Source: Chitinimonas sp. BJB300 (lineage in GTDB: Bacteria; Pseudomonadota; Gammaproteobacteria; Burkholderiales; Chitinimonadaceae). Taken from it: 47,116 nt of DNA. Below are positions 1 through 47,116 of the stretch, piece after piece; position 1 is the stretch's first letter, and each line of letters starts with the position of its first letter. The notes below the pieces were generated by a model. It saw nothing but the letters and a program-made list of their open reading frames with translations, had not been told where the DNA came from and made no database searches. Where the stretch lies: positions 1 to 47,116 of the forward strand of contig NZ_PDZH01000021.1 of the NCBI RefSeq assembly GCF_002735695.1. The letters run 5' to 3'. Position numbers and translations under genes: made by a program.

Positions 1-124
1 AACCGGGCGATGTGCATCAATTGGAGGCAGATTGACCTCAACTGCTCCAACCGCCCGGTGCGGACCCGCATGCCGGGTGGTGTGGCAGGGGTCGGCCAGA
101 ACATCTGGTCGCCCCTATGCCGAT
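1..124 (+). mobile_element. 3' end of a group II intron (domains V and VI)
   Basis: The plus strand folds into the two terminal domains of a group II self-splicing intron. Domain V (51-80) has a 9-bp lower stem (51-59 with 72-80) with a catalytic-triad-like CGC at 52-54 whose G forms a G.U wobble, a two-base AT bulge at 70-71, and a short upper stem closed by GACC. Domain VI (84-121) is a long hairpin with an unpaired A at 117. That is the usual branch-point position, eight bases from a 3' end at AT (123-124). The intron body and any maturase gene lie left of the window. The intron ends about 20 bp from the stop codon of the convergent ATPase gene. The upper stem of domain V is shorter than the common five pairs, so I do not assign a class. 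Confidence 0.8.
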
Positions 125-143
125 TTATTTGCCTATTTCATCA

Positions 144-686
144 TCATACTTCCGACAAGAGAAACTGCGCCCTTTCATCAACAGGTAGACGTGGCAGTTC
201 AATCAGTTCGTAGCCATACTTTAGGTATGTCTTTACCAGGGACTCATAGGTACGGACAGCTTCTGCGTAGCTCTGCATTCGCTCGTTGTCCTGGCAAAAT
301 ATTTCGGGCCAAGGCGGTGTAATGAAAACACGTGGGTTGTAGCGAAAAATCTCTACCGCGCTTTCCATATGCGCCGGCACCGGCAAGCCAACCAGTTGCA
401 GATAACCCACCACATCGGGCACCCCTCGGTCAAAGAAAACGGGACCGGACTTGTTTTGTGCAAGTTGATACGAGCGCATATCCCAAGCCAGCATCTGTTC
501 GGCGAAAGCAGCTGGATCGCACCAGGGTAAAGCATGACCACCAATCGCTACTTGATGCTGAATAATGCCTCTACCTGCTTCGTCAGAACGTACGTAGCCC
601 GCTTGCTCCAAACGATCAAGCAGCGTACTTTTCCCTGATCCAGGCCCGCCTGTGAGCACAATGAAACGTTCTATGTTGTTGTTCAT
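144..686 (-). CDS. Small P-loop ATPase/kinase-like protein (AAA_28 type)
   Basis: A 180-residue soluble protein with a Walker A motif GGPGSGKS at residues 13-20 right after a beta-strand (RFIVLT), then EAGR and FFDRG motifs typical of small predicted ATPases of the AAA_28 group and nucleoside-kinase-like folds. The length fits that family. Its substrate is not known and cannot be read from the sequence. The start is supported by a GGAGAGGG ribosome-binding site directly upstream. It is transcribed away from the GNAT gene at 765, the two sharing a 78-bp promoter region. Its 3' end faces the group II intron tail. I am confident of the ATPase fold and unsure of the biological role. Confidence 0.8.
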   Translation of the reverse strand: MNNNIERFIVLTGGPGSGKSTLLDRLEQAGYVRSDEAGRGIIQHQVAIGGHALPWCDPAAFAEQMLAWDMRSYQLAQNKSGPVFFDRGVPDVVGYLQLVGLPVPAHMESAVEIFRYNPRVFITPPWPEIFCQDNERMQSYAEAVRTYESLVKTYLKYGYELIELPRLPVDERAQFLLSEV

Positions 687-764
687 ACCCTCTCCAATAT
701 TTACTGTTTAAGCGCAGTGTCATCCAGACACTGATAGGTCGAATTTTTATCCGGGAGCCACAGC

Positions 765-1211
765 ATGCTGATCAAGCTGGATCTGGCTGATGCTTTGCAA
801 GCCGGCGAGTTACTGAATGTGCAACGGCATGCCTACCGTCAGGAGGCGGAACTGATCGGCTATGCCAACCTGCCGCCGTTGCGCGAAACCTTGTCCGATT
901 TGATGGATTGCGGTGAAACCCTGATAGGTTGGCGAGAAGATGGCGAGCTGCTGGGTGCCGTGGGCTTGCTCACCCAGGAAGAAACATTAGAGATTTGCCG
1001 ACTGGTTGTTGCCCCACATGCACAACGGCGCGGCATTGCACGCGCATTGCTGACTGCCGTCATCAGCCAGGCAGGCCAACAAGCTGTTCGTGTTTCGACC
1101 GCTGCTGCCAATACGCCAGCTATTACGCTGTATGAGAACCATGGTTTTCGCCTGGTCAGCGAAACACGGTTGCCCGATGGGCTGATGCTTATTGCAATGC
1201 AGCGTGGTTAA
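765..1211 (+). CDS. GNAT-family N-acetyltransferase
   Basis: A 148-residue single-domain protein with the GNAT core. LEICRLVVAPHAQRRGIARALL at about residues 75-95 is strand beta4 followed by the Q/R-x-x-G-x-A acetyl-CoA pyrophosphate loop, and AITLYENHGF near residue 122 is the usual C-terminal motif. It would transfer an acetyl group from acetyl-CoA to an amine, but the acceptor is unknown. A GGGAG sequence precedes the ATG. The gene ends just before the first copy of the 140-bp miniature element. The element begins 17 bp after the stop codon, so any native terminator may have been displaced. Confidence 0.85.
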   Translation: MLIKLDLADALQAGELLNVQRHAYRQEAELIGYANLPPLRETLSDLMDCGETLIGWREDGELLGAVGLLTQEETLEICRLVVAPHAQRRGIARALLTAVISQAGQQAVRVSTAAANTPAITLYENHGFRLVSETRLPDGLMLIAMQRG

Positions 1212-1227
1212 GCGCCATGCTGTCTTA

Positions 1228-1367
1228 GAACCTGTCTAAAGTCTCGCGAGCTAGAGCTAGACAAGGCGAAAACAGCCGAGGAAGCGGCGTTTACGATTGG
1301 TAAATGAGCATTCCAAGGGTGTTTTCAACGCCGTATTGCTGACGCACAGCAGACTTTAGACAGGTTC
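1228..1367 (+). mobile_element. 140-bp miniature inverted-repeat element, copy 1
   Basis: The element has perfect 17-bp terminal inverted repeats (GAACCTGTCTAAAGTCT at the left, its reverse complement at the right) and is flanked by a 3-bp direct repeat TTA (1225-1227 and 1368-1370). There is no coding capacity. The second copy at 4041-4180 has exactly the same length in the opposite orientation. By eye the two differ at about 17 of 140 positions, mostly in the middle. A 3-bp TNA target duplication is known for some IS5-family elements, so mobilisation by such a transposase is a reasonable inference. No transposase of that kind is in the window. The right end lies 31 bp before the glnD start, so the element probably sits in the glnD leader. 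Confidence 0.85.
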
Positions 1368-1370
1368 TTA

Positions 1371-1390
1371 GAACCGGTCTACAGACTTGC
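1371..1390 (+). repeat. Degenerate solo end of the same miniature element family
   Basis: Immediately after the TTA duplication of copy 1 lies GAACCGGTCTACAGACTT, which matches the element's terminal repeat at about 15 of 18 positions and is also preceded by TTA. It looks like the left end of an older, decayed copy, next to which the complete copy inserted. No matching right end was found before the glnD start at 1398. Confidence 0.5.
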
Positions 1391-1397
1391 GGCTCCC

Positions 1398-4004
1398 ATG
1401 AGTACAACCCATTTGCCTGCTTTACAGCCTTCTATGATCAAACCATGTGCCCCTACTAGCGCTGAACTCCGCCGACACTTACAGGCCGCGCGTGCGGCGA
1501 TACATAACGATTACCATGACCCTGAACACGCTCTGCCACTACTGGAGCAAGAAGCCCGTTTGGTCGATGCCTTTCTAATCGAACGCTGGCGTGAGCGTGG
1601 AATGGACCCGGCCGTCGCACTGATTGCGGTTGGCGGTTATGGCCGCGGCCAGTTGTTTCCGTGCTCAGACACTGACCTGTTGTTTCTGCTGCCCGACGAG
1701 ACAACGCAAACGACGCTGGACCAAGTGGAAAGCTTTATCGGCTGGTTGTGGGATCTAGGCTTGGAAGTGGGCCACAGCGTGCGCACACAGGCAGAGTGCC
1801 TGACTGAAGCCGGCCGCGACATCACAGTGCAGACCACATTGTTGGAAACCCGTTTGCTGGCCGGCAACGGTGCAGCCTATTCGGCGCTGGTGGAGGCAGT
1901 ATTCCAACATCTCAGCCCGGCCAGCTTCTTCGAAGCAAAATTGCTGGAGCAACAACAGCGGTACGATCGCCACCAGGGCTCGATCAACAAGCTGGAACCC
2001 AATGTGAAGGAAGCCCCGGGCGGCCTGCGCGACTTGCATATGATTCTTTGGTTGGCGCGCGCCTGTAACCTGGGCCACGACTGGAACAGTCTGCACAAGG
2101 CCGGCATGCTGACCGGCCAGGAAATGCGCAAGCTTAAACGCGCTGAGCAAATGTTGTGCTCCTTCCGCATTGCCTTGCACTTGGTAGCCAAACGACGGGA
2201 AGATCGCATTCTGTTCGACTTCCAGAACACCCTGGCCAAACGCTTTGGCTATGAGGACACCACCGCCAGCCGTGCCAGCGAACAGCTGATGGCTGTTTAT
2301 TATCTATCCGCCCGGATTGTGGCGCAGTTGCAGCCGCTGCTGATTCAATCGCTCCGTAAGCGGCTTTATGGCGAAGCGCCAATCGCCGCCAGGATATTGA
2401 GCGAGCATTTTGTGGCGCACGGCCACGTTTTGGAGATCGCCCATCCAGAGGTCTATGAGCAAACCCCCTCGGCAATCCTGGAAACCTTTCTTACCCTGCA
2501 ACAACACCCCGAACTCACCACCATCGGCGCCAGTACGCTACGGGCGCTGTGGCATGCCCGGCCCCATATCAATGCTGCCTTTCGGCGTGACCCGGATAAC
2601 AAGGCATTGTTCATGCAGATTGTCCGCCAGCCCTATGGTACGACGCGCGTGATGCGGCGGATGAATCAATACGGTGTATTGGGGCGGTATATCCCGGCGT
2701 TCGGCAAGATTGTCGGGCGGATGCAGCACGACCTCTTCCACGTTTATACCGTGGATGAGCATATCCTGATGGTATTACGCAATCTGCGTCGTTTCGCTAC
2801 ACCGGCCTTCAACCATGAATATCCGGCCTGTTCGCAACTGATCGAAACCTTTGTGCGTCCCGAGGTGCTCTATCTGGGGGCTCTGTTCCACGATATCGGT
2901 AAAGGGCGTGGTGGAGACCACTCTCAACTTGGTAAGGTGGATGCCCGCGAGTTTTGCGAGAACCATGGCCTGCCGGCAGAGGATACCGACATGGTGGCCT
3001 GGCTGGTCGAGCATCACCTGACCATGTCCAACGTGGCACAGAAGCAGGATGTCTACGACCCCAATACCGTCGTCAGCTTCGCTCAGCTGGTAGGCGATGA
3101 ACGCCATTTGATTGCGTTGTACCTGCTGACGGTGGCGGATATACGCGGTACCAGCCCCAAGGTTTGGAATGCCTGGAAATCCAAGCTGTTGGAAGACCTG
3201 TTTCGGGCGACCCGGCGCTATCTCACCGGGGCCACGCTCAATGCCAGCGATGCGTTGGACGAGCGGCGTGAAGAAGCCCAGCGGCTGATGCGGTTACGGG
3301 GCTTGCGTGACGACGCCCACCAGCTATTGTGGAAGACACTAGACCCAGTCTACTTCCTACGTCACGATGCCTCGGAAATTGCATGGCACGGCCGCATCCT
3401 TTGGGGCCGTTTCGATAAAGCGGAAATCGTAGTACGCGCACGCCCCACGGAAGGCGAGGCCGGTTTGCAAGTACTGGTCTACTGCCCCGATCAGCCAGAC
3501 CTGTTCGCCCGTATCTGCGCCTTTTTCGAGCGTGGGGGTTACAGTATTTTCGATGCCAAGATCTATACCACCCTCAAGGGCTACGCCTTGGACAGTTTCT
3601 ATGTCGATATCGCAGATGGCCGTGATACTGAATACCGTGACCTGATTGGCTATATCGAATTTGAATTGGGACAGCTCCTGCAACACCCCTCCCCCTTACC
3701 GGCACCCCCGAATGGCCGATTGAGCCGTGCGCTCAAGCACTTTCCGTTGCCCCCTCAGGTACTGATACGCGCAGACGACAAGCAGAAGCTGCATATCCTC
3801 TCCTTGGTGGCCGGCGATCGGCCGGGCTTGCTGTCGCGGATTGCTCGTGTGTTATCAGCTCATGCAGTCGCCATTCACTCCGCCAAGATCATGACCCTGG
3901 GCGAGCGAGCGGAAGACACGTTCACCCTATCCGGCCCGGCATTGGCCGACCCCAAGTCATTGGTACGTCTGGAAACAGACTTGTTGGAGACATTGCGGTT
4001 GTAA
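1398..4004 (+). CDS. glnD: Bifunctional [protein-PII] uridylyltransferase / uridylyl-removing enzyme
   Basis: GlnD senses glutamine and adds or removes UMP on PII proteins, which sets glutamine synthetase activity and nitrogen-regulated transcription. The 868-residue protein has the full domain order. A nucleotidyltransferase motif GGYGRGQLFPCSDTD lies at residues 79-93, followed by a PII-uridylyltransferase linker. An HD phosphohydrolase domain has His498-Asp499 in ALFHDIGKG. Two C-terminal ACT domains start near residues 690 and 797, the second carrying the GDRPGLL turn. The length is normal for the family. No strong ribosome-binding site precedes the ATG at 1398, and a second ATG exists at residue 13. 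The gene is bracketed by two inverted miniature elements 28-37 bp from its ends, so its leader and trailer are probably not ancestral. Confidence 0.97.
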   Translation: MSTTHLPALQPSMIKPCAPTSAELRRHLQAARAAIHNDYHDPEHALPLLEQEARLVDAFLIERWRERGMDPAVALIAVGGYGRGQLFPCSDTDLLFLLPDETTQTTLDQVESFIGWLWDLGLEVGHSVRTQAECLTEAGRDITVQTTLLETRLLAGNGAAYSALVEAVFQHLSPASFFEAKLLEQQQRYDRHQGSINKLEPNVKEAPGGLRDLHMILWLARACNLGHDWNSLHKAGMLTGQEMRKLKRAEQMLCSFRIALHLVAKRREDRILFDFQNTLAKRFGYEDTTASRASEQLMAVYYLSARIVAQLQPLLIQSLRKRLYGEAPIAARILSEHFVAHGHVLEIAHPEVYEQTPSAILETFLTLQQHPELTTIGASTLRALWHARPHINAAFRRDPDNKALFMQIVRQPYGTTRVMRRMNQYGVLGRYIPAFGKIVGRMQHDLFHVYTVDEHILMVLRNLRRFATPAFNHEYPACSQLIETFVRPEVLYLGALFHDIGKGRGGDHSQLGKVDAREFCENHGLPAEDTDMVAWLVEHHLTMSNVAQKQDVYDPNTVVSFAQLVGDERHLIALYLLTVADIRGTSPKVWNAWKSKLLEDLFRATRRYLTGATLNASDALDERREEAQRLMRLRGLRDDAHQLLWKTLDPVYFLRHDASEIAWHGRILWGRFDKAEIVVRARPTEGEAGLQVLVYCPDQPDLFARICAFFERGGYSIFDAKIYTTLKGYALDSFYVDIADGRDTEYRDLIGYIEFELGQLLQHPSPLPAPPNGRLSRALKHFPLPPQVLIRADDKQKLHILSLVAGDRPGLLSRIARVLSAHAVAIHSAKIMTLGERAEDTFTLSGPALADPKSLVRLETDLLETLRL

Positions 4005-4040
4005 CGCCAACAGTGCCCTCATCATATGAGGTGCTTGTAA

Positions 4041-4180
4041 GAACCTGTCTAAAGTCTGCTACGCGTCGGCAATATGGCGTTGAAAACGACCTCGGAATGC
4101 TCATTTACTCGGTGTAAACTCCGCTTCCTCGGCTGTTTTCGCCTTATCTTGCCTTAGCTCGCGAGACTTTAGACAGGTTC
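4041..4180 (-). mobile_element. 140-bp miniature inverted-repeat element, copy 2 (inverted)
   Basis: This is the same element as copy 1 but in reverse orientation, again exactly 140 bp with the 17-bp terminal repeats intact. It is flanked by a 3-bp direct repeat TAA (4038-4040 and 4181-4183). The different duplicated triplets (TTA and TAA) show that the two copies inserted independently, rather than arising by duplication of one block. It starts 37 bp after the glnD stop codon. Its imperfect self-complementarity could let it act as a transcript-end hairpin for glnD, but this is inference. Confidence 0.85.
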
Positions 4181-4183
4181 TAA

Positions 4184-4395
4184 GTCATACGCTGCTTTTC
4201 AATCTAATTCAAACAAGGGTCTCGTTGTACACGGTCACCTTGTAATACCCTTCTCCTCTGCCATAAAAAGAATACCCCTCGTTTTAGTTGAGACAGGTCC
4301 CGAGGGGAAATGGCTTACACACTCTATTCATAGGATATATGGCGGCGTTGATTTCAGGATCGACATCTCTACCGCCAAAACCGGAGGAAGGAACC
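4184..4395 (+). promoter_or_regulatory. Leader region of the STAS gene with a hairpin
   Basis: This 212-bp stretch has no convincing gene. It contains a perfect 7-bp inverted repeat, CCCCTCG (4275-4281) and CGAGGGG (4301-4307), separated by 19 bases, which could be a leader hairpin or an operator. A strong ribosome-binding site, GGAGGAAGGA, ends just before the ATG at 4396 and fixes the start of the STAS gene. No T-run follows the hairpin, so it is not an obvious terminator. Confidence 0.35.
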
Positions 4396-4701
4396 ATGCG
4401 ACCCATCGTGAAAATTGAGGGGAAAGTCGGCCGACTGATGTTATTGGGCCAGTTTGATTTTCAACAACATCGGGATTTTCGCCAAGCCAGTCAAGAGCTT
4501 CTGGATGCCAACGAGGTCCAGGAAATCCGCGTTGATTTCGACCAAGTACCATCCTTGGATAGTTCCGCCTTGGGGATGCTACTTTTATTGAAAGAGCGCG
4601 CAGCGATGCAGAAGAAAAATGTTGTCCTGACTAATTGCCATGCACCTGTCAAACAAGTCTTCGAAATGGCTCAGTTTCAGAATATGTTCACTATCCAGTA
4701 A
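4396..4701 (+). CDS. Stand-alone STAS-domain protein (anti-sigma factor antagonist type)
   Basis: A 101-residue protein consisting only of a STAS domain (SpoIIAA/RsbV-like). The signature SLDSSALGMLLLLKER near residues 53-68 contains the serine pair where partner kinases phosphorylate family members. Such proteins usually act in partner-switching with a serine kinase/anti-sigma factor, but no kinase or phosphatase is adjacent here. I chose the ATG at 4396 over the longer reading frame from 4288 because a near-ideal ribosome-binding site precedes it and residue alignment to the STAS fold starts here. The gene converges with cysN across a hairpin. The partner is unknown. Confidence 0.85.
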   Translation: MRPIVKIEGKVGRLMLLGQFDFQQHRDFRQASQELLDANEVQEIRVDFDQVPSLDSSALGMLLLLKERAAMQKKNVVLTNCHAPVKQVFEMAQFQNMFTIQ

Positions 4702-4714
4702 GCTGGTGCGGCTT

Positions 4715-4748
4715 ACCCATAGTCGCTTACCTACAAGCAGCTATGGGT
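4715..4748. terminator. Hairpin between convergent STAS gene and cysN
   Basis: An 8-bp perfect inverted repeat, ACCCATAG (4715-4722) and CTATGGGT (4741-4748), lies in the 47-bp gap between the two converging genes, its right arm touching the cysN stop codon. It could end transcription from either side. It lacks a clear T-run, so this is a moderate call. Confidence 0.45.
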
Positions 4749-6182
4749 TTAGCGACCAAACAGTTTGCTGATATCTTTTGCCTCCCAATGTGGGAAGTAT
4801 TTACGCACCAACTGATTCAATTCCACTTCAAAGGCACGCAAGTGCGCCAACTCGGATACGGCTTCTACTTGGGGAGTGGCTGCCGCCGTTATCATGCCGG
4901 CCCCGGCGGTGGCGTTGGTGAGGCGGTCGATCATAATGAAGCTACCGGTGCCGCGGCACTGGCGGTATGCATCAAACACCACCGGCGCATTGACAAATAC
5001 CCGGCATAGCCCGATTTCGTTAAGGGTGAGTTGATGGGCTTCTGACGCAAGCAAGCTGTTTACATCCACACGTTGCAGAATTTGCTCAATCCGGCCAAAT
5101 ACCTGCTTGCCCGCCAACTTGAAAACGTATTCCTTCCCCACTTGCAGCGGCTGCTCATTCATCCAAACGATATGAGCGTCAAATGCCGTCGATACACTGG
5201 GCAATGTCTTATCGAGCTTGACCAACATATCGCCACGCGAAACATCGATTTCATCTTCCAATGTCAATGTAATCGCCTGTCCTGCCTGCGCTTGGGTCTG
5301 CTCACCTTCATAGGTGACAAGGGTTTTGACCCGGCTTTGCTTACCGGACGGCAGGGCAACCACAGTATCGCCCGGCAGCACGACACCCGCAGCGATGGTG
5401 CCGCAAAAGCCGCGAAAATCCAGATTGGGACGATTGACGTATTGCACCGGCAATCGAAAAGCACCGAGGTGAACGTCATGATCCACCTCCACTGTTTCCA
5501 GTAGCTTCATCAGCGTGGGTCCGGCATACCAAGGCGCATAGGTTGAGGCGTTCACGACATTGTCGCCACGTAAGGCCGAAATCGGCACAAAGCGAATATC
5601 AGATATCGCCAACTGTTCGGCAAAATCGAGGTATTCGGTTCTGATCCGCTCGAAGACAGCCTGGTCAAAATCAACCAGATCCATCTTGTTGACCGCCACG
5701 ATCACATGCTTGATACCCAGCAAGCTGACGATATAACTGTGCCGTCGCGTCTGGGTCTGCATACCACGACGTGCGTCGATCAGGATGATGGCCAAATTGC
5801 TGGTTGACGCGCCAGTAGCCATATTGCGCGTGTATTGTTCATGGCCCGGGCAGTCGGCGATAATGAACTTGCGCTTATCTGTGCTGAAATAGCGATAGGC
5901 CACATCAATAGTGATGCCTTGCTCCCGCTCTGCCTGCAGACCATCGACCAGCAAGGCGAGGTCGATCTCGCCATCGGTGGTGTTGTACTTCTGCGAGTCA
6001 CGCTGGATAGCGGCCAGCTGGTCTTCGAATATCAGTTTCGAGTCATGCAACAAGCGGCCGATCAAGGTGGATTTACCATCATCGACATTGCCGCAGGTGA
6101 TAAAGCGCAACATGTCCTTATTTTCATGCTGCTTCAGGTAAGCCAGGATATCGCTGGCGATCAGGTTGGACTGGTGCGACAT
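4749..6182 (-). CDS. cysN: Sulfate adenylyltransferase subunit 1 (GTPase)
   Basis: CysN is the GTP-hydrolysing subunit that drives CysD to make adenosine 5'-phosphosulfate from sulfate and ATP, the first step of assimilatory sulfate reduction. The 477 residues show the EF-Tu-like G domain: P-loop GNVDDGKS (31-38), DCPGH (110-114) and NKMD (165-168). A beta-barrel translation-factor domain follows. No APS kinase (CysC) extension is fused, so phosphorylation of APS, if it occurs, needs another gene. Its ATG overlaps the cysD stop codon by one base (TGATG), which indicates translational coupling. Confidence 0.97.
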
Positions 6183-7117
6183 CAGAAATACCCTTCCATC
6201 TTCTTTTTTTCCATCGACCCACTGGTATCATGGTCGATAACGCGCCCTTGCCGTTCACTGGTCGTGGCCAGCAACATTTCCTGGATGATTTCTGGCAACG
6301 TGACAGCGGTCGATTCCACGGCCCCGGTCAGCGGGTAACAACCAAGGGTGCGAAAACGGACGGACTTGGTTTCGATCTGGGCTTTTTGCTCCGGTGTCAG
6401 GTATTGCAGGATACGGTCATCGTCGATCATCACCAGCGTGCCATTCAAATTCACTACCGGGCGTTCGGCCGAAAAGTACAAGGGCACAATTTCAATGTGT
6501 TCCAGAAAGATGTATTGCCAGATATCCAGCTCCGTCCAGTTCGACAGCGGAAAAACACGAATGCTCTCCCCCTTATCGATATTGGCGTTGTAGCTATTCC
6601 AAAGCTCCGGCCGTTGGTTTTTTGGGTCCCAACGGTGGTTTTTGTCACGGAAGGAGTAAACCCTTTCCTTGGCGCGGCTCTTTTCTTCATCCCGGCGTGC
6701 ACCACCAAAGGCTGCATCAAAGCCATACTGGTTCAGCGCCTGCTTCAAGCCTTCTGTCTTCATCACATCGGTATGCTTGGCCGAGCCTGCCGTGAATGGA
6801 TTGATGCCGGCTTTCAACCCGGCTTCGTTCACGTGGGTAATCAGGCTCCACCCCTCTGCCTTCTGCTTTTCCCGCAATGCATACATGGCCTGGAATTTCC
6901 AGGTGGTATCGACATGCATCAACGGAAACGGCGGTTTCCCCGGTGCAAATGCCTTCCTGGCCAAATGCAGCATCACCGCCGAATCCTTGCCAATCGAGTA
7001 GAGCATCACCGGGCTATCAAATTCGGCCACCACTTCACGGATGATATGGATGGATTCGGCTTCCAATTGCTTCAAGTGGGTTAGCCGGCTGGGGAGCAGT
7101 GTGGTCATTCGATGCAA
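6182..7117 (-). CDS. cysD: Sulfate adenylyltransferase subunit 2
   Basis: CysD is the catalytic ATP-sulfurylase subunit of the cytoplasmic CysDN complex. The 311-residue protein has the PP-loop ATPase motif SIGKDS at residues 41-46, the family's [12 protein letters not shown] helix near the N-terminus, and the [18 protein letters not shown] stretch [14 protein letters not shown] around residue 140. It is first in the cysD-cysN pair. The start at 7117 is uncertain by three codons, because a second ATG lies at residue 4. No other sulfate-assimilation gene (cysH, cysI, cysJ, cysG) is in the window. Confidence 0.97.
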
Positions 7118-7189
7118 TCGTTTGATTAAGAGGCCGGCTCAAGAGGGCGGCATGGCCGATTTACTGGTAAGTAGGTTCGCTTACGCTAC

Positions 7190-7262
7190 TACAGCATCGT
7201 TGCTACTTATATTTTTACCAGACAGTAAGCTTTATTCTAAAAAACAAATAGGCATATGGTTA
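7190..7262 (-). promoter_or_regulatory. AT-rich promoter region of cysDN
   Basis: The 210-bp gap between divergent cysD and rlmJ holds a strikingly AT-rich stretch. On the minus strand a -10-like TATAAG lies at 7212-7207, with a poor -35 at proper spacing and AT-rich sequence further upstream. This pattern is what a promoter dependent on the LysR-type activator CysB would show. CysB control of cysDN is established in enteric bacteria; here it is only inferred. Confidence 0.3.
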
Positions 7263-7327
7263 TCAAGTCGGCGCGTTATTGGTGGCCAGGATAAAATCCG
7301 CCCCCTATTCCTTCAAATCCGCTTGCC

Positions 7328-8173
7328 ATGCTCAGTTATCGCCATGCCTTCCACGCCGGCAATCATGCCGACGTACTCAAACACTATGTTCTTGCCCAGA
7401 TGCTTGGCTATCTAAACCAAAAGGACAAACCCTACTGGTATATCGATACCCACGCCGGTGCAGGCTGCTACCAACTCGACAGTGGCTATGCCGCCAAGAA
7501 CGCCGAATACGCAACCGGCATTGCCCGACTGTGGCAACGGCAGGATTTGCCGACTGGGTTAGCCGACTATGTTCAACTGGTGCGGGATTTGAATCCCGAT
7601 GGCGCGCTCAAGCTTTATCCGGGCTCTCCCCTGGTAGCGCGTAACTTATTACGACCAGCCGACAAATTACGCCTGTTCGAACTACATCCGACAGACTTCC
7701 CGCTTTTGGAAGAAAACATGCGCAATGCGGGGCGTCAGGCACTGGTCCAGAAAGGTGATGGGTTTGCCGGCCTGAAAGCACTGTTGCCACCCCCACCTCG
7801 CCGTGCTGTGGTCCTGATCGACCCACCGTATGAGGACAAACAAGACTATCCACGGGTGGTGACAGCCCTTGAGGATGCATTGAAGCGCTTCCCGACCGGG
7901 GTTTATGCGCTTTGGTACCCTATTTTGCAACGCCAAGAATTACGCCCTATGCTCAGCCAATTAAAGGCACTGCCCACCAAAAGTTGGCTGCAAGTCAGCT
8001 TGAGTGTGCATAGACCACGTGATGATGGTTTTGGCATGCATGGCAGTGGGCTGTTTATTGTGAACCCACCTTGGATGCTGCATGACGAGCTAAACGCCAC
8101 CCTGCCCTTGTTGTGCAACACTCTGGCGCTGGATGACACGGCTTCATTTCAGCTGGAACAACTGGCAGATTGA
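7328..8173 (+). CDS. rlmJ: 23S rRNA (adenine(2030)-N6)-methyltransferase
   Basis: RlmJ methylates N6 of A2030 in 23S rRNA before ribosome assembly, using S-adenosylmethionine. The 281-residue protein begins with the family hallmark MLSYRHAFHAGNHADVLKH and has DTHAGAG near residue 41 for cofactor binding and the N6-adenine methyltransferase catalytic motif DPPY near residue 165. The length is typical. It stands alone on the plus strand, and its 3' end converges with fliC1 across a strong terminator. Confidence 0.95.
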   Translation: MLSYRHAFHAGNHADVLKHYVLAQMLGYLNQKDKPYWYIDTHAGAGCYQLDSGYAAKNAEYATGIARLWQRQDLPTGLADYVQLVRDLNPDGALKLYPGSPLVARNLLRPADKLRLFELHPTDFPLLEENMRNAGRQALVQKGDGFAGLKALLPPPPRRAVVLIDPPYEDKQDYPRVVTALEDALKRFPTGVYALWYPILQRQELRPMLSQLKALPTKSWLQVSLSVHRPRDDGFGMHGSGLFIVNPPWMLHDELNATLPLLCNTLALDDTASFQLEQLAD

Positions 8174-8202
8174 ATACGTTCCGATAGCAATAAACCAGGC
8201 GC

Positions 8203-8230
8203 AAAAAAGCCAGCGGAATTAACCGCTGGC
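8203..8230 (-). terminator. Intrinsic terminator of fliC1
   Basis: Read on the minus strand, an 8-bp perfect stem GCCAGCGG/CCGCTGGC (arms at 8223-8230 and 8209-8216) with a six-base loop is followed directly by six T. This is a textbook Rho-independent terminator, 30 bp past the flagellin stop codon. It may also hinder transcripts arriving from rlmJ. Confidence 0.9.
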
Positions 8231-8260
8231 CGAAAATACTGCTGCCCAGTGTCCGGGGGC

Positions 8261-9898
8261 TTAACTACGCAGCAGCGACAGGACCTGATTAGGTAAGGCA
8301 TTGGCCTGTGCCAACATCGCCGTACCCGCTTGTTGAAGAATCTGTGCACGTGTCAGGCTCGCCGTTTCCTGCGCAAAATCAGCATCACGGATTCGCGAAC
8401 GAGAAGCCGTGAGGTTCTCGGCAGAAACCTGCAAGTTCGCGATCGTCGCCATGAAGCGATTTTGCAAGGCGCCGAATGCCGCACGCTGGCCGTTGATGGT
8501 TGCCAGGGCGCTGTCCACGATACGCAGTGCTTGTGTGGATGAGGCGACCGAACCCACGTCGAGTACGGCGACAGCCGCCAGGGTGGAACCCAGGCTCGTA
8601 CCGGAATTCAGGAACAACCCTGACGTAGCATTCGCTGTGGTGCCGGAAGAGGCGATGGTGCCGCTTTGGAAGCCGATCGAGCTGGTTGATATCGAATAGC
8701 TCTTGTCCGAGTCAAGGGTGACTTGCCCACCGATCTTGAGCACATCGCCAGAAGTCGCCGTCGCCCCGCCTGCTGCACCACCCGAACCATTGGCGGTAAT
8801 AGTGAACGCCTGCGCCAGTGCCAGCCCGCCTATCCCCCCGGTCGATAATGAAATCGTGCCGCAAACCGCACCATTTTGAGTCGTTGCAACCGCCTGCAAT
8901 ATGATGTCGCTACCATCATCATTGGTCAGCACAATGCCAGTTGCTGTGTCGTTGAGGCGCGCAGTGATACCTGTTTGCGAAGCACGGTCGTTAAACGACT
9001 GGATTGCTTCAGATAAACCGGCCGAAGTTCGTGCATCTTTCACTTGGAAGGTGACGTTCACCGGAGTGCTATTTGCGCCCGTGACGTTAAGCGAATAGGA
9101 AAGGCCCGTTGTGTTTGCAAACTGGATATTGGCAGCATTGCGCGCTGTAGCCCGCACACCACTGTTGGAAGAGTTGATGGCGGCCGCGACATCCCGTGCC
9201 GTTGACGCAGAAGTCAGTGTAGAGAGCGAAGCCCCACCATTACCGCCGTTGATTGCCAGACTACCGGAGGCGCCACCCGAACCCGCAACCACTGAGCCGC
9301 CACTGGCTATCTGCCCGCCAAATGTCGTACCCGTATAGCTACCGGTAATCGCAAACATGGCTTGCTGCGCCATATTGGTGATTTGATAGCTGCCATAATT
9401 ATTAGTGCGCAGGTTTGCTGTTGTGGCTGTAATCGTCTGATTGGCGTTGGGGCCAACCTGATAGATTGAACTGCCATAAGTGCCATCAAACAGCTTCAGG
9501 CCGTTGAAATCGGTAACCACCGCGAAGCGATCAAGTTCGGCAACCAGTTGGTTGACTTCTGAATTCAGCGCTTGGCGATCCTGTGCGGAGTTGGTGGCAT
9601 TGGCTGATTGCACAGCCAATTCACGCACACGTTGCAGAATGTCGCCCATCTGCGTCAGCGCGCCCTCTCCCACCTGGGCCAGCGATACGCCGTCGTTTGC
9701 ATTTCGCCGGGCTTGGTCTGAGCCACGAATCTGTGAAGTCATACGCTCAGAAATCGCCAAGCCTGCTGCATCATCTCGTGCCGAGTTGATGCGTAATCCC
9801 GTTGAAAGTCGCTGCAACGAGGTTTCCAGACTGCCCTTTGAACCGTCCAGATTCCGCTGCGCATTGAGCGACGGTATATTGGTGTTGATTACTTGCAT
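8261..9898 (-). CDS. fliC: Flagellin (first copy, downstream)
   Basis: Flagellin is the filament subunit, exported unfolded through the flagellar type III apparatus. The 545 residues have the conserved coiled D0/D1 ends: [17 protein letters not shown] and [23 protein letters not shown] at the N-terminus and [43 protein letters not shown]-type sequence at the C-terminus. Between them is a long Ser/Thr/Gly/Ala-rich variable region, the kind of surface that is O-glycosylated in other bacteria. AAGGAGAG precedes the ATG. It is a paralogue of the flagellin at 15862-17550, with matching ends and a divergent middle. Unlike that gene I could not find a convincing sigma-28 promoter upstream. Confidence 0.96.
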   Translation of the reverse strand: MQVINTNIPSLNAQRNLDGSKGSLETSLQRLSTGLRINSARDDAAGLAISERMTSQIRGSDQARRNANDGVSLAQVGEGALTQMGDILQRVRELAVQSANATNSAQDRQALNSEVNQLVAELDRFAVVTDFNGLKLFDGTYGSSIYQVGPNANQTITATTANLRTNNYGSYQITNMAQQAMFAITGSYTGTTFGGQIASGGSVVAGSGGASGSLAINGGNGGASLSTLTSASTARDVAAAINSSNSGVRATARNAANIQFANTTGLSYSLNVTGANSTPVNVTFQVKDARTSAGLSEAIQSFNDRASQTGITARLNDTATGIVLTNDDGSDIILQAVATTQNGAVCGTISLSTGGIGGLALAQAFTITANGSGGAAGGATATSGDVLKIGGQVTLDSDKSYSISTSSIGFQSGTIASSGTTANATSGLFLNSGTSLGSTLAAVAVLDVGSVASSTQALRIVDSALATINGQRAAFGALQNRFMATIANLQVSAENLTASRSRIRDADFAQETASLTRAQILQQAGTAMLAQANALPNQVLSLLRS

Positions 9899-10531
9899 GA
9901 TTGCTCTCCTTCGCCGTGTGCCCTGGGTAGCAGGACGCGGTCAATGTCGATCACCGAATGGAAACGTGGCTTTTATGCTTTCATTTCCCCACGGTTGCTA
10001 CCCTTGCCCCCGGGCAACAAACCGACTACAAGACGCAACGGATAAAGCCTGCAAATCCCTTGCGTGGGGAGTACGGTGGTTGTTAATGTCCATTCATACC
10101 CCACCCCGCTTTTGCGTCTTGTCCAAGCCCCTTACGGCCGACGATGCGGCGCGTACGACGAAGCTCCTGACTGTGATTCGGTCTAAGCACATCATTTCCA
10201 TATGCCCTTGACGGTTTGGACACAGGTCTATCAGCAAGGGGTATGCCAGAGGAATTTCTACCTGGGTTTTGGTGGCTTGGCGGTTGGTTCTTGAGGAATG
10301 GCCTTGCTATGCGTAATAAACAGCGGGGATTTGGCGTAAAACCAAAGAAGCATTCCCCAGAAGATAAGGGGGAACGGCAAGTGGCTGGCAGTACTTGCCG
10401 CCTAAATAAATAATGGCGGCAATAACTTGCCGCCAAGAAAAAAGAGGATGTGGCCTACTTGGTTTTACATCTCTGGCACAGGCTTTATTGGGGGTATGGG
10501 AATGAGTACGTGTGGGAAAGGTGAAACACAC
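9899..10531. other. 633-bp intergenic region upstream of fliC1
   Basis: No convincing gene is present. The open frames here are short, lack ribosome-binding sites, or run antisense into the flagellin. The part near fliC1 holds the ribosome-binding site and a TAAA (about 9975) with only a weak -10 match at sigma-28 spacing. The far part contains the three GC-rich repeats at 10395-10435. Its size suggests that fliC1 has its own regulated promoter. Confidence 0.5.
10395..10435. repeat. Three-arm repeat able to form alternative hairpins
   Basis: TTGCCGCC occurs at 10395-10402 and 10428-10435, with its complement GGCGGCAA between them at 10415-10422. The middle arm can pair with either flank but not both. 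It lies about 100 bp past the end of the flhB-like gene and may end or attenuate that operon's transcript on the way to fliC1. Confidence 0.4.
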
Positions 10532-10870
10532 CTAGCCTTCATTAGCCGCGGCATCGTCCGGATTAACCGCTGGCGGGATAAATACTGGCGCCTTTGCTTC
10601 AACACCGTTCTCAAGGAAATGAATAAAGGCCAGCAATTCAGCTACTGCACGATATAGCTCGGTCGGAATCTGCTTGTCTAAATCCACCTGCATCAATAGC
10701 GACGTCAACTCCGGCGAAGCATGGACGAAAACACCTGCCTCACGGGCTTTTTCGATAATGGTTTCCGCCAATATACCGCGTCCCTTGGCAACAACGCGCG
10801 GTGCGTTGCTACCGTCGCGATAAGCCAACGCAACGGCTTCGGGTACGGGTGCGCGGCGATACTTCGCCAT
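10532..10870 (-). CDS. FlhB C-terminal-domain-like protein (type III export switch homologue)
   Basis: A 112-residue soluble protein resembling only the cytoplasmic domain of FlhB/YscU, the substrate-specificity switch of type III export. It has the typical start PEAVALAYRDGSNAPRVVAKGRG and the LLMQVDLDKQIPTELYRAVAELLAFI stretch. The membrane domain is absent, and at the position of the self-cleaving NPTH motif there is NAPR, so autocleavage is not expected. Family members of this kind (often called FhlB or YlqH) occur beside FliK-like genes, as here, where the gene starts 2 bp after the FliK-like stop codon. It probably binds export apparatus components, but the exact role is uncertain. Confidence 0.85.
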   Translation of the reverse strand: MAKYRRAPVPEAVALAYRDGSNAPRVVAKGRGILAETIIEKAREAGVFVHASPELTSLLMQVDLDKQIPTELYRAVAELLAFIHFLENGVEAKAPVFIPPAVNPDDAAANEG

Positions 10871-10872
10871 AG

Positions 10873-12045
10873 TTACTGCTCATCCTCGTCAACGAGCACC
10901 TGATTGGCGTCCAACGCCAACCCAGCGGCTTCAAATTGCAGCTGTAAACGTGACTGGGCATCGCGGATCATCGACGCGGTTTCGGCTTGCTTCACCAAAA
11001 AACCGACTTCCACATGGTTTTGTCCATGCAAGCTAATGGCTACTTCAAGTTGCCCCATATGGGGCAGCGTCAGTTGCAAACGGGTCCGCCAGACCTTTTC
11101 GACACTGGTGTCTTCATTACCACGGTTGCCGCCATCCTCATCGACACCCCAGCGCAACGGTTGGCCGGGCCATGCAAAGCCTTCCCATACCAGCTGTCGC
11201 TGGTCGAGCAGCTGCAACTGCTGCTGAATCAATTGGCGTGCAGCTGCAGGCATGTCATCCAGATCATTAAATACGCCCTCATGCTGCCCCCCCTGAGCGG
11301 TTGGGCGATTGCGCAAATCATCCTCTTGCTCAACATCTGATACCTGATCTGCGCCCTTGTCGCCGAGTACCTTGGCACTGGGTTTTTCAGCGCGCTTGGC
11401 ATCTAGCAAGGCTTTGGCTTGGTCGCCAAAACGTGCTTGCGGCTCCCCCAGCAACTGACTCAAAGAACGAGACCCCTCGGCCCATTCAGCCAAATGCGAT
11501 TCATAGAACAACCCGCCTTCACTCAATGCCTGTTTGAGAGATTCCGCCAGTTTGGTGGTATCCAACGTTTTTCCACTTTCCGGCGCCAATGGCTGCAAAG
11601 TGGGTTGCAGGCGGGCCATTGCTGGCCCATCCGCTTGCTCTGTCGTGGTTTCTGTAATCAACTCGCCGAGGAAACGCGCTGTGCCGCTTATCTCCACATT
11701 GCTTGAGGAGTCTGGCAATGTCTGTTGTGGTAAGGTGGGCGCATTGGGATTCGCTTGAAGGCGTGGCAGCAGGAAGGTAAGACGCGGCGAGTTGGCCAAC
11801 ACGCGCATGTCGAAGGTTTCGCCTTCTTCAGTATTGCGCGGCAGGTTTAGATCCAGCAACTGGTCTTTGACCAATACAGCATACCGGCCATTGGACAACA
11901 TACCGGTCACCTGCGCCCTTACCTGCTCGCCCACCGTGAATAGCTTCTGGATTTCCTGCAGCGCATCAACCGCTTGAATAAGCGGAGCTTCTGCTGGTTT
12001 TACATAGACTTGGAGCGAAGAGGCAATTGCGTTGGCGGGAATCAT
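10873..12045 (-). CDS. FliK-like flagellar hook-length control protein
   Basis: A 390-residue protein with a low-complexity, Gln/Glu-rich N-terminal two thirds and a C-terminal Flg_hook domain (about residues 265-380: VWEGFAWPGQPLRWGV, then LQLTLPHMGQLEVAISLHGQNHVEVGFLVKQAETASMI). This is the organisation of FliK, the exported ruler that switches export from hook to filament subunits. Its pairing with an FlhB-tail homologue, rather than with hook genes, means it may be a FliK paralogue and not the main ruler. I therefore give no gene symbol. Its stop codon lies 2 bp from the flhB-like start and its start 14 bp after the DUF2802 gene. Confidence 0.82.
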   Translation of the reverse strand: MIPANAIASSLQVYVKPAEAPLIQAVDALQEIQKLFTVGEQVRAQVTGMLSNGRYAVLVKDQLLDLNLPRNTEEGETFDMRVLANSPRLTFLLPRLQANPNAPTLPQQTLPDSSSNVEISGTARFLGELITETTTEQADGPAMARLQPTLQPLAPESGKTLDTTKLAESLKQALSEGGLFYESHLAEWAEGSRSLSQLLGEPQARFGDQAKALLDAKRAEKPSAKVLGDKGADQVSDVEQEDDLRNRPTAQGGQHEGVFNDLDDMPAAARQLIQQQLQLLDQRQLVWEGFAWPGQPLRWGVDEDGGNRGNEDTSVEKVWRTRLQLTLPHMGQLEVAISLHGQNHVEVGFLVKQAETASMIRDAQSRLQLQFEAAGLALDANQVLVDEDEQ

Positions 12046-12059
12046 GGCCGCCTACCGTA

Positions 12060-12425
12060 TCAAGGGCGCTGCGACGCGCGATAAAGGGCAACGATCAATT
12101 CCGCCTCACCACGCGAAATACCGCAACCTGCGGCAACGGCAGACGAGTCCAGCCCCTGGCCGGCCAAACGCATTGCCTGCGCATAGGCGGTCTCACCTAC
12201 GGGTTCGGGTGATTCTGGGGGGTGACTACGTTCCGCGACGCCGGACAACTCGCGGCGAATGATTTGCAGCTGATCTTCCAGATATTCTATGCGCTCAAGC
12301 AATTGCCGAGTAACTTGCTTGTTCTGAGTAACCCGCAGCGAGAGCAAAATGAGATACACCAAGCACCCCACAAACAGTGTGGCGCTTACTAGCCACTGCC
12401 ATCCCAGAGAGAAAAAAGCAGTCAT
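12060..12425 (-). CDS. DUF2802 membrane-anchored protein
   Basis: A 121-residue protein with one N-terminal membrane segment (about residues 8-30), a short coiled region (QVTRQLLERIEYLEDQLQIIRREL, 38-61), a Pro/Glu-rich linker and a C-terminal helix-turn-helix-like segment (YAQAMRLAGQGLDSSAVAAGCGISRGEAELIVALYRA). This layout matches the DUF2802 family, which is often found in flagellar gene clusters but has no established function. It sits between fliT and the fliK-like gene, presumably in the same operon. Confidence 0.8.
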   Translation of the reverse strand: MTAFFSLGWQWLVSATLFVGCLVYLILLSLRVTQNKQVTRQLLERIEYLEDQLQIIRRELSGVAERSHPPESPEPVGETAYAQAMRLAGQGLDSSAVAAGCGISRGEAELIVALYRASQRP

Positions 12426-12467
12426 GTTGCCATATCCATCGAAGCCACACTCAGGGACTCACCGTAA

Positions 12468-12809
12468 TCAGCCACCATAGGCACGACTGATGCGCTTGCC
12501 GTTTTGCCGAGTTGCATTGATTTCTTCAAGGATAGCTGAAACTTGAGTACGCCAAGCGGTAACGCGCTCAAGTACTTCTCGATTCGCAGTGTCGATCTGT
12601 TTGATTAGTGCGGTCAATGCCGCCCGTATGTCGGCAGGACAATTCGATAAGGCATCATTGCCCCGAAGGGTGGCGGCCATGGCCGCTTGCTGCGCCGGTA
12701 TCGCGTCAAGCAATGTATCCCACGCTTCAGCACGGGCTAATGCCAGCAAGGCCTGGGTTAATTCCAACAAGTGTGTGTAATCGGATAATCGGGTATCAGA
12801 CACGGCCAT
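12468..12809 (-). CDS. fliT: Flagellar chaperone FliT
   Basis: A 113-residue, mainly helical protein with heptad-like Leu/Ala spacing, directly after fliS and overlapping it by 14 bases. FliT family members are export chaperones for the filament cap FliD and in enterics also restrain FlhDC. Sequence conservation in this family is low, so the call rests mainly on size, helical character and the fliD-fliS-fliT gene order. No contradictory motif is seen. Confidence 0.8.
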   Translation of the reverse strand: MAVSDTRLSDYTHLLELTQALLALARAEAWDTLLDAIPAQQAAMAATLRGNDALSNCPADIRAALTALIKQIDTANREVLERVTAWRTQVSAILEEINATRQNGKRISRAYGG

Positions 12810-13257
12810 AGCTCAAAGGTTGGCGACCCGTCTCCGGCGGTTCTTCCGCTGGTTTGTTCGCCTCTGTTGTCTTATCAATCGATTCCCAGGATTCCTTCAG
12901 CTGGGAAAGTAATAACTGCACTTCATCAAGCGCATTAACGTCATTATGGAAGTTAGCTTCCAGAAGGCGTCGGCTCATGTAATCGTACAAAGTGTCCAGA
13001 TTCGCAGCGATATCACCACTTTTTTCTGCATCCAGACTATTACGAAGACCCTCCTCAATAATGGCAATTGCTTTGGAAATCGCCAACCCCTTAGGCCCAA
13101 TCTCATGGTTTTGCATATGCATCTTGGCCATGAACAGGGCCTTGATGGCACCCTCGTACAACAGACAGATCAGCTTGTGCGGCGAGGCATGTTCAACATC
13201 CTGCTCAATGCTACTCTGTCCGTAGGCACTCAACGCGTTTTTGACATTGGCGGGCAT
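12796..13257 (-). CDS. fliS: Flagellar export chaperone FliS
   Basis: FliS binds the C-terminal end of flagellin and prevents its premature polymerisation in the cytoplasm. The 153-residue protein has the family pattern ALSAYGQSSIEQDVEHASPHKLICLLYEGAIKAL near the N-terminus and LDTLYDYMSRRLLEANFHNDVNALDEVQLLL in the middle. A Pro/Glu-rich tail of about 20 residues lengthens it a little beyond the usual 130-140. It lies 24 bp after fliD and overlaps fliT. Confidence 0.95.
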   Translation of the reverse strand: MPANVKNALSAYGQSSIEQDVEHASPHKLICLLYEGAIKALFMAKMHMQNHEIGPKGLAISKAIAIIEEGLRNSLDAEKSGDIAANLDTLYDYMSRRLLEANFHNDVNALDEVQLLLSQLKESWESIDKTTEANKPAEEPPETGRQPLSYGRV

Positions 13258-13281
13258 ACGCCACTCATCCTTACGGGCACG

Positions 13282-15348
13282 TCACCGCGAATTCAGCGAA
13301 GACAGGGCCGACAACTGCTGGGAAAGGTAACTACTTGTACTTTGGAGTTTGGATATCGTGATATCGAGCTGTGTAAACTGCGCTCGATAACGTTTTTCCA
13401 ATTCATTCATGCGGGTATTGAGCTTGGTGAACTGCGTATTCATGGCATCGATCGAGCTATTAAGCGTATTGGCGCGCCCAGCAATCATACCGGTAGTGGC
13501 AGTCTGCGCATTGATCGCATCGTCAAGCTGATAGGCAAAACCGCGATTATACGACACCGTACCACGTGCGCCGGCGGCACCGCCTGAAATCAATACCTTG
13601 AGGCCTATCGCAGCGCCAGAACCGGTCAGATACTGGCCGCTACCTGTCGCGGCGTTACCACCAATTGAGCCTGCCACATCCGAACCAGCGGTACCGGTAT
13701 CCGATGTTGCAAAACCGAGCGCTGTATTCAGGTCGGTACTGATCGAACTGATCGCAACTGACGAAGTCGCCCCGTAACGATTCGACGTAATGGCAAATTT
13801 CTGCGTCCCGACATCAAAACTAACCGATACACCCCCGCCAGCCGCTTTGATGGTTGGGTCGCCATTAATCTTGGCCTGGAGTTCAACCGCCAAATCCGCA
13901 GTTGTTGCATAGTTCGCAGCATTCAACGTAATCGTGCCCGACGTTGTGCCATCAACAGATACCGTCAAGGTATTGGTTGTGCTGGTCAGGTTGATATTGG
14001 TGGCCGAAGGGACCACCGCACCAGCAGTCAACGCCCCTTGGGCGGCCATCTGGCTGATGGATACGTCATATTTACCCGGCTTGGTCGACCCGGTGGAGCT
14101 GACGTAGGAAAGTTGGGTGTCCGTGGCGACACCGTAACTGCCGAACAAGGCGGCCACAGAAGCAGAATCTTTGGCGATGGCAGCGTTGAACTTGCTGCTG
14201 TCGTAGGTCATGGTGCCATCTTTGGCAAAACCGATACCGACATCAGCCAAGCGGGTGAATGTCCCACCGGTAAGCTGGCTATTCATCACACTACGTAGTG
14301 AGTATTGCAACGAACGAATCGACGTCTCACCTTGCAATGCCCCAGCCTTACCGATTGCCTTGTCGTAATAACTGACGTCGCTGACTGTTTTGCTCAACTC
14401 GTTGTAGGCAGTAACAAAACTGTCAATCAACTTGCTGGTATTGGTTGGGTCTCGCCCGACAGAAATCGTAACCGGCGCGGTGGTGATCTTCTGCAAGTTC
14501 AGCGCAATCCCGGACAATATGTCTGAAGGGGTATTGGATTCTGAACTGACATCGACGCCATCGACCTTCAATTTGGCGCTCTTACCGCTTTGCACCTCAG
14601 CTAGATTCTGCCCGCTGGCGCTGGGACGGGTCACGTCATAAGCCAGCTTCGATAGGCCATTGGTATCCGTACTGCTGAGGTCAGGGTCGACTACCGTAAT
14701 GCGCATCGAATTCGACTCGCCTGTGGCGTCAGAAGACAAGACCAAACGAAAACCACTGCCGTCATTGATGATGGAAGCGGTTACGCCAGCACCGGCCGAA
14801 TTGATCGCCTCACGGATACCGCTAAGGGTATTGTGCTGAGAGTCAATATTGATGGTAGCGGTGGAACGCTTGGTGTTGGTGGTGAACTTGGCATTGCTGT
14901 AGTTACCACTGGCATCGGGCGTCGTGGCATTGCCCGTTGTGGCATCCGCGATAGTGCCAAAGTCGATGATCAGTTTGCCTGTACCGATAACCGCATCAAC
15001 ACTGTTGAACACACCGGTTTTCACGCGCTGGTTTTGCGCCAGCTGTGAAACAGAGATGGCATGGCTACCCAAAGGGGCAGAAGCCGTAGCGGTAGCCGTA
15101 ACACTGGTAGAATCTGAGGAACTGGTAACAGGGGTAACGAACTTTGAGGCACTTTCAAGCGCCTGCACCGCTGATTGGAACGAAGACAGCGCACCACGCA
15201 CGGTACCCAATGCAGTGAGCTTGGCGGTCGCGGTAGTGGCTTTTGCCGTCAGCTGCTTCTGCGCGGGGTCTCGCTCAGCTGCAACCAGTTTGGTAACCAG
15301 ATCTTCGACATTCAGCCCAGACCCCAGGCCGGTGGATGTAAGCGCCAT
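13282..15348 (-). CDS. fliD: Flagellar filament cap protein FliD (HAP2)
   Basis: FliD forms the oligomeric cap under which flagellin subunits fold at the filament tip. The N-terminus (GLGSGLNVEDLVTKLVAAERDPAQKQL) is the FliD_N domain. The FliD_C signature is seen in LIDSFVTAYNELSKTVSDVSYYD (near residue 310) and at the C-terminal heptads (about 625-688: MNTQFTKLNTRMNELEKRYRAQFTQLDITISKLQSTSSYLSQQL). At 688 residues it is about 200 longer than the common 450-480. The extra length is a Ser/Thr/Gly/Ala-rich block around residues 420-610. GGAGGG precedes the ATG. It lies between flaG and fliS. Confidence 0.96.
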   Translation of the reverse strand: MALTSTGLGSGLNVEDLVTKLVAAERDPAQKQLTAKATTATAKLTALGTVRGALSSFQSAVQALESASKFVTPVTSSSDSTSVTATATASAPLGSHAISVSQLAQNQRVKTGVFNSVDAVIGTGKLIIDFGTIADATTGNATTPDASGNYSNAKFTTNTKRSTATINIDSQHNTLSGIREAINSAGAGVTASIINDGSGFRLVLSSDATGESNSMRITVVDPDLSSTDTNGLSKLAYDVTRPSASGQNLAEVQSGKSAKLKVDGVDVSSESNTPSDILSGIALNLQKITTAPVTISVGRDPTNTSKLIDSFVTAYNELSKTVSDVSYYDKAIGKAGALQGETSIRSLQYSLRSVMNSQLTGGTFTRLADVGIGFAKDGTMTYDSSKFNAAIAKDSASVAALFGSYGVATDTQLSYVSSTGSTKPGKYDVSISQMAAQGALTAGAVVPSATNINLTSTTNTLTVSVDGTTSGTITLNAANYATTADLAVELQAKINGDPTIKAAGGGVSVSFDVGTQKFAITSNRYGATSSVAISSISTDLNTALGFATSDTGTAGSDVAGSIGGNAATGSGQYLTGSGAAIGLKVLISGGAAGARGTVSYNRGFAYQLDDAINAQTATTGMIAGRANTLNSSIDAMNTQFTKLNTRMNELEKRYRAQFTQLDITISKLQSTSSYLSQQLSALSSLNSR

Positions 15349-15396
15349 CGTATTACCCTCCGATCCGCGACACTTGGTCGCACCGCAGGTCCCGCG

Positions 15397-15777
15397 CTAA
15401 GCCTTGTCACTCAACAGCAGGCCCTGCAATTTATCAATTGCCTTGGCAATCTCTACGACTTCCTGGGATGGAATCTGCCGGATAACTTCCTTCGAACTCA
15501 CATCCACGACCCTGACGATATTCATCCGCGTATCTTTATCGATACTGAATTGCAGGCTGCGATTGAACGTCGCCACCGTTTGATTCAACTTTTCAACCGA
15601 CTCTTCAACACTCAGTTGTTTATCTTCGGCGTGCTCAGGCTTATTCACTGCACCTGATTGAGTGGCGCTTTGTTGTGCTGCCACCTCCTGCTCGCCCTGT
15701 GTTGCCTTGCGCGCGGCCTGGGCCTCGGTTTGGCTGCCGGTCGGAACCAGCGAAACACCGACTGCTTGTACTTGCAT
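15397..15777 (-). CDS. flaG: FlaG-family flagellar protein
   Basis: A 126-residue protein with a variable, Gln/Ala/Glu-rich first half and the conserved FlaG core in the second half: LNQTVATFNRSLQFSIDKDTRMNIVRVVDVSSKEVIRQIPSQEVVEIAKAIDKLQGLL. FlaG affects filament length in several polar flagellates. It lies between flagellin and fliD, the usual place. AGGAGA precedes the ATG. Confidence 0.93.
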   Translation of the reverse strand: MQVQAVGVSLVPTGSQTEAQAARKATQGEQEVAAQQSATQSGAVNKPEHAEDKQLSVEESVEKLNQTVATFNRSLQFSIDKDTRMNIVRVVDVSSKEVIRQIPSQEVVEIAKAIDKLQGLLLSDKA

Positions 15778-15794
15778 GATGGCTTCTCCTAGGC

Positions 15795-15829
15795 AAAAGC
15801 CCCAGCTCGCCAGTTGGCGCTGCCGGGGC
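15795..15829 (-). terminator. Terminator downstream of fliC2
   Basis: On the minus strand a GC-rich branched stem (outer arms GCCCC at 15829-15825 and GGGGC at 15803-15799, inner CAGC/GCTG pairing) is followed by TTTT at 15798-15795. It lies in the 84-bp gap between fliC2 and flaG. It could let a short, abundant flagellin transcript form while some read-through serves flaG-fliD-fliS. Confidence 0.65.
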
Positions 15830-15861
15830 GGATCGTCTCTGCGTTAATCGAATCGTTCTGA

Positions 15862-17550
15862 TTAACCGCGGAGCAAAGTGAGCACCTGATTCGGCAGCGC
15901 GTTGGCTTGCGCCAGCATCGCAGTACCAGCCTGTTGCAAGATCTGTGCCTTGGTCAGGTTTGCCGTTTCAGAGGCAAAGTCAGCATCCTGAATCCGTGAG
16001 CGGGAAGCTGAGATGTTTTCAGAAGCCGTTTGCAAGTTGGCAATCGTCGCCTGGAACCGGTTCTGCAAGGCACCAAACTTGGCGCGCTGGCCGTTCACCA
16101 CTGAAAGCGCACTGTCTACGATACGCAGGGCTTGGTTAGCGCCGTCTACCGTTGTCACATCCAGTGCGTTCACCGCCACCAGGTTGGAACTCAGGCTGTT
16201 CCCCGAGATCAGGGCGCGGCCCGAAGTTGCATTTGGCGTCGAACCGGACGATGCGAACACACCCGACTGGAAGGTGGTGCCGCTCAGAGCCGAAATCGAA
16301 TAACTCTTGTCGGAGTCCAGTGTAACCTGTCCACCGATACGGAGGAGGAAGCCCGATGTCTGGCTTGCGCCACCCGCCGAACCACCAGAGCCAACCGCAC
16401 TCATGTGGTAAGCGCCAGAGATCGGTGTGCCACCGGCACCACCAGTAGCCAGAGAGATGACACCGGTTGAGGCCGTGTCGACAGCCGTCGAGACGCTCTG
16501 CAACACAATGTCGCTACCATCGTCATTGGACAGGATGATGGCGCTGCCAGTGTCGTTCAAGCGGGCAGTAATCCCTGTTTGTGAAGCCCGGTCGTTAAAC
16601 GCCTGCACGGCTTCGGCCAACCCGGAAGTCGAGCGATTATCGCCCACCTTGAAGGTGACGTTGACAACCTGGGTATTGGAACCGGTGACGTTGACCGAAT
16701 ACGACAAGCCGTTACCGCTGACGCCATCCGTAGTACCCGAGCTGACGCCGATACCACCGGCAGAGCTGACGTTGAATTGAATCAGCGCCTGGGTGCGAGC
16801 GCTGGCGCGTACACCGGTGTTGGTCGCATTGACAGCCGCTGCCACATCACGGGCTGATGAGCCAGAACCAAGGTTGGCGATAGTTGCACCGCCATTACCG
16901 CCATTGATACTGATGGCGCCTGAACCGTTCGCATTACGCGAGTCAAGCACCGAGCCCGATGTCCCGCCGCTGATGACAGTACCGGATACCGTACCGGTCT
17001 GGGCGAAGGTTGCCAGCGACAGCTGGCTGCGCATTTGGTAGGTGCCGTAGTTATTGGTGCGGAAGTTGGCTGTCGTTGCAGTGACTACCTCGTTGGCGTT
17101 TGCGCCAATCTGGTAGGCAGCCGAGCCGAAAGAGCCATCAAACAGCTTCTGCCCGTTGAAGTCGGTCGTGATCGCAAACCGATCCAACTCAGCCGTCAGT
17201 TGGGAAACTTCCGAATTCAATGATGCCCGGTCCGACACGGAGTTCGTACCGTTAGCGGACTGCACTGCGAGTTCGCGGATGCGCTGTAGCAGATCGCTCA
17301 TTTGACCAAGCGCGCCTTCACCAACCTGCGCCAACGAAACACCATCGTTTGCGTTACGACGGGCTTGATCCATACCGCGGATTTGTGAGGTCATCCGCGA
17401 AGCAATCGACAGGCCTGCTGCATCATCCTTAGCGGAGTTGATACGCAAGCCGGTAGACAAACGTTGCAGCGACGTGCTCAAGCCTTCGGTGGTTCTGGTT
17501 AGGTTCCGCTGGGCGTTGAGCGACGGGATGTTGGTGTTGATGACTTGCAT
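15862..17550 (-). CDS. fliC: Flagellin (second copy, at the head of the filament operon)
   Basis: A 562-residue flagellin whose N-terminal ([40 protein letters not shown]) and C-terminal helices ([43 protein letters not shown]-type) nearly match the copy at 8261-9898. The central 200-450 region is Ser/Thr/Gly-rich and differs by substitutions and short insertions. It heads the fliC-flaG-fliD-fliS-fliT unit, has AGAAGGAGA before the ATG and a very good sigma-28 promoter 63 bp upstream. Its position next to the pseudaminic acid and glycosyltransferase genes makes it the likely glycosylation target. Which flagellin dominates the filament cannot be told from sequence. Confidence 0.96.
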
Positions 17551-17612
17551 GATCTCGTCTCCTTCTGAGGGGCTGAGGTTAAATTAACCAGGCGGTCAAC
17601 GCCTTGCTCCCT

Positions 17613-17640
17613 TTATCGACGAGCACTGATGGAACTTTAG
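17613..17640 (-). promoter_or_regulatory. Sigma-28 (FliA) promoter of fliC2
   Basis: Read on the minus strand: TAAAGTTC, then bases to a total of 15 after TAAA, then GTCGATAA. The published FliA consensus is TAAAGTTT-N11-GCCGATAA, so the match is 14 of 16 fixed positions with exact spacing. It predicts transcription starting near 17606 and late-class flagellar expression. Confidence 0.9.
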
Positions 17641-17644
17641 GGCT

Positions 17645-17686
17645 GACCGGCAAAAATTTCCAGAAAGGCAGCAATTTTTGCCGGTC
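17645..17686. terminator. Hairpin between the giant glycosyltransferase gene and fliC2
   Basis: A perfect 14-bp inverted repeat, GACCGGCAAAAATT (17645-17658) and its complement (17673-17686), with a 14-base loop, starts 10 bp after the stop codon of the 1583-residue protein. It would insulate the glycosylation genes from the flagellin promoter immediately downstream. Confidence 0.75.
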
Positions 17687-17696
17687 CATCCGTCAC

Positions 17697-20600
17697 CTAA
17701 AAATCAAACCATGCAGACATCCATGCTGGCAGCCGGTTTTGCAGCAGCCAGTTGTCTATTACATATTGCCGGAGCCGGTCACCACGCCGCGCCGCTTCGT
17801 CCAGGTCATGGATATGCTCGCGTATGGCTTTCACCCAATCCGCCGTACGGTTCTCTACCAACGTAATTGGATAATCGCCTTGGTAAGGCGTCCAATTGGT
17901 CGCAATCATCGGGTAGCCCAGTATTCCGTACTCAAGCACACGCAGATTGCTCTTGCACGCATTGAATGCATTGAGTTCCAGCGGCGCGATACCTACATCC
18001 AAGTTAAGGCTGGCAAGATGACGTGGGTATTCCTCAAACGACACGCCAACCCGAATATCGGCCAGGAAATCACGCAGTGGCTCGGGCGCCATACCAAAGA
18101 ACACCCACTCGACCTCGTCCGCTAACTCGCGCACCACGTCATAGATGATTTCCAGATCGCCACCGTGGCTTACACCGCCAGCCCAGCCTACTCTCGGTTT
18201 TTTCCCCATCCGACGTCGGGGTTTGAAGTCGCCCCATATGTCAATGTCGATGCTGTTCGGCACCACCCGGATATCGTCATGCATATCCGCAAAGGCTTCC
18301 TTGAGCGGCTCTGTCGTAACAATAAAACGGTCGCAGTAGCCCAAGGCCTTGCGCATCTTTTCCCCCATATTGCGGGGCAGATCGGGACGATGGAGACTCT
18401 TCTTGGGTACTTCCGTCATCAGGTCATCGGCTTCAAAGATCAGCCGGATATTCCGCTGCAACTTGTATTCACGCAGGAAAGGGATCTGGTGGTCCATCAT
18501 CTGCCGCTGCAGCACGATGGTGTCAGGCTCCATCCGGCCAATCTCAACCATCAGGTAATGGTCAAATGACTTCCAGCCTTCGACCAACCCTTGCTTCACA
18601 GCGGCCGAATGCGGCTGGATGATGCGATAGTTGCCGCAACCCCAGTTATCGCCGGGTATCGACAACAGCCGCGGCAGTGGCTTCCAGGGCAATGCTTTCT
18701 TCGTCAGCTGGGGCCGGGGTTCGATCTCAAACACCCCGCCTTGCAGGATCAAATTACTGTTGTAAGCCGGGTCAAATGACAGCTGCTTGAGCCAATGCTG
18801 GTACAGCAACGCTTGGTTGGCATGCTCGCGCTCAACACGTTGTGCTGTGGGTATCAACACACCGTCGTTAAGGCTGGTGCCCCGCGTATGGACCAAGTTA
18901 GCATAGGGTGTCCAGATGATGCGGTAACCCGCAGCACCGACACGCAGGCAGAGGTCATGGTCGGCTTGATAGAGATCAAACATCTCGTCCATTCCCCCAA
19001 CCTGCTGGAATACGGTTCGGCGTATCAGCAGGCAACTGCCCGAGACGGCCGAATAATTCTGGACGGTTTGCAAACGACCGTAGTACCCGGGCTCATCAAA
19101 ACGCAGGCCCACAAACGGACTTTCGGCGACACCCAGCAGGCCCAGAATACGTCCGGCATCGTCCACCGTACCGTCTGGCCGCAGCAGTCGTGGGCCAACC
19201 ACGCCGACTTCGGTGCGCTGTGCTTCTGCCATCATCTCTGGCAACCAGCTCGCCTGGATAGGTGTGATGTCGTTGTCCAGAAATAACAAATATTCGCCGG
19301 TCGCCTCGGCTGCCGCTTGGTTTCGCAGCTTGGCAAAATTCAAATCCTCGGTGACACGATAGACCCGGAGGCGATCATCACCCATCTGGTCCAGATCCGA
19401 CAGATAGCCCAAGGTGGCTTGGTCTTCACTCCCGGTGTCGATCAACAATAGTTCGTAATCGGGCCAGTCGGTGTTATTGAGCAGGCCTTCCAACGTACGT
19501 TGCAGGTCGGCCAGATGTTCACGCGTCAGCATGATGATGGACACACGCGGCTGGCCGGCATGCCGATAACGTACCCGATAGGTACCCGGCAGGCTGCCAC
19601 CTACCACTTCCGCATCCACCTTGCGGCGGCGTAGCGAATCAACCAGTGCGACCTGGCCAGCGGCAATGCTTTCCTGGGTGGGTAAGGTGTCGAGACTGCG
19701 TTTTTCCGCACGGTGGTAGAGCACATCGCTGACATGCCCAAACGCCGCGTTACCGTATTGTTCCTGCACACGCAACAGCAAGTCGAAGTTGCCCGCACCC
19801 AGCGCCTCGGTGGAATAGCCACCCAACTGGGCAAAGCTCTCCTGGCGAATCAGGAAGAAGTCGCCAATGTAGGGCAAGGCCAGGAAATAGTCGGGACAGA
19901 AGTCAGGCTTGAAGTAAGGCGAGCTATGGCGCCCTCCTTCTTCGCGCCGGTCTTCATCAGTGTAGATAACGCGCCAGTCCGGATGGCTGTAGGCCGCTTC
20001 CATCAGATATAACAACCCCTGCGGTGCAATCTCGTCACCCGATTGCAGCACCGTCACCCAGTCGGCATCGCTTTCGATCAATACCTGGTTGACTGCCGTA
20101 TTCGGTTGGCCCTCATAGGTCAGCCATTGCATGCGGGTGTTCTCTGCAAACCCTTCCGGAACGGCGCAGGGCGCCAGCAAGGTAAAGCGAACCCGGAAAT
20201 ACAACTGATTGGCCAGGGCCTGGATCGTGACCGGAATCTGGCCGAGCGTTTCCGGACTCGCCACGACCACAGCGTGGACCATGGGCTGGTGCCCCCACTG
20301 GGCGATCCGCTTCTCGTAATGCCCTACCTCGACCTTGGTAAGCAGATGCGAGCGCAGGAAATGCTCGTAGGCTTCGCCTGGCTGGATTGCCGGCTGGGCG
20401 ATCGGGTTGTAGTCGGTCAATGGCTGGGCACCAAGCTCCACCACCGTGTAGAACTGCAAGGAGCACAGCTCGCTCAACTCCTCCAACGTCACATTCTTCA
20501 TCACCATCTTGCCGCAGTCGATATCGCACGGGACCTTGGTGGAGAACAGGTCGAAAAGGGAGCGCAAGCGTGGGTCGATGCCATTGACCGCCTTCACAAT

Positions 20601-22448
20601 GTGATAGCCGGTTTCGTGGAAGAAACGCTTGATTTCCTTGTAGGTGAAGAAGCGGATATGGGTGATGTCCAGCAGGCCCCAGGCGTCGTAGCGCCAGTAG
20701 CCGCGCGCCAGGTCTTCCATCAAGCCGACATTACGGGTGTTGGGGATGCTGGTGACAATCTGGCCCTTGGGTGAGAGCAAGGGCTTGAGCCGCGTCAACA
20801 CATCCCATGGGTTGTACATATGCTCGAGCACATCGGCGATGATCACCGCATCGAGCGTACCCGGCTCGATGCCTTCGGCGACCATGTCGAAATCCTCGAA
20901 TTTACCGTTGAGCACCTTGTCGAGCCGGGTGGCCGCTTTTTCCGCCGCCGACTTGTTGATCTCGACCCCCCATACCTTCGCTTCAGGGTATTTTTGCTTG
21001 AAGGCAAAGCCGGTTCCCCCTGCCGAGCAACCGATATCCAGCAACAGCTTGGGATCATTGGTGAACATCTCCACCAAATCGGGACGACGGCCATCGTGGT
21101 AACCCGTCGCATCGATGTGCTCGACATCAAGCAGCTCCTGCCAAAGGTACTTGGTGGGGGCGTTGGGCCGCAGCAATTGCCGCATCAACTCAGCAACTCG
21201 TTGATGCGATTGCCCATCTACGCCCACGTTATATCGAGGTGCCGCTGCCTTGACCTTGCCGGCTAGGTGCTGCCGTGTTTCGTTACTGCTGGCCAGATGC
21301 GCCAGTATGGGCCCCAACTCGTTGGGCACGACTTCAACCACGCCGCTGTCGGCATCGAAACTTGGGCCCAGCCGCATGCCAATCCAATTCATGAGGTTCA
21401 CCACCGGCGTGCCCGCCAGCATGGCTTCGACCTGGATATTCGAATCAGTCCCTACCACCACATCGGCGGCCACCACCCACTCCTCCGCCCCATCCGTGCT
21501 ATAGCAATAGGCTTTGTCAGGCAGGCCAAGCTCACGGGCGATCCGTGCTACCCCAGCCTCACCCTCCACATTCGAGCCGGGCCGGTCCTTGATCACATAT
21601 TCGGCAGCGATTCCTGCTTCATGCAGGGCGCTGACCCCCGCCAGAAATTGCCGTACCCCGCTTTCAAACGCCTGAGGGTCGCCCAGCGCCGTCAGGTTCG
21701 CGGCCCAGGTTGTACCGAACACCAACCAGGGTTTCTGGCTATCGAGGCCAAGTTGCTTGGCAAACTTGCTGCGGTATTCCGCCCGCCGACCAATGTGGGC
21801 GGGATAGCCATCCCAGGCCGGGTTACCGGTGACATAGCAGCGCTTGGGGTCGACGCCAATGTCGAGATAGCTCTCCAGCCCACGTTGCCCATACACCGCC
21901 AACGAGTCGGCGAACAAGGCCCCGTGCACGGTATAAGGTTTGCTCAACGCCACACCATGCATCAGTTGCAGGCTGGGGATGGACTGGCGCTTGGCCCAGA
22001 TGACGGCTGTCTTGGAAGCCGAAGTCAGATCTTCGCTGGTCACCAACAGGCGGATATCGAATTGCTCAAACGCCAGCTGCAAGCTTTCCAACAGGTGCAC
22101 CAAACCGGGTATTTCGGCATCGGCACGGGCTTTCAGCAGGGGCTGGAAGCGCTTTTCATCAAGCTCCAGCGTGGTGCACCCGTCTTCCCAACCGGTAGTG
22201 GTGAAGTAGTGCGCCAGCTTGGATAAGCCATCATTCACACCTTGGTGAATACGTTGCTGCGCGGCGTCATCCAAGAGGCTTTCCAGTTCGATCAATGTCG
22301 AACCCGACTGTTGCAGGCGTTCTGCCAACGGCGCATCGAAGTGGGCCCGTGGGCAAATGATGATCAGGCCGGGTTCGTTGGCGCAGAATGCCTCGATCAC
22401 CTTGCTGTAACGCAGCCATAACAGGGAGAGAATGGCGCCTTGCTTCAT
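17697..22448 (-). CDS. Giant multidomain glycosyltransferase/methyltransferase
   Basis: A 1583-residue cytoplasmic protein with five recognisable modules. Residues 1-425 resemble GT-B-type sugar transferases (HGVALSKPYTVHG, VTGNPAWDGYP, VVGTDSNIQVEAMLAGTPVVN). About 460-650 is a class I SAM methyltransferase (LLDIGCSAGGTGFAF near 468, IIADVLEHMYNPW). About 720-950 is a GT2-type domain with the TDEDRREEGG and YFKPDFCPDYFLAL motifs. About 965-1235 is a second GT2 domain (VSIIMLTREH, FLDNDITP with a DxD-like motif). About 1260-1583 is a GT4-like C-terminal domain (IPGDNWGCGNYRII, VPNSIDIDIWGDF, RVGWAGGVSHGGD). It overlaps the preceding methyltransferase gene by ATGA and lies directly upstream of flagellin. 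The best inference is that it assembles or transfers the flagellin glycan. Acceptor and sugar specificity are unknown, and O-antigen assembly is the alternative. Confidence 0.85.
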   Translation of the reverse strand: MKQGAILSLLWLRYSKVIEAFCANEPGLIIICPRAHFDAPLAERLQQSGSTLIELESLLDDAAQQRIHQGVNDGLSKLAHYFTTTGWEDGCTTLELDEKRFQPLLKARADAEIPGLVHLLESLQLAFEQFDIRLLVTSEDLTSASKTAVIWAKRQSIPSLQLMHGVALSKPYTVHGALFADSLAVYGQRGLESYLDIGVDPKRCYVTGNPAWDGYPAHIGRRAEYRSKFAKQLGLDSQKPWLVFGTTWAANLTALGDPQAFESGVRQFLAGVSALHEAGIAAEYVIKDRPGSNVEGEAGVARIARELGLPDKAYCYSTDGAEEWVVAADVVVGTDSNIQVEAMLAGTPVVNLMNWIGMRLGPSFDADSGVVEVVPNELGPILAHLASSNETRQHLAGKVKAAAPRYNVGVDGQSHQRVAELMRQLLRPNAPTKYLWQELLDVEHIDATGYHDGRRPDLVEMFTNDPKLLLDIGCSAGGTGFAFKQKYPEAKVWGVEINKSAAEKAATRLDKVLNGKFEDFDMVAEGIEPGTLDAVIIADVLEHMYNPWDVLTRLKPLLSPKGQIVTSIPNTRNVGLMEDLARGYWRYDAWGLLDITHIRFFTYKEIKRFFHETGYHIVKAVNGIDPRLRSLFDLFSTKVPCDIDCGKMVMKNVTLEELSELCSLQFYTVVELGAQPLTDYNPIAQPAIQPGEAYEHFLRSHLLTKVEVGHYEKRIAQWGHQPMVHAVVVASPETLGQIPVTIQALANQLYFRVRFTLLAPCAVPEGFAENTRMQWLTYEGQPNTAVNQVLIESDADWVTVLQSGDEIAPQGLLYLMEAAYSHPDWRVIYTDEDRREEGGRHSSPYFKPDFCPDYFLALPYIGDFFLIRQESFAQLGGYSTEALGAGNFDLLLRVQEQYGNAAFGHVSDVLYHRAEKRSLDTLPTQESIAAGQVALVDSLRRRKVDAEVVGGSLPGTYRVRYRHAGQPRVSIIMLTREHLADLQRTLEGLLNNTDWPDYELLLIDTGSEDQATLGYLSDLDQMGDDRLRVYRVTEDLNFAKLRNQAAAEATGEYLLFLDNDITPIQASWLPEMMAEAQRTEVGVVGPRLLRPDGTVDDAGRILGLLGVAESPFVGLRFDEPGYYGRLQTVQNYSAVSGSCLLIRRTVFQQVGGMDEMFDLYQADHDLCLRVGAAGYRIIWTPYANLVHTRGTSLNDGVLIPTAQRVEREHANQALLYQHWLKQLSFDPAYNSNLILQGGVFEIEPRPQLTKKALPWKPLPRLLSIPGDNWGCGNYRIIQPHSAAVKQGLVEGWKSFDHYLMVEIGRMEPDTIVLQRQMMDHQIPFLREYKLQRNIRLIFEADDLMTEVPKKSLHRPDLPRNMGEKMRKALGYCDRFIVTTEPLKEAFADMHDDIRVVPNSIDIDIWGDFKPRRRMGKKPRVGWAGGVSHGGDLEIIYDVVRELADEVEWVFFGMAPEPLRDFLADIRVGVSFEEYPRHLASLNLDVGIAPLELNAFNACKSNLRVLEYGILGYPMIATNWTPYQGDYPITLVENRTADWVKAIREHIHDLDEAARRGDRLRQYVIDNWLLQNRLPAWMSAWFDF

Positions 22449-23695
22449 GGTTGTTCTCCCTGGGCAAAGATATTCAGATAGTCGACGAGGATATCTCTCA
22501 TCATGTTGTATTCCATCCCGGGCCCGAAAGGCACGCCGGCATGTTCAAACTTGGCGCCGAAATCACCACTGCGCCGCCATTCGCCCGCCACCCTTAAGGC
22601 GTAGAGATCAATCTCTTCCTGCAACTGCCAGTCCTCAAACAGTTCGCTTATCCCCTGCGGCAGATAATCCTTCAGCGAAATCCCCGGGAAATGGGTGCGC
22701 ACAACCTTGAGGAGCTCAAACAGCAGATAGGTATTGCGTGGGTGGATCAGCATCGTTTGCAGGCGTTCCACTTTCTGTTCAGGGAAGGCCGGCAGGGTCT
22801 GGGCAATATCCCCAGCGCGCCATAATCCATTGAGTTGCTCCTGCGCTGCCAGCCAAGCGGCGTTGCCAGCCGGGTCGGGTTTTTTATCAAGCACCACCAT
22901 GTAGCGGCCGGTCGCCGTCGTCGGCAACTGCCACACCACCTCGGTTTCCAGCCACAGCGCGAACTCGAACAGCTTGGGGTCGGACGTCATCCACCCCAGC
23001 AGGCGGTTCCACCAGTGTTTGGTCTCGATATTATTGAGCCAGTGGTTGCGAGTACTCACCACAAAGCCGCCTACCGCTGTGATCGCTTCCACGCAATAGC
23101 CATTGTCATCGGCCCAGGCCACGATTTCGTGCGCACGCGCCAGCGACATATAGCTGCCAAACGCAGCCTCGCCCTCGGCCACCATGCGCTGTGTTGCTTC
23201 ACCCGCGCCGTAAACGGCTTCCAGATGGTCCAAGGAGTGGATATCGAACAAAATGCGCCCACCCGGCTTCAGCACCCGGTCCCACTCCTGCAAGATGGTG
23301 CGCCAATGCGGAAAGTGCACAACGACGTTGAGCGATAGCAGAAAATCGAAGTCCGCATCGGGCAACGGCAGCCTGGCTACGTCACCGGGCAGCAACGTCA
23401 TCGGCGCGTCACCCGCCAACCGCCTGGTCTCATCCAGCATGGCCTGCGAGCTGTCGATCCCAGTCACGTCCATACCGCGCTGTGCCAGAGGAATGGAACC
23501 ACGCCCGGTGCCTATCCCGACATCCAGCACGCGCTTCCCGGTGGCATAGCGTTCGATATAGCGCATTTCCAGCTGATGCTTGAGCTGGTTGGTGCCGGTA
23601 TTCTCAAACATGCGCTTGGAATACCACGAAACCATGTTGGCATCCTTCCAGGCATCGGTCTTCCAATCGATCAACGCTTGCTTGTTTTCACTCAT
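22445..23695 (-). CDS. SAM-dependent methyltransferase with a C-terminal extension
   Basis: A 416-residue protein. Residues 45-165 form a class I methyltransferase domain with the glycine-rich motif VLDVGIGTGRG at 56-66, VTGIDSSQAM, a proline-containing motif (GDVARLPLPDADFDFLLSLNVVVHF) and GGRILFDIHSLDHL. The remaining 180 or so residues are not recognisable, so this is larger than a bare methyltransferase. It overlaps the start of the giant protein by four bases, which implies coupled expression and a role in methylating the same glycan or its precursor. The substrate is not determined. Confidence 0.82.
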   Translation of the reverse strand: MSENKQALIDWKTDAWKDANMVSWYSKRMFENTGTNQLKHQLEMRYIERYATGKRVLDVGIGTGRGSIPLAQRGMDVTGIDSSQAMLDETRRLAGDAPMTLLPGDVARLPLPDADFDFLLSLNVVVHFPHWRTILQEWDRVLKPGGRILFDIHSLDHLEAVYGAGEATQRMVAEGEAAFGSYMSLARAHEIVAWADDNGYCVEAITAVGGFVVSTRNHWLNNIETKHWWNRLLGWMTSDPKLFEFALWLETEVVWQLPTTATGRYMVVLDKKPDPAGNAAWLAAQEQLNGLWRAGDIAQTLPAFPEQKVERLQTMLIHPRNTYLLFELLKVVRTHFPGISLKDYLPQGISELFEDWQLQEEIDLYALRVAGEWRRSGDFGAKFEHAGVPFGPGMEYNMMRDILVDYLNIFAQGEQP

Positions 23696-23798
23696 CTTGC
23701 GTTCCCGTCTTTGGTTTTCAGTTCACTGCAGGCTGGCACTTTTATCGCCTTGCCGCTGTTCTGGGGCCTGGCTGGGCATGACCCATTTCATGGGTCAT

Positions 23799-24350
23799 CT
23801 ACACTGCAAGAAACGCAGCGCTCAGTACGGCGAATTCCACGACATCCACAAACTGCCCATTTTTCCAGGCAGCCTCGATGCGGCGCCCTTCTTCTCGCAT
23901 GCCCAGTTTGAACGCCAATGCCATCATCCCCACGTTGTTGGCATAGGTGCCACAGTAGATGCGGTGCAGGCCCAGTGCCTTGAAACCATGTTCGATCAAC
24001 AATAGGCTGGCCTCGTAACCGATGCCGGTCCCCCACACGCTGCGATCCCCCAGCAAGATGGCGAACTCGGCTGAACGATGGCGTGGATGAATCTGGTTGA
24101 GCACGATATTGCCAACATGGCGGCCACTTTCGGCGATCACGATGGCGAGCATCAGGCTGTCTTGGCGGTTTTGATTACTGCGGATGAATTCCCGTGCGGC
24201 TTCCCGGCTGAAGGGGAAAACATGGTGGCTGTTGCCAGCACAGGCTTCCGCATCGTTCAGCCACGTAACGTAATGGCCATCGGCATCGGCTTCGCTCAGT
24301 GCGCGCAGGTGGACTCGCGGGCCACGTAGAAAGGGTGGTGCGGCACTCAT
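23799..24350 (-). CDS. GNAT N-acetyltransferase (RimJ/RimL-like)
   Basis: A 183-residue protein of the RimJ/RimL-type GNAT group: VHLRALSEADADGHYVTWLNDAEA at the N-terminus, the acetyl-CoA loop GDRSVWGTGIGYEASLLLIEHGF near residue 105, then LGLHRIYCGTYANNVGMMALAFKLGMREEG. In sugar clusters such enzymes acetylate amino sugars. It overlaps the DegT aminotransferase by ATGA, so acylation of the amine made by that enzyme is the simplest inference. The 103-bp gap after it contains no recognisable gene. Confidence 0.85.
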   Translation of the reverse strand: MSAAPPFLRGPRVHLRALSEADADGHYVTWLNDAEACAGNSHHVFPFSREAAREFIRSNQNRQDSLMLAIVIAESGRHVGNIVLNQIHPRHRSAEFAILLGDRSVWGTGIGYEASLLLIEHGFKALGLHRIYCGTYANNVGMMALAFKLGMREEGRRIEAAWKNGQFVDVVEFAVLSAAFLAV

Positions 24351-25636
24351 GCTTTTCCCTCACGCAGGCTATCAAGTTGGGTCAAAACCTTCTCCCAGGC
24401 ATTGGCGATACTGTCGACATCGGCTGGCGTAAGGCTGGCATGCACATAGTCGGCATAAAGCAGTGTTTCAAAATGCATCCGCTCGGTAACTGGGCACAGC
24501 CCACGCGCGTAGTTCAACTCGCCCTGGTAACCTGGGTATGTAAACGGAAAGCCATCACGGCCAATAGCGATCCGCTGCTGGTACATCGGTTGCAGGTAAA
24601 TTGGCTCGACATAGCCTTCGCCGACCGGAATCCCTTCAGCCCGCAGTGCCTGCGCCAGCCGCACGCGTGAAACACCGTTGCTATGGGCGTCATATTTAAT
24701 GGCGTAGACATACCAACCATGCTCAACATCGGGCGAAACCACCGGTATGCTGATACCGGGCAAACCCGCCAACCGCTGGCTTAGCCGAGCGGCATTGGCT
24801 TGCCGGGTGGCAAGCAGGGCCGGCAACTTTTTCAGTTGCTCTGCCGCAATCGCCGCTTCGATTTCCGTCATCCGATAGTTGAAACCAACCAGATTGACGA
24901 GGTTGGTTTCAGCCTTGGGCTTGGCCACCGCCTCGGCATGATTGCGAATCAACCGCATCCGTTCCGCAAGATCGGCATCGGCAGTCACGGCAATACCGCC
25001 TTCTCCGCAATGGATGGTCTTGTGGTAGTTGAGGCTGAACACGCCGATATCAGCCAAAGTACCGCTATATCGGCCCTGATATCGGGCACCGGGTCCCTGG
25101 GCGTTGTCTTCAATCACCCGCAGGCCATGCTGGCGCGCGAGGGCCATGATGGGTTCGAAGTCAGCAGGCTGGCCAAAGATATCCACCACAATGATCGCCT
25201 TGGTACGCGGTGTGATCCGCGCTGCAATCGTGGCAGCCGACAGGCAGAAGGTGTCAGGGTCAATATCGGCAAATACCGGTATCGCCCCATATACCACTGC
25301 GGCAACTGCTGAAGCCGACATGGTGTAGGGCGATACGATGACTTCATCACCTGGGCCGATGCCCAGCGCGCCCACTGCGGCATACAGGCAGGACGTGGCC
25401 GAATTCATCGATACGGCATGGGGAATATCAAAATGTCTTTCCCACGCGCGCTCCAGCGCTTGTACCCGGTCGCCACCATAGAAATCCGGGGTCCATGCTC
25501 CCAGAAAACGTGACAGCACCGCACTATCGAGCACCGCATTGACGGCAGCCCGCTCTTCCGGCCCCAAGGTGTTGTAGGCAGGAAGCGGCGCATTGCGCAC
25601 GGCTTGGCCACCCAACAAAGCAAGTTGTTGCGTCAT
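24347..25636 (-). CDS. DegT/DnrJ/EryC1-family sugar aminotransferase
   Basis: A 429-residue pyridoxal-phosphate enzyme of the family that transaminates keto-sugars bound to nucleotides. The cofactor-binding Asp177 (VIEDNAQGPGA), the catalytic Lys206 in SLNYHKTIHCGEGG and the GDEVIVSPYTMSASA segment are all present. It is clearly distinct from PseC at 31007-32167, which lies in the same cluster, so a second transamination is implied. The sequence has no exact functional assignment. It could act on a sugar oxidised by the Gfo/Idh oxidoreductase encoded two genes upstream. Confidence 0.88.
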   Translation of the reverse strand: MTQQLALLGGQAVRNAPLPAYNTLGPEERAAVNAVLDSAVLSRFLGAWTPDFYGGDRVQALERAWERHFDIPHAVSMNSATSCLYAAVGALGIGPGDEVIVSPYTMSASAVAAVVYGAIPVFADIDPDTFCLSAATIAARITPRTKAIIVVDIFGQPADFEPIMALARQHGLRVIEDNAQGPGARYQGRYSGTLADIGVFSLNYHKTIHCGEGGIAVTADADLAERMRLIRNHAEAVAKPKAETNLVNLVGFNYRMTEIEAAIAAEQLKKLPALLATRQANAARLSQRLAGLPGISIPVVSPDVEHGWYVYAIKYDAHSNGVSRVRLAQALRAEGIPVGEGYVEPIYLQPMYQQRIAIGRDGFPFTYPGYQGELNYARGLCPVTERMHFETLLYADYVHASLTPADVDSIANAWEKVLTQLDSLREGKA

Positions 25637-25662
25637 ACCAGTACCATCCGGACACTTCCCAT

Positions 25663-26691
25663 TCAGGCCAACAGCACTGTGAGCACATCCAGCACGCGCT
25701 GGGCCGACAAGCCATCAAGCGAGGGTGCTTGCGGCCTGGGCCCGGTCAATGTATCGACCAACGCTTGCGGCAACCGGACAGCATCGTCGCAGCGGTGGCT
25801 GAGACCTGAACGATTCGAGGGTAAGGGGTCGCTCGCTAGGCCGCCGGGTTGGTAACTCAGTACCCGACAACCGAGGTAGCACGCTTCAAGCAGCAGCATC
25901 GAATGGATGCCCACCACCATATCGGCACAACTAAGCAAATCATGAGCCAATGCAGACGGCGCTATCCGTGTATTCGTCCACATCTGACCCGCGCCAGTAA
26001 AATCAGCCAGGTCTTCACGCGGATGCGGTTTGATGCGTAATGCAATGGGCCGTGCCAGCGTCACCAAGGCAGCTTCAACATCACGCAGCACCGCTTGCTC
26101 ATCAATCGCTGGCGGATGCCCCAATTGCCGGGCCATCTGACGTAGCGGTTGCGAGACAAATAGCAACAGGCTTTCATCAGGCTGAAGCCCACATTCGGCG
26201 CGTAAGGCCGTGCGCGCCGCCGTACTGAGCCGCCCTGCCCCTTGTGCAATCACATCCAAGGCTGGCTGGCCGGTAATCTGCAGCATGCTGGCATCAAACC
26301 CTGCCGCCACCATTTCGTCGCAGGCCAACTGGTCTGGCACCGCGATGCAATCCGGCCAGTGGCGCTGCCCACCCCGTAAAAAGCGCGGTTGATAGTTGCT
26401 CCAGAAATCAAGCAAGGCGAGGCTGGGCAACCCCACTTCCTTCGCCGCGGCTATCCAACTTAATTCGTGCTGATGCGGGTTGACCGATGTTGCGCATAGC
26501 ACACCGACGCTATTACTTAACGTGATGGCCTCTGCTGGCTCTACCAGCCAACCGCGTTCAGCCCACAAGCGTGCAGATTCGGCGTAGGCGAACAGTCGAT
26601 GCGGCCAGTGTTGCGCACGTAATTGCTCAATTACCGGCGCCAGGGCGTTACCCCCACCCGGGTCGCCAGCAATCACGGCAAGGGGATTCAT
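25663..26691 (-). CDS. GT-B-like protein of unknown specificity
   Basis: A 342-residue protein that looks like a GT-B-fold sugar enzyme: an N-terminal GDPGGGNALAPVIEQL glycine-rich loop, a middle QITGQPALDVIAQ segment, KPHPRE near residue 225 and a C-terminal CADMVVGIHSMLLLEACYLGCRVLSYQPGG. This last resembles the sugar-nucleotide-binding half of UDP-GlcNAc 2-epimerase and of several transferases. I cannot tell a glycosyltransferase from an epimerase or hydrolase. It overlaps the preceding oxidoreductase gene by ATGA and so belongs to the same translational unit. Confidence 0.65.
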   Translation of the reverse strand: MNPLAVIAGDPGGGNALAPVIEQLRAQHWPHRLFAYAESARLWAERGWLVEPAEAITLSNSVGVLCATSVNPHQHELSWIAAAKEVGLPSLALLDFWSNYQPRFLRGGQRHWPDCIAVPDQLACDEMVAAGFDASMLQITGQPALDVIAQGAGRLSTAARTALRAECGLQPDESLLLFVSQPLRQMARQLGHPPAIDEQAVLRDVEAALVTLARPIALRIKPHPREDLADFTGAGQMWTNTRIAPSALAHDLLSCADMVVGIHSMLLLEACYLGCRVLSYQPGGLASDPLPSNRSGLSHRCDDAVRLPQALVDTLTGPRPQAPSLDGLSAQRVLDVLTVLLA

Positions 26692-27695
26692 GGCAAGCGC
26701 TCCGCTTTACCGCTGGCGAGCGATTGAATCGCTGTCTCCGCTGCCAACAAAGCAGCCAGCCCATCTTCCGCCGTACAGCGTGGCAGCCGTCTTGTTAGCG
26801 TGGCGTCACGTAGGTCTTCCACTGCCGCCAGCAGCAGATCACGCATGCCGCTCTGGTCGGTTTCCTGCAACTGCGGCAGGCGATAGCCTGAGTAAAAAGG
26901 GCTGTCTTGCACCGTGTACCAATCGATGCGATGCCCGCTGTCGCTTATCCGTACCCGGCCTAGCGTCGCCACGATATCCAGTTCGAACAGGCTGTAGGCA
27001 AGGTGGTTGGTACTGAGCAAACTGGCACGCAGGCCCGATGCCAGTTCAATCCGTAAATCCGGGCTGGGGTCGCTTTCGAAATCTGGCGCACTGCTGGCCC
27101 AGGCTTGTAAACGGCTGATAGGGCCGAAGCATTGACGCAGCAAATCCAGCCAATGGCTGCCGTTGTGGCGTATGCCTTTGCCGTAATAGCCGCTCACTTG
27201 TTGAATGTTACCCAGCCCGCCTTCGGCAAGGGCGGTTTGAACGCGTGCATGCGCCGGGCAAAATCGGCGTGAATAATTTACAGCCAGTGCACGCTGGTGT
27301 GTTGCTGCCAAGTCAACAAGCTCACGCCCCGCTTCAACCGACAGCGCCAACGGTTTTTCCAGCAATATGCCCCGCACACCGGGTGTGGCCAACGCCGCTT
27401 TCGCCAGCGGGAAATGCAAGGCATCGGGCGCAGCGATGCTGACCAAATCAAGCTGCCCTGCCGCCAGCATGGCTTGGGCGTTGGTGTAACGTCGTTCGAG
27501 CGGGATGCCGTAGCGGTCGCCGCAATTGGTCAGTTTGGCTGGGTCGGCGTCGGCAATCGCCCACAGCGCAACGCCCGCAGCCGCCCGGTACGCCGCGGCA
27601 TGGGTGTAGATGCCGATGCGCTGGGCATCATCATCGAACTCACAACCGATGCGGCCACAGCCGATCAGCCCTGCGCGCAGATCGCCCTGAGTCAT
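26688..27695 (-). CDS. Gfo/Idh/MocA-family sugar oxidoreductase
   Basis: A roughly 335-residue NAD(P)-dependent dehydrogenase. The Rossmann motif GLIGCGRIG lies at residues 9-17, a LLEKPLALS segment (the family's E-K-P catalytic motif) near residue 100, and SGYYGKGIRHNGSHWLDLLRQC further on. I chose the ATG at 27695, which overlaps the pseI stop codon by one base (TGATG), over the frame's first ATG at 27713. Such enzymes oxidise a hydroxyl on a sugar or nucleotide sugar. Together with the neighbouring aminotransferase and acetyltransferase it forms the oxidise-transaminate-acylate set known from the WbpB-WbpE-WbpD route, although the substrate here may differ. Confidence 0.85.
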   Translation of the reverse strand: MTQGDLRAGLIGCGRIGCEFDDDAQRIGIYTHAAAYRAAAGVALWAIADADPAKLTNCGDRYGIPLERRYTNAQAMLAAGQLDLVSIAAPDALHFPLAKAALATPGVRGILLEKPLALSVEAGRELVDLAATHQRALAVNYSRRFCPAHARVQTALAEGGLGNIQQVSGYYGKGIRHNGSHWLDLLRQCFGPISRLQAWASSAPDFESDPSPDLRIELASGLRASLLSTNHLAYSLFELDIVATLGRVRISDSGHRIDWYTVQDSPFYSGYRLPQLQETDQSGMRDLLLAAVEDLRDATLTRRLPRCTAEDGLAALLAAETAIQSLASGKAERLP

Positions 27696-28747
27696 CAGGC
27701 CAGTAGCCCCCAAGCCAGCGGCGTACCGCGCTTGATGGCTTTACCCGCCTTGCGGCCCAGCACGATTTCCAATGTTTTTGGGGGCAGGCCCAGCCCAGGC
27801 CGGATAGCGCGGATATTGTCAGCAGTGAATACTTCGCCTGCTGCGATGTCCTGCACCACATAGAGCGAGCGGCGAAATACCAAAGATTTTTGCTCGGCGC
27901 TGGTTGCACCGTATTGCACCTGTCCCATCGCCTGCCATGCCCGTTCGGTTTCGACCACCAACGATGCCATTTCTTCCGGTTCCAGCGAAAACGTCGAATC
28001 CACACCACCATCTGCACGGCGTAAGGTGAAGTGCTTTTCCAGCACCGTAGCCCCCAGCGCCACGGCTGCCACCGCCGCGCCTACACCCATGGTGTGATCC
28101 GACAACCCAATCTGGCAGTCAAACAAGTCACGCAGGTGGGGGATGGTGCGCAGATGGGTATTCGCAGGCGTAGCCGGATAGGTGCTGGTGCATTTGAGCA
28201 GGACCAAATCCTTGCACCCCGCAGCACGCGCCGCCCGGACGCTTTCATCGAGCTCCGCCACATTGGCCATGCCGGTGGAAATGATCATCGGCTTGCCCGT
28301 AGCGGCCACCCGGCGAATCAAAGGGATATCGGTATTTTCAAAGCTTGCGATCTTGTAGGCCGGTACATTCAAGGATTCAAGAAAGTCCACCGCGGTTTCA
28401 TCAAACGGTGTCGAAAACGCCAACATACCCAGCGCATTGGCTCGCTCGAAGATCGGCTTATGCCATTCCCACGGGGTGTAGGCTTCCTGGTAAAGCTTGT
28501 ACAGCGAGGTGCCGGCCCATAGGCTATTAGGGTCGGCAATATGGAATTCGCCCTCATCCAGGTCCAACGTCATGGTTTCAGGCGTATAGGTTTGCAGCTT
28601 GAGCGCATGCGCACCGGCTTGGGCGGCGGCTTCGACAATCGCCAGTGCCCGTTCCAGCGATTGGTTATGGTTGCCGCTCATCTCGGCGATCACAAAGGGC
28701 GCTGCATCGGCACCTATTGTGCGGTGGCCAATCTTGAAGCTATGCAT
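27695..28747 (-). CDS. pseI: Pseudaminic acid synthase
   Basis: PseI condenses 2,4-diacetamido-2,4,6-trideoxy-L-altrose with phosphoenolpyruvate to give pseudaminic acid. The sequence opens with FKIGHRTIGADAAPFVIAEMSGNHNQSLERAL, the NeuB-family N-terminus, has KCTSTYPA and EKHFTL metal-site segments in the TIM barrel, and a C-terminal SAF (antifreeze-like) domain (RRSLYVVQDIAAGEVFTADNIRAIRPG). I start at MHSFKIG (28747) because the longer frame to 28801 adds 18 residues unlike the family and an AAGGG lies upstream of this ATG. It is 62 bp after pseG/H and overlaps the oxidoreductase start by one base. Confidence 0.93.
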   Translation of the reverse strand: MHSFKIGHRTIGADAAPFVIAEMSGNHNQSLERALAIVEAAAQAGAHALKLQTYTPETMTLDLDEGEFHIADPNSLWAGTSLYKLYQEAYTPWEWHKPIFERANALGMLAFSTPFDETAVDFLESLNVPAYKIASFENTDIPLIRRVAATGKPMIISTGMANVAELDESVRAARAAGCKDLVLLKCTSTYPATPANTHLRTIPHLRDLFDCQIGLSDHTMGVGAAVAAVALGATVLEKHFTLRRADGGVDSTFSLEPEEMASLVVETERAWQAMGQVQYGATSAEQKSLVFRRSLYVVQDIAAGEVFTADNIRAIRPGLGLPPKTLEIVLGRKAGKAIKRGTPLAWGLLA

Positions 28748-28809
28748 GGATCCCATCCCTTTCGGCACGAATATCGACCTACGGATACTGCCCCAAACCA
28801 CCTCTTCCG

Positions 28810-30306
28810 CTACAAAATACGTACAAAGTGCGTATCGGCCTGCTGGTAACCTGCCTGCCGAAACAATTTTATCGAAGCCGCATTCCCCGGCAGGACCGTT
28901 GCATCGATAGCAACAACATCCGGCCAGTGCTGGGTAAGCTGTCTATCGCCCATCGCCAGCAAAGCTTGCCCCCAACCCATGCCCTCCTGCCCTGCAAATA
29001 AATAGATCGACACCTCGGCGCGCTCAGCTTGAGTGGCGGACCGGTCATAACGCAGCATGCCAACCGAGCCCCCGGGCCCCTCGCCGATCAGCAAAAGCCG
29101 GTCCGGCCGTTGCAGGGTACGGGTCAACCAGCTTAGATGCTGTTCCCAAGCAATAGGGGCCGAATCCAATGACCAACGCCGAACTAATGGTGCATTGCGG
29201 CCATCAAACAATAATTGCGCATCATCCAGCGTTGCCCGCCGCAGCTGCAAACACCGAGTCAACAAGGCAGCAGCGACACGCCGGGCACCCTGCCCATCGA
29301 CCAACGCGCGCGAATGCTGGGCGTAGCCCCGACGGACGTTGATGTCGGCAGACATCTCACCAATGGCTTGTTGCAGGTGCTGCACGCTGACAGTTTCCGC
29401 CAGCCCAAGATAGCGGTGCACACCCATCAAGGCCAGTTGTTCGGCATTGGCGTGTTGGTTTGCAGCAACGGCGATACAGATCGTCGGCAGCCCCAGGGCG
29501 GCGCGTTCCCAACTGGTGCCCCCCCCTGCGCCGATAAACAGGTCGGCCTCGCGCATCAATGCGGCAAAATCGCTGACAAAACGATGCAATCGCCACAGCG
29601 TCTGGCCAGCGGCACGCTGCTGCAACTGCGCCCAAGCGGGGTTGGCCGCTCCGGCCACAATGTCCACTTCCAGTTGGGGAAAAGCGGCCAGCGCATCGAG
29701 CGCCTTGAAGGTTTCACCACCCGCATCCACGCCGCCAAAACTCACGACAACGTGGCGAATCTGTGGGGCAATGACGATAGGTTCACCCGTAAATTCCGGC
29801 CGTAACAGCGCGTAATGGGGGCCAAGCAGTGCTTGGCATTGTGCAGGTATCAAGCGGGCATAGGCCGCCGTATTCGCAGTCTGATTTTGGTCCAGCAGCA
29901 AATCAGCATCATGCTGGCGATTGGCAAGGTCGTCGATGACGGCAATATGGCCCGCCATAGACCGCGCAGCCTGCTGCCAACGTGCATCCAAGCCGTAATG
30001 GTCAACCAGCAGCCAGTCAAATGCTGGCTGTGAGGTAAACGCTGCTTGCACGGCCGCAAAATCCGCTTGCCAGTCGATGGATGCTTCTATATCGGAAGGG
30101 ACAGGGTCTTGCGGATAATGACTTGGCAACCCGATGGCCGGAAAACCTTGCTCGGCAATCTGTGCCAGTGCATTGCCCGGCAAGCTGCGACAGGCAAATG
30201 TCACCACTGCGCCACCCTTGCGTAAGGCTTGCGCCAACGTCAAGCACCGTGCCACATGGCCAAAACCGATGGCCAGTGAAGCATCCGCCCGAATCAACAC
30301 CTTCAC
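28810..30306 (-). CDS. pseG: Fusion of PseG (nucleotide-sugar hydrolase) and PseH (acetyltransferase)
   Basis: A 498-residue two-domain protein. Residues 1-345 match PseG, which removes UDP from the bis-acetamido altrose intermediate: IRADASLAIGFGHVARCLTLAQAL at the N-terminus and the sugar-nucleotide site segment LFIGAGGTSWERAALGLPTICIAVAANQ. Residues 353-498 are a GNAT domain corresponding to PseH, which acetylates N4 just before the PseG step (LRRATLDDAQLLFDGRN, EVSIYLFAGQEGMGWGQALL, NAASIKLFRQAGYQ). In many bacteria these are separate genes. The start codon is GTG (30306-30304) and overlaps the pseF stop as GTGA. Two consecutive pathway steps are joined, though in the reverse order of catalysis. 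Confidence 0.92.
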   Translation of the reverse strand: MKVLIRADASLAIGFGHVARCLTLAQALRKGGAVVTFACRSLPGNALAQIAEQGFPAIGLPSHYPQDPVPSDIEASIDWQADFAAVQAAFTSQPAFDWLLVDHYGLDARWQQAARSMAGHIAVIDDLANRQHDADLLLDQNQTANTAAYARLIPAQCQALLGPHYALLRPEFTGEPIVIAPQIRHVVVSFGGVDAGGETFKALDALAAFPQLEVDIVAGAANPAWAQLQQRAAGQTLWRLHRFVSDFAALMREADLFIGAGGGTSWERAALGLPTICIAVAANQHANAEQLALMGVHRYLGLAETVSVQHLQQAIGEMSADINVRRGYAQHSRALVDGQGARRVAAALLTRCLQLRRATLDDAQLLFDGRNAPLVRRWSLDSAPIAWEQHLSWLTRTLQRPDRLLLIGEGPGGSVGMLRYDRSATQAERAEVSIYLFAGQEGMGWGQALLAMGDRQLTQHWPDVVAIDATVLPGNAASIKLFRQAGYQQADTHFVRIL

Positions 30307-31010
30307 ACGAACTCGCCACTGGCTTGCAAGGCGCTGTATAGGTATTCAGCCCGCAGCCAATCTTCCGGGGTATCGATATCCTGCACCAGATGGCGCGGCA
30401 AAATCACTGGCAGGGCGGCGGGCGAAAAAATCACCTCGCCGTTCAACCAAGCCGTTGCCCGCCCCCAATAAAACTGACCGGCATCGTGAAACGCCTCTTC
30501 CAGGTCTTGCGAGCGGGTATTGCGGTACTGCGGATAAAGCGCATCCACACAACCCTCGGTGGTGATTCGAATGGCACGCTGCACCGGAAAGGGAAAACTG
30601 GTCACCGAAAACGCATAGGCCTTATCGGGCTGGGCCGACAGCGCGTAGAAGCCGGCTTGCAGGTATTTGGGCTGGACAAAGGGCGCAGTCGCGTAGAGGC
30701 AACAGGCCATGCAGACTGCCTCCCCTTCGGCTTGCAGCACCTGAATCGCATGCTGGATGACGGCGATCGTGGTGGTATGGTCATCAGCCAATTCGGGAGG
30801 CCGTCGGAACGGCACCTCAGCCCCAAGCGATGCCGCCAACTCAGCGATTTCGTCGTCGTCGGTGCTGACCACAATGCGGTCAAACAACCCTGCCGCACGC
30901 GCTGCTTTGATGGCGTAGGCAATCATCGGCTGGCCGTGGAATGACTTGATGTTCTTACGCGGAATCCGTTTGCTGCCGCCGCGCGCCGGAATAATGGCAA
31001 CATTACTCAT
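30303..31010 (-). CDS. pseF: Pseudaminic acid cytidylyltransferase
   Basis: PseF activates pseudaminic acid with CTP to CMP-pseudaminic acid, the donor used by transferases. The 235-residue protein carries the CMP-sialic-acid-synthetase signature IIPARGGSKRIPRKNIKSFHGQPMI at residues 6-30, VVSTDDDEIA near 49 and DIDTPEDW near the C-terminus. Length and order between pseC and pseG are normal. It overlaps both neighbours by four bases (ATGA with pseC, GTGA with pseG/H). Confidence 0.95.
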   Translation of the reverse strand: MSNVAIIPARGGSKRIPRKNIKSFHGQPMIAYAIKAARAAGLFDRIVVSTDDDEIAELAASLGAEVPFRRPPELADDHTTTIAVIQHAIQVLQAEGEAVCMACCLYATAPFVQPKYLQAGFYALSAQPDKAYAFSVTSFPFPVQRAIRITTEGCVDALYPQYRNTRSQDLEEAFHDAGQFYWGRATAWLNGEVIFSPAALPVILPRHLVQDIDTPEDWLRAEYLYSALQASGEFV

Positions 31011-32167
31011 GGCCGCAACGCCGCACGCAGTTGCACCACCACTTCATCTTGCTGTGCATCGGTGAGACCCGCATACATAGGCAGGCTGATCGCTTCAGCG
31101 TAATAACGCTCGGCCTCAGGGAAGTCACCGGGCCGAAACCCCAAGGCGGTGTAATAAGGCTGCAAGTGCACAGGAATGTAATGCACATTCACGCCGATGC
31201 CGCCAGCCCGTAGCGCGTCGAACACGTTTCGATGGCTCTGGGTAATACGGTCCAACTGCAGACGCACGACATACAGGTGCCAGGCCGACTCTGCACCGGG
31301 CTGGCGGGTGGGCAACTGCAACGGCAGCCCCGCCAACAGTTGGTCATATCGCGCCACCAATGCGCGCCGGCGCACCAGGAAGTCATCGAGGCGTTGCAGC
31401 TGCGAATAACCCAACGCCGTTTGCACATCGGTAATGCGGTAGTTGTAGCCCAGCTCTATCTGCTGGTAGTACCAAGGTCCATGGCTGTTGCCCTGCATCT
31501 GCGCCGGGTCACGGGTAATACCATGGCTACGCAGGCGTTGCAGGCGCTGGGCCAAGTCGGTACGGTTGGTCAGAATAGCCCCGCCTTCACCCGTCGTGAT
31601 GATCTTGACCGGGTGGAAGCTGAAGATCGTCATATCGGCATAGTCGCCGCACCCGACCGGGCGTCCCAAATAGCTGGCCCCGACGGCGTGTGAGGCGTCT
31701 TCGATCACCGCAAAACCATACGCCTTGGCCAGCGCCCCGATGCGCGCCATGTCACAACTCTGGCCGGAAAACGCCACGGCAACCAGGACACGTGGCAGAT
31801 GCCCCGCCCGCTTGGCGTCGACCAACTTGGCTTCGAGCTTGTCGACATCCAGATTCCACGTAGCAGGGTCGATGTCGACGAAATCCACTTTCGCACCGCA
31901 ATACCGGGCGCAGTTGGCGCTTGCGACGAAGGTATTGGGGCTGGTCCACAGAGTATCGGCAGGTCCAAGATCCAACGTCACACAAGCCAAATGCAGCGCT
32001 GCCGTTGCATTACATACGGCCACCGCATGACGCGCCTGACAACGGGCTGCCAACGCCTGCTCGAATCGCTCGATGGCCGGCCCCTGAGTCAGCCAGTCGG
32101 ACTCCAGCGCTTCCACCACCGCTGCCACATCTTCAGGACTGATTTGCTGGCGGCCGTAAGGGATCAT
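31007..32167 (-). CDS. pseC: UDP-4-keto sugar aminotransferase of the pseudaminic acid pathway
   Basis: PseC aminates the 4-keto product of PseB, with glutamate as likely donor. The 386-residue DegT-family protein begins IPYGRQQISPEDVAAVVEALESDWLTQGP and has Asp157 in VIEDASHAVGA and catalytic Lys188 in IFSFHPVKIITTGEGG. The sequence and place directly after pseB distinguish it from the second DegT aminotransferase at 24347-25636. It overlaps pseB and pseF by ATGA. Confidence 0.95.
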   Translation of the reverse strand: MIPYGRQQISPEDVAAVVEALESDWLTQGPAIERFEQALAARCQARHAVAVCNATAALHLACVTLDLGPADTLWTSPNTFVASANCARYCGAKVDFVDIDPATWNLDVDKLEAKLVDAKRAGHLPRVLVAVAFSGQSCDMARIGALAKAYGFAVIEDASHAVGASYLGRPVGCGDYADMTIFSFHPVKIITTGEGGAILTNRTDLAQRLQRLRSHGITRDPAQMQGNSHGPWYYQQIELGYNYRITDVQTALGYSQLQRLDDFLVRRRALVARYDQLLAGLPLQLPTRQPGAESAWHLYVVRLQLDRITQSHRNVFDALRAGGIGVNVHYIPVHLQPYYTALGFRPGDFPEAERYYAEAISLPMYAGLTDAQQDEVVVQLRAALRP

Positions 32168-33159
32168 GGTGTCTGGCGGTCCAGTTGGGTAAGTTCGGCA
32201 ATGCTGAAATAGTGTGGATTGGTATCCGACACGTATTCAAAGCCTTCCGGCACCCGCTGGCCACGCTCACCCAGGCCATCATGCTGGTAATCGTCCTGCA
32301 CAATAAAGCTGATGGCCGGCGCAATGACATAGTGGCGCGAAAACTCGAAGGTATGCAGCGCATCGTCGCGTGAAATCATCATCTCATGCAGCTTCTCGCC
32401 AGGACGGATACCCACGACATGCTGCTGCAACTGTGGGGCCATGGCGGTGGCAAGGTCGACGATGCGGGCTGATGGAATCTTGGGCACAAAGATTTCACCG
32501 CCATGCATACGGGCGAAGTTCTCCATAACAAACGTCACGCCCTGGTCCAGGGTGATCCAGAACCGTGTCATGCGTGGATCGGTTATCGGCAATGACTTAC
32601 CGCCCTCGTTGATCAGCTTGCGAAAGAAGGGCAGTACAGACCCACGTGAACCGACCACGTTGCCATAGCGCACCACGGCAAAACGGGTTTTGTGGGTGCC
32701 GGCGATATTGTTGGCAGCAACAAACAGCTTGTCGGACAACAGCTTGGTTGCACCGTAGAGGTTGATCGGGCTGGCGGCTTTGTCGGTAGACAGCGCAATC
32801 ACTTTTTCGATGCCGTTTTCGATGGCGGCATTGATGACGTTCTCGGCGCCCGACACATTGGTGCGTATGCACTCGGTAGGGTTGTATTCCGCGGCGGGCA
32901 CTTGCTTGAGGGCTGCGGCATGCACCACATAATCAATGCCACGCATGGCTTGGCGCAGCCGGTCGGCGTCGCGCACATCGCCGAGGAAATAGCGCATACA
33001 GGAAGCATTGAGCACTTGCTGCATTTCGAACTGCTTCAGTTCATCACGCGAAAACACCACTACCCGGCGGGGTTTGTGGCGTTCGAGCAGCGTGCGGATA
33101 AACTCCCTGCCGAAGGACCCAGTCCCTCCGGTGATCAGAATGGCTTTGTTGTCAAACAT
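32164..33159 (-). CDS. pseB: UDP-N-acetylglucosamine 4,6-dehydratase (5-inverting)
   Basis: PseB carries out the first pathway step, turning UDP-GlcNAc into the 4-keto-6-deoxy-L-arabino-hexose. The roughly 331-residue SDR enzyme opens MFDNKAILITGGTGSFGREFIRTLLE with the NAD-binding GxxGxxG, then VFSRDELKQFEMQQ and the catalytic region STDKAASPINLYGATKLLSDKLF with the YxxxK pair. I start at 33159 because a GAGAGTGAG ribosome-binding site precedes it and the 28 extra residues of the longer frame do not look like protein of this family. It heads the pse gene string. I see no clear terminator between def and this gene. Confidence 0.95.
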   Translation of the reverse strand: MFDNKAILITGGTGSFGREFIRTLLERHKPRRVVVFSRDELKQFEMQQVLNASCMRYFLGDVRDADRLRQAMRGIDYVVHAAALKQVPAAEYNPTECIRTNVSGAENVINAAIENGIEKVIALSTDKAASPINLYGATKLLSDKLFVAANNIAGTHKTRFAVVRYGNVVGSRGSVLPFFRKLINEGGKSLPITDPRMTRFWITLDQGVTFVMENFARMHGGEIFVPKIPSARIVDLATAMAPQLQQHVVGIRPGEKLHEMMISRDDALHTFEFSRHYVIAPAISFIVQDDYQHDGLGERGQRVPEGFEYVSDTNPHYFSIAELTQLDRQTP

Positions 33160-33327
33160 GCTCACTCTCGGTTTCTGTTTCAGATTGACGTTCTCGCATA
33201 GCAACCACTTGAAGCGCATGGCTCGCGTCAAATCACTATGCAATCAACCTTAGAAGCTGCGCGCGCCCACATCAATCACAGCTTGGCAGAACACCTCACC
33301 AGAGGTCACAACAATTGCATTAAGGCC
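33160..33327 (-). promoter_or_regulatory. Gap between def and pseB, probable promoter region of the glycosylation genes
   Basis: This 168-bp stretch is the only sizeable gap before the pse string, so a promoter for it is expected here. I see no sigma-28 or sigma-54 match and no strong hairpin. Read-through from mtnP-def therefore remains possible. Confidence 0.3.
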
Positions 33328-33873
33328 TCAATCCTCCGGGGGCAACTGATTGGGAAACAACACTTCGGTAAAACCAAACTTGCTCATATCGGTGATGCGC
33401 ATTGGGTAAAGTTTGCCGAACAGATGATCGCACTCATGCTGCGCCACCCGGGCATGGAAGCCACTCGCCTGGCGATCAATCGGCTGCCCGTTCTCGTCCA
33501 TGCCTTGATAACGCAAATGCTCATAGCGCGGCACGACGCCGCGCAGGCCCGGTACACTGAGGCAGCCTTCCCAGTCGTCGGCCATCTCATCGCTCAATGG
33601 CGTCAGCACCGGGTTGCAAAGAATGGTGTAGGGCACGGCTTCCGCATCGGGGTAGCGTGGGCTCTTGAAGCCGCCAAAAATGGTGATCTGCTTGGACACA
33701 CCGATTTGCGGCGCGGCAATGCCCGCCCCGCTCATGGCGACCATGGTGTCCTGCAGGTCCTTGATCAACGCAGCCAAGGCCGGTGTGCCGAACTCTTCCG
33801 GCCGGATCAGATCTGCGGTTCGCAGCAAGATTGGATTACCCATTAGTACTATGTCGCGTACTGCCAATTTCAA
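33328..33873 (-). CDS. def: Peptide deformylase
   Basis: This enzyme removes the N-formyl group from new polypeptides. The 181-residue protein has all three metalloenzyme motifs: GAGIAAPQ (residues 49-56), EGCLSVPG with ligand Cys104, and HECDH (146-150) with the two histidine ligands and the catalytic glutamate. Its ATG overlaps the mtnP stop codon by four bases. It is not beside fmt, which is the usual partner of the main def gene in many bacteria, so this may be a second deformylase. Confidence 0.95.
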
Positions 33874-34616
33874 ACTCCTTCTACTTTCACTAAGGCCTCC
33901 AGCATGCGATGCACATGCTCGATGGCTGCCTGAAATATGGTCTCAGCCGCGGCGAGGTCGACCTTGTGCAGACTATTGCCACGCCCTGCCGCCCAGTTCG
34001 AGACCACCGCGATGGCGGCATAGCTCAACCCGGATTCACGCGCTAAAGCGGCTTCCGGCATACCCGTCATGCCCACCATGTCGCCACCGTCGCGGGCGAT
34101 ACGATTGATCTCCGCAGCGGTTTCCAACCGTGGGCCTTGGGTCGCCGCATAGACACCACTCTCGATCAAGGTCTGCCGGCTGGTCTTAGCCGCCTGCAGA
34201 ATGCGCCGGCGCAACTTCGGGCAATAAGGCTCGGTAAAGTCACTGTGGGTAACCGGTTTGTCGCCACCTTCAAAAAAGGTATGGCGACGGCCGTAGGTGT
34301 AGTCGATCAGCTGATCGGGCAACACCAGCATTCCCGGTGCCAAGTCTTCGCGTATGCCGCCTACTGTGCAGACAGAGACTATCCGGGACACCTGTTGTTC
34401 CGCCAACGCCCAGATATTGGCGCGGTAGTTGATTTCGTGGGGTGGAATGGTATGGCCGTAGCCATGGCGCGCGATAAACACCACGTGATGGTCGTTGATT
34501 TCGCCAAAAGTAAGCGCACCGGATGGTTCACCGTAAGGCGTGCGGATAACCTGGCGGTGTGTAATCTTGAGGTTCTTAAGCCGGGTCAGCCCGGTTCCTC
34601 CAATAATGGCCAGCAT
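33870..34616 (-). CDS. S-methyl-5'-thioinosine (or -adenosine) phosphorylase
   Basis: A 248-residue purine nucleoside phosphorylase of the MtnP family: IGGTGL at the N-terminus, [25 protein letters not shown] in the phosphate region, SVCTVGGI, and [30 protein letters not shown]. At the base-binding site it has Asn (VVSNWAAG), where adenosine-type enzymes carry an Asp-rich TDYD segment. This is the pattern reported for methylthioinosine phosphorylases, so a 6-oxopurine substrate is favoured. It would salvage methylthioadenosine after deamination. It sits upstream of and overlaps def. Confidence 0.9.
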
Positions 34617-34682
34617 ACGCCTCTTCCTCTTTTACTTGGTATGACTCATTGTAGGCGTGAAAGCCGGCTGAGAAGCAAGCAG

Positions 34683-34716
34683 GCCGCGGCTTGTGGCGAA
34701 ATCCACAAGCCGCGGC
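34683..34716. terminator. Strong hairpin downstream of the galU-GNAT unit
   Basis: A perfect 14-bp inverted repeat (GCCGCGGCTTGTGG and its complement) with the six-base loop CGAAAT lies between the GNAT gene and mtnP. There is no clean T-run on the minus strand, but a stem this long and GC-rich probably ends or trims the transcript of the upstream unit. Confidence 0.7.
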
Positions 34717-34731
34717 TCTGGTACAAGCCTG

Positions 34732-35187
34732 TTATATCGCGGTTTCTAAGGAAAGCGTGTAGTAACGAAATGTTTCGTCAAGCTGCCAGCCATGCTTTTT
34801 ATACAAAGCCTGGGCGGTGTGATTAGCATGCGCAGTAGAAAGCTGCAGATAGGCTGCGCCCGTGGATTTGCCATGGTCGCGCGCAATATCCATCAAAGTA
34901 CCAGCCACACCAGCTCCTCGCGCGCTGGGCGAGACATAAAGGTCGTACAGCAACCAGATTGGCGCCATGGCGAGTGAACAGAAGCTTGGGTAATGCTGCA
35001 TAAAGCCCACCGCCTTACCCTGGGCTTCAGCCAGAAACACGGCGGATTGCCCGGATTGCAGGCGCATGCTCAAATAGGTGCGCGCTGCACTCTGGTTACT
35101 GGTCAATTTGTAGAATTGTCGGTAAGCATCAAAAAGCCGGCTGGCTTCCTCAAGGTCATCACCCGGTTGCAGTTGGTAGACCTGCAT
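34732..35187 (-). CDS. GNAT-family N-acetyltransferase
   Basis: A 151-residue acetyltransferase with the acetyl-CoA loop LYVSPSARGAGVAGTLMDIARDH near residues 87-109 and the C-terminal ANHTAQALYKKHGWQLDE segment. The N-terminus (LEEASRLFDAYRQFYK) resembles a common group of uncharacterised GNAT proteins. The acceptor is unknown. Its start overlaps the galU stop codon by one base, and it closes the zipA-ligA-galU unit before a strong hairpin. Confidence 0.85.
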   Translation of the reverse strand: MQVYQLQPGDDLEEASRLFDAYRQFYKLTSNQSAARTYLSMRLQSGQSAVFLAEAQGKAVGFMQHYPSFCSLAMAPIWLLYDLYVSPSARGAGVAGTLMDIARDHGKSTGAAYLQLSTAHANHTAQALYKKHGWQLDETFRYYTLSLETAI

Positions 35188-36068
35188 CAGAAACCCTCAC
35201 TGGCACAAAATTGGCGCAAGAAGGCGCGGAAATCGGTGCCTACTTCGGGGTGTTGGGTGGCAAACGCCAAGGTAGCCTGCAAATAGCCCAGCTTGGAGCC
35301 GCAGTCATAGCGTATCCCTTCAAACGGCAGCGCCAATACGCGCTCCTCTTCCAGCAAGGCCGCGATGGCGTCGGTCAGTTGGATTTCCCCCCCTTTGCCC
35401 GGTTGCGCGGTTTGCAGATGGCGGAAAATACGTGGGCTGAGGATATAGCGCCCGACGACAGCCAAGGTAGATGGCGCATCTGCCGGCTTCGGCTTTTCGA
35501 CGAGACCACTGATTTTGAGGTAACCACCACCATTACGGCTGGCAACAACAATGCCATAGGACGCCGTGTCTTCACGCGGCACTTCCTGTACGCCAATCAC
35601 CGAGCTGTGCGTTTCGTCGTACAGCTCAACCATTTGCTGCATTACCGGTTTTTCGGCGGCAATCAGGTCGTCGCCCAGGATGACAGCGAATGGCTCGTCC
35701 CCCACCAGCGGACGGGCACACAGCACAGCATGGCCCAACCCCAGGGCTTCGGGCTGGCGAACATAGGCGCAGCTGACATGCTTGGGCAGGATATTACGCA
35801 CCAACTCCAGCAACGCATGCTTGCCCTTGGCTTCCAGCTCGGTTTCCAGCTCGTAGGCTTTGTCGAAATGGTCTTCAATCGCGCGTTTGTTACGGCCCGT
35901 CACGAAAATCATGTCGGTAATGCCGGCTGCTACGGCCTCTTCCACCGCGTACTGGATCAGCGGTTTATCCACCACATTCAGCATTTCCTTCGGGCTGGCC
36001 TTGGTGGCCGGCAGGAAGCGGGTGCCGAGACCCGCTACCGGAAAGACGGCCTTGGTGACCTTTTGCAT
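35187..36068 (-). CDS. galU: UTP-glucose-1-phosphate uridylyltransferase
   Basis: GalU makes UDP-glucose for envelope polysaccharides and trehalose or galactose metabolism. The 293 residues begin with the nucleotidyltransferase signature [39 protein letters not shown] and continue through [30 protein letters not shown] and [11 protein letters not shown]. The length is normal. It lies 30 bp after ligA. This is a shared precursor supplier, and a link to the flagellar glycan is not shown. Confidence 0.97.
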
Positions 36069-36098
36069 AGGTTCTTCCTACCCGGCATGGCCGGCTTC

Positions 36099-39277
<3,179 letters not shown>

Positions 39278-39308
39278 GTTTGCTTGTCTGATCAGGGCGT
39301 GGCTTAGA

Positions 39309-39395
39309 GAACCTGCTTAAGATCTTGCTGCGCTGCCATCGGGGAAGGCATTGCACTTCACCGAAGGGCGCTTGCTACAGATCGTAAACAAACTC
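39309..39395. repeat. Decayed miniature-element-like sequence between smc and zipA
   Basis: The left end GAACCTGCTTAAGATCT and the right-end AGATCGTAAACAAACTC (39379-39395) are imperfect inverted repeats that resemble the termini of the 140-bp elements near glnD. A further related end, GAACCCGTTTACGATCTTAC, is at 39525-39544. The rest of the 263-bp gap (39278-39540) has no recognisable gene. These look like remnants of related elements, but the match is weak. Confidence 0.35.
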
Positions 39396-39540
39396 TTTTT
39401 AAAGAGTCCTGTGGGACATGGAGCCCGAGCTTAGCGGATGACGGGACATGCGCCAAGCCAAATGGCATTCTGCCCACAGCGATATAGTCGATTGTTCGAA
39501 CCGCTTCCACCTAATAGGCGCTTAGAACCCGTTTACGATC

Positions 39541-42500
39541 TTACTGCACAGCCGACATCTCACGCATTTGCAACGCTTCTTGAATATCGACGGCCACCAC
39601 ACGAGACACGCCCTGCTCCTGCATGGTGATACCAATCAGCTGGTCAGCCATTTCCATGGTCAACTTGTTGTGGCTGATATACAAAAACTGCGTACGGCTG
39701 GACATGCGTTTTACCATTTCGCAGAAGCGCCCGGTATTGGCGTCATCCAGTGGCGCATCCACTTCATCCAGCAGGCAAAACGGTGCAGGGTTAAGCTGGA
39801 ATAACGAGAACACAAGGCTCAGCGCCGTCAACGCCTTCTCCCCGCCCGACAGCAGATGAATCGTGGCGTTCTTCTTACCCGGCGGCTGCGCCATGATCTG
39901 GATACCGGCATCGAGAATTTCCTCACCCGTCAGAATCAACTCGGCGTGCCCCCCACCAAACAGCAAGGGAAAGAGCTCTTGCAGGCTGCCATTTACCGCA
40001 TCAAAGGTCGATTGCAGCATAACGCGTGTTTCCCGGTCGATCTTGCGGATGGCGGATTCCAGCGTATCCATCGCCTGCGTCAGGTCATCTGCCTGGGCAT
40101 CCAGGTACGTCTTACGTTCGCGGGCAGCATTGAGTTCATCCAGCGCGGCAAGGTTTACATTACCCAGCGCATTGATGCCCTGCCCCAGCCGGCCAATTTC
40201 TGCTACCAAACTGGTAACTTTCAGGCCATTACCGATCAGGGGCAACAATGCCGCCACATCCGCCTGCGCCTCCAACAACTCCTGCTCAAACCGCTCCAGC
40301 GCCAGGCGCGCTTCCTGTTCTTTCAGCCGCAGCTCGCCCACTCGCTCGCGCAACGGATCAAAACCGGTTTCGATCTGCTGTTTTTCCAATTCCTTCTCGC
40401 GCAGGGCATTGGTCGTGGCATTCGCGGCATCACGCGTGGCAGCCAGTTGACGCTCCATTTCCGCGCGCTGGTTGACGGCATCTTGAAAACCAACATCAAA
40501 CTCACCTTCGTCGATGCCCTCCAGGTCAAAGCTCACCTCATCCAACCGCAAGTGCGCTTCTTCCAGTTGGCTGGCCAGCTCTTGGCTGCGTCGTTGCAGC
40601 TCGGCAAGCCGTGCATGGGCAGACTGGCGGGCAAAGCTGGTTTCCTGCGCTTGTCGCTCCGCTTGTCGCAAACGCCCACGCTGCGCTTCCAACGCAGTCT
40701 CGGCCTCCGTCTTGGCAAGCCGGATTGATTGCACACGTTGTTCCAGGGCTGGCTGGTCGCGGCCTGCGACTTCCGCCTCGTCACGCACGGCTTCCTGCTC
40801 CAACGCCAACTCAGCTGCCTCTTCTGCGAGGTCGGCCTGTTCACGCTCTAGGTCTGCCAGCCGGACACGGGCCTGTTCGGCTGCCTGAATAAGGCGCGCA
40901 ACTTCAACTTGCCGCTCGCCGCGCTGCTGGCGCATTACATCCAGCTTCTGGCGCGCATGCTTCAATTCGTTATGCAGTTCACCCAGCCGTTGCTCTGCGG
41001 CATGCAAAGCCTGCCCCGCCGCTTCCAAAGCGGGGCCAATCACCGCCAGCCTAGCTGCCAAGTCCGCCAACTCCTTTTCACGCTGCAATACCCCGGCGAG
41101 CGCATTGTCGGGCGCATGGAAATGCATCGCGTGCCGGCTGGCTGAATGCCCGGAACGGGCCACAACCAATGCGCCCGGCGCGAGTTGGCTTTGCATATCA
41201 GCCAACTCGGCGTCTTGGGTAACGCAGTGCACCATGGCGAGCCAATCCTGCAGCGCAGCTTGCACGGCCACATTGCTGCTATGCACATGTTGCAACAACG
41301 TATTGGCCAACGGTTGGGCAGCCGTCGCCCCGCCCCCCGCCGACAATACGGTAAGACGCGCCGGTGCAATTGCAGCGGCTTCGGCAGTCTGGCCTATCAC
41401 CGCATTCATGCGTTCACGCAGCACTGCTTCGACGGCGGTTTCCCAACCCGGCGTAATGGTTAACTGGCGGAAAAAACGTGGCGCGTCGGAAAGGCCCTGC
41501 CTGGCCAGCCACGCATCCAACGCTTTGTCGGCACCGGCTTGCGCCTGCAATTTGTCCAACGCATCGTGGCGGGCGCTAAGTTCTGCTCGCTCCGCACGCA
41601 ATTTTTCCAATTCGTGGCGATGATCCGTCCGAGCTGCTTCCACACCATGTAGCAGCCCTTCCAATTGGCCCAGCCGGTTCTGGGCTTCTTCCAACGCCAG
41701 GGTCAGCTCTTCCAATTCGAGGCGCTTGTCCGCCAAGACGTCGGCGTCGGGCACCGGCAGGTTGCGCGCTTCGGTCGCCAATTTCTCACGCCGTAGTTGC
41801 AACTGGCCCAGGCTACGTTCCAGATGTTGCAATTGTTGCTCGGCCAGCTGGCGCGATTGACGTGCGTGGGAAAAACTCAGTTGCGCTTCGCTCAGCGCGT
41901 TGTCGTGCAACTTGTAATCGGCTTCGAGGCGCGGCAACGCATCCTGCTCGGCCAGCAGATCAGCCTGGGTTTCTTCCTGCGCCAATGCGGCTTCATCGTG
42001 CTTGAACTGCCATTCTTCCTGCTCAGACGCTACCGTCTGCTGCGCACGTCCCAGCTCATCAAGGCGCTGACGCGCCTGCTGCTGCTGCTGGGTCAATCGC
42101 TGGCGGGTTTCACGCAGATGCAGCAGCTTTTGCTCCATACGTGCCACCGTGGCGCTGGCATCCGCCAGGGCTGTTTGGGCGACGCTGACGCGGTCGGTCG
42201 CGTCGTAATGCTGCTCACGTAGCAATTCGATGGTGGCTTCGGTGTCGCGCAGGCGGCTTGTTTGCGATTCCAAACCGGTCTGGGCGGCAGCAATCTCGGC
42301 CCGGAAAGTGGCTTCATCACGCTCGGCATCGAGCTTACGTTGCAGGGCCAACAGATTCTGCTTCTCGGCCAAGCGGGCTTTCATCTCATGAAACTGGGCA
42401 GCGACGCCGGCCTGGGTTTCCAGTTTTTCCAGCTGGCCCGTGAGTTCCTGGCGGATATCATCCACGCGTTCGAGGTTTTCACGCGTGTCGGCAATGCGCC

Positions 42501-43044
42501 CCTCGGTTTCCTTGCGCCGTTCCTTGTATTTCGATATGCCCGCGGCTTCTTCCAAAAAGGCGCGTAGTTCTTCCGGCCGGGCTTCGATGATGCGCGAGAT
42601 CATGCCCTGTTCGATCACGGCATAACCCTTGGTGCCCACGCCCGTGCCCAGGAAAAGATCGGCAATATCACGGCGGCGGCATTGAAGGTTGTTAATGTAG
42701 TAAGACGACTCGCCCTGCCGGGTCAGCAAGCGTTTGATGCTGATCTCGGCATATTGGCTCCAGGCACCCGCCGCCCGGCCTTCGGCATTGTCGAATACCA
42801 ATTCGACTGAGGCGCGACTGACTGACTTACGACTGGTCGATCCATTGAAGATCACATCCTGCATCGATTCGCCACGCAGCTGCTTGGCGCTAGACTCACC
42901 CAGTACCCAGCGTACCGCGTCGATTACATTCGACTTGCCACAACCGTTGGGCCCGACAACAGCCACCAACTGACCCGGCACTGGAATAGCTGTTGGGTCG
43001 CAGAAGCTTTTAAAGCCGGCAAGTTTGACGTGGGTAAGGCGCAC
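39541..43044 (-). CDS. smc: Chromosome partition protein SMC
   Basis: SMC dimers load near the origin and extrude DNA loops to organise and segregate chromosomes. The 1167-residue protein shows the Walker A GPNGCGKS (31-38) and DAVRWVLGESSAKQLRG at the N-terminal head, long coiled coils (about 165-500 and 660-1000) around a hinge (about 500-650), and at the C-terminus the ABC signature HLLSGGEKALTALSLVF with Walker B FCLLDEVDAPLDDANTGRF. The stop codon lies in a repeat-like end (39525-39544), so the last residues may have changed by insertion. It is divergent from the esterase gene. Confidence 0.97.
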   Translation of the reverse strand: MRLTHVKLAGFKSFCDPTAIPVPGQLVAVVGPNGCGKSNVIDAVRWVLGESSAKQLRGESMQDVIFNGSTSRKSVSRASVELVFDNAEGRAAGAWSQYAEISIKRLLTRQGESSYYINNLQCRRRDIADLFLGTGVGTKGYAVIEQGMISRIIEARPEELRAFLEEAAGISKYKERRKETEGRIADTRENLERVDDIRQELTGQLEKLETQAGVAAQFHEMKARLAEKQNLLALQRKLDAERDEATFRAEIAAAQTGLESQTSRLRDTEATIELLREQHYDATDRVSVAQTALADASATVARMEQKLLHLRETRQRLTQQQQQARQRLDELGRAQQTVASEQEEWQFKHDEAALAQEETQADLLAEQDALPRLEADYKLHDNALSEAQLSFSHARQSRQLAEQQLQHLERSLGQLQLRREKLATEARNLPVPDADVLADKRLELEELTLALEEAQNRLGQLEGLLHGVEAARTDHRHELEKLRAERAELSARHDALDKLQAQAGADKALDAWLARQGLSDAPRFFRQLTITPGWETAVEAVLRERMNAVIGQTAEAAAIAPARLTVLSAGGGATAAQPLANTLLQHVHSSNVAVQAALQDWLAMVHCVTQDAELADMQSQLAPGALVVARSGHSASRHAMHFHAPDNALAGVLQREKELADLAARLAVIGPALEAAGQALHAAEQRLGELHNELKHARQKLDVMRQQRGERQVEVARLIQAAEQARVRLADLEREQADLAEEAAELALEQEAVRDEAEVAGRDQPALEQRVQSIRLAKTEAETALEAQRGRLRQAERQAQETSFARQSAHARLAELQRRSQELASQLEEAHLRLDEVSFDLEGIDEGEFDVGFQDAVNQRAEMERQLAATRDAANATTNALREKELEKQQIETGFDPLRERVGELRLKEQEARLALERFEQELLEAQADVAALLPLIGNGLKVTSLVAEIGRLGQGINALGNVNLAALDELNAARERKTYLDAQADDLTQAMDTLESAIRKIDRETRVMLQSTFDAVNGSLQELFPLLFGGGHAELILTGEEILDAGIQIMAQPPGKKNATIHLLSGGEKALTALSLVFSLFQLNPAPFCLLDEVDAPLDDANTGRFCEMVKRMSSRTQFLYISHNKLTMEMADQLIGITMQEQGVSRVVAVDIQEALQMREMSAVQ

Positions 43045-43137
43045 GCAGGCAATCCAATGGTGTAAGAGCAGCGGATTGTAAACGATGACAGCCCGCCTGC
43101 TACGATCGAGACTGAACCGCTGATAAAGATCGAGAAG

Positions 43138-43755
43138 ATGACGACACGAAGAAGCACGCTGATACTGATTGCCCTTCTGCTGCTATTTGGCTGTGGCAAA
43201 CAGCCCAAGCTTAACCGCCTTGCAAACGACGCGACGATACTGGCATTTGGCGATTCGCTGACCTTTGGCACCGGCGCCACACCGGAGACCAGTTACCCCA
43301 CCATGCTGGCGAGCCTGATTGCACGGCCTGTCATCAATGCTGGCGTACCAGGCAACACCACAGCCGACGGCCTCACCCGTTTCGCTGCCACGCTGGATGC
43401 CACGCCACCGCGCTTGGTCATATTATGCTTAGGCGGCAATGACTTCTTGCAGCGCAAGCCGCAAGAGGAAACCATCGCCAACCTGCGTGCCATGCTGGAC
43501 GAAGCCAAACGCCGCAATCTGCCCGTGTTACTTGTGGCGACGCCCAAGCTGGCGCTGGGTTTGAAAGTGCCCGACTTCTACGCTGAGCTTGCCAAGGAAT
43601 ATCAGCTGCCTCTCGAATCAGAGTCGCTGGTGCGCATCCTGGCGGACAACAAGCTCAAGAGCGACCCTATCCACCCCAATGCCGAAGGCTACCGCCAACT
43701 GGCCGAAGCGCTGGCCGAGCGCTTACGCAAAGCTGGTGCAGTAGCCAACCACTAA
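43138..43755 (+). CDS. GDSL-family arylesterase/lysophospholipase (TesA-like lipoprotein)
   Basis: A 205-residue SGNH hydrolase with block I FGDSLTFGTG (nucleophile Ser near residue 40), block III GGND and block V DPIHPN with the catalytic Asp and His. The N-terminus has a basic start, a hydrophobic stretch and LLFGCGKQ, a possible lipobox, so it may be a lipoprotein of the inner or outer membrane rather than a soluble periplasmic enzyme like TesA. It would hydrolyse short-chain esters or lysophospholipids. It faces the amylase gene across a strong convergent hairpin. Confidence 0.9.
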   Translation: MTTRRSTLILIALLLLFGCGKQPKLNRLANDATILAFGDSLTFGTGATPETSYPTMLASLIARPVINAGVPGNTTADGLTRFAATLDATPPRLVILCLGGNDFLQRKPQEETIANLRAMLDEAKRRNLPVLLVATPKLALGLKVPDFYAELAKEYQLPLESESLVRILADNKLKSDPIHPNAEGYRQLAEALAERLRKAGAVANH

Positions 43756-43769
43756 TTCTCTCGACTCAA

Positions 43770-43822
43770 ATCGCCACGCATCGGTGGGCAAACCTTCATT
43801 GCCTCTACCCACCGATGGCGAT
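43770..43822. terminator. Bidirectional terminator between esterase and amylase genes
   Basis: A long hairpin with an inner 10-bp perfect stem CATCGGTGGG/CCCACCGATG (43779-43788 and 43808-43817) and a flanking ATCGCC/GGCGAT pairing (43770-43775 and 43817-43822). It sits between two convergent genes. No T-run is evident on either side. Confidence 0.75.
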
Positions 43823-43842
43823 CAATACCAACCTAACGAATG

Positions 43843-45420
43843 CTAGAAGCGGAAGTTGTCAGCACTAGGCACTGCCGAACTGCCACAAGCCGGTGTGCTG
43901 ACTTCCCGGTTGCCACTGGCTGACGCTTGTTGGCTCTCCCAGCTTGCCGTACTGCCGTCCCATTTCACGTATTTGTATTGCACCAGCGTAGCGGGCGGCA
44001 GCTCCACAGTACCGTGCCACGTGGCATTGTTGTCGCCGCCCTGGCTACTGAGCTTGAATCCCTGGGCAGGTGTCCAGTCGCCCAATATCGTTTGGTTACC
44101 AACCACATAGAGATTTTGCCCAGCCAGTGTTGCGGCATTGGCAATGCTGAAGCTGACGGGCACCGTTGTGCATTCCGCCAGCTTGCCCTTGGTCCACACA
44201 GCATATTGGTTGCCAGACGTACGCAACGTCCAACCTGCGCCGGGTGACCAATCGGCCGGGCCGATCTTGACAGCAACCTTATTGTCGACAATCGCCGCAT
44301 AAAGGCCACTTTCAGCACGCTGAATCGCTACTTCTGAGGTTGAAGTGATGCTTTGTTCATTGCGCAGCAAAATCAAGGCTTTGATGGCGTCACGCAGCCG
44401 CCATTGATACACATGTGGGGCATATACACTGGGAATCCCTGGGTGGGTCAACACATAGGCATAGCCTTGTATCACCTTGTCGCACGGTACCGGCCAATGG
44501 TTCTGGCCCACGCCACAACTTTCGGATGGGCCGGTGTCGTGGTTATCGACAAAGGTCACCATTTTCTGCGCATTGCGGCCTATGCCACCCGCGGGCTTGC
44601 CGGCGCTGTCGCGCAGCCGACCGTATTCGTTGTAACGCAACGCCTGGTTCAGCAGGCCTTTGGTAGTGAAGTCGAATACCCCGCATTTGCCACCGGTACC
44701 TTCAACATATTTCAGCAAGCCCTGCCGATGCGCATCGACCGCATTGAAATCCAGGTCAGTCCACACCTCGCCCACACAGAAATTGGGCCGCATGGCGTCG
44801 TGATAGCCACCTGCATAACGCGGCGCATAGCCCTTGGCGTAATCGAACCGTATCCCGGTGAAACCCACGCCCTTGAGCCGCGTCCCCAGCCAGCTTTTGA
44901 TATCGATTTGTACAAAGGCTTGGCTATGGTCGATATCGCGGGCTGCGTCAAAACCATCGCCCGAATCCTTGTTGCCGCACTTGCCGGTCCATTCGTCTTC
45001 CTTAACCACGGCGCGGCAGTCCCAAGTGGGGTTGGTAAAGTCGCCCCAGTCGGTTGAACCGATGCGATGGTTGATGACGATGTCAGCCACGCTCTCTATG
45101 CCTTGGGCTTTGAGTACTGAAATTGCCGACGTGAGCGCCCCTTCGCTGCCGTAGCTAGAGTCAAGCTTGTTCAATTGGCGGGGCAGATAGCCTTCCGGCG
45201 AGCCGGCGTCGGAGGGCGGTGGAAACCAAACGTGCGTGATGCCCAGGTCTTTCAGGTCGGCCGCTTTCGATTGTAAATCGCCATAAAACGCGCCATTGGC
45301 TGAATGCCAATGGAAGCTCTGGAATAATACGGCAGTGCTGGATTTGGCTTGCTCCGTGGCGGCAAACCCGGGTAATGCACCTGCCAGCAGGCTGGCAAGC
45401 AGGATGTGTTGCAGCTTCAT
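43843..45420 (-). CDS. Secreted alpha-amylase with C-terminal CBM20 starch-binding domain
   Basis: A roughly 525-residue glycoside hydrolase family 13 enzyme. A signal peptide (MKLQHILLASLLAGALPGFAAT) indicates export. The four GH13 regions are visible: DIVINH, GIRFDYAKG with the nucleophile Asp, FCVGEVW with the acid Glu, and FVDNHDTG. The gene ends with a CBM20 domain (about 420-525: FSIANAATLAGQNLYVVGNQTILGDW, VQYKYVKWDG, SWESQQASASGNREVSTPACG). I start at 45420 because this ATG begins the signal peptide; four more codons lie upstream. The overall layout resembles maltooligosaccharide-forming amylases, but the product pattern cannot be read from the sequence. Confidence 0.93.
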   Translation of the reverse strand: MKLQHILLASLLAGALPGFAATEQAKSSTAVLFQSFHWHSANGAFYGDLQSKAADLKDLGITHVWFPPPSDAGSPEGYLPRQLNKLDSSYGSEGALTSAISVLKAQGIESVADIVINHRIGSTDWGDFTNPTWDCRAVVKEDEWTGKCGNKDSGDGFDAARDIDHSQAFVQIDIKSWLGTRLKGVGFTGIRFDYAKGYAPRYAGGYHDAMRPNFCVGEVWTDLDFNAVDAHRQGLLKYVEGTGGKCGVFDFTTKGLLNQALRYNEYGRLRDSAGKPAGGIGRNAQKMVTFVDNHDTGPSESCGVGQNHWPVPCDKVIQGYAYVLTHPGIPSVYAPHVYQWRLRDAIKALILLRNEQSITSTSEVAIQRAESGLYAAIVDNKVAVKIGPADWSPGAGWTLRTSGNQYAVWTKGKLAECTTVPVSFSIANAATLAGQNLYVVGNQTILGDWTPAQGFKLSSQGGDNNATWHGTVELPPATLVQYKYVKWDGSTASWESQQASASGNREVSTPACGSSAVPSADNFRF

Positions 45421-45656
45421 GTTGTCACTCATGTCGTTGTTGTTTTGATTAATTTTTTTATTGGCTTCAGGTACTACTGGAAATACAGGTTCGATCGGTG
45501 TAGTGCTCCTTTCGTCAAGGGTTTGGGGCGGTATGCAACGCCATGGGAATCAACCATCCGCATGGGTATCTGCAGATTTTGGCCGACTTTGATGCGAGCC
45601 ATGCCAGACTATCCGGTAAAATCAGTCCTTTCGAGGCCAATCAACCAAATACTGCC

Positions 45657-46595
45657 ATGCGCACCATGCAAGTCATTCTCGCCAATCCCCGCGGCTTTTG
45701 CGCCGGGGTGGATCGCGCCATCGCCATTGTAGAGCGCGCCCTATCGCAGTTCGGCGCACCCATTTATGTGCGTCACGAAGTGGTGCACAACAAATTTGTG
45801 GTGGAAGACCTCAAACGAAAAGGGGCCATTTTCATCGAAGACCTGGCCGAGGTACCCGCCGGTGCAACCTTGATTTTCTCGGCCCACGGTGTGCCCCAAT
45901 CAGTGCGGCGCGATGCGGAAGCGCTCGGCCTCAAGATATTCGATGCCACCTGTCCTTTAGTCACCAAGGTGCATCTGGAAGTCAAAAAGCTACGCGAAAC
46001 CGGCTTTGAGATCGTCATGATCGGCCACAAAGGGCACCCGGAAGTCGAGGGCACCATGGGCCAGTCCAACGGTGGCATGTACCTGGTGGAAGACGTGGCC
46101 GATGTGGCAAAGCTGGTCGTCACCGACCCGAGCAAGCTCTCCTACGTCACCCAAACCACCTTGAGTGTGGACGACGCCGCGATCGTAGTCGATGCCTTAC
46201 AGAAACGGTTTCCCAATATCGTCGGGCCGAAGAAAGACGACATCTGTTATGCCACGCAAAACCGCCAGGATGCCGTCAAACAGTTGATTACGGAAACCGA
46301 CGTTGTGGTCGTGGTGGGTTCGGTCAACAGCTCCAATTCCAACCGCCTGCGCGAAGTTGCCAGCAATGCCGGGCTTGATGCTTACCTGGTCGACAACGCC
46401 AGCGAACTCAAGCCCGAATGGTTTGCCGGCAAAAGCCGGATTGGCGTCACAGCGGGGGCCTCTGCCCCTGAAGTGTTGGTCAAGGAAGTCATTGCCCGTA
46501 TTAGTGAGTTTGGCGCTCAGGACGTACGCGAGATGGATGGCCGGATTGAAGGCATTGTGTTCTCGCTGCCCAAGGGCCTAAATACCACGCAATAG
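45657..46595 (+). CDS. ispH: 4-hydroxy-3-methylbut-2-enyl diphosphate reductase
   Basis: IspH is the last enzyme of the MEP isoprenoid pathway, reducing HMBPP to IPP and DMAPP with an iron-sulfur cluster. The three cluster cysteines are in NPRGFCAG near the start, FDATCPLV and ICYATQNRQ, and the substrate-binding [12 protein letters not shown] and TAGASAPE segments are present. I start at 45657 ([14 protein letters not shown]) because the frame's first ATG at 45543 adds 38 residues unlike the family. The ATG at 45666 is nearly as good. It is divergent from the amylase gene. Confidence 0.96.
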
Positions 46596-46682
46596 TCTAT
46601 CTAGAGATTGAGAGCTTTGACGAATGCTCTGGATTAATGCGCTAAGTTCCAATCTGCAACCAACTTATAGAGGCTGCTTGAC

Positions 46683-47000
46683 ATGGAATCAACGCTGCTT
46701 TTCAATTTAGAGATTAAAGACTGGGCTGTATTAATCGCAACGCTTCTAGGCCCAATATTAGCGGTTCAAGCACAAAAGGCAGTAGAGACATTCCGAGTAA
46801 AAAGAGCTAGAAAAATCAAACTATTTGGAACACTTATGGCTACCAGAGCTGGACGAATTGCGCCAGAGCATGTGCGTGCTCTAAATATGATCGACCTCGT
46901 ATTCTATGGTGAACAAACTCTTGGTATCCACCGTAGAAGCAGTAAAGAGCAAAACATCCTAGATGGGTGGAAAGAATACCTCGACCACCTTAATAACTGA
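46683..47000 (+). CDS. DUF6680-like protein, apparently truncated by an insertion sequence
   Basis: A 105-residue protein with an N-terminal hydrophobic segment (WAVLIATLLGPILAVQAQ) and the stretch KLFGTLMATRAGRIAPEHVRALNMIDLVFYG followed by WKEYLDHLN, which I recall as characteristic of the DUF6680 family. Relatives seem to continue for some dozens of residues past this point. Here the frame stops directly where a sequence leading to a transposase gene begins. The gene has lower GC than its neighbours, a sign of recent acquisition. Function is unknown. The truncation claim is inference. Confidence 0.55.
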   Translation: MESTLLFNLEIKDWAVLIATLLGPILAVQAQKAVETFRVKRARKIKLFGTLMATRAGRIAPEHVRALNMIDLVFYGEQTLGIHRRSSKEQNILDGWKEYLDHLNN

Positions 47001-47031
47001 TGTTACGCAGTGCATACGATAACCTGTCGCC

Positions 47032-47116
47032 ATGAAGAACAAAGAACTCGATTTGTACACCGACTATTTGCTGAGCACGTTTGGTGCGGCGACAGCAACG
47101 GGCTTGTCGGCGATGG
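47032..47116 (+). CDS. Transposase, N-terminal fragment (runs off the window)
   Basis: The last 85 bases encode MKNKELDLYTDYLLSTFG followed by AATATGLSAM, which resembles the N-terminus of a group of DDE transposases that start with a YTDYLL motif. The frame is open to the window end. The 40 bp before it would be the left end of the insertion sequence. I do not assign a family because only 28 residues are visible. Confidence 0.65.
   Translation, partial: MKNKELDLYTDYLLSTFGAATATGLSAM

Follow-up and report, generated by a model that had tools for sequence, protein, structure and literature searches.

Nonulosonic acids coat flagella, capsules and O-antigens and shape recognition by phages and the immune system. 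Several described systems come close to the locus presented here. In Shewanella, KdnB acts as Kdo 8-oxidase in the synthesis of Kdo8N (PMC5125639), and in prophages of Acinetobacter baumannii EpaA and EpaB carry out redox chemistry at C8 of pseudaminic acid (Pse), which leads to 8-epi-pseudaminic acid (PMC12053666). An 8-amino nonulosonic acid was reported from the O-antigen of Tenacibaculum (Flexibacter) maritimum (PMC3210612), and SfmABCDE of Shewanella are needed to modify a flagellin bearing a likely nonulosonate (PMC3765264), as far as the accessible parts of these four reports go. In the accessible parts of the open-licence PMC literature no description of genes for an 8-amino nonulosonate was found, and the supposition of the preliminary description that no described pathway has the gene set treated below held there as well; accounts of Clostridium Pse/Leg islands and Vibrionaceae nab clusters do not mention it in their accessible parts. 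Genes for the addition of an amine to Pse have apparently gone undescribed so far.

The window, the whole analyzed stretch of 47,116 nucleotides, belongs to Chitinimonas sp. BJB300 (GCF_002735695.1, contig NZ_PDZH01000021.1, positions 1-47,116). The locus lies on its minus strand, in the order pseB-C-F-GH-I, Gfo/Idh dehydrogenase, GT-B-fold protein, DegT aminotransferase, GNAT, methyltransferase, giant glycosyltransferase and flagellin. The core consists of pseB (32164..33243; inverting UDP-GlcNAc 4,6-dehydratase; TIGR03589, 553.5 bits, cut-off 407.75), pseC (31007..32167; 4-aminotransferase; TIGR03588, 549.7, cut-off 423.5), pseF (30303..31010; CMP-Pse synthetase; TIGR03584, 335.8, cut-off 205.7), a pseG-pseH fusion (28810..30306; UDP hydrolase and N-acetyltransferase; TIGR03590, 304.6, cut-off 153.55) and pseI (27695..28801; NeuB-type pseudaminic acid synthase; TIGR03586, 509.8, cut-off 340.25). 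The set had been described as complete, and PseB, PseC, PseF, PseG and PseI indeed exceed their NCBIfam cut-offs; the C-terminal PseH domain of the fusion stays below its own (35.3 bits, cut-off 93.1) and holds a GNAT domain according to Pfam. PseI is the sole full-length NeuB match in the genome, a second, partial match to PF03102 (43.9 bits) being located on another contig. An NTP transferase, a nucleoside phosphorylase and a peptide deformylase upstream of pseB were dismissed as pathway genes, their best-scoring identities being GalU, methylthioinosine phosphorylase and peptide deformylase.

Five further open reading frames follow pseI, for which Gfo/Idh, second DegT, GNAT and SAM methyltransferase identities were confirmed by Pfam and the GT-B-like one by fold, and all five are surplus to the CMP-Pse pathway, as had been proposed. 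Four of the six junctions from pseI to the giant glycosyltransferase gene are overlaps of one to four bases, in agreement with the tight coupling noted earlier: one base between pseI and Gfo, the likely Gfo start being ATG at 27695 rather than TTG at 27713, and four bases each at Gfo/GT-B, DegT/GNAT and methyltransferase/giant glycosyltransferase, the last as initially described. The remaining gaps measure 26 bases (GT-B/DegT) and 103 bases (GNAT/methyltransferase). As the same arrangement is kept in other genomes, chance is ruled out.

We lean towards the reading that Gfo, GT-B, DegT and GNAT form a tailoring cassette for nonulosonic acids that passed from lineage to lineage and would yield an 8-amino (5,7,8-triamino) sugar. 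Its distribution was analyzed in 299 genomes of the order of the window, Burkholderiales, and in 395 genomes of one class of Bacteroidota. In the order the DegT and Gfo families occurred in the identical 18 genomes, seven of them Chitinimonas, and the Gfo family was confined to NeuB carriers. NeuB was present in 18/18 carriers against a background of 101/299 (hypergeometric P 1e-9) and, counted by genus, in 9/9 against 64/139 (7e-4); without Chitinimonas, 11/11 genomes (3e-6) and 8/8 genera (1.5e-3) remained, all these P values being inflated by kinship. All 19 module copies of the order sample lay on the same contig as NeuB within about 6.2 kb, and one genome with two modules (G291) had a separate NeuB for each. 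In the Bacteroidota NeuB was found in 6/6 carriers (background 211/395), five of them linked and the sixth with its locus cut short at 3,150 bases; one carrier is the sample centre and was picked for carrying the module, and without it 5/5 remained (P 0.04, likewise inflated by kinship). No module without NeuB was seen in these 694 genomes.

Across phyla, 76 loci were compared, overlapping with the order sample and hence not independent of it: six Chitinimonas stretches and 70 of 80 DegT loci taken from 279 relatives found in one scan, with L025, L040 and L041 left out as duplicates (shared sequence) of L019, L023 and L024, and L098-L104 serving as outgroup. NeuB was present on 59/76 family loci, many of them incomplete stretches, against 0/7 outgroup DegT loci. 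Seventeen loci had no NeuB on the stretch; 15 of these genomes were checked, leaving out L065 (same MAG as L054) and L069, and 14 carried NeuB elsewhere, whereas one 1.1-Mb genome had none at all. Parts of the cassette were missing from some longer loci, namely Gfo at threshold in L068, L074 and L087 and GT-B in L051, L074, L083 and L094, while two of the seven outgroup loci had a Gfo/Idh neighbour below the 150-bit threshold (123 and 110 bits). Flagellin, FlaG, FliD or Maf appeared in at least 23/76 loci, many of which are incomplete, the six Chitinimonas stretches ending before flagellin. The cassette also occurs in Bacteroidota and is widespread, not private to Chitinimonas. The preliminary description had asked whether the set always travels with pse genes and flagellin; it need not do so with flagellin. 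Given NeuB in all 18 and all six carriers, the cassette travels with nonulosonic acids, not flagella. Of the contrary evidence named in that description, the same genes in relatives without flagella, such a case seems to exist as regards flagella, but not as regards pse or NeuB.

The Gfo/Idh dehydrogenase (26688..27695; PF01408, 62.5 bits, cut-off 24) is proposed as a nonulosonate C8 oxidase. The catalytic residues of the cassette enzymes are intact, and Glu-Lys-Pro of Gfo is kept in 58/58 aligned family members. The top match of the family profile was inositol 2-dehydrogenase (124.9 bits), ahead of 3q2k (94) and 3q2i (90.5), which we take to be WbpB-type structures. With scyllo-inosose-type aminotransferases among the nearest DegT relatives in the profile ranking, this match would suit an inosamine pathway, in which Gfo oxidises inositol and DegT forms an aminated cyclitol; such a pathway is nevertheless hardly credible, for Gfo reached only 72.5 bits against the iolG profile (cut-off 355) and the linkage to NeuB would be left unexplained. 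Of 66 Gfo-bearing loci, 24 carry a CTP_transf_3 gene immediately 5' of Gfo and 13 contain two or more such genes, as if the product needed dedicated CMP activation.

The DegT aminotransferase (24347..25636; PF01041, 303.6 bits), the candidate C8 transaminase, is not another PseC as judged by the NCBIfam cut-off (238.5 bits, cut-off 423.5). Lys206 is kept in 66/66 aligned members of a family that reaches many phyla and is sharply bounded (504 versus 357 bits at the gap). The phage collection gave no DegT match at E<=1e-60 and the plasmid collection a match in one record; a DegT-methyltransferase fusion lies close to NeuB on an Azospirillum plasmid. Compared with structures, the family profile scored 287.6 bits for Fic25, 274.8 for perosamine synthase, 253.5 for 5k8b (Kdo8N transaminase) and 190.8 for WbpE. 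The structural model placed Fic25 level in Z with GDP-perosamine synthase, to which the protein is 37% identical, so that the fold does not fix the substrate. Fic25, the best full-length match, was solved with an N2-acetyl-DADH adduct, presumably an amino-acid-type substrate. This would agree with a non-sugar substituent, for instance an amino-acid-like acyl group, that is built and then placed on Pse, and such substituents of nonulosonates are known from Leg5GluNMe7Ac, to judge by the accessible part of the source (PMC13317340). We consider this quite improbable, as the gene clusters present in at least five loci included none recognisable as a ligase or carrier protein.

The GT-B-fold protein (25663..26691; 342 aa) represents an orphan family with no Pfam or NCBIfam match at E<=0.001. 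Its AlphaFold2 model (pLDDT 95.5) is matched along the full length by GT-B-fold enzymes, most closely UDP-GlcNAc 2-epimerases (Z 26.5, rmsd 3.2, 316 aligned, 13% identity); the best PDB matches of the family profile, weak ones, were UDP-2,3-diacetamido-glucuronic acid 2-epimerases (E 5e-4). A plain PF02350 (Epimerase_2) epimerase was rejected, since the profile does not match and the only PF02350 match of the genome is on another contig. His223-Pro224 is invariant (55/55); His-Pro, which we take to be the HP motif of bacterial sialyltransferases, is also found in other families, and the absence of sialyltransferases among the 50 structural matches listed excludes nothing. Gfo-GT-B fusions exist in both orders in two other lineages. 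We propose that the protein is a partner or transferase handling CMP-nonulosonate.

Its glycosyltransferase-like looks, which count against the 8-amino reading, would also suit a separate amino sugar, derived from a UDP- or dTDP-hexose in the manner of WbpB/WbpE/WbpD and joined to Pse by the GT-B protein. The epimerase likeness, the 37% identity of DegT to GDP-perosamine synthase, an RmlD-like reductase in six loci and an SDR in seven are compatible with it. However, the 25 gene clusters recurring in at least five of the 76 loci contain neither RmlA nor dTDP-glucose dehydratase nor UDP-sugar 6-dehydrogenase; they comprise pse, cytidylyltransferase, amidotransferase/HisH/HisF, Maf, flagellar, TPR, amidase, acyl- and glycosyltransferase, RmlD-like and SDR genes, and one cluster of about 207-aa proteins without Pfam match. 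As the module was never met without NeuB in the sampled genomes and the profile rankings put other enzymes ahead of WbpE and of the apparent WbpB-type entries, we regard a separate sugar as unlikely. Of the two products initially envisaged, the Pse derivative with added amine and acyl group is favoured, in view of NeuB in 18/18 and 6/6 carriers, over a second diamino sugar.

Downstream, the GNAT (23799..24350; PF13302, 85.3 bits) is the proposed N-acyltransferase for the new amine; it adjoins DegT in many loci, a count that may include PseH-type enzymes. For the SAM methyltransferase (22445..23695; PF08241, 83.5 bits) the same sugar is a putative substrate. It pairs with the giant glycosyltransferase in other loci too (in one set of 12 loci, L144, L146, L148 and L149 coincide with L028, L033, L030 and L029, respectively). 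The giant protein (17697..22448; Pfam, HMM) has four parts, a GT-B-like domain, a SAM methyltransferase, a GT2 and a weak GT4-like domain, the first being homologous to the orphan GT-B protein (HMM match 125-427, i-Evalue 2e-13). The likely acceptor is the flagellin (15862..17550), an open reading frame identified by reading its sequence; flagellin homologues come after the giant glycosyltransferase in L025 and L026.

Probably, then, the cassette adds an extra amino group to Pse itself. C8 of a nonulosonate corresponds to C5 of the hexose, whose oxygen sits in the ring until NeuB acts, and in finished Pse only the hydroxyls at C4 and C8 are free besides that at C2, so oxidation followed by transamination most likely gives an 8-amino nonulosonate. 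PseI would first make Pse, the Gfo/Idh enzyme would oxidise the C8 hydroxyl to a ketone, DegT with PLP would transaminate it and the GNAT would acylate the new amine. The expected product is a 5,7,8-triamino-3,5,7,8,9-pentadeoxy-nonulosonic acid, perhaps methylated, which a cytidylyltransferase, here PseF, may convert to the CMP sugar to be handled by the GT-B protein as transferase or as Gfo partner. Calculated residue masses are 357.15 Da with all three amines acetylated, 371.17 when also methylated and 315.14 with a free 8-amine, compared with 316.13 for Pse5Ac7Ac. An amine at C4 would instead use the one hydroxyl that, apart from those at C2 and C8, is free in Pse or Leg, and fits the association data equally well. 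It appears very improbable, because an 8-amino sugar and C8 redox enzymes have been reported, according to the accessible parts of the sources cited above, whereas we are aware of no 4-amino nonulosonate in nature.

An amine at C8 would alter the charge of the nonulosonate and offer acyl, amidine or methyl groups a further point of attachment. If the 8-amino reading is true, the cassette provides genes for a sugar so far apparently known only as a structure, and a genetic marker predicting 8-amino nonulosonates in many genomes. More tentatively, a widespread 8-amino (5,7,8-triamino) nonulosonate pathway may extend over Pseudomonadota, Campylobacterota, Bacteroidota and archaeal MAGs, with Gfo and the orphan GT-B, which occur fused either way round, working as a unit, a dedicated DegT, and interchangeable acylation, methylation and amidine steps.

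Among known systems, WbpB/WbpE/WbpD (and WbpI) share a Gfo/Idh, a DegT and an acyltransferase (and a 2-epimerase-like GT-B fold) with the cassette. The parallel drawn in the preliminary description is not supported, since sequence ranks differ (WbpE 190.8 versus up to 287.6 bits; apparent WbpB type 94 and 90.5 versus 124.9) and the cassette GT-B has no PF02350 match. WbpB, WbpE and WbpD act on UDP-hexuronates, and the fold of WbpD differs from that of the cassette acyltransferase. In the accessible parts of the remaining reports, SfmABCDE share with the locus a protein resembling PseI and a predicted methyltransferase, but have a TPP enzyme, an oxoacyl reductase and an ATP-grasp protein in place of Gfo, DegT and GNAT, and were rejected as the same system. 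The O-antigen sugar of T. maritimum belongs to the product class proposed here, but is known as a structure, with no reported genes found. A 16S primer sequence gave no exact match in six Bacteroidota carriers of the cassette, and none of them was thus assigned to this species. EpaA/EpaB share C8 redox on Pse and a CTP_transf_3 domain; they differ in being an AKR and an SDR that only epimerise, with neither amine nor DegT, and no CTP_transf_3-AKR fusion plus SDR of their type was among the Pfam matches of the five cassette genes. KdnA and KdnB, for which we know of no GNAT or GT-B partner, differ in the oxidase, which is a Gfo/Idh protein in the cassette according to Pfam; KdnB is an iron alcohol dehydrogenase, and Kdo is an octulosonate. 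They nevertheless oxidise C8 and then transaminate a keto-deoxy sugar acid, the order of steps proposed here, and 5k8b, which we take to be KdnA, is near the cassette DegT (253.5 bits), although not nearest.

On the minus strand of the window the genes follow one another as pseB, pseC, pseF, a pseG-H fusion, pseI, a Gfo/Idh oxidoreductase, an orphan GT-B gene, a second DegT aminotransferase, a GNAT, a methyltransferase, a giant glycosyltransferase and flagellin. This gene set next to the pse genes, as given in the preliminary description, was confirmed by open reading frames, Pfam and NCBIfam profile hits and junction coordinates. PseB, C, F, G and I exceeded their NCBIfam cut-offs in the profile search of the window and PseH stayed below its own, and 1-4-base overlaps were found at four of the six junctions from pseI through the giant gene. 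The second DegT was ruled out as a PseC (238 vs a cut-off of 423.5 bits). The giant glycosyltransferase (17697-22448; 1583 residues) is composed of four parts (GT-B-like, methyltransferase, GT2 and a weak GT4-like one), the N-terminal domain being homologous to the orphan GT-B protein. The genes for GalU, a nucleoside phosphorylase and a peptide deformylase, which lie upstream of pseB, appear to have housekeeping roles, and an alpha-amylase with a CBM20 starch-binding domain (43843-45432) has no relation to the cassette of Gfo, GT-B, DegT and GNAT genes. Since pseI is the only full-length match to NeuB, the nonulosonate synthase family, in this genome, a single nonulosonate is probably available to the extra enzymes.

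The preliminary description had likened the extra set to WbpB-WbpE-WbpD and proposed either a second diamino sugar or a new derivative of pseudaminic acid (Pse). The derivative is favoured, and the Wbp parallel was weakened by the scores of solved enzymes with the DegT family profile, with Fic25 at 287.6, perosamine synthase at 274.8, Kdo8N transaminase at 253.5, WbpE at 190.8 and PseC at 188.7 bits. A structure search with the DegT model ended in a tie between Fic25 and GDP-perosamine synthase, and the nearest relative of Gfo in the profile search is inositol dehydrogenase; these nearest solved relatives do not settle the substrate of either enzyme. Lys206 of DegT is kept in 66/66 members. 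In the Gfo family (26688-27695 in the window) the alignment displays Glu-Lys-Pro in 58/58 and an invariant His187, while 49/58 carry His, in the motif HNGSH, at the position where Gfo/Idh enzymes usually have a catalytic Asp. The GT-B model shares its fold with UDP-GlcNAc 2-epimerases and with MurG (the top match has Z 26.5, rmsd 3.2, 316 aligned, 13% identity), and PF02350 was not found on the protein by profile search. Arg103 and His223-Pro224 are invariant (55/55), and the His-Pro pair presumably resembles that of CMP-sialic acid and CDP-polyol transferases; with low confidence, the protein may be a CMP-nonulosonate transferase or a partner of Gfo.

A DegT-only scan yielded 279 relatives, 80 of which were taken for study; by record title these span many phyla of bacteria and include two archaeal MAGs, where contamination is possible. 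The family set used comprises 76 loci, 70 from the scan and six from Chitinimonas, with seven DegT loci of the same scan as outgroup, and a clear gap in DegT score separates the family (at least 504 bits) from those outside (at most 357 bits). At fixed score thresholds, applied to the DNA of each locus, Gfo was present in 66, GT-B in 64, NeuB in 59, GNAT in 51 (where some may be enzymes of PseH type) and a WbuX-type amidotransferase in 24 of the 76 loci, and all five in 0/7 outgroup loci, two of which have a Gfo/Idh neighbour under threshold (123 and 110 bits). Many of the 17 loci lacking NeuB are short contigs; among the genomes of 15 of them, 14 possess NeuB elsewhere and one, of 1.1 Mb, is without it. 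A CTP_transf_3 gene lies directly 5' of Gfo in 24 of the 66 Gfo-bearing loci, and 13 have at least two. Gene clusters occurring in at least five of the 76 loci number 25; apart from the core and variable genes named below they are pse, flagellar, Maf, TPR, glycosyltransferase, amidase, RmlD-like reductase (six loci) and SDR (seven loci) genes and one without Pfam match, and no recurring hexose-nucleotide synthesis set is among them. GT-B was also found in 11 of 12 loci from a sample of the window's order (four also in the 76), and in L138-L141 and L147 Gfo adjoins DegT with GT-B further downstream. The core thus seems to be NeuB, Gfo and DegT; GT-B is usually there too, and genes for acyl, methyl and amidino transfer come as variable extras.

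Fusions occur in both orders, as Gfo-GTB in a single ORF of a Chloroflexi MAG (L042, 5989-8175) and as GTB-Gfo in a Campylobacterales MAG (L089, 8127-10004). On plasmid p6 of Azospirillum argentinense (NZ_CP032327.1; L160, 11998-14340) DegT and a SAM methyltransferase domain form one fusion protein; a cytidylyltransferase-Gfo-GTB run lies within ~12 kb, as do a FemAB-like GNAT and a short gene of the NeuB family. The orphan GT-B gene occurs in all six other sampled Chitinimonas genomes, where the order pseI-Gfo-GTB-DegT-GNAT is identical; the cassette is not peculiar to this genome. Upstream of pseB in two of these (G005 and G006) lies a TPR and glycosyltransferase family 41 protein (L024, 16263-18779), possibly a protein O-glycosyltransferase.

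For a test with less bias, the sample of 299 genomes, evenly drawn from the window's order, was searched at E<=1e-120 for DegT and E<=1e-40 for Gfo and NeuB. DegT was detected in 18 genomes of nine genera (seven of the genomes being Chitinimonas), Gfo in the identical 18, and NeuB in 101 including all 18 carriers. The chance probability of this co-occurrence of DegT and NeuB is 1e-9 by genome and 7e-4 by genus (9/9 vs 64/139), and without the window's own genus 3e-6 (11/11 genomes) and 1.5e-3 (8/8 genera), all inflated by kinship. By coordinates, 19/19 module copies lie at most ~6.2 kb from NeuB. Among 395 genomes of a Bacteroidota class, DegT occurs in six, all with NeuB (background 211/395; without the chosen centre G319, 5/5, P 0.04); the cassette is linked to NeuB in five, the sixth locus being clipped at 3,150 bases. 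From this linkage and co-occurrence it follows that the cassette accompanies nonulosonic acid genes, not flagella, and the tie to flagellin is weakened, as flagellin, FlaG, FliD or Maf were found in 23/76 loci, a lower bound given that many loci are short and six Chitinimonas stretches stop before flagellin. Two NeuB genes lie close by each other in genomes G263 and G291 (L141-L143), the latter with two separate cassettes ~20 kb apart and one NeuB per cassette. In three loci (L027, L044, L094) pseB is found together with a divergent NeuB (30-32% to pseI in L027 and L044) and an RmlD-like reductase, and neither pseC nor pseG was detected; this is a hint that the cassette may there act on another nonulosonate backbone.

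Pse and the related Leg carry amines at C5 and C7; their ring is closed through the oxygen of C6 and position C9 is a methyl, which leaves just C4 and C8 free in addition to C2. Gfo and DegT would oxidise a hydroxyl and then transaminate it. Because C8 of the nonulosonate is hexose C5 and is freed only by NeuB condensation, this step would act on Pse or CMP-Pse, at C8. A literature search on Gfo/Idh, DegT and 8-amino, triamino or triacetamido nonulosonic or pseudaminic acid retrieved no such pathway from open-licence PMC text, outside of which relevant papers exist. There are three precedents for such a step. An 8-amino nonulosonate is reported from the O-antigen of Tenacibaculum maritimum (PMC3210612; the pentadeoxynonulosonic acid is also mentioned in PMC4052302), EpaA/EpaB epimerise C8 of Pse (PMC12053666), and in the case of Kdo8N, KdnB oxidises Kdo at C8 (PMC5125639) and a DegT transaminase (5k8b) follows.
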